Translations under genes and position numbers: made by a program
Notes under the pieces: model-generated
Seen by the model: only the letters and a program-made list of their open reading frames with translations
The model's database searches: none
Told to the model about the DNA's origin: nothing
Assembly: GCA_029061255.1 (NCBI GenBank)
Contig: JAIDSL010000101.1
Coordinates: forward strand, 1 to 64,000
Length of the DNA stretch: 64,000 nt
Direction of reading: 5' to 3'
From: Muribaculaceae bacterium
Lineage (GTDB): Bacteria > Bacteroidota > Bacteroidia > Bacteroidales > Muribaculaceae
Shown here: positions 1 through 64,000 of the stretch, piece after piece
Position numbering within the stretch: the stretch's first letter is position 1
Layout: every line of letters begins with the position of its first letter

Positions 1-1329
1 CCTGCACACAGTACATTGCTGGCCCTGAGCCAGCTGGCGCAAAGCGCAATTTCTTTCCATGCCCCATCTGATTGGACATCATGGAGCATCATCGTGCTGA
101 TAGCCCTTATCTGCCTAATGCTCTCGGCTTTCGTTTCCGGCAGCGAGATATCTTATTTTGGTCTTTCGCAAGGAGATATAGAAGAACTTGAAGAAGACGA
201 AAGCCCGAATGCACAAAAGGCACTAAAGCTAATTAAGAATCCCGAGAAACTTTTAGCTACAATTTTGATAGCCAACAATCTTGTGAACATCACAATGGTT
301 GTGCTTCTTACATTTGCTATCAATCAAGTCGTGGTGTTCCACTCGGCAGTTGTAGGATTTCTCTTGCAAACCGTCTTGCTGACATTCCTTTTGCTTCTTT
401 TTGGAGAAATATTCCCAAAACTTGTGGCCCGCGGCCGAAGCATTAAATGGGCTCTCATGGCTGCCTCAGGCATTGGGTTCTTCTCGACTATATTCACTCC
501 CCTTTCTTCAATACTTGTCAAATCATCGGGCATCATCAATAAGGTAGTAGCTAAAAAGCAAGAAAACCTTACCACCGATGAGCTTGAAAAAGCTCTTGAG
601 ATCTCAGATCTCAAAGAAGGTAAAGACAAAGAAATGCTTGAAGGCATTCTCTCTTTTGGGGAAAAGGGAGCGAGTGAAATTATGATTTCACGCGTTGATG
701 TGACTGATATTGAGTATCATGCAGATTTCAAGGAGGTGGTCGATGTAATTGTGAAGTCAGGCTATAGCCGAATCCCCGTCTATGACCGCACACAAGACAC
801 TATCAAGGGTATCCTCTACTCAAAAGACCTCCTGCCCTATATTGGCACAGAAGATGAAAAATTCAGATGGCAGGCTTTGATCCGCGATGCATATTTCGTG
901 CCGGAGTCCCGTTCGCTCGATGATCTTCTCGAGGATTTCCGTACGAAGAAGATACATATGGCAATTGTAATCGATGAATATGGTGACACCCAGGGTATTG
1001 TGACACTGGAAGATGTGATAGAGGAGATCGTAGGTGAAATCGATGATGAATATGACGAAACCCAGAATCTTTACCGGAAAATTTCGCCCGACACGTATGT
1101 ATTTGACGCCAAGATACCTATCAGCGACTTCTGCCGCGTTACAGACACTGATGAAGAGGAATTAGGCGACATTGGGGATGCAGAGACACTTGCAGGATTG
1201 ATGCTTGAAATAAAAGGGGATTTCCCGGAAAACAAGGAATCATTGCAGCGTGGACCGTTCCGCTTCCTGATATTGCAGATGGAAAAGCATCGCATCACGA
1301 AGATCAGGGCATCCAAAATTAATGCATAA
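1..1329 (+). CDS. gldE: GldE-type CNNM/CBS/CorC membrane protein (5' end outside window)
   Basis: Membrane protein of the CNNM/CorC (hemolysin C-like) family, in the form called GldE in Bacteroidota. The frame is open to base 1; a TTG at 16 could start it, but the real start is probably just upstream, so it is treated as 5'-partial. Counting from the TTG, residues about 20-190 hold a DUF21 domain with several membrane segments. About 215-345 form a CBS pair (GYSRIPVYD, MAIVIDEYG) and about 355-437 a CorC/HlyC C-terminal domain. GldE was named for gliding but occurs widely in non-gliding gut Bacteroidales, so gliding should not be inferred. A phosphopantetheinyl transferase follows, as is common in the order. 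The last two codons and the stop lie inside a CATAATG-type repeat. Confidence 0.88.
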   Translation, partial: PAHSTLLALSQLAQSAISFHAPSDWTSWSIIVLIALICLMLSAFVSGSEISYFGLSQGDIEELEEDESPNAQKALKLIKNPEKLLATILIANNLVNITMVVLLTFAINQVVVFHSAVVGFLLQTVLLTFLLLLFGEIFPKLVARGRSIKWALMAASGIGFFSTIFTPLSSILVKSSGIINKVVAKKQENLTTDELEKALEISDLKEGKDKEMLEGILSFGEKGASEIMISRVDVTDIEYHADFKEVVDVIVKSGYSRIPVYDRTQDTIKGILYSKDLLPYIGTEDEKFRWQALIRDAYFVPESRSLDDLLEDFRTKKIHMAIVIDEYGDTQGIVTLEDVIEEIVGEIDDEYDETQNLYRKISPDTYVFDAKIPISDFCRVTDTDEEELGDIGDAETLAGLMLEIKGDFPENKESLQRGPFRFLILQMEKHRITKIRASKINA

Positions 1330-1390
1330 TTCATAATGCATAATGCTTAATTAGCTATGCTTAAGCTAAAGCAAGTCATAATGCATAATG
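1319..1390 (+). repeat. Heptamer array (CATAATG/CATAATT) with GCTAAAGCA tail
   Basis: Several 7-bp units, then a tail containing GCTAAAGCAAGTCATAATG, then further units. The array starts inside the gldE coding region and supplies its TAA stop (1327-1329). The same tail occurs at about 36298 and 40615, so this is one family of dispersed elements. Confidence 0.85.
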
Positions 1391-1468
1391 GAGGCAAGAT
1401 AAAAAAAAGGCCTATGAATTTTGCGTTGATCTATTTGCTTGTAGGTAATGAATGATGGAGAATTGAAC

Positions 1469-1499
1469 ATGAATTATGCATTATGAATTATGCATTAAA
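1469..1499 (-). repeat. Heptamer array, inverted orientation
   Basis: Units read CATTATG/AATTATG on the + strand, so this array is inverted relative to the one at 1319. The two bracket the gldE to phosphopantetheinyl transferase gap and could pair in RNA or single-stranded DNA. Confidence 0.8.
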
Positions 1500-1507
1500 T
1501 TAAGAAT

Positions 1508-2206
1508 ATGAGTGATTTTATGTATGAGAGGGAGATAGCACCGTGTGGAGTGGCTATCGAAGAGATATATGGGGCAGATGAGAAGTCGGCAAAGGTGTGG
1601 AAACTCTTTGCCATGCAAATCTTCTCTGAGGCTGAGGGTGATTATCGGGAGATTGACCATCTTGACAATGGCGCGCCAATACTTGACGGCATTCCACAGC
1701 GAATCTCTGTATCTCATACATCACACTGCCTCGTAGTAGCATCCCTGCCTAAAACTCCTGACATTGATCTTTCTTCAGTCAACCCGAGAACTGCCCTTGG
1801 AATTGATCTTGAAAAGTCAGACAGGGCACAAGTATTGAAGATAAGGGATAAATTCCTTTCTGCATCGGAGAAGGCTTTGCTTCCTGATATAGCAGACATA
1901 GAGAAAGCCACAGAAAAGGATATAAAAGAGAATATCCTTGCATGGACATGCAAGGAAGCTCTCTTCAAGGCAGACATGGGCATGGCTTCTGACTGGAAGG
2001 AGGATTACAGGATTATAGTTTTGCCAAAAATTGCATCGGATATGCGCTCGGCTACGCCGGAAAAGTATGGGAAAGGTGCTATCAAGGCAGCTGAAGGTGA
2101 GATGGAGATGATTCTCAGCTCATGGGAGTTTGAGGGGCACGTAGTGACGCTGGCATTTTCGGGGAAGATAGCAAAATATCAGCCAAAGCAGAGCCAAAGG
2201 CTCTGA
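1508..2206 (+). CDS. 4'-phosphopantetheinyl transferase superfamily protein
   Basis: Sfp/AcpT-type enzyme that moves the phosphopantetheine arm of CoA onto the serine of a carrier protein. The family signature is present: SVSHT near residue 68, GIDLE near 98 (Mg-binding acid), and WTCKEALFKADMG near 147 (W-x-x-KEA). At 232 residues it has the length of the Sfp-like group rather than the short AcpS. ATG is the first start after the inverted heptamer array, and no clear SD precedes it. Because it stands beside gldE and not beside a polyketide or peptide synthase, its likely substrate is the fatty-acid acyl carrier protein; that is inference. Confidence 0.85.
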   Translation: MSDFMYEREIAPCGVAIEEIYGADEKSAKVWKLFAMQIFSEAEGDYREIDHLDNGAPILDGIPQRISVSHTSHCLVVASLPKTPDIDLSSVNPRTALGIDLEKSDRAQVLKIRDKFLSASEKALLPDIADIEKATEKDIKENILAWTCKEALFKADMGMASDWKEDYRIIVLPKIASDMRSATPEKYGKGAIKAAEGEMEMILSSWEFEGHVVTLAFSGKIAKYQPKQSQRL

Positions 2207-2231
2207 CACCGGAACAAACCTTGACACTAAA

Positions 2232-3005
2232 TTACAATTTCTTTCCATTGACTCCTATGCCGAAGAGGGCGTAGTCGTAGTAGGCGGGGTCGTCAGGGCG
2301 GTATTGGCGGAGTACTTGCGTCAGCTCTTCCACGGCCTTGCGGTCGTCTTGCTTGCGGGTGAGGAGTCCGAGATCGCGTGCAGTATTGCCGACGTGCACG
2401 TCGAGAGGAATATAGAGCTTTGATTTCGGTATTGACTTCCATACTCCCATGTCCACGATTCCGTCATCGCGAACAAGCCAGCGAAGAGCCATATTTACGC
2501 GTTTTAGCGCAGTCTGCTTGAGATTATTGGGAAGACCTCTCTTTGAAGGAACGCCTCCATTGGCATCGGTGATAATCTTTTGCATTTCCTCTACCAATTT
2601 CCATGCCGGAGCCGCATCATCAGCAGCTTTTATTGCGGCGCTGAAGGCATCCAGACTATCGTAACGCTTATAAATCTCGCGAAGACCCGTCAGTAAATGT
2701 TGCAAATCGCGTGCAAAGAATGTGCGATGGATATTTTGCGACGGGTCAAGATCGAGATAACCTTCATCCATCACATAATTATACGGATCCTGCCCCATAA
2801 GTCCTAACAGTCGCTCTGCATCACGGCAAATCATGGTGCGTTTGCCCCATGCTATATGAGATGCGAGGAGAGAGACTATCTCTATGTCTTGCAATTTCTC
2901 AAATCTTCTTGGGAATTGGACCGGATCGTGTGCAATGAATTCCGGGCGGTTGATGAGATAAGCTTGCTCGTCTAAGAATTCTTTCATATTTTTTGGAGAA
3001 CTCAT
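2232..3005 (-). CDS. TIGR02757 (DUF2400) family protein
   Basis: Member of a family widespread in Bacteroidota with no established function. Recognisable parts are HDPVQFPRRF near residue 25, EIVSLLASHIAWGKR near 42, DVHVGNTARDLGLL near 202, and a closing segment (DDPAYYDYALFGIGV). The last parts are reminiscent of HhH-GPD DNA glycosylase-like folds, but I see no canonical catalytic Lys/Asp pair that I would defend. Its stop lies 25 bp from the stop of the convergent phosphopantetheinyl transferase gene. ATG at 3005 is preceded on its own strand by the palindromic repeat at 3012-3032. Confidence 0.82.
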   Translation of the reverse strand: MSSPKNMKEFLDEQAYLINRPEFIAHDPVQFPRRFEKLQDIEIVSLLASHIAWGKRTMICRDAERLLGLMGQDPYNYVMDEGYLDLDPSQNIHRTFFARDLQHLLTGLREIYKRYDSLDAFSAAIKAADDAAPAWKLVEEMQKIITDANGGVPSKRGLPNNLKQTALKRVNMALRWLVRDDGIVDMGVWKSIPKSKLYIPLDVHVGNTARDLGLLTRKQDDRKAVEELTQVLRQYRPDDPAYYDYALFGIGVNGKKL

Positions 3006-3011
3006 TTTTTC

Positions 3012-3032
3012 GGACGCACGAGCCGTGCGTCC
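3012..3032. repeat. GC-rich palindrome GGACGCACG-n3-CGTGCGTCC
   Basis: Perfect 9-bp arms around a 3-bp centre, followed by CCTACA. The 17-bp stretch beginning CCTACAAGATT (3032-3048) recurs at 3075-3091 over the end of the neighbouring gene. First of several copies in the window. Confidence 0.9.
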
Positions 3033-3075
3033 CTACAAGATTATTTGATTTTCAGATGTATGTGCTATGCTTGAC

Positions 3076-4581
3076 CTACAAGATTATTTGAATGGGTTCG
3101 GATTCGCGGTTGTTGCGGTCGAGGGCCGTAACAGCGAAGCGCATTCCTTTCACTTCAGATTCATCATCGTCTTCTGATACGAGATATTCCTTATTAGGTG
3201 TCATCAGCATGATTGCCTCCACGTTATCCAAGTCAAGTTCCTCATCCTCAAGGAATGAATATATCACAAAGCGTGTCTGGTCGGTGGCTTTCTGCATCTG
3301 TTTGTCAGCATCCCACTCAAGATATATTTTGCCATCTTTCTTTGCCATACGAAGGTTTTTGACCGGAGCCGGAGATTCTTTTGCACTTCCATAGGCCGGA
3401 GGAATCGCAACAGTGTTCTGGTGAACGAAGGCAAGTGAGTCAGCGACACCTTTCATGTTGCCGGTGACCCAATAACCATGCCACCACACATTTCCCTTGA
3501 TATTTGGTAACTCACGCGATAGCTTCACCTTTGTAGCAAGTTCATTAGAATCGCCTGCTCCAGGATCAGCATTATTCATCGTGCGCTGCACGTCTTGACC
3601 AATAAACACATCGACTCCATAGCAATTGTCGTTCCACCAATGGGCAAGATGCCGGCTCGGAGCAGCCTTGAAGTCGAGGGTCCAATATAGCTGAGGCGCA
3701 AGATAGTCAACCCATCCATTCTTAGCCCAAAGCAATACGTCGGCATAGAGACCGTCATAATTCTGCAAGCCATTCGAATCTGAGCCGCGTGGGTCAGTCT
3801 TTTTATTTCGCCATATGCCAAACGGGCTAACGCCAAACCGAACCCAAGGCTTTGTCTGCTTTATTGTCTGGTTCATTTGCTCAATCAGGAGGTCAACATT
3901 ATGGCGGCGCCAGTCCTCACGTTTCATTCCTCCACCAAATTTTGCATATGAAGCATCGTCAGGAATCTTCACTCCTGCCACCGGATATGGATAGAAATAA
4001 TCGTCGATATGGATAGCGTCCACGTCATAGCGCTTGGTGATGTCTTTGACCACTTCACATATATAGTCGCGGTTTTCCTGATATGCGGGATCGAAGAAAA
4101 TCTTCCCGTCATACTTGAAGAAACGCTCCGGATGCTTCTTTGAGATGTGATCAGCCGGGAGCACCTCTTTCGGGGAAGAAGTGACACGATATGGATTCAA
4201 CCAGGCATGAAGTTCCATGCCTCGCTTGTGGGCCTCTTCTATGGCAAATTCGAGGGGATCCCAAAGAGGAGCCGGGGCTACGCCTCGCTTGCCTGTGATC
4301 CAGCTCGACCATGGCTCTATCTCGCTTATATATGCGGCATCAGCCGTAGGACGCACCTGGAAAATCACTGCATTGCAACCTGTGCGGTGCAAGCGGTCAA
4401 TCTGGTCGGCGATATATGCCTTCAGCTGGGCACTACCCTTTTGCTGGGTGTTCATATATTGCGTCTGCCCTATGATATGGAGCCATGCACCGCGGAATTC
4501 ACGCTTGGGATTTGAAGCGGATGCATAAAATGGGATAAGGGAAAATAGCAGTACTATTTGGATTAAAAATTTAATCTTCAT
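3076..4581 (-). CDS. Secreted GHL10-type glycoside hydrolase-like protein
   Basis: Family of glycosyl-hydrolase-like proteins (DUF187/GHL10) with a TIM-barrel fold. Residues 1-22 are a signal peptide (hydrophobic, ending in ASA). The barrel begins at REFRGAWLH near 27. Typical motifs follow: CNAVIFQVRPTADAAY near 69, ELHAWLNPYR near 121, DAIHIDDYFYPYP near 186, and VDYLAPQLYW near 288. The last 100 residues form a separate beta-rich, Fn3-like domain. Related proteins are thought to act on peptidoglycan or other glycans in the periplasm or at the outer membrane; the substrate cannot be read here. The 501-residue length is usual. It is followed by the TIGR02757 gene on the same strand after 70 bp that hold a palindromic repeat. 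Confidence 0.85.
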   Translation of the reverse strand: MKIKFLIQIVLLFSLIPFYASASNPKREFRGAWLHIIGQTQYMNTQQKGSAQLKAYIADQIDRLHRTGCNAVIFQVRPTADAAYISEIEPWSSWITGKRGVAPAPLWDPLEFAIEEAHKRGMELHAWLNPYRVTSSPKEVLPADHISKKHPERFFKYDGKIFFDPAYQENRDYICEVVKDITKRYDVDAIHIDDYFYPYPVAGVKIPDDASYAKFGGGMKREDWRRHNVDLLIEQMNQTIKQTKPWVRFGVSPFGIWRNKKTDPRGSDSNGLQNYDGLYADVLLWAKNGWVDYLAPQLYWTLDFKAAPSRHLAHWWNDNCYGVDVFIGQDVQRTMNNADPGAGDSNELATKVKLSRELPNIKGNVWWHGYWVTGNMKGVADSLAFVHQNTVAIPPAYGSAKESPAPVKNLRMAKKDGKIYLEWDADKQMQKATDQTRFVIYSFLEDEELDLDNVEAIMLMTPNKEYLVSEDDDESEVKGMRFAVTALDRNNRESEPIQIIL

Positions 4582-4617
4582 TTAAGGTATCTATTCTGTA
4601 TTGACTTAATTTATTAA

Positions 4618-4638
4618 GGACGCACGAGCCGTGCGTCC
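4618..4638. repeat. GC-rich palindrome, second copy
   Basis: Same element as at 3012-3032, again followed by CCTACA. It lies in the 90-bp gap between the GHL10 gene and the S9 peptidase gene, downstream of the latter's stop. Its hairpin could work as a Rho-independent-like stop, but no T-tract follows on either strand. Confidence 0.85.
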
Positions 4639-4671
4639 CTACATTGTTATTCGGAAATTCAGAATTCACGA

Positions 4672-7215
4672 TCAGTCGCCATAGAGGGAGTCCCACCAGG
4701 AGGGATCGTCCTGGAGATGCTTGGCAAACCATGCCATTATGGTGGCGTGCCAAGGTTTACGCTTGTCGTGGTTGGTGATTATGTGGTTCTCACCGTCTAC
4801 CTGCACAAATTCTACATCGCGACCCAGAATGCGGAGGGCATTGAAGAGCTGTATGCTCTCCCCTATCGGCACATTGGTGTCGACACTGCCATGGAGAAGA
4901 AGGAGGGGAGTATGAATTTTATCTGCATTGAAAAGGGCTCCGTGCTTGGTGAAAAGATCCGGATTGGTCCAGGGATACGATTCGGGGGCAGCCACGGTAT
5001 TGTAGGAATATCCCCAGTTTCCTTCACCCCAATAGGATGTCACGTTGGAAATACCGGCATGCGAAGCCGCTGCTGCAAATATATCTGTCTTGGTCTGGAG
5101 ATATTCAGTCATGAATCCGCCATAGCTTGCACCAAGGCAGCCAATCTTCTTGTCGTTGACAAAGTCATGTGTACGGCAATATTCCTTGACTCCTTCAATA
5201 ATGTCATCAGCAGTGTAGTCGCCCCATGCATTAGCGTGCCGCGCAGAAAACTCCTGTCCATATCCATATGCACCCGAAGGATTGATCACAAGAGTGACAT
5301 ATCCGCGAGAAGCGAATATCTGCGGATCATATACGCTGAGATATCTCTGGCAAGGGGAACATCCACCATAGTAGTAGACGATCAAGGGATATTTCTTATT
5401 CGAGTCAAAGTCGGGAGGGAGCACCTGCATACAGTCAATCGTGGTTCCGTCAGGAGCCTTATAGCTCCATGAAGAAGACTCTCCTGTCTGCATATCGGGA
5501 TAATCGCGCGAATATGGATCATCTACCACACGGAGCTTCCCTGACTTAAGATCCATCAGCTCGCATCTGCCAGCATAGTGATAATCCGATCCTACAGCCG
5601 ACATCCATTTGTTTTCATCTGATCCAATTGAGAATCTGGATATGTAAGGCATTCCGAAGTCGAGCTTCGTGATATTTCCCGATTTGGGATCCATCTTATA
5701 GACATTGAGTGTGAAACCGGCGGAGGCACGGAAATACACCTGACCGTCAACGCTATTCCAGATTGGATATCCCTCGAGAGAAGGATTGAAATCGCGCGTC
5801 ATCGGACGCACTGATTTGTCGACTATGGTCATGATATAACCTTGAACATCATAATCGTTGCTATATTTGTGACCACCATTATTCTTTCCGATTCCTGCAA
5901 AAGCCTCCGGTCCACCTGTAAAGAACAGCTGCTTACCATCGGGGGAATAAATGCACGACTGCACATAGGGATCACCCTTCACGAGGGTATCAGTAGCAAG
6001 AGTATTCAGGTCAAGCTCTATGACATCGTTGAAGTAAAATGGGAATGCATCCATCTTCTCAGTCTGAGAGCCATAGACAAGCTTTCTTGAATCAGGGGAG
6101 ATATCATATACAGTGGTGGTGTTACCTCCATACGTAATTGGTTGTCTTATGCCTGTCTTAAGATCATATTTCTCAAGATAATATCTATTGCGGTGCCCGG
6201 CAAGGCGATCATCCGGCTCCCTGAGTAGCTTTACCGGACCAGCATCTTTAGGACCTTCAACATATTTATAGATAATCAGGAAACTGCAGTCCGGACTAAT
6301 GGTGAAGCTATCTTCCGGAAGTTCAGAAGCCATCAGGGTCTGCTTCTGCGTGGCTGCATCGAGAGAATATAAAGAATATGTCTTGTCAGTCTTCACGGTA
6401 TAAGCAAGCGTACTTCCCTTGGGCAACCAAAAGGCACCCCTCGGGAGGGAGGCATTCAGGGTTTTACCAGTGGAGCATTCTAAAAGTTCCGACCAAGCAC
6501 GGTGGTTATTCTCACCATACATGGTGGAATAGGAAAGTATCATATATTTTCCATCAGGAGAAATCGAAGCTCCGCTCACCCGTGTGCCCAATGCAGATTC
6601 ATCTACGCGGAAACGGGTTGTTGTCGCCGGTCCGGTAGCAATAGCCACACTCTCAAAGCCCTCATCAGGCTCAAACTCAAGCTCAATGCATGGAGCATCA
6701 GGATCGTCAGGGAAAGATATGAACGAAATAAAGAGATCAGCTGTCTCCCCCGGCTCAATTGTCATATTGGTCTTATCCCATGATGGAACGGAATCAGCCT
6801 GACTGATAGTCAGCAAACTTCCGTATGCATCAGACAACTCTGCCATCACATTTGATTTCAATCTAAGAGTTCCCTTCAGAAACCTATCGGGACGCATACG
6901 AGTGGCAAGAGTACGCAACACCGGGCCATTCTCCGATTTGGGGAAATGTACCGAAAATGCAGTGTCTGTCTTCACCTCAGTCCAATCGGCAGATGGCTTG
7001 TCGAGCTTTCTATTTACGCTCTTAAGCAGTTTATCATTGGAAAATGCATTCTTAGCAGCAAGCACGGAGTCTCCGGGCACAGCAGGAAGAAGAAGGCTCG
7101 TTTCTGGTGACACTTTAAAAATGTCAAACTTTACAGACGCGCTATCGCCCCTCACTCCGAGGAATGAGAAGGCGACAGCCGACGCGGCTAAAGCCGCTGT
7201 CAATTTATTGATCAT
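4672..7215 (-). CDS. S9-family serine peptidase (prolyl oligopeptidase/DPP-IV type)
   Basis: Exported serine peptidase with an N-terminal beta-propeller (about residues 100-590) and a C-terminal alpha/beta hydrolase domain. A short signal peptide ends near residue 22. The catalytic triad is visible: Ser697 in GASYGGF, Asp779 in LLLHGSVDTNVP, and His811 in GENHII. YYYGGCSPCQ marks the oxyanion region. WD-like propeller strands recur as SPDGKxxxxxS. Such enzymes cleave peptides from the N-terminus or after proline or acylated residues; the exact specificity is not readable. The start is only 3 bp after the stop of the FKBP-like lipoprotein gene, so the two are co-transcribed and probably translationally coupled. 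Confidence 0.88.
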   Translation of the reverse strand: MINKLTAALAASAVAFSFLGVRGDSASVKFDIFKVSPETSLLLPAVPGDSVLAAKNAFSNDKLLKSVNRKLDKPSADWTEVKTDTAFSVHFPKSENGPVLRTLATRMRPDRFLKGTLRLKSNVMAELSDAYGSLLTISQADSVPSWDKTNMTIEPGETADLFISFISFPDDPDAPCIELEFEPDEGFESVAIATGPATTTRFRVDESALGTRVSGASISPDGKYMILSYSTMYGENNHRAWSELLECSTGKTLNASLPRGAFWLPKGSTLAYTVKTDKTYSLYSLDAATQKQTLMASELPEDSFTISPDCSFLIIYKYVEGPKDAGPVKLLREPDDRLAGHRNRYYLEKYDLKTGIRQPITYGGNTTTVYDISPDSRKLVYGSQTEKMDAFPFYFNDVIELDLNTLATDTLVKGDPYVQSCIYSPDGKQLFFTGGPEAFAGIGKNNGGHKYSNDYDVQGYIMTIVDKSVRPMTRDFNPSLEGYPIWNSVDGQVYFRASAGFTLNVYKMDPKSGNITKLDFGMPYISRFSIGSDENKWMSAVGSDYHYAGRCELMDLKSGKLRVVDDPYSRDYPDMQTGESSSWSYKAPDGTTIDCMQVLPPDFDSNKKYPLIVYYYGGCSPCQRYLSVYDPQIFASRGYVTLVINPSGAYGYGQEFSARHANAWGDYTADDIIEGVKEYCRTHDFVNDKKIGCLGASYGGFMTEYLQTKTDIFAAAASHAGISNVTSYWGEGNWGYSYNTVAAPESYPWTNPDLFTKHGALFNADKIHTPLLLLHGSVDTNVPIGESIQLFNALRILGRDVEFVQVDGENHIITNHDKRKPWHATIMAWFAKHLQDDPSWWDSLYGD

Positions 7216-7218
7216 AGG

Positions 7219-7779
7219 TTATTTTGTATTTCCGGATACTTCATAGGCTTTTATAGCCTTGAGTTTAATATTGAATATAAGTGTCGAGTAGGGCATAATG
7301 CTTGAGCTCGTGGCAGCATAGCCCGCGTTTTGCGGAATGACACAGGTGACAGAGTCGCCCACGTGCATATTGGTGAGCATAGTCCAGAAGCCCACAATAA
7401 GTGAAGTCGGAGTGAAAGACCTGACACTATCCACTTCATAGAAGCTTGAGTCAAATACCACTCCATTATAATAAGAACCTTGATACACTATATCGCAAGT
7501 TGAATTGTCCATCGGCACAAGGTTGGAGGCTGTCAGGCTCCGGTCGTTGTGCCACTGGGCAAGTATACTGACACCCGGCGCCCAGACAGGAGTTATCTTC
7601 TCGAATACCTTCTTTCCGTCTGCGCCAACGGTATCCTGCATGCGGATGAAGTATGTATCATTCTCATTCTTCCATGCCGTGTAGTCGTATTTATCGTCGT
7701 CGTTTCCAAGGCATGAAGTGAGCCAAGGAGCGAGCAGAAGCGCCATCAGAGCCGGAAGGATATATTTTTTAATATTCAT
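7219..7779 (-). CDS. FKBP-type peptidyl-prolyl isomerase-like lipoprotein
   Basis: Small exported protein with a lipobox-like end of signal peptide (WLTSCLGN, Cys23), so probably outer-membrane anchored. The C-terminal half matches an FKBP fold in outline: YNGVVFDSSF, then FWTMLTNMHVGDSVTCVIP, then YSTLIFNIKLKAIK, which correspond to the G-x-x-FDSS, GD-x-x-x-x-IP and L-x-F-x-V-x-L strands. The usual P-x-SxL-x-F motif is degenerate (MPYSTLIFNI), so catalytic activity is uncertain. At 186 residues it is single-domain. Genes of this kind commonly sit next to glyS in Bacteroidales, as here with lemA between. It overlaps nothing and leads directly into the S9 peptidase gene. Confidence 0.8.
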   Translation of the reverse strand: MNIKKYILPALMALLLAPWLTSCLGNDDDKYDYTAWKNENDTYFIRMQDTVGADGKKVFEKITPVWAPGVSILAQWHNDRSLTASNLVPMDNSTCDIVYQGSYYNGVVFDSSFYEVDSVRSFTPTSLIVGFWTMLTNMHVGDSVTCVIPQNAGYAATSSSIMPYSTLIFNIKLKAIKAYEVSGNTK

Positions 7780-7801
7780 TATATTTTAAGGACTTAAAGA
7801 T

Positions 7802-7827
7802 CCTTAAGGCCCTTAAGGTCCTTAAGG
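7802..7827. repeat. Three tandem CCTTAAGG palindromes, 9-bp period
   Basis: CCTTAAGG occurs at 7802, 7811 and 7820, each one base after the last. It fills much of the 83-bp gap between lemA and the FKBP-like gene. Similar TTAAGG motifs occur near 40735-40750. Function unknown: it may be a small slippage array or a protein-binding site. Confidence 0.75.
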
Positions 7828-7862
7828 TCAAAATTTTATCTTTAATCTTAGATAACTTCAGA

Positions 7863-8462
7863 TTAGAATTCCACTTTCGGAGCCTTGTTTGCGCCGGCCT
7901 CTGCCTTGAATTGCTCCTTCTCCTTGAAGCCAAACCAGCCTGCATAGATGGTGGTCGGGAACTTCTTGATGGAAGTATTGTATTCTTTGACAGCCTGGGT
8001 GTAGCGTTCGCGCTCGGTGGCAATGCGGTTTTCCGTGCCCTCAAGCTGAGTCTGCAGGTCAATGAAGTTCTGGTTGGCCTTCAGGTCGGGGTAAGCTTCC
8101 TTCACGGCATTAACATAGATGTCGAGAGCACCTTTAAGCTTGCTTTGGGCTTCCTGATACTGCTGGATGTTCTGCTGCGGATTTTCTATAGCCTCAGCAG
8201 CATTGTAAGCCTCGGTCAAACCGCTGCGAGCCTGAGTCACCTTAATGAGTGTCTCGCTCTCATGCTCAGAATATCCTTTGACGGTATTCACGAGATTGGG
8301 GATGAGATCGGCACGGCGTTGGTATTGGTTCTCCACCTGAGCCCAAGCCTGGTCAACGGTCTGCTCCTTTTCGACGAGGGAGTTGTAGTTGCAGCTTGAG
8401 AGGGAAGACATCGCCATTATCGCCACGAAGGCTATGGCTATCTTGCTGATTATTTTTTTCAT
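7863..8462 (-). CDS. lemA: LemA family protein
   Basis: LemA proteins are small membrane-attached coiled-coil proteins of unclear role. This one has a signal or lipoprotein-type N-terminus (AIMAMSSLSSCNYN, Cys24) followed by the family's diagnostic segment NQYQRRADLIPNLVNTVKGY (near 46) and a long helical coiled coil. The conserved RERYTQAVKEYN and FP-x-x-x-x-A-x-x-FGFKEKEQF near the end complete the match. It starts 6 bp after the glyS stop and is surely in the same transcript. Length (199) is normal. Confidence 0.92.
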   Translation of the reverse strand: MKKIISKIAIAFVAIMAMSSLSSCNYNSLVEKEQTVDQAWAQVENQYQRRADLIPNLVNTVKGYSEHESETLIKVTQARSGLTEAYNAAEAIENPQQNIQQYQEAQSKLKGALDIYVNAVKEAYPDLKANQNFIDLQTQLEGTENRIATERERYTQAVKEYNTSIKKFPTTIYAGWFGFKEKEQFKAEAGANKAPKVEF

Positions 8463-8468
8463 ATCAAA

Positions 8469-10013
8469 TTACAGGAGTTTTTTGAGCAGGGAATTGAGGG
8501 AGACTTTCTCAGCGAGGATCTTCTCGAGGTCGTCGATATTGACACGCTCCTGCTCCATGGTGTCACGGTGGCGGAGTGTCACGGTGTTGTCCTCAAGAGT
8601 CTGGTGATCTACGGTGATGCAATAAGGAGTGCCGATTGCATCCTGACGGCGGTAACGCTTTCCGATAGAATCTTTCTCATCCACCTGGCAAGTGAAGTCG
8701 AAACGAAGCTTGTGTTGGATTTCACGAGCCTTTTCTGGAAGACCATCTTTCTTCACGAGAGGAAGCACTGCACACTTCACGGGAGCAAGGGGTGCCGGGA
8801 AGTGGAGCACCACGCGACGGTCGCCGTTTCCGAGGTCCTGGTCTTCATAGCAGCTGCAGAATACGCTGAGGAACATACGGTCCACTCCGATTGAAGTCTC
8901 AATTACATAAGGCACATAGCTCTGGTTAAGCTCCGGATCGAAATACTGTATCTTCTTGCCTGAGAACTTCTCATGCTGGCTGAGGTCGAAGTTTGTACGG
9001 GAGTGTATACCTTCCACTTCCTTGAATCCGAATGGCATCTCAAATTCGATGTCGGTTGCAGCGTTTGCATAGTGAGCCAGTTTCTCATGGTCATGGTAGC
9101 GATACTTAGCGTCGCCAAGGCCAAGAGCCTTGTGCCATTTCAGGCGGGTTGCACGCCAATAGTCGAACCACTTCATTTCCTCGCCGGGGCGAACGAAGAA
9201 TTGCATCTCCATCTGCTCGAATTCACGCATACGGAAGATGAACTGACGCGCCACGATCTCATTGCGGAATGCCTTGCCAATCTGGGCGATACCGAAAGGA
9301 ATACGCATGCGGCCCGTCTTCTGCACGTTGAGATAGTTGACGAAGATACCCTGAGCAGTTTCGGGACGAAGATAAACGTCCATCGCACCGTCGGCTGTAG
9401 AACCCATTTCGGTCTTGAACATAAGGTTGAACTGGCGCACATCGGTCCAGTTCTTTGTGCCGCTGATGGGATCCACGATCTCATAGTCAAGGATAATCTG
9501 CTTGAGATCTGCGAGGTCGTTGGCGTTCATTGCGTCAGAAAAACGCTGATGCAGTTCGTCGCGCTTCTTCTGGTGTTCGAGCACACGGGCGTTGGTGGCA
9601 CGGAATTGAGCCTCGTCGAAAGCGTCACCGAAACGCTTTGCAGCCTTAGCCACTTCCTTATTTATCTTCTCGTCGATCTTGGCGATTTCATCTTCGATGA
9701 GCACATCAGCACGGTAGCGTTTCTTTGAGTCGCGGTTGTCGATGAGGGGATCATTGAAAGCGTCAACGTGGCCGGATGCCTTCCAGATTGTAGGGTGCAT
9801 GAATATGGCTGAGTCGATGCCTACGATGTTGTCGTGGAGCATAGTCATTGCTTCCCACCAGTAGCGTTTGATATTGTTTTTCAGTTCCACGCCGTTCTGG
9901 CCGTAGTCATACACTGCGCTTAGACCGTCATAGATTTCTGATGACTGGAATACGAATCCATATTCTTTGGCGTGAGCCACAATCGTCTTGAAGACATCTT
10001 CCTGTTTTGCCAT
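8469..10013 (-). CDS. glyS: Glycine--tRNA ligase (alpha2 type)
   Basis: Class II synthetase that charges tRNA-Gly. It is the single-chain eukaryote/archaea/Bacteroidota type, not the alpha2beta2 form. Motif 2 region: GRMRIPFGIAQIGKAFRNEI near residue 233 and FRMREFEQMEMQFF near 260. Motif 3 region: SIGVDRMFLSVF near 379. The N-terminus YGFVFQSSEIYDGLSAVYDYG is also diagnostic. The C-terminal anticodon domain runs from about 410 (PVKCAVLPLVKK). Length 514 is typical. It heads a minus-strand operon with lemA, an FKBP-like gene and an S9 peptidase gene. Confidence 0.96.
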   Translation of the reverse strand: MAKQEDVFKTIVAHAKEYGFVFQSSEIYDGLSAVYDYGQNGVELKNNIKRYWWEAMTMLHDNIVGIDSAIFMHPTIWKASGHVDAFNDPLIDNRDSKKRYRADVLIEDEIAKIDEKINKEVAKAAKRFGDAFDEAQFRATNARVLEHQKKRDELHQRFSDAMNANDLADLKQIILDYEIVDPISGTKNWTDVRQFNLMFKTEMGSTADGAMDVYLRPETAQGIFVNYLNVQKTGRMRIPFGIAQIGKAFRNEIVARQFIFRMREFEQMEMQFFVRPGEEMKWFDYWRATRLKWHKALGLGDAKYRYHDHEKLAHYANAATDIEFEMPFGFKEVEGIHSRTNFDLSQHEKFSGKKIQYFDPELNQSYVPYVIETSIGVDRMFLSVFCSCYEDQDLGNGDRRVVLHFPAPLAPVKCAVLPLVKKDGLPEKAREIQHKLRFDFTCQVDEKDSIGKRYRRQDAIGTPYCITVDHQTLEDNTVTLRHRDTMEQERVNIDDLEKILAEKVSLNSLLKKLL

Positions 10014-10021
10014 ATTGTTTT

Positions 10022-10049
10022 ATGCGTTTTACGTTATGCGTTTTACGTT
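10022..10049. repeat. 14-bp tandem duplication in the glyS leader
   Basis: ATGCGTTTTACGTT occurs twice head to tail. It lies in the 5' leader of glyS; no T-box or other recognised riboswitch is apparent there. Confidence 0.7.
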
Positions 10050-10133
10050 GTACGAAGTCTTTACCACTTTGTACGAATTCTGATAGAGCGATGACATCAA
10101 CCAGTGAGTACGAAAGTTGATTCATTCAATTTG

Positions 10134-10141
10134 CAAAGTTA
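10134..10141 (-). promoter_or_regulatory. -7 box of the glyS operon promoter
   Basis: On the minus strand the sequence is TAACTTTG, matching the Bacteroidota -7 consensus TAnnTTTG. It would give a leader of roughly 110 nt before glyS. No good TTTG lies at the expected 19-21 bp upstream, so the -33 element is weak. Confidence 0.55.
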
Positions 10142-10224
10142 ATCATTTTTTTTCAAATAGAACCCCTAAATATTCATTTTTTACATTTTTAATACTTTTC
10201 GCTGACACCTCAGTGTAATCAGAG

Positions 10225-10260
10225 AAAAAAAGGGACGCATAAGCCGAAGCCATGCGTCCC
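10225..10260 (-). terminator. Rho-independent terminator
   Basis: Read on the minus strand: GGGACGCATGGCTTCGGC, then TTATGCGTCCC, then a run of seven T. It directly follows the secreted-protein gene at 10283. The stem is a diverged relative of the GGACGCACG palindrome seen elsewhere, which suggests that the dispersed palindromes derive from, or are used as, terminators. Confidence 0.85.
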
Positions 10261-10282
10261 TAAAATATGCATCAAGTAATTA

Positions 10283-11959
10283 TTACTTTACGATAACTTT
10301 GGTTGCAGTCTTACCTTGCACTTTGATGTAAGCACCGTTGGAAGGATTGGCAACGCGTACACCCTGCATATTATAATATACCACAGGAGCATTCTCATCA
10401 ACAGCCACTTCTACAGCATCCGGATTAGAGCCAAGATAAGAGAGTGAGAAGCTCTTGAAGGCGAATCTGTTCTGCTCAGCAGGATTGATAGTCTTCTCCA
10501 TCTTTATTGAGAGCTTGCCATCAGCAGCCACTGTGAAATTAGCAGTTTCTGTGTGTTCTGCAAGAGCATCCCATGCACTGTCATACCAAAGGTCGGAGTT
10601 CTCAAATTCATAAGGAGCACCTTCTGCATCGTTGAATTTCACAACGAGAGCAGTGTTGTTCTGGTTGACAACACGATATTCAACCTTATAGTTACCGGCA
10701 GGCATTCCTTCCACATCCTGAGAAACAACATCAACTCCTGCTACAGGCTCCTGATTGTTAGCATTTTCGCCAGCCTCGTTGATACACCAAGCATATGTAG
10801 TCTTGTTGTTCCAGTCGCCATGACCAAACCAACCACCGTCGGGAGTTACAATCTGAGCGGGTTCACCGTTCTTGATGTAAGTCCAAGAAGAAATGTTGTT
10901 GTTGGCGTTCACTTCAATCTGACCTGCATTAAGGAAGAATGAAGCATCCACAGGATTCTCCGGTGTTGCAGCCTTAAGGGCAGCAATCATCTCATCACGA
11001 GAAATAATCTGCCATGCAGAAAGGTTGCCCGAGGGAGCGTCTGCAGCATCAACCACATGAATCTTCACAAAATTGAGATAGTCTACGACCTCAGCATTAG
11101 CAGTAAGATATTTGCCATCTACCTTGATATTGTAAGCTTCGCCAATAGATTCCAGATAAACGGGAACCGGAGCGCCACCGTCCATATAAGGTTCACCCTC
11201 GATCTTTATGTATCCGTAAGCTGACTTTACAGTGTAGTTTTCTGCATTATCTGCATCAGTGGTGCCAAAGACCTCAGGATTTATCAAGAGATGAGAGCCT
11301 TCGCAAGTGAGGAATGTACCCAACACATCGCTTGAGATGCCATCTACTGATACTTTCTGGAAGTATTCAGCTCCTTCTACAGTTTTGATTTTTGCATCAA
11401 CCACGACGTTTGTTCCCTTGCGAGTGATGTCAACAGTCACGAATGCTCCTGCCATATCGGTCTTAAATGTGTCCCAATTGAAGTTATGGTCCATATGGCC
11501 GTTTTCGCTTGCTGCATATTCATCTCCCCAGCCGTAAGCATCAGCACGAAGATACATGTATTCATGATACCCCTCTGCACCTCTGTTCAAACCGTTGGTA
11601 AGCACGATAGCCCAGTTATCCCAGTTATTATTGCCGGCAGTGTAGTTATAGAATTCATAGTGGAGTGATCCATCACCGGTAAGGTTGACATATTCTGACC
11701 AAGTGCTCCAGAAAGGAGTGGTATTGTCTTCAAAACCTAACACTTTCCACTCTCCCTCTTCCTGAGGCTTGTTTGGAGTGATATTGAAAGCACAAGGATA
11801 AGCTTTTGTCACTGCGTGTGTGCCCCAAGAGTAACCTTCGTTAAGGAATTCACCGGTCTCTACATTCTTGATGTAGTACTCTCCGGGAGCGAGCTGAGCC
11901 ATAGCTCCGGCTGCCATGAATGCGGCAGCAGACAGAAGTAAAAATTTTTTCATAAACAA
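10283..11959 (-). CDS. Secreted protein with ricin-like start and C-terminal sorting-type tail
   Basis: Not assignable to a named function. Residues 1-21 are a signal peptide ending AMA; a second ATG two codons in (11953) is an equally good start. LAPGEYYIKNVETGEFLN (22-39) resembles the opening of ricin-type or RICIN-like domains. The central part is rich in Trp, Tyr, Asn and Gly (lectin- or CBM-like). The last 30 residues (MQGVRVANPSNGAYIKVQGK, then TATKVIVK) have the pattern Y-x-x-x-G-x-x-V near the end and a Lys-rich close, like a type IX-secretion C-terminal signal. It is monocistronic, with its own promoter and terminator. A carbohydrate-binding surface protein is the best guess. Confidence 0.7.
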   Translation of the reverse strand: MFMKKFLLLSAAAFMAAGAMAQLAPGEYYIKNVETGEFLNEGYSWGTHAVTKAYPCAFNITPNKPQEEGEWKVLGFEDNTTPFWSTWSEYVNLTGDGSLHYEFYNYTAGNNNWDNWAIVLTNGLNRGAEGYHEYMYLRADAYGWGDEYAASENGHMDHNFNWDTFKTDMAGAFVTVDITRKGTNVVVDAKIKTVEGAEYFQKVSVDGISSDVLGTFLTCEGSHLLINPEVFGTTDADNAENYTVKSAYGYIKIEGEPYMDGGAPVPVYLESIGEAYNIKVDGKYLTANAEVVDYLNFVKIHVVDAADAPSGNLSAWQIISRDEMIAALKAATPENPVDASFFLNAGQIEVNANNNISSWTYIKNGEPAQIVTPDGGWFGHGDWNNKTTYAWCINEAGENANNQEPVAGVDVVSQDVEGMPAGNYKVEYRVVNQNNTALVVKFNDAEGAPYEFENSDLWYDSAWDALAEHTETANFTVAADGKLSIKMEKTINPAEQNRFAFKSFSLSYLGSNPDAVEVAVDENAPVVYYNMQGVRVANPSNGAYIKVQGKTATKVIVK

Positions 11960-12009
11960 AACTTTAAGGTTAATTTAAGGTATGAGGAATTCAATTCCCT
12001 ATTCGGATG

Positions 12010-12017
12010 CAAAATTA
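12010..12017 (-). promoter_or_regulatory. -7 box for the secreted-protein gene
   Basis: Minus-strand TAATTTTG, an exact match to TAnnTTTG, about 50 bp upstream of the ATG at 11959 within an AT-rich stretch. No convincing -33 TTTG at the right distance. Confidence 0.5.
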
Positions 12018-12093
12018 ATCAATTTTTTCAAATTGGCACTCGTTTAAGCAATTTTTTTACAAATTTTTAATATCTATGGTTACCATTGACTGA

Positions 12094-12204
12094 GTAGGGA
12101 CGCACGGCTCGTGCGTCCTCATGCCAAAATCGGTTGGTGGATGCACGAGCCGTGCGTCCGCATGCTAAAATCGGTTGGTGGACGCACGAGCCGTGCGTCC
12201 CTAC
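12094..12204. repeat. Three GC-rich palindromes at exact 41-bp spacing
   Basis: Palindromes begin at 12098, 12139 and 12180. The 20-bp spacers are near-identical (ATGCCAAAATCGGTTGGT against ATGCTAAAATCGGTTGGT). The middle palindrome has one base change (GGATGCACG). The outer copies carry the flanking GTAGGG/CCCTAC in inverted orientation. Lies downstream of the symporter gene (minus strand). Confidence 0.9.
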
Positions 12205-12206
12205 TG

Positions 12207-13406
12207 TTATTCCGGAAGCTTTTTGTTGGTGATGGCGCAGACGCAGGAGTCTGACCAGACGTTTTCGGATGTCTCCACCATATCGATTATAGTATAGATG
12301 GGGAGGATGATACCCATCATGCTGATGTTGGCTCCTATGCCCGACATAAGCGACAAAGTGAGGAAATAGCAACCCATCGGCACTCCGGCATTTCCCACGG
12401 CAGAAATCACAGATATAAAGAGCCACAGGATCATAGTGCCCCAACTGAGTTCCATACCATTATTTTGCATCACAAAGAGAGAAGTGCAGAGGATGAAGGC
12501 TGCGCAACCGTTCATATTGATAGTGGTGCAAAGAGGGAGCACAAAGCGGGAGATTTTCTTTCTCACACCGAGGCGTTGCTCGGCATTCTCCATAGTGACC
12601 GGAAGCGTGGCGGCACTGCTCTTGGTGAAAAAAGCCATCAATACAGCCGGCATCATGCCACTGAAGGTCTTTATCGGATTAATACCGGAAAGAAGCAAGA
12701 AAATCGGAAGCACCACAAACATCTGCAGAAGATTGCCTGAAATGATCACAGCCACATATTTTCCCAGCGAATCAGCCATCACCCCGGCTCCTGCCTCCGC
12801 TATCAACTGAGCGGCAAAGGCAACAATGCCAATCGGAAGAATCGCGATAAGCCAGCGGATAAGGGTGAAAAGGATTTCCTGGATTCCGGCAAGGCCGTTT
12901 ACAATTATCTCCTTCGGCCTTGACTCCGGCATACGGGATATAGCAATTCCGACTGCAAAACATATTATAAGCAATGCAAGCACATTTCCTTCAAGAAGCG
13001 GACGGACGATGTTGTCGGGCACCACCGACATCACATGGTCGGAATAAGAGGCCTCAGCCATAGGCACATCGGCAGCCTGCTCAGCAGAAACCGCACCGGC
13101 AGGAATATTACCGGGGCGGATAAGAAGATAGAGCCCGAGGCCTAATGCAGCTGCCGAGAAGGTTGTGAGCAGTGTATAGGTGATCGACGTGCGAAAAATC
13201 TTTCCAAGTTCCTTGCCCCCTCCTAACGAAGCAAGAGTTGTAATCACTGCAAGAACTATCGTAGGCACAGCGAGCAGCCTGAAAAGACGGGTATAGATAG
13301 TGGCTATATAATTCATCACTGTGTCAATGGCATGGATATGGAGCAGCCCTAATACTACACCGACCACCAAGGCTCCAAGCCAAATGAAAATCTGCTTCTT
13401 GTTCAT
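12207..13406 (-). CDS. Dicarboxylate/amino acid:cation symporter (DAACS family)
   Basis: Inner-membrane secondary transporter of the GltP/SstT/DctA group, moving glutamate, aspartate, serine or C4-dicarboxylates with Na+ or H+. About eight hydrophobic segments are visible. The first re-entrant loop FFTKSSAATLPVTMENAE (near 267) and the cation/substrate helix LCTTINMNGCAAF (near 296) are diagnostic, as is the AVGNAGVPMG hairpin (near 344). Substrate cannot be decided. At 399 residues it is of normal length. The gene is monocistronic and divergent from the fimbrial locus. Confidence 0.88.
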   Translation of the reverse strand: MNKKQIFIWLGALVVGVVLGLLHIHAIDTVMNYIATIYTRLFRLLAVPTIVLAVITTLASLGGGKELGKIFRTSITYTLLTTFSAAALGLGLYLLIRPGNIPAGAVSAEQAADVPMAEASYSDHVMSVVPDNIVRPLLEGNVLALLIICFAVGIAISRMPESRPKEIIVNGLAGIQEILFTLIRWLIAILPIGIVAFAAQLIAEAGAGVMADSLGKYVAVIISGNLLQMFVVLPIFLLLSGINPIKTFSGMMPAVLMAFFTKSSAATLPVTMENAEQRLGVRKKISRFVLPLCTTINMNGCAAFILCTSLFVMQNNGMELSWGTMILWLFISVISAVGNAGVPMGCYFLTLSLMSGIGANISMMGIILPIYTIIDMVETSENVWSDSCVCAITNKKLPE

Positions 13407-13425
13407 ATTTTATTATTTAAGTGAG

Positions 13426-13476
13426 AATGCATAATTCATAATGCATAATGCATAATTGTTAGTCTCTGAAATTCAG
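13426..13476 (+). repeat. Heptamer array with GTTAGTC tail
   Basis: Four heptamer units followed by TTGTTAGTCTCTGAAATTCAG-like sequence (shared with copies at 15646 and 41408). CTGAAATTCAG at the end is itself a small palindrome. It sits in the 298-bp gap between the divergent symporter and fimbrial genes. Confidence 0.85.
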
Positions 13477-13494
13477 AAGATATAAACATTTATG

Positions 13495-13502
13495 CAAATA
13501 TA
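13495..13502 (-). promoter_or_regulatory. -7 box for the symporter gene
   Basis: Minus-strand TATATTTG, exact match to TAnnTTTG, about 90 bp upstream of the symporter ATG. The heptamer array would lie in the transcribed leader. No clear -33. Confidence 0.5.
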
Positions 13503-13638
13503 TATTTGATTTGATTAGTTACTTACTTTTTTATATTAACAAAGTTTAAGATGTTTGTTTTGTGGCCTTGTAATGTTTTTTTAATCGAATGTAGCGGAAT
13601 TGTATTGATTTTGCAGTGAGAAGGTAACAAATAAGCCT

Positions 13639-13646
13639 TAAATTTG
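13639..13646 (+). promoter_or_regulatory. -7 box ahead of the first fimbrial-locus gene
   Basis: TAAATTTG, exact consensus, 58 bp upstream of the ATG at 13705. The nearest TTTG (13610-13613) is 25 bp away, longer than the usual 20. Confidence 0.5.
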
Positions 13647-13704
13647 CACATCGAAAGATAATTAGTGAAAGATTTCAGGTTGCGATTTTTTAATACCTCT
13701 TACC

Positions 13705-15648
13705 ATGTACAACACTTCCACAAAGACCCTGACAACATGGGTCGCCATATTTGCTTTCTTTTCTATCTGCACGTGTTCATGCGTCGAAGAGGTAGAAATC
13801 GCATCGCAAAAGCCGACGGCAGAACAACAGCTTTCAGCCGAAGAAGGGATTCTCCACCTCAGGATTCCCTCGCTGAGCGCCAGGACCTCAGCGACCTTAA
13901 CATCCATCGACCTTTTTCAGTTTTCAGATGGAGTATTCGTGAAGAAAATGACAGTAGACCCTTCAAAAGACAACGTTGTAGAATTCCCAAGAAAGCCCCT
14001 GACGAGAATCTACGCCTTGGCAGGATATAAAGTGGAAGACACTCAGAAAATCTCTGAAAGTCTCTTATCAGCGATGACGATACCTGTTCCGAAGGATTCC
14101 TACTCAGCTCCTGTCTTCTTTTCTTCCGTCACCGACATACAGAATGGAGCCGACAACTTGGACATAGAACTGCATCGGGGAGTTGCGAGGCTTGACATAG
14201 ACAACGAGGATTCCGAACTGAAGATAGAAAGGGTCAACATATCGGGCGCGGCCTCCATCTCGCAGATCTTCACAACAGACGGATGCACAAGCGGCACAGC
14301 ATCGGCCAACTATTCCAGAACATATGAATCCGGGATCAATGGAATGGAGGAAAACGCTTTCGTCCTTTTTGAGACCCAGTCTCCGATCACAGTGACAATC
14401 AGTGGCAGGCGCAACGGAGAGGCAGTGGAAATTATCTCAGAGACTCCCGCCATCACCCGCAATTCAATCTATACAGTCTTGATCGACAAGGAGACAACGT
14501 CCAATGCCATGGGGCGCACATTATCTCACGACAGCGACGAAGGACTCCCCACGGCAAGCATAAAGGTGAGAGCCTGGGTGGAAGGAGACAAGGAAAAGGG
14601 ATCGCTTGATCTTGAGGAGTGTGCAATAGATATCCAAAGATCATCCATTCCTTCGGAAGTGAGGGTCAACACCGAAGACAATACGATCACCGTGCCGGCT
14701 TGCGGAGTGATCGGAATGAAGATTGCCTTCACTACCGCTACCCCACTCAAATTAGGTTCCGTAGTCTCCAATACGAATGGAGTAAGCATCACTCCGGCAG
14801 CTCCCATAGCCACCGACGGGGGATACATTTCAGAATTCATCATTGACGTTGAGAAGCAGCCCAAGGGCGCGAAACAGTATCAGACTACGGTTTTTTTCAA
14901 TGGCTCATCAAGTTTCTTCATCAATATCGAGGTGGAACCCTCCCCATTTCAGATTCCTACAGTGCATATCGGAGGCCACGACTGGATGTGCTTCAACGCT
15001 GTCTCCCGGGATACGGAAGAGCAAATCTATCTTCCCAAAGGAATGACCGCCAAGGAAATGTATCGTGATTGCTTCGAAGATTGCATAGGGAACCTGTTTC
15101 AATACGGCAGACCTAATCCTTTCTCCCACTGGAAAGCCTACGATCCAAACATGCTTGCCGACCAAAAAAGAGACACGCCATGGCAGACAAAGTCGATGAT
15201 GCCTCTTCCGAAGGGCTATCACGTTGCATCGGCAGAAGAATGGGAAGACCTGATACCAGCAGGCACAGTGATCCCGGCATCTTACAGGACCCGCACAGGC
15301 GACTCGATACGTGCTTCAATCGTAACCGCTCCGGATATACTCGACAATACTCCTTCGGCAGCCACAAACGGTCAGAAATATCTAAAACGTGGGGTGCTTT
15401 TCGAATCCATCACCACTGGCGCCAGACTCTTTCTTCCGATGGCGGGCATCAAGACCAATACAAGCAGCGAGATCCCGACTGACCCGAAATTCAGATTCGA
15501 CACGAGAAGCGGATACTGGATGAAGGAGAAGAACCAAGTGATGATCCTTCAATATGAAAAGACAGGAGAAGACACATACGGAATCAAGTTCGAGCGTAAA
15601 AGCTGGAATGAAGACGGATTCGTGATGGTGAGAGGGATTAGGGATTAA
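13705..15648 (+). CDS. Fimbrillin-like lipoprotein with C-terminal FISUMP/C-type-lectin-like domain
   Basis: Candidate tip or anchor protein of the fimbrial locus. An N-terminal hydrophobic segment ends in a lipobox-like TCSC (Cys26). The first half is a beta-rich region with ELHRGVARLDIDN (near 153), the strand seen in Mfa2/FimB-type anchoring subunits. The C-terminal 220 residues resemble the Fibrobacter succinogenes major paralogous (FISUMP/DUF1566) domain: GGHDWMCFNAV near 424, MPLPKGYHVASAEEWEDL near 500, and VMVRGIRD at the end. Such domains have a C-type-lectin-like fold and are found in adhesins. Binding target unknown. It is followed after 90 bp by the metzincin-like gene and may form a two-gene unit separate from the main fimbrillin operon. 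Confidence 0.65.
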   Translation: MYNTSTKTLTTWVAIFAFFSICTCSCVEEVEIASQKPTAEQQLSAEEGILHLRIPSLSARTSATLTSIDLFQFSDGVFVKKMTVDPSKDNVVEFPRKPLTRIYALAGYKVEDTQKISESLLSAMTIPVPKDSYSAPVFFSSVTDIQNGADNLDIELHRGVARLDIDNEDSELKIERVNISGAASISQIFTTDGCTSGTASANYSRTYESGINGMEENAFVLFETQSPITVTISGRRNGEAVEIISETPAITRNSIYTVLIDKETTSNAMGRTLSHDSDEGLPTASIKVRAWVEGDKEKGSLDLEECAIDIQRSSIPSEVRVNTEDNTITVPACGVIGMKIAFTTATPLKLGSVVSNTNGVSITPAAPIATDGGYISEFIIDVEKQPKGAKQYQTTVFFNGSSSFFINIEVEPSPFQIPTVHIGGHDWMCFNAVSRDTEEQIYLPKGMTAKEMYRDCFEDCIGNLFQYGRPNPFSHWKAYDPNMLADQKRDTPWQTKSMMPLPKGYHVASAEEWEDLIPAGTVIPASYRTRTGDSIRASIVTAPDILDNTPSAATNGQKYLKRGVLFESITTGARLFLPMAGIKTNTSSEIPTDPKFRFDTRSGYWMKEKNQVMILQYEKTGEDTYGIKFERKSWNEDGFVMVRGIRD

Positions 15649-15697
15649 TTCATAATGCATAATTCATAATGCATAATTGTTTGTCGCTGAATATCAG
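15646..15697 (+). repeat. Heptamer array with GTTTGTC tail, overlapping a stop codon
   Basis: Starts with the TAA stop of the preceding gene. Units are TTCATAA and TGCATAA, then TTGTTTGTCGCTGAATATCAG-like tail. Confidence 0.85.
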
Positions 15698-15738
15698 TGG
15701 AAACCATTTTTAGGATATTATATTAATGATATTATAGA

Positions 15739-17613
15739 ATGAAGGTCATGAAAAAAAATATATACACGATATTGTCTGCTATAGCTCTGGTTACGGCATC
15801 TTGTCAGGATGAATTTTTGACTGACGACTTTGCCCCATCAAAAGGGATGGGAATTACTTTCCATATCTCAGTTCCGGCGAATGAGCCGGATGGCACTACA
15901 CGCGGCGAGGCTGCGGATGAGCAAGCCATAAGCCTCCGCTATCTTATTGCCGATGCAACAGGCAAGGTGTTGGATCATTGCCATGGTCAACTCTCAGAGA
16001 GCCTCGATCGTCTGAACATCAGCGGCCTTGAAGCCGGCAACTATTCTTTGGTCTTCTTAGGCAGCTCCTGCGAATCGGAACTCGCTCATATAGAAGAACC
16101 CGCGACTCTTGACGAAACATGGCTTCAAAACACTGTTCTGTCTCTCCCCATAGAAGGATCATATTTCTTCAAGAAGATAGATTTCACGTTGCGAGAAATG
16201 ATTGAGCCGAAAGAGTATGAGGTGATCCTCGAGAGAGCGCTTTCGAGAATAAAGATAGAGTTCCCGGGGCTTCCCTCCGCTGTGGAAACCATGATATCAA
16301 GCGTGACGGTAACGCTCGACGAGGGCTGCCATGTGTATTCCTCCGTCAACGCAGACTGCAGATACACAGGCGAAGCCACGATCAGCAATTGCGAGGTGTG
16401 CGACTCAAGCTTCAACCTTATGCTCAATACCCTACCTTCAGCCACTCCCCTATCGGGGACCGTAAAGGTCAAGAGCGGCTCTCTTTCAGGCGACTCAATC
16501 TGCACATCCTATCGCTTCTCCGACCTCACTGCGGAAGCAGGGAAGGTCAACAGGATCTCGATAGCCCTGCGTCATCCGGATTTCAAGACAGGCTTCATCC
16601 ACATCCGCCCACAAGACTATATCCACTTCGATGCCGACCTTATGCTCATGGAAGACGAGCCACTCGACATACTTCACGATATCGACCTTCGACACTTCAA
16701 TATCACTGAGCCTCTCGCATTGAAGACCTACAAGAATCAGCTCCGTCTTCAACTCTACTCCGCCGCCCCGGCAGCCAACGTGGATATCTACGCCAATTTT
16801 CCCTCTTTAGGAGTCGACAGCGTATGCCTGGCACACCTCGACAAGGTAGAGGCACTCCTTGACATGGCAGTACCTATGACCTTCACAAAAAGGGAGGCAC
16901 AGTATCTCGACATCCACGGAAAGCGCGTCACCCTTCCCAAGATGGACATTCCCTCCGACATCGAGTGGTTTGTAAGGACAGACGACCCTTTTCTGACCAG
17001 AATGTCAGGGCTTAGCCTGAAGAAATGGAATGTAAGCTTCTACGACTGGGAATCATTATGGCCATCAAAGGCTATCGCACCCGACCCCAAATGCATGAGG
17101 CACGCTATGATACAGATGATAAACCTGGCCATTACTCTCGATTCAGACGAGTTTGCACAGGAGCTCGCCGCCCACAATGGACAGTATATCGATTCAGACA
17201 CATACCTTTCAAATGAAGAGATCGTCGATAGAATCCACAACTGCTACGACTGCTGCTACGGCATTGGAGCCACCAATCCATCATGCCACAACAACGGCTG
17301 GGGTGGAGGATGCCATTCCGGCATAGTCTCAATGATCGTCAATCAGGAATATTACGCTGCGATGTATCCTACAGAAGACCCTGACATCGCCTGCAACAGG
17401 GAGCGCGAGTGTTTCTATCACGAATATTCACACTGCCTCGGCTTTTCCCACGACGGCAACATGACTTATGGCGGAGTCTGGACCAACACTGTCGGTGCGG
17501 CCTACCTCAAAGCCCATAAGGCAGGAAAGATCTTCTTCTATTCTCCAGCCTTCATTGACAATCTTCCTTACAGGCGTGCTGAAGCTCCGAAATGGGCGGC
17601 ACAGAAAAGATGA
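15739..17613 (+). CDS. Mfa2/FimB-like lipoprotein with metzincin-type zinc-binding site
   Basis: Lipoprotein: ALVTASCQ gives a lipobox with Cys22 (ATG at 15739 or 15748). Residues 35-290 are beta-rich and resemble the fimbrial anchoring subunit family (ERALSRIKIEFPGLP near 169). The second half is different: it contains H561-E-Y-S-H565-C-L-G-F-S-H571, an exact HExxHxxGxxH zinc signature of metzincin peptidases. N-M-T-Y-G follows directly, though a Met this close is not the usual Met-turn position. A Cys-rich loop (NCYDCCYGIG and a further CHNNGWGGGC) lies near 512-533. A fimbria-associated surface peptidase is the natural reading, but loss of activity or an M60/M64-like family cannot be excluded. 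The GC and codon use look like the neighbours. Confidence 0.65.
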   Translation: MKVMKKNIYTILSAIALVTASCQDEFLTDDFAPSKGMGITFHISVPANEPDGTTRGEAADEQAISLRYLIADATGKVLDHCHGQLSESLDRLNISGLEAGNYSLVFLGSSCESELAHIEEPATLDETWLQNTVLSLPIEGSYFFKKIDFTLREMIEPKEYEVILERALSRIKIEFPGLPSAVETMISSVTVTLDEGCHVYSSVNADCRYTGEATISNCEVCDSSFNLMLNTLPSATPLSGTVKVKSGSLSGDSICTSYRFSDLTAEAGKVNRISIALRHPDFKTGFIHIRPQDYIHFDADLMLMEDEPLDILHDIDLRHFNITEPLALKTYKNQLRLQLYSAAPAANVDIYANFPSLGVDSVCLAHLDKVEALLDMAVPMTFTKREAQYLDIHGKRVTLPKMDIPSDIEWFVRTDDPFLTRMSGLSLKKWNVSFYDWESLWPSKAIAPDPKCMRHAMIQMINLAITLDSDEFAQELAAHNGQYIDSDTYLSNEEIVDRIHNCYDCCYGIGATNPSCHNNGWGGGCHSGIVSMIVNQEYYAAMYPTEDPDIACNRERECFYHEYSHCLGFSHDGNMTYGGVWTNTVGAAYLKAHKAGKIFFYSPAFIDNLPYRRAEAPKWAAQKR

Positions 17614-17774
17614 CGAGACATAAGAAAAAAAATGTAAAAATGCATATTTTTAGCATACTGTTGTAAGTTATTGAAATTTAAATTATTCCAAATGTTATAA
17701 GTTTTGTGTATCTACAATTTGACAATCTTAAATGTTAAAAATACATATAATAACATCAAAAAAGATAGATGTTT

Positions 17775-17807
17775 ATTGCAAAATCTAACAAAAAATTAGT
17801 ATCTTTG
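17775..17807 (+). promoter_or_regulatory. Promoter of the main fimbrial operon
   Basis: -33 ATTG (17775-17778), 21-bp gap, -7 TATCTTTG (17800-17807), an exact TAnnTTTG. It lies in an AT-rich 279-bp gap and predicts a leader of about 80 nt before the OmpA-DUF3575 gene. The rest of the gap (17614-17774) shows only a short AT-only hairpin just after the previous stop. No inverted repeats or recombinase gene suggest an invertible promoter. Confidence 0.75.
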
Positions 17808-17892
17808 CACCCAATTTACTTAGAACCTTTTTTAGAGAGACACCTATTTAATAATTTATAGCCTTGTCCTGATTCAAGGGACATCATGAATT

Positions 17893-19236
17893 TTGAAGAT
17901 ATTACTTACATCCATATTAACGGTAATTATAGCCATTTCAGCCTTCGGGGAGATGCCTGCCGATTCGGTAAAGGTGTATTTCCTTGCGGGTCGTCGGCTT
18001 TTTGACCCTTCCCTCGGCAACAACGGGGAAGTTATGGATCGTTTTATCGAAAAAGTAAAGAAGGCAAAAGCTCAGGACAACATCAACTTCCTCACAGTCC
18101 GTGGCTATGCTTCTCCTGAGGGTGCCAGCGACGCCAATCAAAGGCTCTCCGGCCTTCGCTGCGATGAGATAGCGAAATACATCAGGCTCAACGCAGGCAT
18201 CGACAGCAAGCAGATCGAGACATTTGCCAATGGTGTGGCTTGGGAGGAACTACGCAATCTTGTGGCGAAGCATCCAGAGATGCCATCGCAAGAGAGAGTG
18301 CTCTATATTCTCGACCACACTCCCCTTTGGGTATATAACCGAGAGAAAACAAAAATCATCGACGGCAAGAAAAAGCAACTCATGGAGCTGTCAGGTGGAC
18401 GCGTCTGGAACTGGATGATGGAAAACCTCTTCCCGGAGCTTCGCAATGCAGTGGCAGTGGTGCTCTATCTTAAGCACAATGAATATATCCCTATAGCTTC
18501 TGAGAAAACCACTTCTCCCACCGATAGCTCTTCTGATATAGTTGAAAATACGACTGACATAATAGAAGATGCAGCCATACCGGAGCATCCAGACTCTGTC
18601 GTTTTAAATGTCACAGATGTCATGTCAGCTCTTGAAGGCAAAATCATATGTGTCACGGCAATGCCGAAGCCATTCTACATGGCAGTCAAGACCAATATGC
18701 TTTATGATGCAGCATTAGTGCCAAATATCGGAGCAGAATTCTATCTTGGCAAGAACATCTCGCTCTATGGGGAATGGATGTATGCATGGTGGGACAACAA
18801 CAACCGTCACCGCTACTGGCGCGTCTACGGAGGCGACCTCGGATTGCGCTGGTGGTTTGGGAAAAAGGCACAAGCCAAACCCCTTACAGGTCATCATCTC
18901 GGCATCTACGGAGGGATCCTGACATTTGACTTCGAGACGGGAGATACCGGCTATCTCGGAGGAAAGCCCGGCGGCACGCTATGGGACCGATGGCTCGTCA
19001 ATTCAGGCATTGAATATGGCTACTCGCTTCCCATAGGGAAACACCTTAACATAGATTTTTCCATAGGATTAGGATATATGGGAGGAAACTACATAAAATA
19101 TTATCCATTTGACAACGACTACTATCTCGACAAAGAATATAAAATGCATTACTTCGGCCCTACAAAGGCCGAGATATCTCTCGTATGGCTCATAGGGCGC
19201 GGCAACACCAACAGCAGGAAAGGAGGTGACAAATGA
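17893..19236 (+). CDS. OmpA-like / DUF3575 fimbrial-locus outer-membrane protein
   Basis: Starts at TTG (17893): an in-frame TGA lies directly upstream and the TTG opens a clean signal peptide (MKILLTSILTVIIAISAFG). Residues 25-150 resemble an OmpA-type module (FLTVRGYASPEGASDANQ, LSGLRCDEIAKY), which typically holds peptidoglycan. Residues about 255-440 match the DUF3575 family, a Bacteroidota domain found beside fimbrillin genes. It has alternating aromatic strands (KTNMLYDAALVPNIGAEFYL near 261), consistent with an outer-membrane barrel. The probable role is assembly platform or anchor for the fimbriae. The stop overlaps the next ATG by 4 bp (ATGA), so the DUF5119 gene is translationally coupled. 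Confidence 0.82.
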   Translation: MKILLTSILTVIIAISAFGEMPADSVKVYFLAGRRLFDPSLGNNGEVMDRFIEKVKKAKAQDNINFLTVRGYASPEGASDANQRLSGLRCDEIAKYIRLNAGIDSKQIETFANGVAWEELRNLVAKHPEMPSQERVLYILDHTPLWVYNREKTKIIDGKKKQLMELSGGRVWNWMMENLFPELRNAVAVVLYLKHNEYIPIASEKTTSPTDSSSDIVENTTDIIEDAAIPEHPDSVVLNVTDVMSALEGKIICVTAMPKPFYMAVKTNMLYDAALVPNIGAEFYLGKNISLYGEWMYAWWDNNNRHRYWRVYGGDLGLRWWFGKKAQAKPLTGHHLGIYGGILTFDFETGDTGYLGGKPGGTLWDRWLVNSGIEYGYSLPIGKHLNIDFSIGLGYMGGNYIKYYPFDNDYYLDKEYKMHYFGPTKAEISLVWLIGRGNTNSRKGGDK

Positions 19237-20216
19237 AGACTCTTTTCCATAAATCATCTTCAATAGCACTTGGGATGCTGTTTCTTATTGCGGAGGGTTG
19301 CACCCACAAGGATCTTAACGAAGATGCCCATACTACCCTTGCCGACAATGTCGAGGTGATATTCGACTGGAGCAAGACTCCTGCTAAAGAGGCAAAGACC
19401 ATGGTGCTCTACCTCTATTCTGATGAGCATGAAATGATGGACTACCGCTTCAACAATCCTGACGGGGGCACGATCCGAACATACGCCGGGCCGCATACTG
19501 CAGTCTGCCACAGCAACGACGACCCCTACGGGCATCACCTGCGTGCCCAGGACTCACACGACGATATCGAGATATATACCGACGAAACGGGCATACTCGT
19601 AGGGCAAGGTATTTCCACGAGAGGAATTCCGAGAGCGAAAGGCACGGAAGACGAGCCACTGAGGGAAACACCTTCGATGATCTACGGCGCTCAGAACAGA
19701 GAAGTGAATCTAAAGGTGTCTGCCCTCCCCCAGAAACTCGCACTCTTCCCGGAAGAACTTATATGCCGCTATTCGGTAGAATTCGTGGATGTCGAAAACC
19801 TCAAGAGTGCCGATCTACGCATAGACGCCACAATCTCCTCGCTTGCCGGAGGATATTATCCCGGAAGGATGAAGCCTAACTCTGAGGCTGTCTCGCACAC
19901 CTTTACACTGACTGCCAACCTTGACAATAATTCACTGAATACGGTGTTCTATACATTCGGGCTTCCTGAAGGCGAAGAGAAGGACCACAAGATATGCCTA
20001 TACATAGCCTTGAAGGACAGAACTGGAGCCTTCTACACATTTGATGTCACTGACCAGGTGAACAAGGCTCCCGATCCGCGCAACGTCAGCATAAAGATCT
20101 ACGGACTCAAGCTACCCGAGATACCTGACGACCCCCCAAAACTCCCGGATGGAGAAAGTGGCTTCAGCATTGAAGTCGACACCTGGGACACTTATCATTA
20201 CGACCTGAAGGTGTGA
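19233..20216 (+). CDS. DUF5119-family lipoprotein
   Basis: Lipoprotein: LFLIAEGCTH gives a lipobox, Cys23. The family (DUF5119) is found almost only in Bacteroidales fimbrial loci, immediately after OmpA/DUF3575 genes. Visible features are VEVIFDWSKTP near 41, a beta-rich body, and ALKDRTGAFYTFDVTDQV near 269. A role in anchoring or regulating fimbrial length, like FimB or Mfa2, is plausible by context only. It is coupled by ATGA overlap to the gene before it and followed by 116 bp containing a heptamer array before the first fimbrillin. Confidence 0.75.
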   Translation: MKTLFHKSSSIALGMLFLIAEGCTHKDLNEDAHTTLADNVEVIFDWSKTPAKEAKTMVLYLYSDEHEMMDYRFNNPDGGTIRTYAGPHTAVCHSNDDPYGHHLRAQDSHDDIEIYTDETGILVGQGISTRGIPRAKGTEDEPLRETPSMIYGAQNREVNLKVSALPQKLALFPEELICRYSVEFVDVENLKSADLRIDATISSLAGGYYPGRMKPNSEAVSHTFTLTANLDNNSLNTVFYTFGLPEGEEKDHKICLYIALKDRTGAFYTFDVTDQVNKAPDPRNVSIKIYGLKLPEIPDDPPKLPDGESGFSIEVDTWDTYHYDLKV

Positions 20217-20221
20217 CTACT

Positions 20222-20277
20222 TAATTCATAATTCATAATGCATAATGCATAATTTCAGTCAATAGGCTGAAATTCAG
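20222..20277 (+). repeat. Heptamer array plus CTGAAATTCAG hairpin
   Basis: Four heptamer units a few bases after the stop of the DUF5119 gene, then AATTTCAG and CTGAAATT forming an 8-bp stem with an 8-nt loop. Lies inside the fimbrial operon and could lower read-through into the fimbrillins or affect mRNA stability. Confidence 0.8.
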
Positions 20278-20332
20278 AATAATAAAAGAATAAGAAACAA
20301 ATAACAATAATAAATCTTCAAATCTTTCATTT

Positions 20333-21871
20333 ATGAACAGACTTTCTCTAACAGCAGTCGCAGGCGGTCTGGTAATCCTTTCCTCCTGCTCACAAGAAGA
20401 GATGACGAAGGCTCCTCAGCCAACCGGTGACTTTCCGATTTCATTCCGTGCCGGAGTCGGCACCCGCGTAAATCCGGATCTCAACTACATCCAGAATCCG
20501 GCTACTTTCTACGTGTCGGCCTATGCACCCAATCACATGTCGGATACAGGCATTATACCTGACTCCCTATTCTGGGACGAGCCCTTCTACCTGATGGGTG
20601 CGAATCTCTATGCCAGCAGCAGTAACCAGAAATGGCCTACAAAAGAACAGGCGTCCAAAGTGGAGTTCTTTGCCTATGCGCCTTCTCTTGAAGAGATTCA
20701 GAACGCGGCCTTCACACAGCTGGATCAAAACGATCCGAACTACAGCAACAATCTTGCGAGCTATACGAAATCTATACAGTTCTTCAACCTCTGTAACGAC
20801 AATGTTCCCCTGGATCCTATGGGCCAGATGTCTACGACCTTTAAGGACGTTACCCTTTACAAAGGTTTCAAGCTGGGACGCTTCTATGTAGCGACAGATA
20901 TCTCAAAACAGGTGGATTTCATCACCTCCCATATTTCTGCCGACGTGCCGGAAAATGAGGATGCTGCAAAATTGGGTGTTGAGCTGAAATTCAAGCATCA
21001 GCTTTCAAATATCGAACTTAGAGCCTTCTCAGGGCATCCTGACTACAACATAGAGATCGCCGGCGTCAGATTGGGTAGGCCATATACCGGCAACGCTATC
21101 TTCAATTTCTGCGACGGACAAGGCGGCGTAGACTATGCAGCAGGCGGACAATGGGGAATTTCAAAGAATCCACAGCGTCTTCCCGTGGAATACATATTTG
21201 GCGAAGGTGACGAGATCTACCGTATGGGTAAATTCAACAACCTCAATGGTGGCGCTGTAATGTCAACTACACCTCACTCTACTGCTGCCACTGCAGAATC
21301 TATCATGGGCAAAGGAGGAAATGCCATGGTGCTTCCTACCAAGAATGCCGCTTGGGGTGGAGAAGCCAATCCTTGGATTGCTCCGAAATACAGCGCGTTT
21401 ACCGGTCACGGAGAAGATCCGTATCCTGACAGGAATCCTAAAACTTGGGATCCTACCACCGAAGGCGATATGTATTTCAGCATTCTTATTCGTGTGACTC
21501 TGAAACCGGAAGGCGACGAGCTTAACACTCCTCAGATCTATCCCTATGGCAACAACACTACTATGAATGTAGTATATCTTGAAAAAGAGAAAAACTCCAA
21601 TAAGATTATCGGTCGTGTTCCATCAAAGTCATCGTCTGTCGGAGCCAACAGTGAGATCGTTGAGTTCGGTTGGGCTGCAGTGCCTGTAGGTGTAAACTGG
21701 GAAAGAGGCAAGAAATATGTCTATACTCTCGACTTCAGTGACGGTGTAGGCATACAGGATCCGGAAGACCCGAAGCCGGGTACTGCCATTATTGGTGATG
21801 GCATCAAGTTCTCAGTATCTGTTGAGGGCTGGGACGAAAGCACCAACAGCACTCCTGTTCCTCAGGAATAA
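20333..21871 (+). CDS. Fimbrillin family protein 1
   Basis: First and longest (512 residues) of six tandem fimbrillins. Lipobox ILSSCSQ, Cys19. Arg45 in GVGTR is in the place where FimA/Mfa1-type precursors are cut by an Arg-specific protease. The family core is LKFKHQLSNIELRAFSG (near 221), then IEIAGVRLGRPYTG (near 242), then the IMGKGGNAMVLPT segment (near 324). The end holds RGKKYVYTLDFSDGVG, a DPEDPKPG motif and a final TPVPQE. It is probably a structural pilin whose N-terminal strand is removed and replaced by the next subunit's C-terminus. It has an insert near 335-375 not present in the others. Confidence 0.85.
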   Translation: MNRLSLTAVAGGLVILSSCSQEEMTKAPQPTGDFPISFRAGVGTRVNPDLNYIQNPATFYVSAYAPNHMSDTGIIPDSLFWDEPFYLMGANLYASSSNQKWPTKEQASKVEFFAYAPSLEEIQNAAFTQLDQNDPNYSNNLASYTKSIQFFNLCNDNVPLDPMGQMSTTFKDVTLYKGFKLGRFYVATDISKQVDFITSHISADVPENEDAAKLGVELKFKHQLSNIELRAFSGHPDYNIEIAGVRLGRPYTGNAIFNFCDGQGGVDYAAGGQWGISKNPQRLPVEYIFGEGDEIYRMGKFNNLNGGAVMSTTPHSTAATAESIMGKGGNAMVLPTKNAAWGGEANPWIAPKYSAFTGHGEDPYPDRNPKTWDPTTEGDMYFSILIRVTLKPEGDELNTPQIYPYGNNTTMNVVYLEKEKNSNKIIGRVPSKSSSVGANSEIVEFGWAAVPVGVNWERGKKYVYTLDFSDGVGIQDPEDPKPGTAIIGDGIKFSVSVEGWDESTNSTPVPQE

Positions 21872-21948
21872 TCCGAAAGAAATTAGATTCAAGGAGAGTA
21901 TTCCTCTCCTTGACGACTTAAAGATATCTGTCAACTGAATGTAAAGAT

Positions 21949-23403
21949 ATGAATATATCGAGAGTGACATATTTTGCTCTTGCAGCGTTTGTATTTGCCG
22001 CCTCCTGCTCGAAGGAGGCGGCAGAGCCGGACGTCTATGACTGGGCAGACGGGAAAATATACTTCAAGACTTCCCTCTCCGATGTCGCCTACTCAAGGGC
22101 TCAGGATATGACACTTGATCGTCTTGAGTCTTTTCAGGTGACATGCTTCAATACTGCCGACAGATATAAGGACCAGGCAGGATTTCTCTCTCCCTATTTT
22201 GAAAACGCAACCTTTATACGCAAGGATAACTCAGGAGTTGGCACATATGTGTCATCGCCGTCTGAAGAGCCGCGCAATTGGCCTGCCAACGATGGATTCC
22301 TGAGATTTTTTGCCTTCTCGCCATCACTTAAAGTGATGAGAGAAGGGAATACGAAGCTCGAAGATCCCGACAATAACAAATTCTTCAGTCTGACCAACAG
22401 TACGATAGAAACTGCATCATCAGTCTCCGTAGGTTATCGACTTGGCAACGTGCGAATAAATCCTGACATATCGCGTCAATTTGACTTCGTCGCAGCTGAA
22501 GCCTCCGGCACCAGGCAGAATGATTTCATGGGAGGTGTCGACATTGCATTCAGCCATCAGCTATGTCAGGTAGAACTTCAAGCCTGGGGAGCAAACAAAT
22601 ATTATGATTTTGAGATAGCCGGCGTGCGCATCGGCAATCCTGTAGTAGAAGGTACGTTCGTTTTCGCAGATGATGCTGATAAAGCATCTGCAAGGAGATG
22701 GGAGACCGGCGAAAAGCCGGTCATGGACAAGGTGGAATATCTTTACCGGGGCACTGAAGCCTCCGGAGCAGAAGATGAGCCGGGCATCGGCGACAAAATC
22801 TTCAGAATCAACAATCAGCAACACAATTCCCAGGAATCGGCTGCCTCGATTATGGGACTCGGAGGCTGCGCGATGGTGATTCCTACAGTCAACGACAGAT
22901 GGGAAGCCCTGGCAGATCCTAATATTGGAGCGGACACCTATTCTACCGACCGCATGTATTTCAGCATACTGATGAGGGTCACAGATACGGGCAACGGCTC
23001 TTTGGTCTATCCCTATTCAGGGAAGGATGACGGAAGGAAAGTCGTAAGCTATGCGATGGATCCGGAAGGAAAAATCATCAGGCGGCTTTATCCCGGATCA
23101 GAGAAAGGAACATATTTTATTGATCCCGAACTTAAGAATCAATATGTGGCTGCACAGGGGGAGGAAATAAAAGATTTTGGATGGGCAGCGGTTTCGGTCG
23201 ATGCAGACTGGAGCGCAGGGAAAAGATATGTCTACACACTCGACTATTCGGAGGGCATAGGTCTTCATGACCCTGAGGATCCCGAGCCCGGCAAGCCAAT
23301 AGGAGTGAAAAAAGAGATTTCCTGGGGTGTAAGCGTCGGAAAATGGGACTATGCCACGCCCGACGACAACTATACGCCAGACGTGGACGTGCCTTTTGAA
23401 TAA
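21949..23403 (+). CDS. Fimbrillin family protein 2
   Basis: Paralogue of the preceding gene, 484 residues. Lipobox FAASCSK, Cys20. Putative maturation Arg50 (DVAYSR). Core strands are IAFSHQLCQVELQAWG near 203 and FEIAGVRIGNPVVEG near 223. Then come SIMGLGGCAMVIPT near 303 and the closing block AGKRYVYTLDYSEGIG, DPEDPEPGKPIG, DVDVPFE. The preceding gap is 77 bp. The stop TAA is the first triplet of a heptamer array, which separates it from fimbrillin 3. Confidence 0.85.
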   Translation: MNISRVTYFALAAFVFAASCSKEAAEPDVYDWADGKIYFKTSLSDVAYSRAQDMTLDRLESFQVTCFNTADRYKDQAGFLSPYFENATFIRKDNSGVGTYVSSPSEEPRNWPANDGFLRFFAFSPSLKVMREGNTKLEDPDNNKFFSLTNSTIETASSVSVGYRLGNVRINPDISRQFDFVAAEASGTRQNDFMGGVDIAFSHQLCQVELQAWGANKYYDFEIAGVRIGNPVVEGTFVFADDADKASARRWETGEKPVMDKVEYLYRGTEASGAEDEPGIGDKIFRINNQQHNSQESAASIMGLGGCAMVIPTVNDRWEALADPNIGADTYSTDRMYFSILMRVTDTGNGSLVYPYSGKDDGRKVVSYAMDPEGKIIRRLYPGSEKGTYFIDPELKNQYVAAQGEEIKDFGWAAVSVDADWSAGKRYVYTLDYSEGIGLHDPEDPEPGKPIGVKKEISWGVSVGKWDYATPDDNYTPDVDVPFE

Positions 23404-23434
23404 TTCATAATTCATAATGCATAATGCATAATTA
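23401..23434 (+). repeat. Heptamer array overlapping the stop of fimbrillin 2
   Basis: TAATTCATAATTCATAATG and further units. The first TAA is the stop codon of fimbrillin 2. Confidence 0.85.
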
Positions 23435-23542
23435 TCTGACGATGAAAACAATTTGACGGCATCTGGCATTGACGATGCATATAAATTGATGACATATATA
23501 AACATATATAGGAAGCAATACACTTGATTTGAACGGAAACAA

Positions 23543-24916
23543 ATGGAAATGAAGACATATATATATTCGGCTGTCGCGGGGATACTCGTGCTTGCATCAT
23601 GCAGTCAGGAGGGTCCGGGAGCAGGAGCAGCCGGAGAGTATGGCGACAGGATATATTTCCGGTCATATCTTCCGACTGTCACAAAGACACGCGCCGGCAT
23701 CATCTCGAAAGAGAACCTTTCGGAATGCCAAGTGACCGGCTTCAATCCTGACGACGAGAACCGCATCGACTCCGAGACTGGAAAGATAGAGCCATTGTTT
23801 GGCGACATCCGATATGAAAAGGATGCGGCAGGACATTTCATACCTAATGAGACCGACGCATGCACATGGCCTGACTCACAAAGCACTCTGCATTTCTTCG
23901 CCTATTACCCTTCTGCGGAGTCAATGCGGGAAAAGATTGACAGTGAAAAGTTCAAATTTGTCAACAACTCAAAGAAAGCCGAAGACGATACATACGCGCT
24001 CGAATATCGGCTTGAAAACTTTAAGGTGGCTCAAGACATAGCCGACCAGGTAGACTTCATCGCTGCATATTCCAACGGAACAGCACAGAAAAACGGGCGC
24101 TCAGGAATCGACCTCAACTTCAGCCATCAGCTCGCGCGGGTAGAGATTTCAGCGTGGGGCGAGAGCAACAAGTATGATTTCGAGATAGCCGGCGTGAGAA
24201 TAGGCAATGCCTTCACGGAAGGAGACTTCAGTTTCTCATCCCTTATGTCAGAATCGGGAGGTGATGCCGCATGGCAGAACACCGAGGGGAAGCAGTCGCC
24301 CGTTGAGCACATTTTCTCCAAAGGGGAATCCACTGTCATGGTCAGCAAAACGGGAGAAATCGCTTCCTCCTCCGGCAACGCTGCATCCATCATGGGAAAT
24401 TCAGGCCCTGCAATGGTGATTCCGATGGCAGGGAAAATCGAAGCCTGGGAAGGAAAAGGGTATTCAGCCGCAGGGAAACTTTATTTCAGCGTGCTGCTAA
24501 GAGTAATCAATAAGGATGGCGATACAGTCTATCCCTATCCCAACGACAAAGCCGGTATCCCTGTCGTGTATCTCGCCTTCGGCGAAGAGGGCACTATCAA
24601 GGAGAGGCTCTATCTGAAAGACGGAGAGTATTACACCCAAGACTCTGAGAATGAAGAATACAAGTACACTCCGAGCGATACGGAGGAAGTGCGTGGCTTC
24701 TGCTGGGCATCCCTTCCCGTAGCGGCCAAATGGGAGGCCGGAAAGATATATACATATAAACTTAACTATACCAACGGCATCGGATGGCAGGATCCGAAAG
24801 ACCCCAACCCCGGAGAACCCATCATCGAGAGGGGAAGTGTGCCCTTTGAAGTAGATGTGGCTGAATGGCTTCCGGCTGAGGACTATGATTCGGATATAGA
24901 AGTACCAAAAAAATGA
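23543..24916 (+). CDS. Fimbrillin family protein 3
   Basis: 457-residue paralogue. Lipobox VLASCSQ, Cys20. Putative maturation Arg50 (VTKTR, with Lys48 also available). Core: LNFSHQLARVEISAWG near 194, FEIAGVRIGNAFTEG near 214, ASIMGNSGPAMVIP near 280. Closing block: GKIYTYKLNYTNGIGWQDPK, NPGEPIIE and a C-terminus IEVPKK. Stop and next start overlap as ATGA, so fimbrillin 4 is translationally coupled to it. Confidence 0.85.
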   Translation: MEMKTYIYSAVAGILVLASCSQEGPGAGAAGEYGDRIYFRSYLPTVTKTRAGIISKENLSECQVTGFNPDDENRIDSETGKIEPLFGDIRYEKDAAGHFIPNETDACTWPDSQSTLHFFAYYPSAESMREKIDSEKFKFVNNSKKAEDDTYALEYRLENFKVAQDIADQVDFIAAYSNGTAQKNGRSGIDLNFSHQLARVEISAWGESNKYDFEIAGVRIGNAFTEGDFSFSSLMSESGGDAAWQNTEGKQSPVEHIFSKGESTVMVSKTGEIASSSGNAASIMGNSGPAMVIPMAGKIEAWEGKGYSAAGKLYFSVLLRVINKDGDTVYPYPNDKAGIPVVYLAFGEEGTIKERLYLKDGEYYTQDSENEEYKYTPSDTEEVRGFCWASLPVAAKWEAGKIYTYKLNYTNGIGWQDPKDPNPGEPIIERGSVPFEVDVAEWLPAEDYDSDIEVPKK

Positions 24917-26289
24917 CGCACAAGAGAGACTTCAATATGGCAAAGCTTATCCACATATCCTACACACTGTTCGGAATCGTCATGATGGCAACCTCATGCA
25001 CGAATGAGAACATAGGGGGCGACGATATCCGCATGACGGGACGAAAGATCGAATTTAGGGCATCATTTCCTGAACTGACCACACGTGCTACGCAGACCAC
25101 CTCCGCCACCCTCGAAAAGATCACGGTGAGCTCCTATATCACGGGAGAGACCTCCGACACTCCCTATTTCACCGACATGACATTCAGCAAGACAGGCAAT
25201 CCCGCGATTTATGTATGCTATGACGATGCCTGCGTATGGCCCGACAATGACACACGTCTGCGCTTCCACGCATACTCCCCCTCTTGCGAAGACATAATCG
25301 CGGCAGGAGGAGAGGCGACTTCAACGGGCGATCGGATTTCAGGCTTCAAAGTGCCGGGCGACATCGCATCGCAATTCGACTTCGTGACAGCTATAAGTCC
25401 GGGGAGTCTGATTGACAATAAAGAAAGCGGAGTCAAACTGAATTTCAAGCATCAGCTGAGCAGGATCGAGCTCAAGGCCTGGGGCAACTCAGACAGCTAC
25501 AATCTCGAGATTGCCGGATCCCGCATAGGAGGAATCGGAACAGGAGGAGATTTCAGTTTCACGTCGCCGGCCGACGCGGAGACCACAGACTTCACTGGGG
25601 CCTGGAAGAACGTAGCGAAAGGAAGCGTCGAGTATATCTTCCGCGAAGGAGACACAATAGTGACACTCGACAATTCTAACGGCGCACCGACATCAAAGGA
25701 TGATGCTGTCTCGATTTTAGGAAACAAAATAGGAGGAAAAAACGGCTACGACAATTCAGCCATGATCGTTCCTTCAGTCAATACCCCCTGGCAATATAAG
25801 GAAAGTCCGTCAAACGGAGAGGATAAGACTGATGGGATGTATATCAGCGTGCTCCTGAGGGTAAAGGACACGACACCCACCTCCACGGGCGACGGCATTG
25901 TCTACCCTTACACAGACCCTTCATATATCGACGAGATAGTCTATCTTGCAGTAGATAAATCCGACTCGAAGACAGTCAAGGCCCGTCTTTACAGGCAGGG
26001 AGAATCCTATTTCATAGACCCTGGACATACGGCACAGTATGATCCGGAAGCCGACAACGCAGACGTAAAGGCCTTCGGCTGGGCGGCTCTCCCGAAAGGA
26101 GAAAGCCTCAAGCCGGGATTGGTCTATACCTATTTGCTCAACTACAGCAACGGCGTAGGACTGCGAGACCCGGAGGATTCACGACCCGGAGAGCCAATCA
26201 TCAGCGACAACGTGGCAGTCAATGTTAGTGTCGAGATAGAAGACTGGAAGGAAGGGACCAATAATGATCTTTCAGTACCGAGGAAATAA
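24913..26289 (+). CDS. Fimbrillin family protein 4
   Basis: Paralogue of 458 residues from the ATG overlapping the previous stop. An ATG at 24937 would give 450 residues and would put the lipobox Cys (MATSCT) and putative cleavage Arg (PELTTR) at 21 and 50, as in its sisters, so that start may be the true one. Core: LNFKHQLSRIELKAWG, LEIAGSRIGGIG. The conserved IMG segment is SILGNKIGGKNG here. Closing block: GLVYTYLLNYSNGVGLRDPE, RPGEPIISD and a C-terminus LSVPRK. ISVLLRVKD is the shared strand upstream of the hinge. Confidence 0.85.
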   Translation: MTHKRDFNMAKLIHISYTLFGIVMMATSCTNENIGGDDIRMTGRKIEFRASFPELTTRATQTTSATLEKITVSSYITGETSDTPYFTDMTFSKTGNPAIYVCYDDACVWPDNDTRLRFHAYSPSCEDIIAAGGEATSTGDRISGFKVPGDIASQFDFVTAISPGSLIDNKESGVKLNFKHQLSRIELKAWGNSDSYNLEIAGSRIGGIGTGGDFSFTSPADAETTDFTGAWKNVAKGSVEYIFREGDTIVTLDNSNGAPTSKDDAVSILGNKIGGKNGYDNSAMIVPSVNTPWQYKESPSNGEDKTDGMYISVLLRVKDTTPTSTGDGIVYPYTDPSYIDEIVYLAVDKSDSKTVKARLYRQGESYFIDPGHTAQYDPEADNADVKAFGWAALPKGESLKPGLVYTYLLNYSNGVGLRDPEDSRPGEPIISDNVAVNVSVEIEDWKEGTNNDLSVPRK

Positions 26290-26331
26290 GGGAATTTAAG
26301 AGAAAATAAAGGAAAATAAAGAGAGACCGGC

Positions 26332-27684
26332 ATGGAATCGACAATAAAGACATCATATATAATATTGGGTGGGCTTCTGCTTCTATCCTCCTGCGCACAG
26401 GAGGATAGTCCGGCTGTGCGTACCGATGGAAGCGACAGAAGAATCGTATTCCACACAGCACTGCCGGAACTGACCACCAAGGCTAAGGAAATCGCGACCG
26501 AGCTTCCCTATTTCCTTATGACCGCCTTCGACGAATCAGACGTCAAACTTATAAGCGGCGATACGCTTAAGGGATATTTCTACAATAAGAGAATAGAGAA
26601 AATAGACGGATCAAATACTTATCAAACAGATGAATGCCAGTGGCCGGCTCAGGGGCAGGAAAGCGACATACTCCATTTCTTCGCCTACTATCCGGCATTG
26701 GGCCCGGGAGCGACCCTCGTCAACGCCACTGCTGTAGGCGAGAACAATACCATTGAGGCTATAGGCTATAATATTAAGGATTTCAGCGTGGCTTCGGATG
26801 TCGCCGAACAAGTGGATTTTGTAACGGCATACGCAAAGGGGTCGATGGCAGAGAACCTCTTCTCCGGCATATCCCTGAATTTCCGTCATCAGTTGAGCAG
26901 AATAGAGGTGAAAGCCAAAGGAGCACACAAGAGCTGCGATATCCAGATAGCCGGAGTGCGGATAGCAAACGCCGGAATGAAGGGTGACTTTGTATTCCCG
27001 ACTTCAGCTGATGCCGACGAAGTGTGGAGCGGCACCACCAAAGGAATAGCCGAGTATATTTTCCATGACGGAGATCCTATAGTCAAAGTAGGTCCGGATG
27101 CCGTATCCATAATGGGAAAGAAAATCGGCGAAGACACCGACAACTGCGCGATGCTTATTCCATCGACATATAGCGGATGGGATTATTCAGGCGACTCCGG
27201 GAATGAGAATGAAGGGATGTATATGAGCGTATTGCTGAGAGTGCTTGACAAGACACCCGGAGGCAATAACAAACAGCAATATCCATATCCTGACAATAGC
27301 CAGAGTCTGAATGCACCTAATATTTCGACGGTCTATCTTGCTGTAAACAAGACAAACGATATAGTCACAAGGCGCGTCTATAAAAGCGGAGAATCTTTCT
27401 TCTCAGATGAGGCATGCACACAAAGCTACACTATCCCGGAAGAGGAGGAAGTTCGGGCATTCGGCTGGGCTTCCCTCCCAATTACCGGAGAGTGGGAATC
27501 GGGCTACACATACACCTACACACTCGACTACACATCGGGAGTCGGAGTTCACGGGCCGGAAGTAACGGGAGAGACATCACCGAAAGCCGGAGACCCGATC
27601 ATCGGCGACAGAGTCGGTGTCAGTGTAGCTGTAAGTAACTGGCAGTCCGGTTCAACTACCGATGAAACGGTTCCGGGATCCTAA
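26332..27684 (+). CDS. Fimbrillin family protein 5
   Basis: 450-residue paralogue. Lipobox LLLSSCAQ, Cys21. It is the only one with Lys instead of Arg at the putative maturation point (PELTTK, Lys50), which would suit a Lys-specific or relaxed trypsin-like protease. Core: LNFRHQLSRIEVKAKG near 183, IQIAGVRIANAG near 203, VSIMGKKIGEDTDN near 257. Closing block: SGYTYTYTLDYTSGVGVHG, then KAGDPIIGD and a C-terminus ETVPGS. The region before the closing block carries an insert (VTGETSPK) that replaces the DPEDP motif. Confidence 0.85.
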   Translation: MESTIKTSYIILGGLLLLSSCAQEDSPAVRTDGSDRRIVFHTALPELTTKAKEIATELPYFLMTAFDESDVKLISGDTLKGYFYNKRIEKIDGSNTYQTDECQWPAQGQESDILHFFAYYPALGPGATLVNATAVGENNTIEAIGYNIKDFSVASDVAEQVDFVTAYAKGSMAENLFSGISLNFRHQLSRIEVKAKGAHKSCDIQIAGVRIANAGMKGDFVFPTSADADEVWSGTTKGIAEYIFHDGDPIVKVGPDAVSIMGKKIGEDTDNCAMLIPSTYSGWDYSGDSGNENEGMYMSVLLRVLDKTPGGNNKQQYPYPDNSQSLNAPNISTVYLAVNKTNDIVTRRVYKSGESFFSDEACTQSYTIPEEEEVRAFGWASLPITGEWESGYTYTYTLDYTSGVGVHGPEVTGETSPKAGDPIIGDRVGVSVAVSNWQSGSTTDETVPGS

Positions 27685-27700
27685 TCAAACTCAGACATTC

Positions 27701-29056
27701 ATGAACGATAAGATAATCAAATACGGTCTTACATCGGCACTTGCCGCATCAATGCTATCCTCCTGCTCGCAGGAGGATATGCAGGTGAGTGGGTTGCCGG
27801 GTGCTGACGATGCCATCGTGTTCGTCACAGCCTTCCCCGGAGTAGAGACACGATCTAATGATAATACTGTCATCGGGAGTCTTAACGAAGGCTTCTATGT
27901 CACTGCATTCGCGCCGGAAGATGAGACTACAATCGGGACCGAAAATAAACTCAACGAGTATTTCGCCAACCAGTTGGTCACCAAGACACTGGGTATGGTC
28001 AATGCGTTCGGGTCTGACATGTGCAGATGGCCGGCAAACACCGGGACTAAATCGGGGACACTGAAGTTTTTCGCATTCTATCCCTCAGTTGAAACATTGA
28101 GGCAACGGGCCGGAGAGGACGGCAATTCAAGTTATTTCGAACTCCTGAACAACTCAACTTCGTCATCCTATTCCTATCTGATGACTAAGTTTAAGATTAA
28201 CAAAGACATATCCAAGCACGTGGATTTCGTCACCGCAACATCCGAGGGCAATAAAACCGCCAACCTCTATTCAGGAGTAAATCTGAATTTTGAGCATCAA
28301 CTGAGTAGGATAAATATTCGGGCTTGGGGAGCTCCGACAAACTATGAGGTTGAGATAGCGGGAGTCAGGTTGGGAAATGTCAATACGGAGGGTTCCTGCA
28401 ATTTTTCAGGCACTTGGACATCCACGTCAAAAGGAATCGTGGAATATATCTACAATGAAGGAGATAAAGTCATTTCCATCGGCAAAGGCCAGTACAACAA
28501 AGTGGACAGTGCTACATCTATCATGGGAAATGGAGGAGCCGCGTTGATTATCCCGGATACTTATTCTACAAAATGGAACACTTCCGAAGAGAATGGCTTT
28601 TACTACAGTGTCTTGCTAAGAATTAAAGATAAAAACGGATCTTTGCTCTATCCCTACACAGAGGAAGAGGAAATGACAACCGATGGTACGGATAATAAGG
28701 AAGTGGTCTATCTTTCTTTTGACAAATCCTCAGATCTGGTTAAGAAGAGACTTTATAAAAAGGACGGCAACTATTATACATCAGATAACTTTTCCTCTGA
28801 TTCATTATATGAAAAGAGGGATGATGAGGAAGTCAGGAATTACAGATGGGCCGCCGTACCTTCGACAGCAGCATGGGTGGTCGGTTACGAGTATATTATA
28901 AGACTTGGTTATTCCACCGGTGTAGGCGTTAAGGATCCTGCGGATTCACATCCCGGAGAGCCTATCATAGTTGGCATATCTCCGACGGTAGTAGTGGAAG
29001 GTTTTGAAGTGGTAGATGACGAGGATTTGAGTGATCGATTCGACATTATCAAATAA
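27701..29056 (+). CDS. Fimbrillin family protein 6
   Basis: Start placed at 27701, 16 bp after the previous stop. An in-frame ATG at 27662 inside the previous gene would add 13 polar residues ahead of the signal peptide and is rejected. With this start there are 451 residues, lipobox MLSSCSQ (Cys22) and maturation Arg51 (GVETR). Core: LNFEHQLSRINIRAWG, VEIAGVRLGNVNTEG, TSIMGNGGAALIIPD. Closing block: YEYIIRLGYSTGVGVKDPAD, HPGEPIIVG. Unlike the others it lacks the VP ending and closes SDRFDIIK. More AT-rich codons than fimbrillins 2-5. Confidence 0.85.
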   Translation: MNDKIIKYGLTSALAASMLSSCSQEDMQVSGLPGADDAIVFVTAFPGVETRSNDNTVIGSLNEGFYVTAFAPEDETTIGTENKLNEYFANQLVTKTLGMVNAFGSDMCRWPANTGTKSGTLKFFAFYPSVETLRQRAGEDGNSSYFELLNNSTSSSYSYLMTKFKINKDISKHVDFVTATSEGNKTANLYSGVNLNFEHQLSRINIRAWGAPTNYEVEIAGVRLGNVNTEGSCNFSGTWTSTSKGIVEYIYNEGDKVISIGKGQYNKVDSATSIMGNGGAALIIPDTYSTKWNTSEENGFYYSVLLRIKDKNGSLLYPYTEEEEMTTDGTDNKEVVYLSFDKSSDLVKKRLYKKDGNYYTSDNFSSDSLYEKRDDEEVRNYRWAAVPSTAAWVVGYEYIIRLGYSTGVGVKDPADSHPGEPIIVGISPTVVVEGFEVVDDEDLSDRFDIIK

Positions 29057-29095
29057 AAACAAACGAATACAGCATAAATCAGAATCAATGGCAAT

Positions 29096-30175
29096 ATGAG
29101 ATACAATACACTTCAAGCTACGGTTTACTTCATATTCTGCATGATGTGTATAGCTTCGTGCAGCTCCGGACCATACGATGATCCGGACATTGACAACGGT
29201 CTCGCAATGACGTTTGACGTGGCAGTCGAAACACGCGCAATCACCACAGATATAGATGAATTCTCAATATATGGAGACAGCAGATTACAGTCAGAACCGG
29301 GTGATTCATCAGTGATTTTCAACAAGACTCCTGTAAGAAAAAACGCCGGAGTATGGCAATATGACGACACACGATATTGGATTCCTAACCGCGAGCATTC
29401 ATTTGTTGCGGTAAGCCCATCATCGGTGCTTGAACGTGAGGATGCCGCTCCACAATATTCCGCATCCGGACTATCTTCCGCATCCGGACTATCTTCCGCA
29501 TCCGGACTATCGTTCACTTACACTATGCCGATCTACTCCGGCAAAGAAATGCAAGGAAAGCAAGATAAGAGTGAACTAATCGACATTGTCGCAGCTACAC
29601 ATCGCCGGAAATACAACGGAGGTGATAATGCAGATGCCATAACATTAAGTTTTAGCCATTTGCTGTCGATGGTCAATTTCAAGCCAATGCTGAATGACAA
29701 CAGCATAAAAGATGACGACTACATACTCTTTCACAAATTCGAACTTATAGGTTTCACGAACAAGGTCAGATACACAGTGACACCGAAAGGCATGTCAACC
29801 GGCACATCTACAGACGAACGCGAGATTGATTTGTCTTATTTAGACACTGACAATCTTACCATCATATTCCCACAGCCCCTAAGAGTCGACAATGGAAAGC
29901 AAATCAGTCTTTTTGAAGAGGGAGATGCCATCATGGTGCTACCCCAGGATTTCGATGCTAACCCATCAGCCAAAGTGAGATTTACATATGCATTCAGTGA
30001 TAATCCGGAGAATCAGATAACAGGAGAAATTCCACTGAACGGGAAGATGTGGGAAGCGGGCAAGAGTTACACCTACACCTTCACGCTTGACAAGATCGGG
30101 TTGCATTTAGGGACTGCCACCATCGAGAATTGGACATCACCGGAGATGCCGGATGTATCTTGGATAGTTGAGTAA
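29096..30175 (+). CDS. Short fimbrillin-family protein with SASGLS repeats
   Basis: 359-residue lipoprotein (CIASCSS, Cys22) with a putative maturation Arg47 (VAVETR). It belongs to the broader Mfa-like fimbrillin group: FSIYGDS near 58, RYWIPNREHSFVAVSPSS near 93, ITLSFSHLLSMVNF near 182, and WEAGKSYTYTFTLDKIGLHL near 320. It lacks the SIMG segment of the six tandem paralogues. Three perfect 18-bp repeats encode SASGLS x3 near 122-139. Being between the pilin array and the long adhesin-type proteins, it could be a minor or adaptor subunit. Confidence 0.78.
   Translation: MRYNTLQATVYFIFCMMCIASCSSGPYDDPDIDNGLAMTFDVAVETRAITTDIDEFSIYGDSRLQSEPGDSSVIFNKTPVRKNAGVWQYDDTRYWIPNREHSFVAVSPSSVLEREDAAPQYSASGLSSASGLSSASGLSFTYTMPIYSGKEMQGKQDKSELIDIVAATHRRKYNGGDNADAITLSFSHLLSMVNFKPMLNDNSIKDDDYILFHKFELIGFTNKVRYTVTPKGMSTGTSTDEREIDLSYLDTDNLTIIFPQPLRVDNGKQISLFEEGDAIMVLPQDFDANPSAKVRFTYAFSDNPENQITGEIPLNGKMWEAGKSYTYTFTLDKIGLHLGTATIENWTSPEMPDVSWIVE
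29458..29511 (+). repeat. In-frame 18-bp x3 coding minisatellite
   Basis: Three identical copies of TTCCGCATCCGGACTATC, encoding SASGLS each. A whole number of codons, so copy changes would alter length without frameshift. Confidence 0.92.
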
Positions 30176-30241
30176 TCAGCAACGAGTAATGATAAATAGA
30201 AAACTGCACAAACTGAAGTAGTTTAAACATATACAGGACAA

Positions 30242-32224
30242 ATGGATAAATACAAAATAAATATTCTGCGTGCACTTGCAGCAATATTGCTTGGTGTCGG
30301 TGCAGCCTCATGCTCTCAGGAAGACTTCGAACGGGGCAGGGCGTTGCCGGCAGGTCAATATCCGTTGGATTTTACCGTTTCCGTTGAAGGTTTACATACA
30401 CGCGCTAACGGTAAGACAGCTTGGAATAATGGGGATAAAATAGGAGTGAAAATTGGGTCTGACACCGAAGTAGGATGCTACACTTTAGACTCCAACGGGG
30501 ATGTAAACTATCAGAAATCAGAAAAAATACTTCACTGGAAGACTTCTGCCTCTACCACAGTCAAAGCATGGTATCCTTACGCACCTCAGACCAATGATTC
30601 GATTAAAGATCAGTCGAAACTGTCAGATTTTACTTCAATCGACTATCTCGCTGCCACTGCCGAAAATCAGAGTTACAAGAATACGGTAGGCTTGACTTTC
30701 AAACACCAGATGGCCAAAGTAAGATGTGATCTCAAAAGCGCAGATGTGGGAATCATACCCTTGGATACGTTGGCTAATGCCAAAGTCACCTTCAAGGGCT
30801 GCACCGTAGCCTCATTTGTCGATGGTGAGCTCACCGGGAGTGCTTTCGGGGATATTACCCCGGTCAAAGACTACCGCTCCCATGAGGCCCTGCTTGTGCC
30901 GGCCGACATGACAGGTAAAGAACTGTTTCGGATTGATTTCAAAGTGGGGGGCTATGACAAAAGCTTCAGCTACATCCCGGATGGCGATTTTGCAAACTTG
31001 CAGCCGGGGACATCGTATTTTTTCACCGTAACCTTGAGCCGAGATGAGATGGTTGTCAACGCCATCTCTGCCTCTTGGGAAGGTGAAAAAGAAGATATAA
31101 TATCCGATCAGATACCCCTGAAACTATATTTCTCTAATGATCAGACTCGAGAAATTTTTGAAAATTACGCCGAGAATGTTTATTGGGATTATGGGGACGA
31201 GTGTTATAAATCACAAGACAACACCTTCACCATCAGCCTCACGCTTGATCCTGACGGAGAAAACTTTATGAAGGGGTTTAACGTGACAGATGGCATAGTA
31301 TCGGTCAACCGTGTCAGGGTTGAGGACCGCCATGTGTTCACATTCAAGGCGCTTAGCGAAAGTGTGTGTCTTGAATATGGCGATTACGTGCAGCCGGGAG
31401 ATTTTCTATACTCCAACGGGAAGTGGCGCCCTGACATAGTAGGTGTGGACCTAAATATCGGCGGCAATGACGACGGCGAAAATGACGAAATCGATGGTGA
31501 AGAAGTCAAAGGTGAAAGCGGCAATAAGAACAACTTCAGTGGCTATGGCTACGAAGATTCTGAAACGTGGGAGTGTATCGGCGTCGTTTTCAAGGTTGGC
31601 CCTGGCAATGGTGATTCACCGGATAATTACGATATGCTGGAAACCATCCACGGCTATGCAGTGGCCCTTCACGACGTTTCGGCCCCTGACGAAATCGGCA
31701 ACTGGGGTGGTAGTCTTGAAGGTAATGTTAAAGATGCAGAAGCGGCAATTGGATTATATGATAGTTTTACCGATCTTTACAATGGCTATACGAATACTCA
31801 GAAAATGTTGCCAATCGCTGCCGCAAATACGAAAGCAATAGATAGATTCGAAGAGCCTGCTTATTGGGCATTTTACAAGTTGAATGACTATAATAAGGCT
31901 GTGAAAGTGCCCGAATCCGCAAGCCCATGGTATCTCCCTTCCATCGGACAACTCTACGACCTGTATAAATTCTCCGGACGACGCGAGCGCCTCTTAATGG
32001 CAGGCGGTGAGGAATTCATATTGAGTGACGTGGGAATTTTTCCTCCCGGATCGATGAAATATGACACATTCGGCGCAAAATACTGGTCATCGACTCAGCA
32101 CACAAGGGACATGGCATGGGTTTTCAGATTTCAGGGCGGTAAAGTTGATAAATTGACCAAGCTTGGGGTGTCTTTTAGTAGCCGGAGCAGCCTAAGTCGT
32201 GCCCGTGCGGTTTTGACATTCTAA
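30242..32224 (+). CDS. Fimbrillin with C-terminal DUF1566/FISUMP-like adhesive domain 1
   Basis: 660-residue lipoprotein (VGAASCSQ, Cys24), putative maturation Arg54 (LHTR). Residues 45-280 form a fimbrillin (Mfa_like) domain with the TAWNNGDKIGVKI and LTFKHQMAKVRCDL strands. A second part (about 300-420) is followed by an acidic stretch (GGNDDGENDEIDGEEV). The C-terminus from about 430 resembles DUF1566/Lcl and FISUMP domains: WYLPSIGQLYDLYKFSGRR near 561, KYWSSTQHTRDMAWVFRF near 618, and SLSRARAVLTF at the very end. Similar layouts occur in fimbrial tip proteins, so it is a candidate tip adhesin. Confidence 0.72.
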   Translation: MDKYKINILRALAAILLGVGAASCSQEDFERGRALPAGQYPLDFTVSVEGLHTRANGKTAWNNGDKIGVKIGSDTEVGCYTLDSNGDVNYQKSEKILHWKTSASTTVKAWYPYAPQTNDSIKDQSKLSDFTSIDYLAATAENQSYKNTVGLTFKHQMAKVRCDLKSADVGIIPLDTLANAKVTFKGCTVASFVDGELTGSAFGDITPVKDYRSHEALLVPADMTGKELFRIDFKVGGYDKSFSYIPDGDFANLQPGTSYFFTVTLSRDEMVVNAISASWEGEKEDIISDQIPLKLYFSNDQTREIFENYAENVYWDYGDECYKSQDNTFTISLTLDPDGENFMKGFNVTDGIVSVNRVRVEDRHVFTFKALSESVCLEYGDYVQPGDFLYSNGKWRPDIVGVDLNIGGNDDGENDEIDGEEVKGESGNKNNFSGYGYEDSETWECIGVVFKVGPGNGDSPDNYDMLETIHGYAVALHDVSAPDEIGNWGGSLEGNVKDAEAAIGLYDSFTDLYNGYTNTQKMLPIAAANTKAIDRFEEPAYWAFYKLNDYNKAVKVPESASPWYLPSIGQLYDLYKFSGRRERLLMAGGEEFILSDVGIFPPGSMKYDTFGAKYWSSTQHTRDMAWVFRFQGGKVDKLTKLGVSFSSRSSLSRARAVLTF

Positions 32225-32236
32225 AAGAATTTAAAT

Positions 32237-34147
32237 ATGAACAGACTGATTTTACCATATATTTTTATCCTTTCCTGCTTTCTATGTGCGTGTCAAGATA
32301 TAGATGACATTCCTACACAGGCAGGTAAAGTTGATGGAGACATAATTTCGCTCAACGTCACTGTTGCCGACAATGTTAAGTCAGGCGATCCGGCCTCGCG
32401 TGCGATAGATGACGGCATTTATACAAATTTTGAGCAGGGCGACTCGGTCGGTCTCATCGTTCTCGACAAAGACGGCAAAATTATAGTGAATAATGCCAAG
32501 TATACTTTATCTGACCAAAACGAATGGAAATACCAGAGAATCGATAACGAGAGGCCGCCAAGTTACGACAGCGAGATGCACACCTACATCGTCTATTTCC
32601 CCTACGACGAGTCGGTGGCTGATGCAGTGGCTGATGCATATTGCAAGAGCGCTAAAGATATCTTGGACTTGGACGCCTTCAAGCAGCGGGACGACCAAAC
32701 GACTGAAGAAGCTTATCGCTACTCCGACGTGATGGCATGGGAGTCGTCCAACGGCCCTATCAAGAACATTAAGGCCGAACTGCAGCATCTGCGCAACGGT
32801 ATTTCGCTCGACATCACCGTCCGGTGGAAACTGCTCACTGTCGATCCCATACATTTGAAAGAAAATCCGTCAATAGATTACAGTAACGAAACATTAATCA
32901 ATTGGGATGATTATTATCCGGATGTCGAAGACGTCAGGGAGGTAGTCACCTTTAAGATTCCCGACGAGGCTGCCATTAAAGATAAGGATGGCAATCTTCT
33001 CATGACCCATAAGGCCAAGGACGGCACCTCCCGCTACATTCTCCCCGATGGATATGAGGGTGATATAACTTATTTCTACAACTATCGTGATTGGATGTAC
33101 AGAGGAGAATTCAAAATTCAACCCTCACAGACCGGCACACTCTATTCTAAATACGAGACCGTTGATAGGGAAGTTTACACCTTTGAGGAAGTGATTGTCG
33201 GTGATTTTTATTGTAAGAACTCCCAAAATCACGGCTTTGTCCTCCCTTACGAGGCTACCGAATACTTGGATAATGACAACCACCGTTGCATAGGACTGGT
33301 GTTGCACACAGGCCAACATGAAAACGATTATGAATATAACTACAGTGAAACAGGTATAAAAGATGATTGTTGCCATGGTTATGTCTTGGCGCTGACCGAT
33401 GTCCAAAATGACCTTGACAATGACCTTGACAATGACCTTGACAATATGTTTGAGTGGGAATTGAATGATTCCTACCTTCCGTTTGAAGACGAAAAAACAC
33501 GAGAACAACTACAGTATGTCGTCAATTTAGGTCCCGAAGATTGGAGCGGATATTACAATACTCATATGATTCTGGGAACCTGCGATGAGAACGAGTGGTA
33601 CAGAAATTATTATCCAGCTGTATACGCTGCATACTATTACGGCAATCTTGTCTCCGGGACAGTTGAAGTCAAAGACCCAAAAACTAATAAGGTATACAAT
33701 AAAAATATTCTATTCAATAATCGTGATGAATCCAATAATCGTGATGAATCCAATAATCTTGATGAATCGGAGGATGATAGGCCGATCAAAGGAGTTCCGG
33801 ATATAAACAATTCCTACGCATGGCAGGAACCTCTGCAGGCTCCTGACAATACATCAGGCTGGTACCTGCCGGGTAATGGCATGCTTGTTGAGCTTGGGCA
33901 ATATGAATCCCTTTTTGAGCAACGCTATAAAGAGATAAAAGAGAAACTGGATAATGACGTTCCCTACAAGGAACACATAGGTTGGATGAGATACCATCCC
34001 TCTTGGCGTGGCTATCCCTATTACTGGTCTTCCACCGGAAGTGAACATCCTGGACGAGCGTTATCACATGAATATTCCGAGCAGAACTATACTTATCCTT
34101 CTCACAAATATTTGCGATTCGCGGTGCGCGCGGTATTGTCTTATTGA
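32237..34147 (+). CDS. Fimbrillin with C-terminal DUF1566/FISUMP-like adhesive domain 2
   Basis: 636-residue sister of the preceding protein, starting 12 bp after its stop. Lipobox LCACQDI (Cys19), putative maturation Arg55 (DPASR). Fimbrillin-like first half: YTNFEQGDSVGLIVLDKDG near 56 and LQHLRNGISLDITV near 183. The C-terminal domain holds GWYLPGNGMLVELGQYESLF near 536, YYWSSTGSEHPGRALSHEY near 594 and LRFAVRAVLSY at the end. Two in-frame repeats lie between the domains: DLDN x3 and NN(R/L)DES x3. They look like flexible acidic linkers. It closes the fimbrial operon, and a short hairpin follows. Confidence 0.72.
   Translation: MNRLILPYIFILSCFLCACQDIDDIPTQAGKVDGDIISLNVTVADNVKSGDPASRAIDDGIYTNFEQGDSVGLIVLDKDGKIIVNNAKYTLSDQNEWKYQRIDNERPPSYDSEMHTYIVYFPYDESVADAVADAYCKSAKDILDLDAFKQRDDQTTEEAYRYSDVMAWESSNGPIKNIKAELQHLRNGISLDITVRWKLLTVDPIHLKENPSIDYSNETLINWDDYYPDVEDVREVVTFKIPDEAAIKDKDGNLLMTHKAKDGTSRYILPDGYEGDITYFYNYRDWMYRGEFKIQPSQTGTLYSKYETVDREVYTFEEVIVGDFYCKNSQNHGFVLPYEATEYLDNDNHRCIGLVLHTGQHENDYEYNYSETGIKDDCCHGYVLALTDVQNDLDNDLDNDLDNMFEWELNDSYLPFEDEKTREQLQYVVNLGPEDWSGYYNTHMILGTCDENEWYRNYYPAVYAAYYYGNLVSGTVEVKDPKTNKVYNKNILFNNRDESNNRDESNNLDESEDDRPIKGVPDINNSYAWQEPLQAPDNTSGWYLPGNGMLVELGQYESLFEQRYKEIKEKLDNDVPYKEHIGWMRYHPSWRGYPYYWSSTGSEHPGRALSHEYSEQNYTYPSHKYLRFAVRAVLSY
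33410..33445 (+). repeat. In-frame 12-bp x3 coding repeat
   Basis: Three perfect copies of GACCTTGACAAT, encoding DLDN each. Confidence 0.92.
33716..33769 (+). repeat. In-frame 18-bp x3 coding repeat
   Basis: AATAATCGTGATGAATCC twice, then a copy with two changes. Encodes NNRDES, NNRDES, NNLDES. Confidence 0.9.
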
Positions 34148-34160
34148 TTTCTGCTGCTGA

Positions 34161-34178
34161 ATCCCCCATGATGGGGAT
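34161..34178 (+). terminator. Possible hairpin at the end of the fimbrial operon
   Basis: ATCCCC, loop CATGAT, GGGGAT, 13 bp after the last stop. No T-tract follows, so termination by this alone is doubtful. Confidence 0.35.
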
Positions 34179-34190
34179 ACAATATAGACG

Positions 34191-34223
34191 ATAATTATGC
34201 ATTATGAATTATGCAGTATGAAT
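34191..34223 (-). repeat. Heptamer array, inverted orientation
   Basis: ATTATGCATTATGAATTATG and a variant unit (CAGTATG), just upstream of the prephenate dehydratase promoter. Confidence 0.8.
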
Positions 34224-34232
34224 TTTTTTTAC

Positions 34233-34240
34233 TAATTTTG
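34233..34240 (+). promoter_or_regulatory. -7 box for prephenate dehydratase
   Basis: TAATTTTG, exact consensus, 26 bp before the TTG start. No TTTG at the proper -33 position; the heptamer array lies there instead. Confidence 0.5.
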
Positions 34241-34266
34241 CAATTTAATTAAAAATTGCAATCAAA

Positions 34267-35091
34267 TTGAGAAAAATAGGAATTCAGGGAATACCGGGAT
34301 GTTTCCACGACATAGCAGCGCATGAGTGGTTTTCGGAAGAGGAGATCGAGACGATTGGTTTCGCTTCTTTCGATGATATGTTTGTAGCTCTTGGAGAGAA
34401 TCCCGAGATGCTGGCAGCAGTAGCTATTGAGAATACAATCGCCGGTGCCCTCCTACAGAATTTCGAATATATACGCAAGAGCGGCCGCAAAGTGATAGGG
34501 GAATGCAAGATACGCGTTTCCCATTCTCTCTGTGCCCTTCCAGGAACAAAGATATCCGATCTTAAGGAAGTAAGGTCACACTATATGGCGCTCCTGCAAT
34601 GCCGCCAGTATCTCTCACACCATCCCCACATAAAGAAGATAGAGGACTTCGACACAGCAGGATGCGCGAGAAAGGTAGCTGAGGAAAAGATGACAGCAAC
34701 AGCAGCCATTGCCCCGGCATACGCCGCAAGACTATATGGGCTTGACATCCTCGCCGAAGGAATCGAAGACGACAACCGCAACTTCACGCGATTCCTGATA
34801 ATCGGACAGCCGGACTCCCCTACCCCGGAAGATGCTGACAAAATCTCAGTCGCATTTACAGTTCCTCATGAAAAAGGAGCCCTATCGAAAGTGCTGACCA
34901 TCCTTACCTTCTACGACGTAAACCTCACGATGCTGCAGTCAATGCCGGTCGTTGGCCACGAATGGGAATATCGCTTCTACGCTGACCTGACATTCGACGA
35001 CCGCGAGCGATGCGAGCAAGCCCTCGCCGCCGTCAAGCCCCTCACCAGCGACTTCCGCATCCTCGGCATCTATAAATCAGCAAAATATTAA
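34267..35091 (+). CDS. pheA: Prephenate dehydratase
   Basis: Converts prephenate to phenylpyruvate in phenylalanine synthesis. The start is TTG at 34267: an in-frame TAA lies at 34246 and no ATG intervenes. The N-terminal catalytic part begins RKIGIQGIPGCFHDIAA and has the VAIENTIAG segment (near 56). The end of the catalytic domain carries DDNRNFTRFLII (N-x-TRF is the family's catalytic motif, near 177-188). A C-terminal ACT domain (about 200-274, KGALSKVLTILTFYDVNLT) senses phenylalanine. Length 274 is usual. DAHP synthase/chorismate mutase follows, but the aminotransferase and prephenate dehydrogenase often found between them in Bacteroidales are not here. Confidence 0.92.
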   Translation: MRKIGIQGIPGCFHDIAAHEWFSEEEIETIGFASFDDMFVALGENPEMLAAVAIENTIAGALLQNFEYIRKSGRKVIGECKIRVSHSLCALPGTKISDLKEVRSHYMALLQCRQYLSHHPHIKKIEDFDTAGCARKVAEEKMTATAAIAPAYAARLYGLDILAEGIEDDNRNFTRFLIIGQPDSPTPEDADKISVAFTVPHEKGALSKVLTILTFYDVNLTMLQSMPVVGHEWEYRFYADLTFDDRERCEQALAAVKPLTSDFRILGIYKSAKY

Positions 35092-35097
35092 ATAAAA

Positions 35098-35143
35098 TCA
35101 TGATATATCATGATAAATCATGATCCATCATGATTTATCATGA
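35098..35143 (+). repeat. Five TCATGA palindromes at exact 10-bp period
   Basis: TCATGA at 35098, 35108, 35118, 35128 and 35138. The 10-bp spacing places all copies on roughly the same face of the helix. The fifth contains the ATG start (35140) of the DAHP synthase gene. The ATGs of the first three open seven-codon ORFs that end at the TGA of a later copy. Confidence 0.93.
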
Positions 35144-36240
35144 AAACTACACAACCCCACATATTCAAAACCCCACAACTAAATATGACAGATATAAAGC
35201 CCCTATTCGACGAGGCCTCCATAATGAAGGAGCCGATAATAATTGCCGGACCCTGCTCGGCTGAAAGTGAGCAGCAAGTGCTCGAAACAGCCAAAGAATT
35301 GGCCGCCGGAGGCGTGAAGATTTTCCGCGCCGGAATCTGGAAGCCACGCACCATGCCCGGCTGCTTTGAGGGCGTCGGCGTTGCCGGCCTCCCTTGGCTT
35401 AGAAAGGTAAAAGATGAGACCGGAATGAAAGTGGGCACTGAGGTGGCAAGCAAAAACCATGTGATCAGCGCCATTGCAGCAGGAGTTGACATAATATGGA
35501 TTGGGGCCCGCACTTCCGCAAGCCCATTCGCCATGCAGGAGATAGCTGACGCTCTTCAAGAACTTGGTGCAGATATCCCGGTGCTTATCAAAAATCCGGT
35601 CAATCCTGATCTTGACCTTTGGATTGGAGCTGTGACAAGAATCTATAATGCCGGTATCCGCAGGATTGGCGTAATCCATCGCGGCTTCAGCAGCTATGGC
35701 AAGCATATCTACCGCAATCAGCCGATGTGGGCACTCCCCTTCGAGTTTGCCCGCAGATTTCCTAATATACCCGTATTCTGCGATCCAAGCCATATCAGCG
35801 GCGCGCACGACCTCGTGGCTCCACTGAGCCGACACGCACTCGACATGGGCTTCGACGGATTGATGATAGAGAGCCACTGCAACCCTGCGTGCGCTCTCAG
35901 CGACGCCAAGCAGCAACTGCTCCCATCAGAGCTCGTAGCTCTCGTCAAGGAGCTAAAGGTAAGGGAAAAACCGACCGGAACCCCTGAACTTGACGCATTG
36001 AGAAGCGAAATCGACCAGATCGACCATGAGCTGCTTGAGCTTCTTGCCAAGAGAATGGGAGTGTCGAAGAAAATAGGGGAATACAAGAAAGCCCACAATA
36101 TGATGGTGGTGCAGCTCGGACGGCATGACACAATCATGAAGCAGCGCACCGAGACGGGAGAAAAGCTTGGACTTCCAAAGGAATTCACCGGCAAGATCAT
36201 GAGCGCAATCCATGAGGAAAGCGTAAGGAGACAGCTCTGA
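35140..36240 (+). CDS. Bifunctional DAHP synthase / chorismate mutase
   Basis: First enzyme of the shikimate pathway joined to chorismate mutase. Residues about 20-265 are a type I-beta DAHP synthase: IIAGPCSAESEQQVLETA near 29, FRAGIWKPRTMPGCF near 64, IGARTSASPFAMQ near 124, FCDPSHISGAH near 211 and MIESHCNPACALSDAKQQ near 247. Residues about 280-366 are an AroQ-type mutase: LDALRSEIDQIDHELLELLA, RMGVSKKIGEYK. ATG at 35140 gives 366 residues; an ATG at 35185 is a possible internal start. With prephenate dehydratase next door it commits carbon to phenylalanine. The start codon is embedded in the TCATGA repeat. Confidence 0.92.
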   Translation: MKTTQPHIFKTPQLNMTDIKPLFDEASIMKEPIIIAGPCSAESEQQVLETAKELAAGGVKIFRAGIWKPRTMPGCFEGVGVAGLPWLRKVKDETGMKVGTEVASKNHVISAIAAGVDIIWIGARTSASPFAMQEIADALQELGADIPVLIKNPVNPDLDLWIGAVTRIYNAGIRRIGVIHRGFSSYGKHIYRNQPMWALPFEFARRFPNIPVFCDPSHISGAHDLVAPLSRHALDMGFDGLMIESHCNPACALSDAKQQLLPSELVALVKELKVREKPTGTPELDALRSEIDQIDHELLELLAKRMGVSKKIGEYKKAHNMMVVQLGRHDTIMKQRTETGEKLGLPKEFTGKIMSAIHEESVRRQL

Positions 36241-36244
36241 TTCT

Positions 36245-36330
36245 TAATGCATAATGCATTGTATTAATGCATAATGCATAATTCATAATGCATAATTGGC
36301 TTTGCTTTCACTAAAGCAGCTCATATTGCC
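36245..36330 (+). repeat. Heptamer array with GCTTTGCTTTC/CTAAAGCAG tail
   Basis: Several CATAATG/CATAATT units, then the tail GGCTTTGCTTTCACTAAAGC, related to those at 1350 and 40615. Begins five bases after the DAHP synthase stop. Confidence 0.85.
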
Positions 36331-36377
36331 AAATAGATTTGATTCTATGAAGATTCCATAATATTTTTTACTCATCT

Positions 36378-36414
36378 TATAATTATGCATTATGCATTAT
36401 GCATTATGCATTAC
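36378..36414 (-). repeat. Heptamer array, pure CATTATG units, inverted
   Basis: Four CATTATG-type units just upstream of the OPT transporter. Contains ATGs in all three frames, one of which (36392) is in frame with the transporter. Confidence 0.85.
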
Positions 36415-36424
36415 AACTAAGCTT

Positions 36425-38389
36425 ATGAAAGAAACTGAAGAAAACCTAACCACCGGCACCGGTCTGCCCGAGAATGCATTCCGCGAACTGGCAGCCGACG
36501 AGCAGTTTACGCCGGTGATGCACCCTGCCCACGACCAGAAGGAAGCGACTCCCTACTCCGTGGGAATCGGTCTGCTTATGGCTGTGATATTCTCAGCTGC
36601 TGCCGCTTACCTTGGCCTTAAGGTAGGACAGGTGTTTGAAGCCGCAATTCCTATTGCCATAATTGCAGTTGGCTTATCAAACGCACTTGGCAAGAAAAAC
36701 GCTCTCGGACAGAACGTAATCATACAGTCGATCGGTGCTTGCTCAGGTGTGATTGTGGCAGGTGCCATCTTCACTCTCCCCGCTCTCTTTATACTCCAGG
36801 CTAAGTATCCTGAGATCACTGTTCAATTCTATCAGATATTCCTCAGCTCGCTGCTTGGAGGCATACTTGGAATACTCTTCTTCATTCCCTTCCGTAAGTA
36901 TTTCGTGAAGGATATGCACGGCAAGTATCCTTTCCCGGAAGCTACCGCGACAACACAGGTGCTTATATCAAGCCAGCAGGCGAACAGCGAGGAAGGTGGG
37001 CAGGCAAAGACACTTATCATCGCATCACTTATAGGTGGCATCTACGACTATATCGTGGCTACATTCGGATGGTGGGCAGAGACTGTGACCTCGGTAGCTT
37101 CTTCAGCAGGACACACATTGATGGAGAAGACCAAACTCGTGCTCAGCTGCAACACCGGCGCAGCCCTGCTCGGCCTCGGCTACATCGTCGGGCTCAAGTA
37201 TGCCTTCGTGATTTTTGCAGGTTCGATCTTTGTATGGTGGATAATCATACCATTGATGGGTACTTACGGCTCGCCTGAGTTCCAGGCTATGGATCCCCAG
37301 GATATTTTCAGCGGCTATGCCCGAATGATTGGTATCGGCGGTATCGCCATGGCGGGCGTGATCGGTATCATCAAGTCTTGGGGCATCATTACGCAGGCTG
37401 TTGGGCTTGCAAGCCGTGAGCTTAAGGGTAAGTCATCTGCAGTGAAGGAAGTTCGTTGGCAGACGGATATCTCCATGAAGCATATCGTGCTTTTCATCGC
37501 CCTTGCACTCATAGCCGTATTGCTTTTCTTCTGGTTTGGAGTGATCCATACGTTCTGGCAGGCCATCATCGCCTTCGCAGTCGTAGTCATCATCGCTTTC
37601 CTCTTCACCACTGTAGCAGCCAATGCTATCGCGATTGTCGGCAGCAATCCGGTGTCGGGTATGACTCTTATGACACTTATCATAGCATCAGCCATCTTCG
37701 TTGCCATTGGTCTTAACGGCACGAGCGGCATCGTGGCTTCGATGGTGATCGGCGGCGTAGTCTGCACTGCACTCTCTATGGCAGGTGGGTTTGTGACCGA
37801 CCTTAAGATTGGCTACTGGCTTGGCTCTACTCCCAAGAAGCAGGAAAGCTGGAAATTCCTCGGCACCCTCGTATCGGCTGCCACTGTAGGCGGTGTGATC
37901 ATGGTGCTCAATCAAGTGTATGGCTTCACAGGCGAAAATGCTCTTGTGGCTCCGCAGGCAAACGCCATGGCAAAGGTGATCGAGCCTCTTATGATGGGTG
38001 GAGACACCCCATGGATTCTTTATATGGTAGGAGCTATCCTTGCGTGCATCCTCAATTGGCTTGGCGTTCCTGCACTCGCCTTCTGCCTCGGCATGTTTAT
38101 ACCTCTTTCCCTTAATACCCCAATGCTCGTGGGCGGCGCGATCGCATATTATGTAAGCAACTCATCGAAAGACCAGAAGGTGAACGACGCACGTCGCGAC
38201 CGCGGCACTCTCCTATCATCGGGTCTTATCGCCGGCGGAGCACTCTTCGGAGTGTTTGCTGCCATCACCCGCTTCTGCGGCTTCGAATATGAGAATCCCC
38301 TCGGCATGGAGACAACCCAGATCCTCGGCTGCGTAGCCTACGCCGCCCTCATCTGCTACCTCATCTGGGATTCGCGTCGCGCGAAATAA
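36425..38389 (+). CDS. OPT family oligopeptide transporter
   Basis: Large inner-membrane transporter of the OPT group (bacterial members carry di/tripeptides or metal chelates, usually proton-driven). Start placed at ATG 36425. The in-frame ATG at 36392 lies in the heptamer repeat and would add an 11-residue tail with no counterpart in the protein's natural start (MKETEENLTTG). About 14-16 hydrophobic segments. Typical OPT motifs: TPYSVGIGLLMAVIFSAAAA near 40, NALGQNVIIQSIGACSGV near 98, PFPEATATTQVL near 169, and NPVSGMTLMTLI near 415. The strong inverted-repeat terminator at 38403 follows. Substrate unknown. Confidence 0.88.
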   Translation: MKETEENLTTGTGLPENAFRELAADEQFTPVMHPAHDQKEATPYSVGIGLLMAVIFSAAAAYLGLKVGQVFEAAIPIAIIAVGLSNALGKKNALGQNVIIQSIGACSGVIVAGAIFTLPALFILQAKYPEITVQFYQIFLSSLLGGILGILFFIPFRKYFVKDMHGKYPFPEATATTQVLISSQQANSEEGGQAKTLIIASLIGGIYDYIVATFGWWAETVTSVASSAGHTLMEKTKLVLSCNTGAALLGLGYIVGLKYAFVIFAGSIFVWWIIIPLMGTYGSPEFQAMDPQDIFSGYARMIGIGGIAMAGVIGIIKSWGIITQAVGLASRELKGKSSAVKEVRWQTDISMKHIVLFIALALIAVLLFFWFGVIHTFWQAIIAFAVVVIIAFLFTTVAANAIAIVGSNPVSGMTLMTLIIASAIFVAIGLNGTSGIVASMVIGGVVCTALSMAGGFVTDLKIGYWLGSTPKKQESWKFLGTLVSAATVGGVIMVLNQVYGFTGENALVAPQANAMAKVIEPLMMGGDTPWILYMVGAILACILNWLGVPALAFCLGMFIPLSLNTPMLVGGAIAYYVSNSSKDQKVNDARRDRGTLLSSGLIAGGALFGVFAAITRFCGFEYENPLGMETTQILGCVAYAALICYLIWDSRRAK

Positions 38390-38402
38390 AAGAAATCCAT
38401 AT

Positions 38403-38500
38403 ATCCTCTTGTAGGGACGCACGGCTCGTGCGTCCTTTTTTTTTTGCTGATTGTTATCACACGTCACGGACGCACGAGCCGTGCGTCCCTACAAGAGGAT
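38403..38500. terminator. 33-bp perfect inverted repeat, terminator-like, built of two palindromes
   Basis: Left arm 38403-38435 and right arm 38468-38500 are exact reverse complements. Each contains the GGACGCACG-n3-CGTGCGTCC palindrome, so each can also fold alone. A run of ten T (38436-38445) follows the left arm, making that arm an intrinsic terminator for the OPT gene (14 bp after its stop). Confidence 0.85.
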
Positions 38501-38631
38501 GGTGTTGCTTTTTTAATAATATCGTGTTGCTTTTTTAATATTTATGCAACACATCACTGGCTCTATCCGTGTTATAATGACAAAGAAAAACACACAATAC
38601 ACTGAAAAACACACTTAACACCTTACCCACT

Positions 38632-39435
38632 ATGAAAACACGTCTTAACTATCTCATCGCAGCCTCTTGCTTAGGCCTCTTTGCACTTTCAGCAGATGCT
38701 CTCAGCAGCAAAAGTGATCTTCCCGTAATGGATCAGGAAATAGAAGTGGCCGGATTGACTCAGAATGATTCCATCCTTCCAGAAGTAAAGCCATACTACA
38801 CTTTCTCATCAGCAGCAGGCGCCATTGAATTCATGATGAATTCAGAGAACAGCGAGGAGTACGCCCGCGGAATTCTTCCCCAGATGGCAAATGAAGAACT
38901 CAGCTATGTTGAGAAACTCATCAACAGCGACCATGACGGATTCGTAGTGGTAGACAAGAGCCGAATGAAAGTAATAAAGTTCAACCGCTTCGGAGTAGAA
39001 CAGGAATGTTTCGGGATGGCTTGCGCCAAAAACTACGGAACAAAACACACCACTGGCGATTCCCGCACCCCGGAAGGATTCTTCTCGGTGAAACAAATAC
39101 AAAACAGCACTGACTGGCACTATGTGGATGACAACGGGGTGGTCAGCGAAAAGACAGGGGAATTCGGACCCCGATTCATAAGATTGAATATTCCGGGTAT
39201 CACATGCATAGGGATTCACGGCACAGCTGCTCCCTGGAGCATCGGAGGACGCCGTAGCCACGGATGCATCCGCCTTACCAACGAAAACATAATGAAGATG
39301 GTAGATATGGTAGAACCGGGAATGCCGGTAATCATCACGCCCGGAAAAAAGGACATGGCAGTAAACGAAAGCGAAGGCTACAACATCCCTTCAATCTCCA
39401 CCACCATCAACATCACCCCACTCGCCATGAACTGA
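38632..39435 (+). CDS. L,D-transpeptidase (YkuD domain) family protein
   Basis: Exported peptidoglycan-modifying enzyme. Residues 1-23 are a signal peptide. The catalytic YkuD domain (about 100-250) has GDSRTPEGFFSVKQ near 143, H196 in GIHGTAAPWS and the active-site S209-H210-G-C212 in RRSHGCIRLTNENI. Active-site Cys212 and the two His give the standard H...SHGC triad. It would form 3-3 cross-links or attach proteins to peptidoglycan. The N-terminal 100 residues have no recognisable domain. Length 267. No clear -7 box was found upstream; the direct repeat TGTTGCTTTTTTAATA x2 (about 38503-38540) sits there. Confidence 0.9.
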   Translation: MKTRLNYLIAASCLGLFALSADALSSKSDLPVMDQEIEVAGLTQNDSILPEVKPYYTFSSAAGAIEFMMNSENSEEYARGILPQMANEELSYVEKLINSDHDGFVVVDKSRMKVIKFNRFGVEQECFGMACAKNYGTKHTTGDSRTPEGFFSVKQIQNSTDWHYVDDNGVVSEKTGEFGPRFIRLNIPGITCIGIHGTAAPWSIGGRRSHGCIRLTNENIMKMVDMVEPGMPVIITPGKKDMAVNESEGYNIPSISTTINITPLAMN

Positions 39436-39438
39436 CAT

Positions 39439-39483
39439 GGAAAGCAGGCTTTCCACTATGGAAGGGAGGCTTCCCAGCCTCCC
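39439..39483 (+). promoter_or_regulatory. Two adjacent GC-rich hairpins after the L,D-transpeptidase stop
   Basis: GGAAAGC-AG-GCTTTCC (39439-39454) and GGGAGGCT-TCCC-AGCCTCCC (39464-39483). Neither is followed by a T-tract. They may protect the 3' end or form part of a terminator region. Confidence 0.5.
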
Positions 39484-39511
39484 ACCTGAGTCTGAACATA
39501 AGCACCCATAT

Positions 39512-39546
39512 AAGCGTTGATAATGTAAGTTTATCAACGCTTTTAA
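39512..39546 (+). terminator. Intrinsic terminator 5' of malate dehydrogenase
   Basis: AAGCGTTGATAA, loop TGTAAGT, TTATCAACGCTT, then TTT. Twelve perfect base pairs. It ends only 14 bp before the malate dehydrogenase ATG, so it either ends the L,D-transpeptidase message or lies in the mdh leader as an attenuator-like element. Confidence 0.75.
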
Positions 39547-39559
39547 TCTTATATAGAAT

Positions 39560-40558
39560 ATGAATTACCTATCGAATGACAAACTCGTCATCATCGGAGC
39601 TGCCGGCATGATCGGCAGCAACATGGCCCAGACAGCCATTATGAAAAAACTTACTCCAAACATCTGCCTCTACGACCCATACGGTCCCGGACTGGAAGGT
39701 GTGGCAGAAGAACTGAAGCAGTGTGGTTTTGAAGGACTTAACCTTACATACACCACTGATGTTGCTGAAGCTCTTAAGGATGCAAAATATATAGTGAACT
39801 CCGGAGGCGCTGCCCGCAAGGCAGGCATGACCCGCGAAGACCTTCTCAAAGGGAATGCTGAAATCGCTGAAGAATTCGGCAAGAATGTGAAGAAATATTG
39901 CCCCGATGTGAAGCATATCGTAGTGATTTTCAACCCTGCTGACATCACCGGCCTTATCACACTTCTCTACAGCGGGTTGAAGCCAAGTCAGGTTTCCACT
40001 CTCGCTGCCCTCGACAGCACACGCCTCCGCAACGAGCTCTCAAAGCAGCTCAACGTAGAGCCTGACAATATCGTCAACTGCCGCACTTATGGCGGACATG
40101 GCGAGCAGATGGCAGTTTTCGCATCTACAGCAAAGGTCAACGGCAAGCCGCTCGTAGACTTCATTGGTACCGAACCGCTTACACATGAGGCTTGGGAAGA
40201 CCTGAAGCAGAGAGTGATCCAAGGGGGAAAGAGAATTATAGAACTCCGCGGACGCAGCTCATTCCAGAGCCCGGCATATCTGTCGATCGAGATGATTGAG
40301 GCTGCAATGGGTGGCGCAATGTTCCGTTGGCCTGTCGGCACATATGTAAACAATGACCGTTTCAGTCATATCATGATGGCTATGGAGACGACCATCGACA
40401 AGGAAGGCGTGACAGTTCAGCCTATGACCGGCACACCGGAAGAAGAAAAGGAACTCGAGCAGAGCTACAAGCACCTCTGCGCACTCCGCGACGAAGTGAT
40501 CGAGCTGGGCATCATGCCTCCGATCGCTGACTGGAGCAAGATCAACCCGAACCTTTAA
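39560..40558 (+). CDS. mdh: Malate dehydrogenase
   Basis: NAD-dependent enzyme of the TCA/fumarate branch, interconverting malate and oxaloacetate. An N-terminal Rossmann fold starts LVIIGAAGMIGSNMAQTA near 9 and DPYGPG follows the second strand. VNSGGAARKAGMTREDLLKG near 78 and VIFNPADITG near 123 mark the cofactor and substrate loops. The catalytic His is in RTYGGHGEQMAVF near 177. Length 332 is typical for Bacteroides-type Mdh. In succinate-producing anaerobes it runs toward malate. It lies directly behind a strong hairpin. Confidence 0.93.
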   Translation: MNYLSNDKLVIIGAAGMIGSNMAQTAIMKKLTPNICLYDPYGPGLEGVAEELKQCGFEGLNLTYTTDVAEALKDAKYIVNSGGAARKAGMTREDLLKGNAEIAEEFGKNVKKYCPDVKHIVVIFNPADITGLITLLYSGLKPSQVSTLAALDSTRLRNELSKQLNVEPDNIVNCRTYGGHGEQMAVFASTAKVNGKPLVDFIGTEPLTHEAWEDLKQRVIQGGKRIIELRGRSSFQSPAYLSIEMIEAAMGGAMFRWPVGTYVNNDRFSHIMMAMETTIDKEGVTVQPMTGTPEEEKELEQSYKHLCALRDEVIELGIMPPIADWSKINPNL

Positions 40559-40561
40559 TAC

Positions 40562-40667
40562 AATGCATAATTCATAATGCATAATGCACAATGCATAATG
40601 CATAATGCATAATTGGCTACGCCCAAGCTAAAGCAAGTCATAATGCACAATGCATAATGCATAATTA
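40562..40667 (+). repeat. Heptamer arrays with GCTACGCCCAAGCTAAAGC tail between them
   Basis: Array (40562-40614), tail GGCTACGCCCAAGCTAAAGC (40615 on), then a second array (40639-40667) including CACAATG variants. Lies just after the mdh stop. Confidence 0.87.
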
Positions 40668-40674
40668 AAAGAAT

Positions 40675-40706
40675 GCTTAGAAATCGGCTTAAACCGATTT
40701 TTAAGC
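40675..40706 (+). terminator. Strong hairpin after malate dehydrogenase
   Basis: GCTTAGAAATCGG, loop CTTAAA, CCGATTTTTAAGC: a 13-bp stem with one G-U pair. TGTTTT follows a few bases later. Probable mdh terminator. The remainder up to 40847 holds CTTTAAGG-like motifs and a 9-bp repeat (AAACCTTTT x3, 40773-40799). Confidence 0.65.
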
Positions 40707-40772
40707 CTTCTGTTTTCCCATTTAAGGGCTAGGACTTTAAGGACCTTAAGGGCTTTAATCCACTATATGACT

Positions 40773-40804
40773 AAACCTTTTAAACCTTTTAAACCTTTTA
40801 AACG
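40773..40804 (+). repeat. 9-bp tandem repeat AAACCTTTT
   Basis: Three copies and a partial fourth (AAACG), about 45 bp ahead of the Gly/Pro-rich secreted protein gene. Confidence 0.8.
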
Positions 40805-40847
40805 TTTAACTTACAAAACACACATCCACTAAAAAACTTAAACTACT

Positions 40848-41405
40848 ATGAAAGCACACAGAATCTTCACCCTGATAGCAGCAGCTATCGTCGCAATAAG
40901 CACAATATCCGCACAAAATAGCGCTCCGGCTCCCGGCTCAGGGGGCGCATTCACTCCCAATAACGGCAACAGCGCACCCGCACCCGGTGCAGGAGGAGCA
41001 TTCACTCCAAACGTGCCGCAAGGTCCCGGTCCGGGCGCAGGTTTCGGACCAAACGTCCCGATGTGGGGCACAAGCAACTCCATGATGAATGGTGGCCCAT
41101 GGGGTCCCGGCTCTTTCTCCGGTCCTTATAACAACGGACCCGGTTACAACTACGGTCAATCTAAAGTGATAGCCGTCGGTTATGATGCACAAGGAGTTTG
41201 GGAAACTATCCCGATGGTTGTAAGCTGGGAATGGAATGGCTTCTACTATGACGTGACGGTAGAAAACGCATGGAATCCCTGGACCCAGATGTGGGAAGGG
41301 GGCAACCTCGACATCCCCGCATTCCAGACCGCCTACACCCTCCGCGGCGTCCCCTACTCCTGGTATGCCAACCTCTCCACCGGCACCTACTACTTCAACC
41401 TTTAG
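40848..41405 (+). CDS. Gly/Pro-rich small secreted protein of unknown function
   Basis: No family recognised. Signal peptide MKAHRIFTLIAAAIVAISTI with a cut near ISAQ (residue 24). Residues 25-70 are two and a half repeats of SAPAPG(S/A)GGAFTPN, then GPGPGAGFGPNVP. A further Gly/Pro/Asn-rich stretch follows to about 100. The last 80 residues are rich in Trp and Tyr (SWEWNGFYYDVTVENAWNPW) and look like a compact beta fold. It has its own terminator at 41512 and is preceded by 180 bp with small repeats. A disordered surface or cell-wall-associated protein is possible. Confidence 0.7.
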   Translation: MKAHRIFTLIAAAIVAISTISAQNSAPAPGSGGAFTPNNGNSAPAPGAGGAFTPNVPQGPGPGAGFGPNVPMWGTSNSMMNGGPWGPGSFSGPYNNGPGYNYGQSKVIAVGYDAQGVWETIPMVVSWEWNGFYYDVTVENAWNPWTQMWEGGNLDIPAFQTAYTLRGVPYSWYANLSTGTYYFNL

Positions 41406-41407
41406 CA

Positions 41408-41460
41408 TTAATGCATAATTCATAATGCATAATGCATAATTGTTAGTCACTGAAATTCTG
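41408..41460 (+). repeat. Heptamer array with GTTAGTC tail
   Basis: Four or more units just after the stop, then TTGTTAGTCACTGAAATTCTG-like tail, the same as at 13458. Confidence 0.85.
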
Positions 41461-41511
41461 ATGCTAAAACTTCTATGATAGTATACATTTATTAGACCAT
41501 TTACTCAATAT

Positions 41512-41541
41512 AAGACTCGGGAAAAATTCCGAGTCTTTTTT
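41512..41541 (+). terminator. Rho-independent terminator
   Basis: AAGACTCGG, loop GAAAAATT, CCGAGTCTT, then TTTT. Ends the Gly/Pro-rich protein transcript. Confidence 0.9.
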
Positions 41542-41547
41542 CTGGCC

Positions 41548-41582
41548 TAATTATGCATTATGAATTATGAATTATGAATTAA
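41548..41582 (-). repeat. Heptamer array, inverted orientation
   Basis: TAATTATGCATTATGAATT and more units, partner of the array at 41408, flanking the terminator between them. Immediately followed by the trpS -33 box. Confidence 0.82.
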
Positions 41583-41584
41583 TG

Positions 41585-41616
41585 TTTGCAAAAGTGCGGA
41601 TTTATCACTAAATTTG
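41585..41616 (+). promoter_or_regulatory. trpS promoter
   Basis: -33 TTTG (41585-41588), exact 20-bp gap, -7 TAAATTTG (41609-41616), 25 bp before the ATG. One of the best promoter matches in the window. Confidence 0.85.
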
Positions 41617-41641
41617 CATAAAAATCACAAAATCACGAAAT

Positions 41642-42754
41642 ATGGATTCAGAAAAGACTGCCCCCGTGGCTGACCAGAATAGCAATCTCCGTCCCGACGG
41701 AAGCAAAAAAATTGTATTGAGCGGCATACGCTCCACCGGCAACCTCCATCTTGGTAATTACTATGGAGCGCTTCAGAAATTCGTGCGTATGCAGGATGAC
41801 TATGACAGCCGCTACTTCATCGCTGACCTACATGCCCTGACCACTAACCCCGACCCCAAGGCACTCCACGAAAGCGTGAAGCAGATTCTTGCTGAATACC
41901 TTGCTGCCGGTCTTGACCCTGACAAGAATATCCTTTACGTGCAGAGCGACATACCGGAAATATCCGAAATGTATCTGCTAATGAATATGCATGTTGGTAT
42001 CGGCGAACTGATGCGCACCGCTTCATTCAAAGACAAAGCCCGCAAAGTCCTCGGCATCACTTCTGAAGGAGATGAAATTGAAAAAGAAATCATCGGCAAC
42101 CAAAACAACAATGCCCGCGTAAATGCCGGACTCCTCACCTACCCCACCCTTATGGCCGTCGATATCCTCATCCACCATGCCGACTATGTCCCCGTAGGCA
42201 AAGACCAGGAACAGCACCTCGAACTTACTCGCCGCTTCGGCCGCCGTTTCAACTCTTTCTATGGCGTGGACTATTTCAAAGAGCCTGTCAACTTCAATTT
42301 CGGTGGCGAAGCCATCAAGGTGCCGGGGCTTGACGGCAGCGGCAAGATGGGTAAGACAGAGGCAAACTGCATCTACCTCATTGACGATGAGAAGACACTC
42401 CTCAAGAAAGTGATGAGAGATGTGACGGATGCCGGTCCCACAGAGCCGAACTCACCGGTATCACAGCCTGTGGAAAACCTCTTCACACTTATGGACCTCG
42501 TGAGCGGCAAAGACACCACCGACCATTTCCGCAAGGCATATGCCGACTGCAGCATCCGCTATGGCGACCTCAAGAAGCAGCTTGCCGAAGACATGCTCAA
42601 GGTGACACTGCCAATCCGCCAACGTATCCTCGACATCCGCGACAATGACGAATATCTATCAAAGATCGTGAAGCAAGGCGCAGAGCGAACACGAGAATAT
42701 GCTGCCAAGACACTCAAGGATGTACGTGAGATAATGGGAATACGAAAAATATGA
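41642..42754 (+). CDS. trpS: Tryptophan--tRNA ligase
   Basis: Class I synthetase charging tRNA-Trp. The HIGH-type signature is STGNLHLGNYYGAL near 32 and the KMSKS-type loop is GSGKMGKTEA near 232. YVPVGKDQEQHLELTRRF (near 182) is a conserved family stretch. At 370 residues it is somewhat longer than most bacterial TrpRS; the extra is mainly an N-terminal tail of about 20 residues (SEKTAPVADQNSNLRP). The stop overlaps the ATG of the zinc-binding protein gene by 4 bp (ATGA), so trpS and the metal transporter genes share a message. Confidence 0.95.
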   Translation: MDSEKTAPVADQNSNLRPDGSKKIVLSGIRSTGNLHLGNYYGALQKFVRMQDDYDSRYFIADLHALTTNPDPKALHESVKQILAEYLAAGLDPDKNILYVQSDIPEISEMYLLMNMHVGIGELMRTASFKDKARKVLGITSEGDEIEKEIIGNQNNNARVNAGLLTYPTLMAVDILIHHADYVPVGKDQEQHLELTRRFGRRFNSFYGVDYFKEPVNFNFGGEAIKVPGLDGSGKMGKTEANCIYLIDDEKTLLKKVMRDVTDAGPTEPNSPVSQPVENLFTLMDLVSGKDTTDHFRKAYADCSIRYGDLKKQLAEDMLKVTLPIRQRILDIRDNDEYLSKIVKQGAERTREYAAKTLKDVREIMGIRKI

Positions 42755-43614
42755 GACTTCTCTCTATATTCAGCATCCTGCTGGTGATATTAAGCGGTTG
42801 CGGTGGCGGTCTGAAAGATGACCGCCCTGCAATCGCTGTCAGTTTCGAGCCACAGGCATGGATGCTGACGCAAATAGCAGGTGATGACTTCGATATCGTG
42901 ACCCTTCTTCCTGCCGGAAGCGACCCGGAGACATATCAACCGTCGATCAGCACCATGAAGGGACTCGGAAAATCTGAAGCATTTTTCACTCTCGGCACTG
43001 ATGGCTTCGAAAAGTCGCTGACAGAGAATATTGCATCAAATTTCCCTGATTTAAAAGTCGTAGACTGTACAGAAGGGGTAGAGAAAATCATCGGCACGCA
43101 CGGACATCATGACCATGACGGTCATGATCATGACGGAGAGGAATTCGACCCGCATATGCTCGCATCGATCAAAAACAGTATCAAAATCGCCGACAATATG
43201 ACCCGATACCTGATGGCTATTCATCCGGAAAAAGCTGATGTCTACCAAAAGGCTGGAGAAAAACTTAAGACACGCATGCAGGCTATGGATGATTCAATCT
43301 GCAATATGAATATCTCAGGAAAGAGCTTTGCCATGAGGCACCCTTCTCTGTCATATTTCGCCAAAGACTACGGACTATCCCAGATAGCGCTACAGGCATC
43401 AGGCAAGGAAGCTTCGCCGCTGCAACTTAGCCAACAGATGAAGCTGATGAAAGAATCCGGCACAGAAGTCTTTATAATGGAGAAAGAGCATGCTTCTCCC
43501 GGCGATGAAGAGGCTGCCAAGCAGCTTGGGCTGCAGACTATCGAGGTGTCGCTTAACTCTGCCGAGTGGCTTAACGACCTAATGAAAACAGCAAATGAAA
43601 TTAATCGGGATTGA
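42751..43614 (+). CDS. znuA: Zinc-type metal ABC transporter substrate-binding lipoprotein
   Basis: Cluster A-I solute-binding protein (ZnuA/AdcA/TroA type) that captures Zn or Mn. Lipobox LSGCGGG, Cys17. VSFEPQAWMLTQIAGDDF near 31 is the start of the first lobe, and AGSDPETYQPS near 56 contributes a metal-site region. A His/Asp-rich loop (THGHHDHDGHDHDGEEFDPH near 110-130) is characteristic of zinc-specific members. Second-lobe segments RHPSLSYFAKDY near 196 and EHASPGDEEAAKQLG near 250 supply further ligands. It overlaps trpS by 4 bp and the ATPase gene by 20 bp. Confidence 0.87.
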   Translation: MRLLSIFSILLVILSGCGGGLKDDRPAIAVSFEPQAWMLTQIAGDDFDIVTLLPAGSDPETYQPSISTMKGLGKSEAFFTLGTDGFEKSLTENIASNFPDLKVVDCTEGVEKIIGTHGHHDHDGHDHDGEEFDPHMLASIKNSIKIADNMTRYLMAIHPEKADVYQKAGEKLKTRMQAMDDSICNMNISGKSFAMRHPSLSYFAKDYGLSQIALQASGKEASPLQLSQQMKLMKESGTEVFIMEKEHASPGDEEAAKQLGLQTIEVSLNSAEWLNDLMKTANEINRD

Positions 43615-44275
43615 CGACATAACTGTCAGGTTTGACCATAAGGTGATCCTCGACCACGTGTCGCTAAGCGTGGATAAAGGAGACTTCATGGCAATCACCG
43701 GACCGAATGGAGGTGGGAAGACCACTCTTCTCCGCATTATGCTTCGTCTGATTAAGCCAACAGCAGGAAAAGTCGCATACTTTCATGACGGGGTTGAGAC
43801 TAAGCGTCTCCGAATCGGCTATCTTCCACAAAAAAGCAATATCGACACACGTTTCCCCATCACAGTAGGGGAAGCCATCAAGTCGGGACAAATCAAAGGT
43901 CTTCTGGCAAAAAGGAGCAAGCAAGACGAGGATGACTTCACAAGAGTCGTAGAGATGTGCGGAGTGAAAGATTACCTTAACCGTAATGTAGGGGTGTTAT
44001 CCGGCGGTCAGCTCCAGCGCACACTTCTTGCGCGAGCTATTGTCTCAAACCCTGAGATCATAATTCTTGATGAACCTCTCAGCTATGTGGATAAGACTTT
44101 CGAGCGACAGATTTACTCGATGATGGAAGACCTTGCCAAGGAGCATACGATAGTGCTCGTGAGCCACGAGATGTCGGTAATATCAGGCATGGCAAACCGC
44201 CATATCATCGTAGACCGAGGCATCCACGAATGCCACTCCCACCACCACTCCTTCACCGAATGCAATGAGTCTTAA
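43595..44275 (+). CDS. znuC: Metal ABC transporter ATP-binding protein
   Basis: Nucleotide-binding subunit pairing with the preceding lipoprotein. Walker A GPNGGGKTT near 39, Q-loop YLPQKSNID near 75, signature LSGGQLQRTLLARA near 135, Walker B EIIILDEP near 156, switch His in VLVSHEM near 187. The tail HECHSHHHSFTEC is His/Cys-rich and could bind metal. No permease gene (znuB) follows: the next gene is an SpmA/B fusion on the far side of a repeat. The permease must be elsewhere or the system may be incomplete. Confidence 0.88.
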   Translation: MKLIGIDDITVRFDHKVILDHVSLSVDKGDFMAITGPNGGGKTTLLRIMLRLIKPTAGKVAYFHDGVETKRLRIGYLPQKSNIDTRFPITVGEAIKSGQIKGLLAKRSKQDEDDFTRVVEMCGVKDYLNRNVGVLSGGQLQRTLLARAIVSNPEIIILDEPLSYVDKTFERQIYSMMEDLAKEHTIVLVSHEMSVISGMANRHIIVDRGIHECHSHHHSFTECNES

Positions 44276-44307
44276 GTCTTGAGTCTTAAGAAGTTTTGAT
44301 AGAAGTG

Positions 44308-44395
44308 ATTATGAATTATGCATTATGAATTATGAATTATGCATTATGAATTATGCATTATGAATTATGCATTATGAATTATGCATTATGAATTA
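44308..44395 (-). repeat. Longest heptamer array (about 12 units), inverted orientation
   Basis: Alternating GAATTATG and CATTATG units fill the gap between the ATPase gene and the SpmA/B gene, ending AATTAAGCTAAAG, which is close to the GCTAAAG tail motif. Preceded by a 10-bp direct repeat GAGTCTTAAG (44267 and 44281) that includes the ATPase stop. Confidence 0.9.
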
Positions 44396-44405
44396 AGCTA
44401 AAGGG

Positions 44406-45635
44406 ATGATACTTAATTATATTTGGATAGGATTCCTGATCGTGGCTTTCCTGATGGCTGTCGGCGTGTCGCTGACCACAGGAGAGACAGTCATCTGGAG
44501 CGACATAATGAATGCCTCTTTTACTCAGGCTGCTTTTGCATTTGAGATTTCTCTTGGACTCACCGGAGTGCTATCTCTATGGATGGGAATAATGAAGATA
44601 GGTGAGAAGGGAGGAGTCACTACCGGAATGGCAAAGCTTGTCAGCCCCTTTTTCTCACGTCTCTTCCCGGGCATTCCTAAAGATCATCCTGCCATGGGAG
44701 CAATCTTCATGAATCTCACAGCCAACATGCTGGGCCTCGACAATGCAGCTACTCCGATGGGGCTCCGGGCAATGCAGGAGATGCAGACTCTCAACAAGCA
44801 GAAAGACACAGCCACTGATGCCATGATAATGTTTTTGGTGCTCAATAGCAGTGGTCTCTGCCTGATTCCTGTGAGCATCATGATGTATCGGGCGCAGGGA
44901 GGTGCAGCAAATCCAACAGATATCTTTATCCCAATATTACTTGCCACTGCCATTGCCACACTTGTGGGCCTTATAGCATTGTGCCTTAAGCAGCGGATAA
45001 GGATGGATGCAGTGCTTTGGAGCTGGCTTGGGGGAATAGCTGCAGTAGTTGGAGGAGTAGCTTGGTGGTTTTCTACATTGCCTGCTGAGAAAGTGGAATC
45101 ATACTCCACTTTTGCTGCTAATTTCCTCCTCTTCAGCGTAATTATTCTTTTCATTTTGGCAGGAATCCGTAAGAAAGTAAATGTCTATGATAGCTTTATC
45201 GAAGGAGCGAAGGAGGGATTCAAGACTGCTGTCGGAATCATCCCCTACCTTGTGGCAATTCTTGTAGCCATCGGCATGTTCAGGGCATCAGGAGCCCTTG
45301 ACGCATTGACAGGGGGAGTATCTTATGCCCTGGCATATTGCGGAGTCGACACCCAATGGGTAGGGGCTTTGCCGACGATGCTGATGAAGCCACTGAGCGG
45401 AAGCGGCAGCTGCGCCATGATGCTTGATGTGATGAAAGCGGAGGGTGCTGATGCGTTCGTCAGCCGCCTTGCAGCAGTAGTCAGAGGAAGCACCGACACC
45501 ACATTCTACATCCTCGCAGTATATTTCGGCTCCGTAGGGGTAATGAAGACCCGCTATGCAGCCGGCTACGCTCTCCTCGCCGACATCACCGGTGCCATCG
45601 CCGCCGTCTTCATCGCCTACCTCTTCTGGGGCTGA
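44406..45635 (+). CDS. Spore maturation protein A/B fusion (nucleoside-recognition Gate domains)
   Basis: Membrane protein with two Gate (nucleoside recognition) domains, equivalent to SpmA plus SpmB in one chain, as is usual in Bacteroidota. First half: FEISLGLTGVLSLWMGIMKI near 38, NLTANMLGLDNAATPMGL near 98 (the NM-x-GL-x-NAATP signature of SpmA). Second half: GIIPYLVAILVAIGMFRASG near 279, LPTMLMKPLSGSGS near 322 and GSTDTTFYILAVYFGSVG near 363 (SpmB signature). About nine hydrophobic segments. The organism does not sporulate; the real function of this branch is unknown. Confidence 0.85.
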   Translation: MILNYIWIGFLIVAFLMAVGVSLTTGETVIWSDIMNASFTQAAFAFEISLGLTGVLSLWMGIMKIGEKGGVTTGMAKLVSPFFSRLFPGIPKDHPAMGAIFMNLTANMLGLDNAATPMGLRAMQEMQTLNKQKDTATDAMIMFLVLNSSGLCLIPVSIMMYRAQGGAANPTDIFIPILLATAIATLVGLIALCLKQRIRMDAVLWSWLGGIAAVVGGVAWWFSTLPAEKVESYSTFAANFLLFSVIILFILAGIRKKVNVYDSFIEGAKEGFKTAVGIIPYLVAILVAIGMFRASGALDALTGGVSYALAYCGVDTQWVGALPTMLMKPLSGSGSCAMMLDVMKAEGADAFVSRLAAVVRGSTDTTFYILAVYFGSVGVMKTRYAAGYALLADITGAIAAVFIAYLFWG

Positions 45636-45713
45636 AACCTGCCATTCTTGCGAAGCCGTCTCCGCTGCAAGCTTCTGTTTGCTTTTATAGATTTTCATAT
45701 TTTCAAGAAAAAT

Positions 45714-45745
45714 TTTGTGAGTATCCGAAAAAATTAGTAATTTTG
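45714..45745 (+). promoter_or_regulatory. Promoter of the pyrC leader
   Basis: -33 TTTG (45714-45717), 20-bp gap, -7 TAATTTTG (45738-45745). Transcription would start near 45752, about 145 nt ahead of the pyrC start and just before the short leader ORF. Confidence 0.82.
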
Positions 45746-45753
45746 CAGTCGAA

Positions 45754-45807
45754 ATGAGACCGATTATGCAACATATAAGAAATAAACATATGGCAGAAAT
45801 GCCGTAA
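45754..45807 (+). CDS. Possible 17-codon leader peptide ahead of pyrC
   Basis: ATG at 45754, 17 codons, TAA at 45805-45807: MRPIMQHIRNKHMAEMP. It begins at or within two bases of the predicted transcription start (leaderless or nearly so) and ends three bases before the terminator hairpin, the layout of translation-coupled attenuators. It has no run of one amino acid that would point to a specific tRNA, so what it senses is unknown. It could also be a chance ORF. Confidence 0.4.
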   Translation: MRPIMQHIRNKHMAEMP

Positions 45808-45810
45808 GGG

Positions 45811-45845
45811 ATACGCACCCCCGAAAGGGGATGCGTATTTTTTTT
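45811..45845 (+). terminator. Intrinsic terminator/attenuator in the pyrC leader
   Basis: Stem ATACGCA + CCCC, loop GAAA, GGGG + TGCGTAT with one C-A mismatch, then seven T. Very strong for a site between a promoter and the gene it should serve, so it probably attenuates pyrC, or else ends a separate short RNA. Confidence 0.85.
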
Positions 45846-45895
45846 ATGTAAGCATTCCGGTCGCCTGATTTATAAACTTCTTAACACATTATATT

Positions 45896-47233
45896 ATGCT
45901 CTATCACGAATTGCCGGCTGAAGATATGCCACGACATTACATTCTTAGCCATTGTATCTGGGTAGATGATGAAGGAGCCTCACCGGGCTCCTCTATCGAG
46001 GTAATCAATGGAAAAATCATAAGAATCGAACGAGGAGGCCATATCTTTCCGGAGAATATGGCAACTTTAGAATACATAATGCGAGACAAACTCGTGACTT
46101 ATGGCCTTTGCGACGTACACGTCCATCTGCGCCAACCGGGATTCGAAGCTAAGGAAACTATTGCTACCGGGACCACTGCTGCCATGATGGGTGGATACAC
46201 TGCCGTATGCGCAATGCCAAACCTTAACCCTACCCCAGACTCCGTAGAGCATATCGAAGAAGAGCTAAACCATATCAAGGAAGATGGCGCAATCAGCGTG
46301 TATCCCTATGCAGCAATCACTATCGACCGCAAAGGGCGCCAACTTGTCGACATGGAAACCCTCCGTGAATATGCAATTGCCTTCTCTGACGATGGAAGCG
46401 GAGTGCAAAGCGAGGAGATGATGCGCAAAGCCATGGAAGAAGCCGCAAGGCTTGACGTCATTATCGCAGCCCACTGCGAAGTGAATGATCTTCTGAAAGG
46501 AGGCTATATTCACGACGGGGAATACTGCAAAGCAAATGGACATAAAGGAATCTGCTCAGAAAGCGAGTGGGGACAAATTGAGCGCGACCTAAAACTTGCA
46601 GAAGAAACAGGTTGCCGCTACCACGTCTGCCACATATCCACCAAAGAGAGTGTGGAGCTAATACGTCAGGCTAAGAAACGGGGCGTAAAAGTGACTTGCG
46701 AGACGGGTCCACATTACCTTGTATTCTGCGACGAAGACCTGATGGATGAGGGTCGATTCAAAATGAATCCCCCTATCAGAAGCCGCGAAGACCGCGATGC
46801 TCTGATTGAGGGAATAAAAGACGGCACCATCGATTGCATCGCTACCGACCATGCTCCACATACTGCCGACGAGAAAAGCCGTGGGCTAAAGGGAAGCGCG
46901 ATGGGAGTAGTAGGTCTTGAGACCGCATTTGGCGTCTGCTACACACATCTGGTCAAGACAGGAATAATTACGCTTGAAAGGCTCGTGGAACTGATGTGCC
47001 TGAATCCACGTCGTATCTTCGGACTTGAAGTGGATGGCGAAGCCAATTTCGCAGTCTTCAATCTTGATAAAAAATGGACTGTAAACCCTGAAAATTTCGC
47101 CTCCAAGGGAAAAGCGACTCCTTTCGAAGGAATGCAACTAACTGGAAAACCTGAAAGATTAATATTCGAAGGAAAACTGATAGATCTAATATTTCAGGGA
47201 TACAGCAAGTCTTCAAAAGCTTTTCAGCAATAA
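45896..47233 (+). CDS. pyrC: Dihydroorotase
   Basis: Zinc amidohydrolase closing carbamoyl-aspartate to dihydroorotate (third step of UMP synthesis). The metal motif D-V-H-V-H-L-R-Q-P-G (near 73) gives the HxH pair, and TGTTAAMMGGYTAVCAMPN (near 90) is the class I hallmark. HCEVNDLL (near 188), YHVCHIST (near 242) and IATDHAPHT (near 317, catalytic Asp) complete the site. ATG at 45896 gives 445 residues; ATG at 45923 (MPRHYILS) would match the usual N-terminus of the family and is possible. The gene opens the pyrimidine cluster. Confidence 0.93.
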   Translation: MLYHELPAEDMPRHYILSHCIWVDDEGASPGSSIEVINGKIIRIERGGHIFPENMATLEYIMRDKLVTYGLCDVHVHLRQPGFEAKETIATGTTAAMMGGYTAVCAMPNLNPTPDSVEHIEEELNHIKEDGAISVYPYAAITIDRKGRQLVDMETLREYAIAFSDDGSGVQSEEMMRKAMEEAARLDVIIAAHCEVNDLLKGGYIHDGEYCKANGHKGICSESEWGQIERDLKLAEETGCRYHVCHISTKESVELIRQAKKRGVKVTCETGPHYLVFCDEDLMDEGRFKMNPPIRSREDRDALIEGIKDGTIDCIATDHAPHTADEKSRGLKGSAMGVVGLETAFGVCYTHLVKTGIITLERLVELMCLNPRRIFGLEVDGEANFAVFNLDKKWTVNPENFASKGKATPFEGMQLTGKPERLIFEGKLIDLIFQGYSKSSKAFQQ

Positions 47234-47313
47234 TCAGAAAAAAAGTTTCTACAGACAACATAAACACATTCCAATCATAAGCATAAAATCATAAATGCTT
47301 TCTCGCCGTATTT

Positions 47314-47361
47314 TTCAGCGACAATTAATTATGAATTATGCATTATGAATTATGCATTATA
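47314..47361 (-). repeat. Heptamer array with GTC-CTGAA tail, inverted orientation
   Basis: Read on the minus strand: array then AATTAATTGTCGCTGAAAAA, equal in its centre to the tail at 15676. Lies just before carA. Confidence 0.82.
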
Positions 47362-47368
47362 ACAAAGT

Positions 47369-48478
47369 ATGAAAGACGCAGACGTAAAACTTGTATTGGA
47401 AAACGGACAGGAATTTCCCGGGCATAGCTGCGGCGCACGTCGCAGCATCGTCGGAGAGGTGGTCTTCAACACTTCGATGGTAGGATACCAGGAAATTCTT
47501 TCTGACCCCTCCTACACCAACCAGATTGTGGTCATGACTTATCCTCTGATCGGCAACTATGGTATCACCGATGATGACTTTGAGACAAAGTCACCTACAA
47601 TCGGGGGAATGGTGATGCGCGAATGCTGTGAGTCGCCATCCAACTTCCGATACACTAAAACCATGACCGAGACATTGGAGGAAGCAAACATACCTGCCAT
47701 CAGCGGTATCGATACCCGAAGGCTTGCCCGTATCATTCGCGATGAAGGATGCATGCGTGCAGCAATTGTACCCGTGGACACCCCTATTGAGGAAGCCCTG
47801 AAACTGATTGCTGACACTCCCGTTGACAAAAAGGTAGTAGCAAAGGTAAGTTGCAAGAAGCGATGGTTTTCCCGCACCCAGAACCAGAAGTTTAACGTGG
47901 TTGCAATTGACTGCGGAATAAAATTCAATATCATACGCTCGCTCAACAAGAGAGGCTGCAACGTGATTATCGTTCCTTACAATATGGATGCCGAACAAAT
48001 AATGGCATTCAAACCTGATGGTATATTTATTTCAAATGGACCCGGAGACCCGGAAGATGTGCCGGAAGTGAGAAACCTCGTCAAGAAACTGCGCGGAAAA
48101 CTCCCTATTTTCGGAATCTGCCTTGGCCATCAGATAATATCCCTTGCATTCGGAGCAAAGACCTACAAACTGAAATTCGGACACCGCGGTGCCAACCATC
48201 CGGTAAAGAACATGCTGACCGGTAAAATAGAAATCACCTCGCAAAACCATAATTACGCCGTTCGACCCGAAAGCATACGCGACACAGACCTTGAGATAAC
48301 ACATCTCAACCTACTCGACGGCACAGTAGAAGGAGTAAGAAACAAGGAGGAACACATATTTTCAGTACAATATCATCCGGAGAGCGCCCCGGGTCCGCAA
48401 GACAGCGGCTACCTCTTCGACGTTTTCATCCGCGATATGGAAGAACACAAAAAGGAAAGAGAGGTGAAAAATGCCTAA
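47369..48478 (+). CDS. carA: Carbamoyl-phosphate synthase small subunit
   Basis: Glutaminase subunit feeding ammonia to CarB. N-terminal CarA domain: [20 protein letters not shown] near 32, [16 protein letters not shown] near 112. C-terminal class I amidotransferase from about 175: nucleophile Cys251 in [21 protein letters not shown] near 290, and [11 protein letters not shown] near 335, which give the Cys-His-Glu triad. Length 369. Overlaps carB by 8 bp, so the pair is coupled. Confidence 0.95.
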
Positions 48479-51400
48479 GAGAAAAGATATCAAGAAGGTG
48501 ATGGTGATCGGTTCGGGGCCCATCATCATCGGACAGGCTGCTGAGTTTGACTATGCCGGCACCCAGGCTTGCCTTGCTCTGAAGGAAGAGGGCTATGAAG
48601 TGATACTCGTAAACTCCAACCCTGCCACCATCATGACAGATACGGGGATTGCCGACAAGGTCTATATGGAGCCCCTCAAATTGGAATATGTAGCCAAAAT
48701 CATCCGCTTCGAACGTCCGGATGCCATCGTCCCGGGACTGGGCGGACAGACAGGGTTAAACCTTGCTGTGCAACTCGCAAAAAAAGGAATTCTCGAAGAA
48801 TGCGGGGTGGAAATTCTTGGTACATCTTTCAAAAGCATCGAGCAAGCGGAAGACCGCGAGCTTTTCAAGGAGCTTTGCCTAAGCCTTGGCGAACCGGTTC
48901 TTCCCTCCGAAATTGTCAACAGTATCGAGGAGGGGGTAAAAGTCGCTGAAAAAATCGGTTATCCGGTTGTTCTCCGTCCTGCCTTCACTCTTGGTGGCAC
49001 GGGTGGCGGCTTTGCCGACAATGAGGAAGAATTGCGCGAGCTTATGCGCAATGCCCTCGCCCTCTCCCCGGTGCATCAGGTGCTCGTGGAGAAATCCATC
49101 AAAGGATACAAGGAGATTGAATATGAGGTGATGCGCGACAGCAACGATACGGCTATCACCATCTGCAACATGGAGAATGTTGACCCGGTCGGTGTGCATA
49201 CCGGCGACTCTGTCGTAGTGGCACCGAGCCAGACTCTGACCAATAAGGAGTATCAGCTTCTGCGTGATTCCGCACTGCGCCTTATTCGTGCCCTTGAAAT
49301 AGAAGGTGGCTGCAACGTGCAGTTTGCCCTTGATCCCCTCTCTTTCAATTATTATATCATCGAGGTTAACCCACGCGTATCACGCAGCTCTGCTCTTGCG
49401 TCCAAGGCCACGGGATATCCCATTGCGCGTGTGAGTGCCAAGATTGCAGTAGGCATGACGCTCGATGAAATTCAAATTGCCAATACCCCCGCAAGCTTTG
49501 AGCCGGCACTTGACTACGTGGTGACAAAAATCGCAAGATTCCCCTTCGATAAATTCAGCGAGGCTTCCAACCGCCTTGGCACGCAGATGAAAGCCACCGG
49601 AGAGATCATGAGTGTGGGCCGCACATTCGAGGAGTCTCTCCTCAAAGGAATCCGTTCACTCGAAACCGGTGTAGACCATCTTTATTCGAAGAAATTCGAG
49701 GAAATGCCTACTGAGGAAATCCTCACATACATAAAGGAAGGACGCGATGACCGGCTCTTGGCAATAGCACAACTCCTCAGACGCAAGGTAGCACTCTGGC
49801 ATATCTACGAAAAAACCGGAATTGACCTATTCTTCCTTGAGAAACTGAACAACATAATCAAAATGGAATGGGAGATCCGTGATGCCGAGACCCTCGACGC
49901 TTCTCTGCTCAGAGAGGCTAAAAGGATGGGATTCAGTGACCGCTACATAGCACGTCTGCGCAACCGTACGGAATCTGACATTTGCGAGATGAGGCAATCT
50001 CTTGGCATTGTTCCAGTCTATAAGATGATAGATACCTGTTCCGGTGAGTTTGATTCCTATGTGCCATACTTCTACTCTACATATGAGGATGAAAACGAAT
50101 CAGTGGTGAGCGACAGGAAAAAAATCCTCGTGCTTGGCAGCGGACCTATACGTATCGGCCAAGGAGTGGAGTTCGACTATTCCACCGTACACGCTATCCA
50201 GACTATCCGCGAGCAGGGCTACGAGGCAATCATCATCAACAACAACCCGGAGACGGTATCCACCGACTACAGCATATCCGATAAGCTCTACTTCGAGCCG
50301 CTCACAGTAGAGGATGTGATGAATGTGGTGAATCTTGAGAAGCCGGAAGGTGTCGTAGTGACACTCGGGGGACAGACCGCAATCAATCTCGCTGCTCCAC
50401 TTGCCGAAAGAGGGGTGAATATCATCGGGACGGGGCTTGAAGCAATCGACCGTGCGGAAGACCGTAAGCACTTCGAACGAATAATGCGTGAGACCGGTAT
50501 ACCTCAGCCGGATGCCGAGGCGGTCACCGACATTGAAAGTGGTGTAAAAGCTGCGGAAAGAATAGGCTATCCGGTACTCGTGCGTCCAAGTTTCGTGCTT
50601 GGAGGCAGGGCTATGCAGATTGTTGGCAACGAGCAGGCACTTCGCCACTATCTGCAGAACGCTGTGGATATCTCAGACAATAGTCCGGTGCTTGTCGATA
50701 AATATATTATGGGCAAGGAGCTGGAAGTAGACGCGATATGCGACGGCACTGATGTGCTGATTCCGGGAATCATGGAGCATGTGGAAAAAACCGGTATTCA
50801 CTCAGGCGATTCTATTTCAGTATATCCGACTTTCAGTGTGAGCGAAAAGGTCAGAAAGACTATAGTCGACTATACTGTAAGACTCGGAAAGGCAATAGGC
50901 ATCATCGGACTCTATAACATTCAGTTTATTGTTGACAAAGATGAAAATGTCTATGTGATAGAGGTCAATCCGCGTAGCTCACGCACTGTGCCATTTCTCT
51001 CCAAATCAACCGGAGTGCCTATGGCAAAGATTGCTTCAAAGGTAATGCTTGGAGAAAGTCTTAAGAGCCAAGGCTATGAGATGACGCTTTACCCCAATCG
51101 CAAGAGATGGTTTGTGAAAACTCCCGCTTTTTCTTTCTCCAAGATCAAAGGAGTCGATTCCTATCTCTCTCCTGAAATGAAATCGACAGGTGAAGCTATC
51201 GGCTACGATGATATGCTGACAAGAGCTCTCTATAAGTCGCTTCAGGCATCAGGGATGCAGGTGCTCAACTATGGGACACTCCTTGTGACGGTATCTGACG
51301 CTGACAAAGAAAAAGCTCTTCCACTTATCCGCCGATTCTATGATCTTGGGTTCAACGTTGAGGCTACACGTGGCACCTCCAAATTCCTTAAGGACCACGG

Positions 51401-51689
51401 GATTCGTTGCCGCACGTTGGGCAAGTTTAGCGAAGGGAGCAATGATATCGAGCGCTCATTGCGTCAAGGCCACGTAAGCTACGTCATCAACACCATCGAT
51501 GTAAACCAACATAATACCCGGCTCGACGGCTATGATATCCGACGCATTGCCATTGAAAACAATGTGACAATCTTCACAGCCCTCGAGACAGTCAGGGTGC
51601 TTCTCGATGTGCTTGAGGAAATCACAATGGGAGTATCGACCATCGATGCCGAATACGGCCGCAAAGGCAACGGCATGATAAGCAGATAA
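48471..51689 (+). CDS. carB: Carbamoyl-phosphate synthase large subunit
   Basis: Makes carbamoyl phosphate from bicarbonate, ammonia and two ATP, for pyrimidines and arginine. Two homologous ATP-grasp halves are obvious: [20 protein letters not shown] near 14 and [20 protein letters not shown] near 552, each with its ATP-binding loop ([20 protein letters not shown] near 169, and [20 protein letters not shown] near 704). [18 protein letters not shown] (near 300) and [18 protein letters not shown] (near 836) are the paired motifs. A C-terminal methylglyoxal-synthase-like domain (about 940-1072) is the allosteric site. Length 1072 is typical. A hairpin follows. Confidence 0.97.
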
Positions 51690-51700
51690 TAACATATGAA

Positions 51701-51730
51701 GATCGGCTTCCGAAAATGGGAGCCGATCTA
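51701..51730 (+). terminator. Hairpin after carB
   Basis: AGATCGGCTTCC, loop GAAAAT, GGGAGCCGATCT: 12-bp stem with one wobble pair, 11 bp after the stop. No T-tract, so termination efficiency is uncertain. Confidence 0.6.
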
Positions 51731-51789
51731 TCAATGAAGTTGTTTCTAAAAAATACCGACTCCAAAAACAAACACTTGGAGAAAGGAGG

Positions 51790-51821
51790 TTTGGATATGT
51801 CGGGAAATAATGTTATATTTG
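51790..51821 (+). promoter_or_regulatory. Promoter of the AAA/PD-(D/E)XK gene
   Basis: -33 TTTG (51790-51793), exact 20-bp gap, -7 TATATTTG (51814-51821). Predicted transcription start near 51828, leaving about 12 nt of leader; this decides the ATG at 51840. Confidence 0.85.
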
Positions 51822-51839
51822 CGGACAAGAATAATTCAT

Positions 51840-53396
51840 ATGGAGGAATCACGCGCATATCCCATAGGTCAGCAAAACTTCCGAGAACTGCGGGAGAGTG
51901 GCTGCATATACGTCGATAAGACATCATTTGTTGAGAAAATAGCCAACAATGGCTCTCAATACTGGTTTCTGGCGCGTCCGCGTCGATTTGGCAAAAGCCT
52001 CTTTCTATCTACCCTTGAATATTTCTTCAAAGGGGAACGTGAACTTTTTAAGGGGCTTTTCATCAATGACACCGTATGGAACTGGCAACCTTATCCGGTG
52101 CTTAGGCTCGACCTTAATGTGGATAAGTATAAGAAGAAAGGCTTACTTGATAAGGTACTCAACAATTATTTCTTAAAGTGGGAACAATTGTATGGTGTTG
52201 AAGCCGTGGCTGAAACGTATTCTCTCAGATTAGGCAACATCATAGAAGCTGCTCATAAGAAGACCGGATGCAAGGTCGTGATCCTCGTTGACGAGTATGA
52301 CAAGCCATTGGTGAGCAATATTGAGAATGACGAAAATTTTGAGCATTACCGGGAGCAACTGGCATCGGTATATTCCAACTTCAAGAGCTCGGCCGAACAC
52401 ATAAAACTGGTTTTCCTCACCGGAGTCAGTCGTTTCAGCAAACTGAGCGTATTCTCCGACTTGAACAATCTGCGCGATATCACCTTCTCTGAAGACTTCG
52501 CAGACATCTGTGGCATCACCGAACCGGAACTTCACCAATACTTCAAACGGGGAATAGACTCCCTTGCAGCAAACTATGGAACTTCCTATGACGAGATGAG
52601 CATTATGCTCAAGGAATATTACGATGGTTATCGGTTTGCCAAAAAGGGAAGCGACATCTACAACCCATGGTCACTGCTGGGCGCGCTTGCTGATAGAAGT
52701 ATCTCCAACTATTGGAGCCGTACCGGAGACCCGAGCATTGTCGTCGAGCCGCTAAAGCATCTTGATGTCGACCTTGAAAAAACACTGAACTCTCGATTCC
52801 GTTTCCGCACACTTGAAGGAATGGACCTTAAGAACGCCGACCCCACGGCCCTGCTGTATCAGGCTGGATACCTCACCATCAAGCACTATGATTTCCGAAC
52901 AGATACGGTCTCTCTCGGTGTCCCCAATAAGGAAGTGAAGGAAGCTCTTTTTGAAGGGTTGCTTCCCCTCTACATCAATGTGAAGCGTGGAGAGCCTCTC
53001 AGAGTTGTTTTCGACATTGTGGAGGATTTGCGCGAAGGACTTCCGGAAAAGCTGATGAAGGACCTTGACATATTCTTCTCCGGCATACCGTATGACATGA
53101 AGATGGACAACGAAAACAATCTCCACAACGCTATCTATATCCTTCTTACCTTAATAGGAACTGAGACCGAGACGGAGGTGCGTACATCCAATGGTCGCAT
53201 AGACCTGGTAATTAAGACACTCGATTACATTTACATCATAGAGTTGAAATTTGACAAATCTTCGCAGGAAGCAATGGACCAGATAAAGGTAAAGGAATAT
53301 GACCTCCCATATCGCAACGACGGCCGTAGGCTATTCCTGATAGGCGTCAATTTCTCTTCCAATACCCGTCGCCTCGATCCCCCCATCATCGAATAG
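51840..53396 (+). CDS. AAA-ATPase-like protein with PD-(D/E)XK nuclease domain (DUF1703 type)
   Basis: Member of a family with many copies in gut Bacteroidales genomes and no settled function. Start ATG 51840 (MEESRAYPIGQQNFRELR); the longer frame from 51810 runs through the promoter's -7 box and is rejected. N-terminal AAA-like domain: FLARPRRFGKSLFLSTLEYF near 40 (Walker A-like GKS) and VVILVDEYDKPLV near 150 (Walker B). C-terminal PD-(D/E)XK domain (DUF1703): GRIDLVIKTLDYIYIIELKF near 455, with the D...E-x-K arrangement. Possibly a mobile or selfish ATPase/nuclease, or part of defence; function is unproven. It interrupts the pyrimidine genes with its own promoter. Confidence 0.82.
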   Translation: MEESRAYPIGQQNFRELRESGCIYVDKTSFVEKIANNGSQYWFLARPRRFGKSLFLSTLEYFFKGERELFKGLFINDTVWNWQPYPVLRLDLNVDKYKKKGLLDKVLNNYFLKWEQLYGVEAVAETYSLRLGNIIEAAHKKTGCKVVILVDEYDKPLVSNIENDENFEHYREQLASVYSNFKSSAEHIKLVFLTGVSRFSKLSVFSDLNNLRDITFSEDFADICGITEPELHQYFKRGIDSLAANYGTSYDEMSIMLKEYYDGYRFAKKGSDIYNPWSLLGALADRSISNYWSRTGDPSIVVEPLKHLDVDLEKTLNSRFRFRTLEGMDLKNADPTALLYQAGYLTIKHYDFRTDTVSLGVPNKEVKEALFEGLLPLYINVKRGEPLRVVFDIVEDLREGLPEKLMKDLDIFFSGIPYDMKMDNENNLHNAIYILLTLIGTETETEVRTSNGRIDLVIKTLDYIYIIELKFDKSSQEAMDQIKVKEYDLPYRNDGRRLFLIGVNFSSNTRRLDPPIIE

Positions 53397-53489
53397 TGCT
53401 TTTTTAGCTTGCTCAGCAATGTCTACCCTCTTTTATTCAAATGAATACATAAATCTATAGGTTTTACAATATTTCATTTTTCATAAAAC

Positions 53490-53524
53490 ATACCCGACTA
53501 CACATCAAAAGTGAAGTCGGGTAT
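53490..53524. terminator. Bidirectional terminator between convergent genes
   Basis: ATACCCGACT-A-CAC, loop ATCAAAA, GTG-A-AGTCGGGTAT: 13 pairs with one A-A mismatch. T-rich on both sides, serving the AAA/nuclease gene (+) and the BspA-like gene (-). Confidence 0.8.
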
Positions 53525-53530
53525 ACAATT

Positions 53531-56035
53531 TTAATGTTTTCTTATTTTAAGAATCTTTGATTTTTGTTTGACAACGTAAATTCCATCAGAAACATCATCA
53601 AGATTTGAAGCACGATATATACCATTTAAATCATAAATCTCCATCGGACTTTTCCAATCCAATTCATCTATAATTTGGTCTACTCCTGTAAAATCATATT
53701 CTTCAATATTATCAAATTGCCCCCATGGCATTGATAGGTAATACACCATCAAACTTCCTCTTGGAACAAAAAGTTTTGCATTCTCATATATCATATCTGA
53801 AAAGATGTCGGAAGATACTACTATCGGATCTTCTGCGGGATAATATATCTCTTCTAATGAATCACATTGTTTGAAAGCATAATTCCCGATTTCTACTAAT
53901 GATTTAGGAAGTTCGATATTCTTGAGACCTTCGCATTCTTGAAAAGCATTTCTTTCAATTGAAACGAAGCCTTCCGGTAGTAATAAACTTTCTATCGCAG
54001 AGCATCTACAAAAAGCCCATGACCCTATATTAGTAAACGAAGAAGGAAACGTTAGATTTGAGAGGTTATTACAATCAACAAATGCGTCCCGTTCGATTGA
54101 TCGAAGATTCTTTCCAAACACCACATTCTTCAACGAAGGACAACCTTTAAAAGTAGAATAATGTATTGTGTCAAGCATTTCAGGAAGAATAATCTCCTTC
54201 AAAGATTCACATCCTTCAAAAGCTGCGCTTCCTAAATAATCAACTGTTTCTGGAATTTTTATTTCAGAGAGTTTAGAACATCCCATAAAAGCACCCATTC
54301 CTATGGATGTCACAGTATTCGGTAAAGTGATTTGATTTAAAGCCACGCAATCTCTAAAAATATAATCTTGTAATGATGAAATTTTAATGGGTACGGTAAT
54401 TGATTGGAGATTATTACAATATCCGAAAGCACCTTCACCTAAATATTCTAAAGACTCAGGGAGTTCGATTCTTTCGAACTTTCCTCCTCTAAATGCATAA
54501 TCTCCTATATGCTTGATTGAACTACCCAATGACACTTCTTCTGAAGAACACCCAGAAAATGCGTATTCCCCAATATATTCTACGCTATCATATAATTCTA
54601 TATTATTAGATATTTTACACCCACGAAAGGCCCAGTCTCCTATGTACTTAAGTGTTTCTCCGAAGCTAACAGATATCAATTTCTCGCATTCTTGAAATGC
54701 CTTGTCTCCTATTTCAGTCAAAGAATTTGGAAAATCTAAAACTGATAACTTTTTACACACAGCAAAAGCGCGTTTTTCTATTTTTTGTAGATTACTACCT
54801 AAGGTTACATTTGAAAGTTTACTACAACAATAAAACGCTTCCTCTCCTATTACTTCCAGTTTATTTCCGATTTCAACCTTTTCCAGTGAAATATTATTAC
54901 AAAAAGCTCTTTGTCCTATTTTTTTAACATTGTCAGTAATATATATTTCTGTCAAGGGACTGTTATAAAATGATTCCTCAGCAATTTCTATAACAGGTGC
55001 AGGAATAACGTAACTATATCCTTCTTTTCCAAAGGGATACTGCAATAAAATATCCTGTTCTTTAGTAAATAATACTCCTTCTTCAGAACAGTAATTTGAA
55101 TTGGTATTAACCACTGATATTTCACGAAGATTTTTACAATTACCGAAAGCTCCAATACCTATTTTTTCAACATTCTTACTAATTAAGACATTAGATAAAA
55201 AGGGACAATCATAAAATGCTTTATTACCAATTTCAATTAGGTTTTCACCTGTATTTAACTGTGTAAAACGTGTTTGTCCAAAAGCATCAGGACCAATATA
55301 TTTTAAAGATACAGGAAACTCAATATTATTCAATTTTATGCACTGACGAAATGCTGCTGTATCTACTTTTTCTACGGACTTACCTAATGTTACATTACGC
55401 AATTCCCAGCATCCATTAAAAGCTGATGTTGGAATGATCTTAAGGGAATTTCCAACTGTTAAATTAACTAACGCACTGCATGCACAGAACGCATTAGAAC
55501 CTAATGATGTCATCGAGTCAGGAATATCAACATTACGAATATTGTCGCAATTATAAAATGCATACTCACCAATTTCTTTAAGATTATCTCCAAATTTTGG
55601 TGATTCTAACTTGTCACATTCCCAGAAAGCATAATTCCCTATTTTTTGTACACTATTTGGCAACACAACAGATTGAAGGTTCTTACACATATTGAACGCT
55701 TCATCATGAATAATAATAATTGATTTAGGCAACTCTATCTCTGTAATATTTGTTAATACAAATGAGCGGAAACCTATCTCTACAACTTCATACACATTCT
55801 CTCCATCAGAGACTCTACGTGGAACTATAACCTTACCTTGAACATTATTTCCTGCTTCATAATAACCTGGATCAAGTTCAAGATCTGTTTTTCCACACTT
55901 TGTCATACAGGTTTTAGCTTCTTCATCCAATACCGTATAGTTGAGAGTCTGACCCTCATACTCATATTGGAAATCTCTACTGTACACTAAAAGACAACAA
56001 AATGACAGTAGCAATGTAAGTAAGATTCTTCTCAT
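53531..56035 (-). CDS. BspA-like leucine-rich-repeat surface protein
   Basis: Secreted LRR_5-type protein (834 residues). Signal peptide MRRILLTLLLSFCCLLVYSR. From about residue 85 to 735 it is a continuous run of LRR_5 units with the pattern IGxxAFxxCxxLxxIxLPxSLxxIG, each about 23 residues long. Such proteins bind host matrix or other bacteria in oral and gut species. The last 40 residues (PMEIYDLNGIYRASNLDD, then GIYVVKQKSKILKIRKH) look like a C-terminal type IX secretion/sorting signal. It is markedly more AT-rich than the flanking pyr genes (codons such as AAA, TTT, ATA and GAT predominate), which suggests transfer. Strand is opposite to its neighbours. Confidence 0.88.
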   Translation of the reverse strand: MRRILLTLLLSFCCLLVYSRDFQYEYEGQTLNYTVLDEEAKTCMTKCGKTDLELDPGYYEAGNNVQGKVIVPRRVSDGENVYEVVEIGFRSFVLTNITEIELPKSIIIIHDEAFNMCKNLQSVVLPNSVQKIGNYAFWECDKLESPKFGDNLKEIGEYAFYNCDNIRNVDIPDSMTSLGSNAFCACSALVNLTVGNSLKIIPTSAFNGCWELRNVTLGKSVEKVDTAAFRQCIKLNNIEFPVSLKYIGPDAFGQTRFTQLNTGENLIEIGNKAFYDCPFLSNVLISKNVEKIGIGAFGNCKNLREISVVNTNSNYCSEEGVLFTKEQDILLQYPFGKEGYSYVIPAPVIEIAEESFYNSPLTEIYITDNVKKIGQRAFCNNISLEKVEIGNKLEVIGEEAFYCCSKLSNVTLGSNLQKIEKRAFAVCKKLSVLDFPNSLTEIGDKAFQECEKLISVSFGETLKYIGDWAFRGCKISNNIELYDSVEYIGEYAFSGCSSEEVSLGSSIKHIGDYAFRGGKFERIELPESLEYLGEGAFGYCNNLQSITVPIKISSLQDYIFRDCVALNQITLPNTVTSIGMGAFMGCSKLSEIKIPETVDYLGSAAFEGCESLKEIILPEMLDTIHYSTFKGCPSLKNVVFGKNLRSIERDAFVDCNNLSNLTFPSSFTNIGSWAFCRCSAIESLLLPEGFVSIERNAFQECEGLKNIELPKSLVEIGNYAFKQCDSLEEIYYPAEDPIVVSSDIFSDMIYENAKLFVPRGSLMVYYLSMPWGQFDNIEEYDFTGVDQIIDELDWKSPMEIYDLNGIYRASNLDDVSDGIYVVKQKSKILKIRKH

Positions 56036-56106
56036 TCTTATTGATTAAAACAAACGTCATCGACTCCATAATGGCTTAATATTCAACTCAAGGAAGAAAA
56101 GCGGGA

Positions 56107-56178
56107 GCCTTTACCAGCTCATTCCGCTCCTTGAGGCCCTGAGATTGCCATTGCGACAGAATGAGCAATGGTAAAGGC
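56107..56178. repeat. 18-bp imperfect inverted repeat with structured loop
   Basis: GCCTTTACCA + GCTCATTC (56107-56124) pairs with GAATGAGC + TGGTAAAGGC (56159-56178) with a two-base bulge. The 34-nt loop is itself GC-richer than the surroundings. Could be a remnant of a mobile element end or a folded RNA. Confidence 0.65.
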
Positions 56179-56914
56179 CCCAAGAAGCATGTATATGTTG
56201 TACAAGCTACACCAATCCATTTAGATTGAGAAAGCAAAGACATATAAATGTACATTGGAGCATCTACTATTGCTTCATTCTTGGTCGCTAATTGAAATTT
56301 CTCAGGTTTCAAGGTGCCAAGAAAAAAACGCAGTAAACGCCTTTCATATATTTAAGAACTGAATAGCACAAGTGTCATTGCTCCTCTGAGCCACTTAGAA
56401 CTGCCAGTTCAACAGCAAAATTAATAATAATTTATGAATTTTCAAAATAATCAGCTCTACTCGGAAGAATTTAACACAGTACTTTCAGATTAAAGGTTTA
56501 TCTTCCCTACAGAGATTCAACCCTGTCTATTACCTTATTAAAATACTGAAGTATTTACCTTTTCCAAGAGGAAACAGAGAAATGATCTAATGATGACCGT
56601 GTTCTATTTCTTTACCTTAAGGAAAACCACAGTTGAAAGATCCACTAAGAACTGATATATCAAGCATTAACTCACATGTTCAATTTATGGAATATTAGAA
56701 AAGAAAACATGTATTATTGAGAATTAGTTAGAAATATTCTATTGCTTCTTCTACGCCGTCAATATGTAGAGTTAGTATATATTTGTTATAGGGTGTATTT
56801 AGTTTTAGTGCCGCATTATGTGATGAGGATTTGCTATGCTAAGTTTATTTCTATGCTAAAGACCTCACTGTTATGAAAAATTCTCAGTGCCTAATTCACA
56901 ATTCTCGATAAATA

Positions 56915-56946
56915 TTTGCTCTTTTCGATTAATTCTATTAATTTTG
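56915..56946 (+). promoter_or_regulatory. Promoter of the second pyrimidine unit
   Basis: -33 TTTG (56915-56918), exact 20-bp gap, -7 TAATTTTG (56939-56946). Transcription start near 56953 supports the ATG at 56969 and rejects the upstream TTG at 56951. Confidence 0.87.
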
Positions 56947-56968
56947 AAGGTTGAACGCAAAGAAACAT

Positions 56969-58678
56969 ATGAAATTCGAAATAACAGGCATTACAAGGCT
57001 TACGGAGACGGTCTTCGAAATGACGCTCCGAGGCGACTGCTCCGCATTCACCATGCCGGGACAGTTCGTAGAGATTTCTATCCAGGGACTATATTTGCGA
57101 CGTCCCATATCGGTGTGCGACATTGAAGGAAACAGACTCACGCTCGTCTTCAAGACTGTCGGCATGGGAACTGACGCAATGGCTGAAATGACTCCTGGTA
57201 CAGAACTCGACCTTCTCACCGGATTAGGCAAAGGATTTGACACTTCACGCTGCAAAGAAACGGCTCTTCTCGCAGGAGGAGGCGTAGGGGTGCCACCACT
57301 CTATCTTCTCGCCCGCAAGCTTATTGCCGATGGCAAGAAAGTGAAAGTGGCTCTTGGCTTTAATACAGCTGAAGAAATATTCTATGCCGACAATTTCCGG
57401 AAGCTTGGAGCGGATGTCGAAGTTGCTACCGTTGATGGCTCAGCCGGAGTGAAAGGATTTGTGACCGATGCAATTCGTAAACCTGAGATGCAAGGATTCG
57501 ATTTCTGGTATGCTTGTGGACCTCTTCCAATGCTCTCTGCCCTTGGCAGGGAACTTGACTGCGAAATAGGAGAAGTCAGCATGGAAGAACGCATGGGTTG
57601 CGGCTTCGGAGCATGCATGGGTTGCACAATTGATACGCCCTGGGGACCTAAACGCGTTTGCAAGGATGGTCCCGTATTCGATGCCCTCCTGATGAGACAT
57701 TTCAAAGGGAACGGCACCCCTGCTCCAACTCTTCCCCGCGATAGAAAACTTGAAGGGGAACCTAAAGTGGAAACGAGCCTCTGTGGATTTGCACTAAAGA
57801 ATCCGGTAGTGCCGGCAAGTGGCACTTTTGGATTCGGACAGGAGTTCGCCGATATATATGACCTCAACACTCTTGGAGGAATCTCAATAAAAGGCACCAC
57901 CCTCAACCCCCGCTTCGGCAATGTAACACCAAGAATAGCTGAAACACCAGACGGCATGATCAATAGCGTTGGTCTCCAAAATCCCGGGGCTGAGACAGTC
58001 TATAGTCACGAAGTGCCGGAATTGCGTAAGATATATTCAGGATGCGTGATTGCCAACGTCAGTGGCTTCTCAATCGATGAATATGTGGAGGCATGCCGAA
58101 TGGCAGATGCTTGCGAGGGTGTCGACATTATTGAAGTAAATGTAAGTTGCCCCAATGTGCACAACGGAGGCATGGCCTTTGGTACGTCTGCCGATCAAGC
58201 CGCTGAAGTGACTCGTGCTGTGAAAGCAGCAGTCAAAAAACCTGTATTCATCAAACTATCTCCTAATGTCACAAATATCGTGGAGATAGCAAAAGCTTGT
58301 GAAGCAGCCGGAGCCGATGGCTTGACTCTTATAAACACACTGCTCGGAATGCGAATCAATATCAACACCGGCAGCCCGGTCATTGCCAACAAAATGGGAG
58401 GATTCTCCGGTCCGGCTGTTTTCCCTGTAGCTGTCAGAATGGTCTACCAAGTGTCGCAGGCTGTAAGCATTCCCGTGATGGGCTGTGGTGGAGTCTCCAA
58501 TGCCGAAGACGTGGTGGAGATGATGATGGCAGGAGCGAGTGCGGTTCAGGTAGGATCAGCCAACCTCGTTGACCCTATGGCTTGCAAGAAAATCACTGAC
58601 GAACTTCCCAAGGTTTTGAAGAAACTAAAAATAAACAATATAAAAGACATAATTGGAATATCATGGCGAAAGATGTGA
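56969..58678 (+). CDS. pyrKD: Fused dihydroorotate dehydrogenase: PyrK electron-transfer subunit + PyrD
   Basis: One chain containing both subunits of class 1B dihydroorotate dehydrogenase, which oxidises dihydroorotate with NAD. Residues 1-255 are PyrK: a ferredoxin-reductase-like FAD domain (LRRPISVCD near 47), an NAD domain ([19 protein letters not shown] near 93), and four cysteines for a 2Fe-2S cluster (C211, C216, C219, C231). After a short linker (about 255-268, [14 protein letters not shown]), residues 270-569 are Pyr[17 protein letters not shown] near 280, catalytic Cys394 in [11 protein letters not shown], and [20 protein letters not shown] near 507. Normally these are two genes; the fusion is continuous with no frameshift. 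It overlaps pyrF by 16 bp. Confidence 0.9.
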
Positions 58679-59370
58679 TCATTGCGTGCGACTTCCCTTC
58701 AATGGAAGCGACGCTCGAATTTCTTGACCGCTTCGGCGACACAAAGCCATATGTAAAAATAGGAATGGAGCTATTCTACGCTGCAGGTCCGGAAATCGTT
58801 AAGGAGATAAAGAAGAGGGGACACAAAATTTTCCTCGACCTGAAGCTTTGCGACATACCCAACACTGTGAAAAGCGCGATGTCGGTGCTCTCACAATTGG
58901 ATGTAGACATGACCAACCTCCATGCTTTCGGCGGACACAAGATGATGGAAGCTGCCATTGAAGGCCTTACCAGGCCGGATGGCACACGCCCTCTTCTCAT
59001 AGCAGTCACTATGCTTACTTCTACAAGCAAGGAACTGATGAACGAAGACCTCCTTATCCCTGGAGAAGTGGATGCAGTCGTAGCCAGCTACGCCAAGAAT
59101 GCCCAGATGTCAGGACTCGATGGTGTTGTTTGCTCTCCGCGTGAGGCTGCTATAGTAAAGATTGCTTGCGGCGACAAATTCGTGACTGTTACCCCCGGTA
59201 TCCGTTTCGCTGACTCAGCTGCCGATGATCAGGTGCGCGTTATGACTCCTGCAAAGGCCCGCGAGATCGGCTCTGACTACATCGTAGTAGGTCGCCCGAT
59301 CACAAAAGCAGAGGATCCAAAGGCTGCCTATGAGAGATGCTGCCGCGAATTCCTTCAAACTAATGCATAA
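58663..59370 (+). CDS. pyrF: Orotidine 5'-phosphate decarboxylase
   Basis: Last step of UMP synthesis, decarboxylating OMP. Type 1 family: [19 protein letters not shown] near 4, catalytic D-x-K-x-x-x-D in [13 protein letters not shown] near 58, VTPGIRF near 175 and [13 protein letters not shown] near 208. Length 235 is standard. It begins within the end of pyrKD (16-bp overlap), so it is coupled. The last codons (TNA) and TAA stop are formed by a heptamer repeat. Confidence 0.95.
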
Positions 59371-59392
59371 TGCATAATTCATAATGCATAAA
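59361..59392 (+). repeat. Heptamer array overlapping the pyrF stop
   Basis: CTAATGCATAATGCATAATT and one or two more units. Supplies the last residues and TAA stop (59368-59370) of pyrF. Confidence 0.87.
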
Positions 59393-59446
59393 TTATTACG
59401 CAATTAAAAAAACTATAATATTGTTCATTATGCATATGCAGACTAA

Positions 59447-59454
59447 TAATTTTG
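59447..59454 (+). promoter_or_regulatory. -7 box ahead of pyrE
   Basis: TAATTTTG, exact consensus, 35 bp before the pyrE start; TTG at 59421-59423 is 23 bp upstream. A second promoter may therefore drive pyrE-pyrB, or the message may read through from pyrF. Confidence 0.45.
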
Positions 59455-59480
59455 CATTATGCATTATGAATTATGAATTT
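59452..59480 (-). repeat. Heptamer array, inverted orientation, before pyrE
   Basis: GCATTATGCATTATGAATT plus a further unit. Partner of the array at 59361; the -7 box above lies at its edge. Confidence 0.85.
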
Positions 59481-59488
59481 ATTAAATC

Positions 59489-60121
59489 ATGGAAAAGAAA
59501 ATAGCCAAAGATCTTCTCAGCGTAGGCGCTGTATTCCTTCGTCCTGAAAATCTATTCACTTGGGCTTCAGGCATCAAGAGCCCTATGTATTGCGACAACC
59601 GTCTTACACTATCCTATCCCGAAGTACGCAAGGACATCGAGGAAGGACTCGCTGAACTCATCACAAAATATTACCCCGAAGCTGAATCGCTGATGGGCAC
59701 ATCTACTGCAGGCATCGCTCATGCAGCCATCACTGCATGGCTCCTCAACAAACCAATGGGCTACGTACGCGGAGGAGCCAAAGACCATGGCAGGGGCAAC
59801 CGCATCGAAGGAAAATGCGAACCCGGAACAAAGGTCGTGGTAGTTGAGGACCTTATTTCTACCGGCGGTAGCTGCATAGAGGTCGTGGAGGCTCTTCGCG
59901 AAGAGGGTGCTGAAGTACTGGGCATCGTATCCATTTTCACATATGGAATGAAGAAAGCCACTGATCGACTTGCAGCTGCAAACGTAACCAACCACTCCCT
60001 CTCTAATCTCGACACACTCGTGGAGGTGGCTGCTGAAGAAGGCTACATCGAACCGGTATGGAAAAACCGTATCCTTAAATTCCGTGACAATCCAAGCGAT
60101 ACATCCTGGATGGAAGCATAA
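59489..60121 (+). CDS. pyrE: Orotate phosphoribosyltransferase
   Basis: Transfers phosphoribose from PRPP to orotate, giving OMP. FTWASGIKSPMYCDNR near 23 binds orotate/PRPP, STAGIAHAAITAWLL near 72, RGGAKDHGRGNRIEG near 93 is the catalytic loop, and VVVVEDLISTGGSCIEVV near 117 is the PRPP signature. Length 210. Followed after 18 bp by pyrB. Confidence 0.95.
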   Translation: MEKKIAKDLLSVGAVFLRPENLFTWASGIKSPMYCDNRLTLSYPEVRKDIEEGLAELITKYYPEAESLMGTSTAGIAHAAITAWLLNKPMGYVRGGAKDHGRGNRIEGKCEPGTKVVVVEDLISTGGSCIEVVEALREEGAEVLGIVSIFTYGMKKATDRLAAANVTNHSLSNLDTLVEVAAEEGYIEPVWKNRILKFRDNPSDTSWMEA

Positions 60122-60139
60122 TAAATCCTTAGACAGAAG

Positions 60140-61219
60140 ATGAAACATCTCATTGACCCTACCGACCTGTCGGTAGAAGAAACCAGGGAAATCATTGACC
60201 TTGCTCTAGACATCATTGCCAACAGAGCAAAATATTCAGAGAAATGCAAGGGCAAGAAACTCGCAACTCTCTTCTATGAACCTTCTACGAGAACACGCCT
60301 AAGCTTCACAGCAGCGATGATGGAACTTGGAGGCAACGTGCTCGGCTTCGCTGATGCTGCAAGCAGTTCTGTAAGCAAGGGTGAGACAGTGCGTGATACT
60401 GTCCGTGTAGTAGAGAATTTCGCCGACATCATAGCCATGCGTCATTTCTTGGAGGGTGCTCAGCTTGCTGCCACTGAAGTGAGCCGTGTGCCAATAATAA
60501 ATGCCGGCGACGGAAGCCACGCTCATCCCACACAGACACTGACCGACCTTCTTACTATCACAAGAGAGCTCGGCAGACTCGACAATCTTACAATCGGATT
60601 CTGTGGCGACCTGCGCTTCGGACGCACTGTCCACAGCCTCATCAAGGCTTTGTCGCGCCAAAAAGGGATAAAGATAGTGCTTATCGCCCCTCCACAGCTG
60701 AGGCTTCCTGACTATATAAAGCAGGACGTATGCGATCGTCTTGGCCTTGAATATAAGGAAGTGGACACTCTTGAGGAAGCAATGCCTGAACTTGATGTGC
60801 TATATATGACACGTGTACAGAAAGAACGCTTCCTTGATGAAGACGAATACGAAGCAGTGAAAGATTCTTTTGTGCTCGACTGCGACAAGATGAAGCTTGC
60901 AAAAGAAAAGATGGCTGTGCTCCACCCACTTCCACGCGTCAACGAAATTCTCGAGGAAGTCGATGCCGACCCAAGGGCTGCATATTTCCGTCAGGTAGAG
61001 AATGGCAAGTTTGTGCGTATGGCTCTCATCTCAAGCCTTCTTGACTGGAAAGATGATCCAAAGCACGATATGCCGGCTGTAGAGGAAGTTGATGTTCCTG
61101 ACCATCTGCGTTGTGAAAACAAGAAGTGCATCACACGCAATGAAAAATCACCTCGCCGCGCCTACCGCTCGGCAGATGGATCTCTGCGTTGCCGCTACTG
61201 CGACCACAAATTTAAATGA
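60140..61219 (+). CDS. pyrB: Aspartate carbamoyltransferase catalytic chain fused to the PyrI-type zinc domain
   Basis: Joins carbamoyl phosphate to aspartate. Residues 1-310 are a catalytic chain: [12 protein letters not shown] near 50 (carbamoyl phosphate loop), MRHFLEGAQ near 100, [15 protein letters not shown] near 129, and [11 protein letters not shown] near 256. Residues 318-359 are extra and match the zinc module of the regulatory chain PyrI: C325-x4-C330 ... C351-x2-C354, with the words LRCENKKCI and [10 protein letters not shown] close to E. coli PyrI. The PyrI N-terminal allosteric domain is missing. So the enzyme probably keeps the structural zinc contact but not the nucleotide-binding regulation; that is inference. 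Confidence 0.92.
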
Positions 61220-61229
61220 CAAATATAGT

Positions 61230-61255
61230 CCTGAAGCGAGTGAAACCGCTTCAGG
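61230..61255 (+). promoter_or_regulatory. Hairpin between pyrB and the amidotransferase gene
   Basis: CCTGAAGCG, loop AGTGAAAC, CGCTTCAGG: nine perfect pairs, no T-tract. A possible weak terminator or leader structure of the following gene. Confidence 0.5.
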
Positions 61256-61295
61256 GCACCATCTACAGTAAAGAACAGGTAAAAAAATTACAATC

Positions 61296-63194
61296 TTGGA
61301 ACCACTGAAACATGAATGCGGCATTGCTATGATCCGCCTCCGCAAGCCCATAAGCTACTACAAAGAAAAATATGGCAGCTACGCGTATGCCCTCAATAAG
61401 CTATATCTTCTAATGGAGAAACAGCACAATAGAGGGCAGGAAGGCGCCGGTGTCGGAGTTGTCAACCTAAAGGCAAATCCGGGGCATGAATACGTCTGGA
61501 GAGAGCGAGAGTTAGGTCCGCAAGCCATCCAGGAGATATTCAATCGTATCGGTAAGCGTCTTGAAGAAGCCGGTCTTGAAAATATGACTCCCCTCGAAGC
61601 TGAGACTGAGGCTCCAATGATTGGTGAAATTTATCTCGGACATCTAAGATACTCCACTACTGGGAAAAGCGGAATGTCGTATGTTCACCCCTTCTTGCGC
61701 CGAAATAACTGGAGAAGTCGTAATCTATTGATGTGTGGCAACTTCAACATGACAAACGTCGACACTCTTTTCGATTCGGTAGTGAGCCGTGGGCAACATC
61801 CTCGACTTCACAGCGACACCATCATTCTTCTTGAAATGCTCGGGTATGCCCTCGACAAGGAGAACCATCGCTTATACAGAATTCATCGCGACAATGACCC
61901 TGAAAATTTTGTTGACAAGAACCTTGAGGAAATCATAGAAGAGGAACTTGACATTCGAAATGTACTCAAGGCATCAGCTCCTGAATGGGACGGAGGATAC
62001 GTGATTTGTGGTGCCACCGGGTCAGGCAACGTTTTCGTGTTCCGCGATCCTAACGGAATAAGGCCGGCGTACTATTATATTGACGACGAGATTATAATTG
62101 CAACTTCTGAACGTCCGCAGATACAGACAGTCTTCAGAGTGTCGCAAGACAGCATACACGAGCTTGAACCGGGAGAAGCACTGCTTGTGTCAATTGATGG
62201 CATCCCTACGATAGAGCGAATATTGCCTCAGCAGTCCAATTCAAAATGCAGCTTCGAGCGTATCTATTTCTCACGTGGAAGCGACAGTGAAATCTATAAT
62301 GAGCGAAAAGAGCTTGGACGTCTGCTTGTAGACAAAGTGGTAGATGCAGTGGAAGGAAACATTTCCAATACCGTATTCTCATATATTCCCAACACAGCTG
62401 AAGTCGCGTTTTATGGCCTTGTGGAGGGTCTTGAAGAGTATCTCAACGAATATAAAGCCAACCGTATTCTCGCTCTTCAAAGTGACGGCAAATTGAATCG
62501 TGAATCCATAAGGAAAGTCATGGAAACCGAGGTGAGGATAGAAAAAGCCGCCATAAAGGATATCAAGCTCCGCACTTTCATTGCAGAAGGTGATGTTCGC
62601 AATGATCTGGCAGCCCATGTTTACGACATCTCTTATGGTTGCCTTCGCCCCGGAATCGACTCTTTGGTAGTGATCGACGACTCTATAGTTCGCGGCACGA
62701 CTCTCAAACAGTCAATCCTGAATATGCTTGCGCGGCTTAATCCAAAGAAGATTGTCGTGGTGTCGTCATCGCCTCAAGTAAGATATCCCGACTATTACGG
62801 CATAGATATGAGCCGCATGGATGAATTCATCGCGTTCAAGGCTGCCGTAGCACTCCTGAAGGAACGCGGAATGGAATATGTGCTCGCCTCAACATATGCT
62901 GCATGCAAAAAGGAAGTGGAGAAATCGAATGATGAGCCTCTGACTAATCATGTCAAAAACATTTATTCCCATTTCACTGATCAGCAGATCTCACACAAGA
63001 TTGCAAAAATGGTGAAGCCGCAGGATATGGAGGTAGAAATCGTCTACCAGACTGTGGAGGGTCTTCATAAGGCATGCCCGAATCATCCGGGCGACTGGTA
63101 TTTCTCTGGCAACTATCCTACGCAAGGTGGCATCCGACGAGTAAACCAGGCTTACATAGACTGGTATGAAGGTAACTCATCAAAACGAAATTAA
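61296..63194 (+). CDS. purF: Amidophosphoribosyltransferase (PurF-type)
   Basis: Glutamine amidotransferase/phosphoribosyltransferase of purine synthesis in a form about 130 residues longer than E. coli PurF. TTG start (61296): no ATG precedes it after an in-frame TAA (61269), and the resulting MEPLKHECGIAMIRL matches the known start of Bacteroides homologues. Cys8 is the glutaminase nucleophile. KQHNRGQEGAGV near 44 and YLGHLRYSTTGKS near 108 belong to the Ntn domain. The PRPP site is VVIDDSIVRGTTLKQS near 457. A long spacer (about 350-450) and C-terminal extension are typical of this Bacteroidota branch, so it may be a paralogue with a different role. Confidence 0.82.
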   Translation: MEPLKHECGIAMIRLRKPISYYKEKYGSYAYALNKLYLLMEKQHNRGQEGAGVGVVNLKANPGHEYVWRERELGPQAIQEIFNRIGKRLEEAGLENMTPLEAETEAPMIGEIYLGHLRYSTTGKSGMSYVHPFLRRNNWRSRNLLMCGNFNMTNVDTLFDSVVSRGQHPRLHSDTIILLEMLGYALDKENHRLYRIHRDNDPENFVDKNLEEIIEEELDIRNVLKASAPEWDGGYVICGATGSGNVFVFRDPNGIRPAYYYIDDEIIIATSERPQIQTVFRVSQDSIHELEPGEALLVSIDGIPTIERILPQQSNSKCSFERIYFSRGSDSEIYNERKELGRLLVDKVVDAVEGNISNTVFSYIPNTAEVAFYGLVEGLEEYLNEYKANRILALQSDGKLNRESIRKVMETEVRIEKAAIKDIKLRTFIAEGDVRNDLAAHVYDISYGCLRPGIDSLVVIDDSIVRGTTLKQSILNMLARLNPKKIVVVSSSPQVRYPDYYGIDMSRMDEFIAFKAAVALLKERGMEYVLASTYAACKKEVEKSNDEPLTNHVKNIYSHFTDQQISHKIAKMVKPQDMEVEIVYQTVEGLHKACPNHPGDWYFSGNYPTQGGIRRVNQAYIDWYEGNSSKRN

Positions 63195-63200
63195 AGACAG

Positions 63201-63812
63201 ATGACAATCAACCATGGCGCAGACCATCGGGAGATAGAAGAAATGAAAAATCTCCTGAAAGAAGAGGTAGGCTTTCTTCCGGCCGGCCCCGGACTTGATC
63301 ATGCGCTTAGGCAAGCTGAATGGATGCGTGTAGACGCAAAGTATGTTGTCATTGAGATGGGGAAGATTTGCCCCGATGTCTTCATTGTCAAAGACGGCAT
63401 CATCCGAGTGTGGGATTTCGATGGAGAAAAAGAACGCACTTTCGGCTTCGGATTGCCTGGAACCATCTTCGAATCAAAACATTCGTTTGTGATGCATGGG
63501 CCATCCTACTATCAAGTGGAGACATGCTGCCCCTCTACAATCCTTCGCATACCGGAAAAGGAATTCTGGAAAACTGTAGAAAATGACAATAGCTTTGCAA
63601 TCTTTATGTTGCATAATGCTTATGGAGAGCTTTACAGTCATGAATTCAAAGAAAGCACCATCAACAATGGCACTGCCCGCGAACGATTCGAGGCAATGCT
63701 GAAATACCGCCCCGTGATACTCGAGAAAGTACCACAAAAAATCATCGCATCCTATCTCGGTATAACTTCCGAATACTTCAGCGTTCTGAAGCGCCGCCTT
63801 CTAAAAGGCTAA
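63201..63812 (+). CDS. Crp/Fnr family transcriptional regulator
   Basis: Cyclic-nucleotide-binding-like N-terminal domain (about 30-140; PDVFIVKDGIIRVWDFDGE and GPSYYQVETCCPSTILRIPE) and a C-terminal winged-helix HTH (about 165-203; IASYLGITSEYFSVLKRRL). Regulators of this short type (about 200 residues) are common in Bacteroidota, and most do not bind cAMP. It starts 6 bp after the amidotransferase stop, so the two are co-transcribed. It may control the adjacent purine or pyrimidine genes, but the sequence alone does not show this. Confidence 0.85.
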   Translation: MTINHGADHREIEEMKNLLKEEVGFLPAGPGLDHALRQAEWMRVDAKYVVIEMGKICPDVFIVKDGIIRVWDFDGEKERTFGFGLPGTIFESKHSFVMHGPSYYQVETCCPSTILRIPEKEFWKTVENDNSFAIFMLHNAYGELYSHEFKESTINNGTARERFEAMLKYRPVILEKVPQKIIASYLGITSEYFSVLKRRLLKG

Positions 63813-63909
63813 TTCCAAAGCCTCAAAACGCCACAACCCCAAAACGCCCAAATCTTCACAAAAAGTAAATTTCTTAAACCAGATTAAGTAATCTTGTGGA
63901 TTTTTGGTC

Positions 63910-63917
63910 TATATTTG
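63910..63917 (+). promoter_or_regulatory. -7 box for the last, partial gene
   Basis: TATATTTG, exact consensus, 51 bp before the ATG at 63968. No TTTG at the right distance upstream. Confidence 0.5.
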
Positions 63918-63967
63918 CATTTGAATAAAAAAAGAAGTAAAATAATCACAAATTCACGAGATCGCTT

Positions 63968-64000
63968 ATGAGGAAATTATTACTTACTCTTGCAGCCGCC
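63968..64000 (+). CDS. Start of a secreted or membrane protein (3' end outside window)
   Basis: Only 11 codons are present: MRKLLLTLAAA, the beginning of a signal peptide. A -7 box (63910) precedes it. Function unreadable. Confidence 0.6.
   Translation, partial: MRKLLLTLAAA

Follow-up and report, generated by a model that had tools for sequence, protein, structure and literature searches.

The window, i.e., the whole analysed stretch of 64,000 nucleotides from a Muribaculaceae bacterium, contains an operon that likely encodes a type V (fimbrillin) pilus, the stalk of which would be an ordered series of different subunits with C-terminal tags fitting the next subunit. In most stalk subunits, roughly the final twelve residues seem to serve as an address tag for the subunit encoded next. 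Type V pili are fibres on the surface of Bacteroidales from the gut and the mouth, and how they fix the order of their subunits without a chaperone or usher is not settled. In the FimA structure of 2020, a single subunit is reportedly repeated. In described type V systems the stalk is built from a single repeated pilin (PMC12632263), whereas the operons considered here encode between four and six full-size subunits of the stalk type, with conserved slots and next-subunit tags. Table 1 summarizes the features of the operon.

Table 1. Features of the fimbrillin operon in the window
Feature	Position	Strand	Remarks
Promoter-like site, Bacteroidota type (TTG, 21 nt, TATCTTTG)	17776..17807	+	Upstream of the operon; from sequence only
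OmpA + DUF3575 outer-membrane protein	17893..19236	+	Pfam DUF3575 1e-39, OmpA 2.8e-7; conserved in relatives
DUF5119 lipoprotein, putative anchor and first donor	19233..20216	+	Pfam 2.4e-29; post-Trp tail 20187-20213
F1 fimbrillin, most conserved slot	20333..21871	+	Tag 21833-21868
Hairpin in the F1-F2 gap, without U-run	21888..21915	+	Structure recurs in most relatives
F2 fimbrillin	21949..23403	+	Tag 23347-23400
F3 fimbrillin, optional slot	23543..24916	+	Tag 24869-24913
F4 fimbrillin, optional slot	24937..26289 (ORF opens 24913)	+	Tag 26248-26286; AF2 pLDDT 84
F5 fimbrillin, Lys replacing Arg at the site	26332..27684	+	Tag 27643-27681
F6 fimbrillin, C-terminus divergent and lacking the usual Trp	27701..29056	+	
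F7 short fimbrillin, putative adaptor below the tip	29096..30175	+	Mfa_like_1 2.3e-21; variable slot
F8 tip-type fimbrillin	30242..32224	+	N-terminal Mfa_like_1, C-terminal Lcl_C/FISUMP-like end; 61% in G065
F9 second tip-type fimbrillin	32237..34147	+	Mfa_like_1 7.8e-7; ortholog in G065

The original prediction placed nine fimbrillin genes at 20333-34147. All nine open reading frames are present, and the lipoproteins F1-F9 all exceed the gathering score of the Pfam family Mfa_like_1 (PF13149). The OmpA-DUF3575 and DUF5119 genes, named in the same prediction as the first of the operon, do exist, but they lie just outside that range. No chaperone or usher gene was found in the operon, which encodes only fimbrillins between the DUF5119 gene and the gene at 34267, and Rfam gave no match within the window. 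F1-F6 can be aligned over their full length and share the predicted plan of lipobox, Arg/Lys site, HQL strand, EIAGVRIG, SIMG and DPxDPxPGxPI. They belong to one family and not to unrelated ones. The term close tandem paralogues was nevertheless overstated, as F2-F6 share just 33-36% identity with F1. F8 and F9 combine a fimbrillin N-terminus with a long C-terminal part, that of F8 resembling Lcl_C below the Pfam cut-off.

The subunits have the anatomy of type V pilin precursors. A [TSA]-R-[ASVGT] site follows the lipobox Cys in nearly every subunit, with every slot represented, and in F5 the site residue is Lys in 6 of 25 sequences. A profile of the six proteins had no match among the sequences of solved structures, and therefore folds were compared. 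The AF2 model of F4 (pLDDT 84, pTM 0.83) shows a pro-strand at residues 39-43, a disordered loop containing R50, a final strand at 429-436, Trp437 and a tail that is disordered at its end. The fold search with this model returned 32 matches at E <= 1e-3, each of which is a pilin or fimbrial protein of Bacteroidales; Bacteroides pilins, Mfa1 and FimA rank highest (E 6e-10 to 4e-6, TM about 0.3-0.6). A C-terminal segment behind a conserved Trp is present in F1-F5, and F6 of the window lacks the Trp. In Mfa1, a Trp stands about ten residues ahead of the C-terminal end and the last residues occupy beta1 pockets (Hall 2018, PMC5789003). The fold, the lipoprotein precursor, the Arg site after the pro-strand, the Trp near the C-terminal end and an operon of stalk genes with a putative anchor and tip are shared with the type V pili of P. 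gingivalis (FimA, Mfa1) and with Bacteroides pilins.

DUF5119, the putative anchor, is a lipoprotein without an Arg site of the subunit kind near its N-terminus. It matches Mfa2 weakly (E 0.48), and its AF2 model (pLDDT 51) was too poor for use. Regarding candidate processing proteases, a C11 protease was not found in the 87%-complete source MAG; it is present in 36 of the 41 genomes searched of the genus, and the source genome has one C25 protein with an open frame of 1147 aa.

Within the genus, profile searches recovered matches at E <= 1e-80 in 19 of 111 genomes; within the family, 26 of 397 genomes, representing 8 of 30 genera, matched at E <= 1e-90. Some 20 Muribaculaceae species or more have the operon, most of the genomes being MAGs, and some matching genomes contain F5/F6-type genes alone. 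The gene order is invariant in relatives: ompA, DUF5119, F1, F2, (F3), (F4), F5, F6, F7 and tip genes, some species being without F3, F4 or both. In a tree of 116 sequences, F1-F6 each form a separate clade with SH-aLRT support of 99-100 by a quick method. F1 is the best-conserved slot (66-90% identity among relatives), and F7 shows just 23-31%. The tip genes of relatives mostly do not match F8 or F9, and unrelated long genes occupy the same place. In a second type of array, a short fimbrillin termed F0 stands first and F5, F6 and F7 come after it; in G209, G281 and G301, F0 leads directly into F6 and F7. F0-type arrays occur in L094, L089, L106, L090, L091 and L092, and G071 has both an F0 array and a long one. 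In G070, ompA-DUF5119-F1-F4 is found twice in near-identical form (L071 and L072), on two contigs, for which duplication or strain mixture is possible.

Six orthologous clades in a fixed order favour a type V pilus of different subunits over recent duplication or antigenic switching. The presence of several full-size subunits in one operon could also mean alternative major pilins, expressed singly for antigenic or ligand diversity, as the original prediction had offered. This appears very improbable, since the slots are ancient, kept apart, collinear and non-interchangeable, the downstream gaps are short, one promoter-like site lies ahead of ompA and the tags match their neighbours; conversion between slots was unseen beyond the C-terminal tag. 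The multi-component pilus that had been proposed beside it is strongly supported by the six orthologous slots, their constant order, an Arg/Lys site in each slot and tails that match the next subunit. To call the tandem set unusual needs qualifying, however, as tandem fimbrillin loci of up to seven or more genes exist in another Bacteroidales genus. L128, from a genome of another Bacteroidales family, has at least seven fimbrillin-type genes in succession, each with a terminal Trp-plus-tail.

Evidence on subunit order comes from the segment behind the C-terminal Trp, termed the tag, in 98 genes with known own slot and next gene. In type V pilins this segment forms the donor-strand region. Among genes with the same body, mean normalised tag similarity was 0.47 when the next gene was the same and 0.12 when it differed. 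For different bodies, the corresponding values were 0.46 and 0.12, the latter representing background. When the 98 tags were clustered label-free into seven groups, every group was pure for the downstream gene. Where a gene has a non-canonical neighbour, the tag is of the class of that new neighbour in 19 of 20 cases, whereas the strand immediately before the Trp matches it in just 7 of 20. A slot-free test on 148 genes gave a partial r for tag similarity of 0.64 with the next gene and 0.19 with the own body. On a tree of tail-less bodies, nine changes of next gene and nine changes of tag class were counted; well-supported branches provide only five independent pairs, all five concordant, which alone gives p = 0.0625. 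Tag class therefore tracks the acceptor gene and not the own protein for tags donated to F2-F6, the range that the rule covers, with informative cases for F4, F5 and F6 as acceptors. The F1 tag cannot be separated from self-polymerisation because F2 always comes after F1. In the tandem arrays of another Bacteroidales genus the rule was not seen, and these contain almost no informative (discordant) pairs. Such tags were nowhere described in the open-access texts searched, nor was DUF5119 mentioned in them.

Recombination in a tandem array yields chimeric junctions of the kind observed, and the match of tag and neighbour might thus be a by-product of paralogue deletions and downstream block transfers that bring 3' ends along without any binding specificity. 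This explanation is considered unlikely. The ten chimeras built on F2 or F3 bodies are all of their own slot until the last 14-40 residues, and random deletion over about 450 codons would hardly place its breakpoints there. When identical tag residues stand on different bodies, the codons differ in 55% of comparisons (45% within the body), indicating that conservation acts on the protein. In addition, the F5-directed tag is also carried by F0 bodies, which are outside the F1-F6 group. G068 and G070 have a split operon, with F1-F4 in one place and F5-F7 and the tip genes on a different contig, and F4 retains its F5-type tag even so.

In the proposed assembly, each subunit would be made as a lipoprotein with a pro-strand, and cleavage at the conserved Arg (Lys in F5) would open a groove. 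From the sequences we infer that the tag of each subunit inserts into the groove of the subunit encoded after it; an opened groove would thus be filled by the post-Trp segment of the subunit encoded upstream. Tags being slot-specific and cognate to the next encoded subunit, physical order would follow gene order: DUF5119 anchor, F1, F2, (F3), (F4), F5, F6, F7 and the presumed F8/F9 tip, with donation passing from DUF5119 to F1, from F1 to F2 and onward to the tip. The donor strand and its direction were left undecided by Hall 2018 (PMC5789003), and the match of tag class to the acceptor, not to its own protein, provides independent evolutionary evidence for a C-terminal donor and for the direction. 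If the rule is true, one may be able to read the building order of a pilus off its genes, and subunit order could be predicted and then tested with short peptides.

The stoichiometry may follow either of two layouts. The post-Trp tag could be an address code: each slot would be filled once in a hetero-oligomer of fixed order and possibly of fixed length, and the final 13-18 residues of each subunit would reveal the composition of the pilus; this is a tentative proposal. F1 may be single-copy, as in that layout, or repeated. The second layout, a variant of the ordered pilus held with similar reserve, resembles the P pilus: F1 would form a repeated stalk, and F2-F7 would be single-copy minor subunits in a tip fibrillum under F8/F9. 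It agrees with the one repeated stalk pilin of described type V pili (PMC12632263) and with F1 as the most conserved slot, which in most relatives is set off from the other genes by a long upstream gap and a downstream hairpin. F2, F3 and F0 are probably not self-polymerising, since their tags switch along with the neighbour, which also fits this layout. Nevertheless, the F1 tag has no visible likeness to the DUF5119 tail, although both would fill the F1 groove.

The ordered pilus would work much like the P pilus of Escherichia coli, a chaperone-usher system with several homologous subunits in a defined order and cognate donor-strand pairs, of which cognate donor and acceptor are faster to react (PMC3647068). 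That system belongs to an unrelated family, its donor is an N-terminal extension and it requires chaperone and usher, whereas the fimbrillin array has a proposed C-terminal donor and an acceptor encoded next in the operon. A closer comparison is the DUF3575/DUF5119/single-fimbrillin locus on contig C120 of G000, which has the same start of ompA, DUF5119 and fimbrillin but one short fimbrillin where the window has the array.

At the transcriptional level, TAnnTTTG sites similar to that of the window lie upstream of ompA in most relatives. A Sigma-70 scan was uninformative in this phylum. A hairpin with z <= -2 was found in 11 of 19 F1-F2 gaps and in none of the F2-F3, F3-F4 and F6-F7 gaps. A role as terminator was rejected, as the coding strand has no U-run. 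Recurrence of the hairpin behind F1 among most relatives suggests that F1 is expressed apart, its mRNA being stabilised or processed separately from the remainder like that of a major subunit. Ahead of F5 and of F6 the gaps are mostly 11-18 bp, and the 16-bp gap predicted between F5 and F6 of the window was correct. The predicted ATGA overlap at 24913 exists only if F4 starts at its first ATG; a start at 24937, which leaves a gap of 20 bp, is favoured because the lipobox Cys is then positioned as in the paralogues.

Upstream of the operon, a pair of lipoprotein genes (13705-17613 of the window) has its own promoter-like site. One encodes a FISUMP-like protein and the other a protein with a metzincin-type HExxHxxGxxH motif. 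The pair is absent in G072 and also precedes ompA in G061 and G062. Finally, an AT-rich intergenic repeat, TTCATAATGCATAATGCATAATT, occurs at 13412-13476, 15647-15697, 20216-20266 and 23402-23452 of the window.
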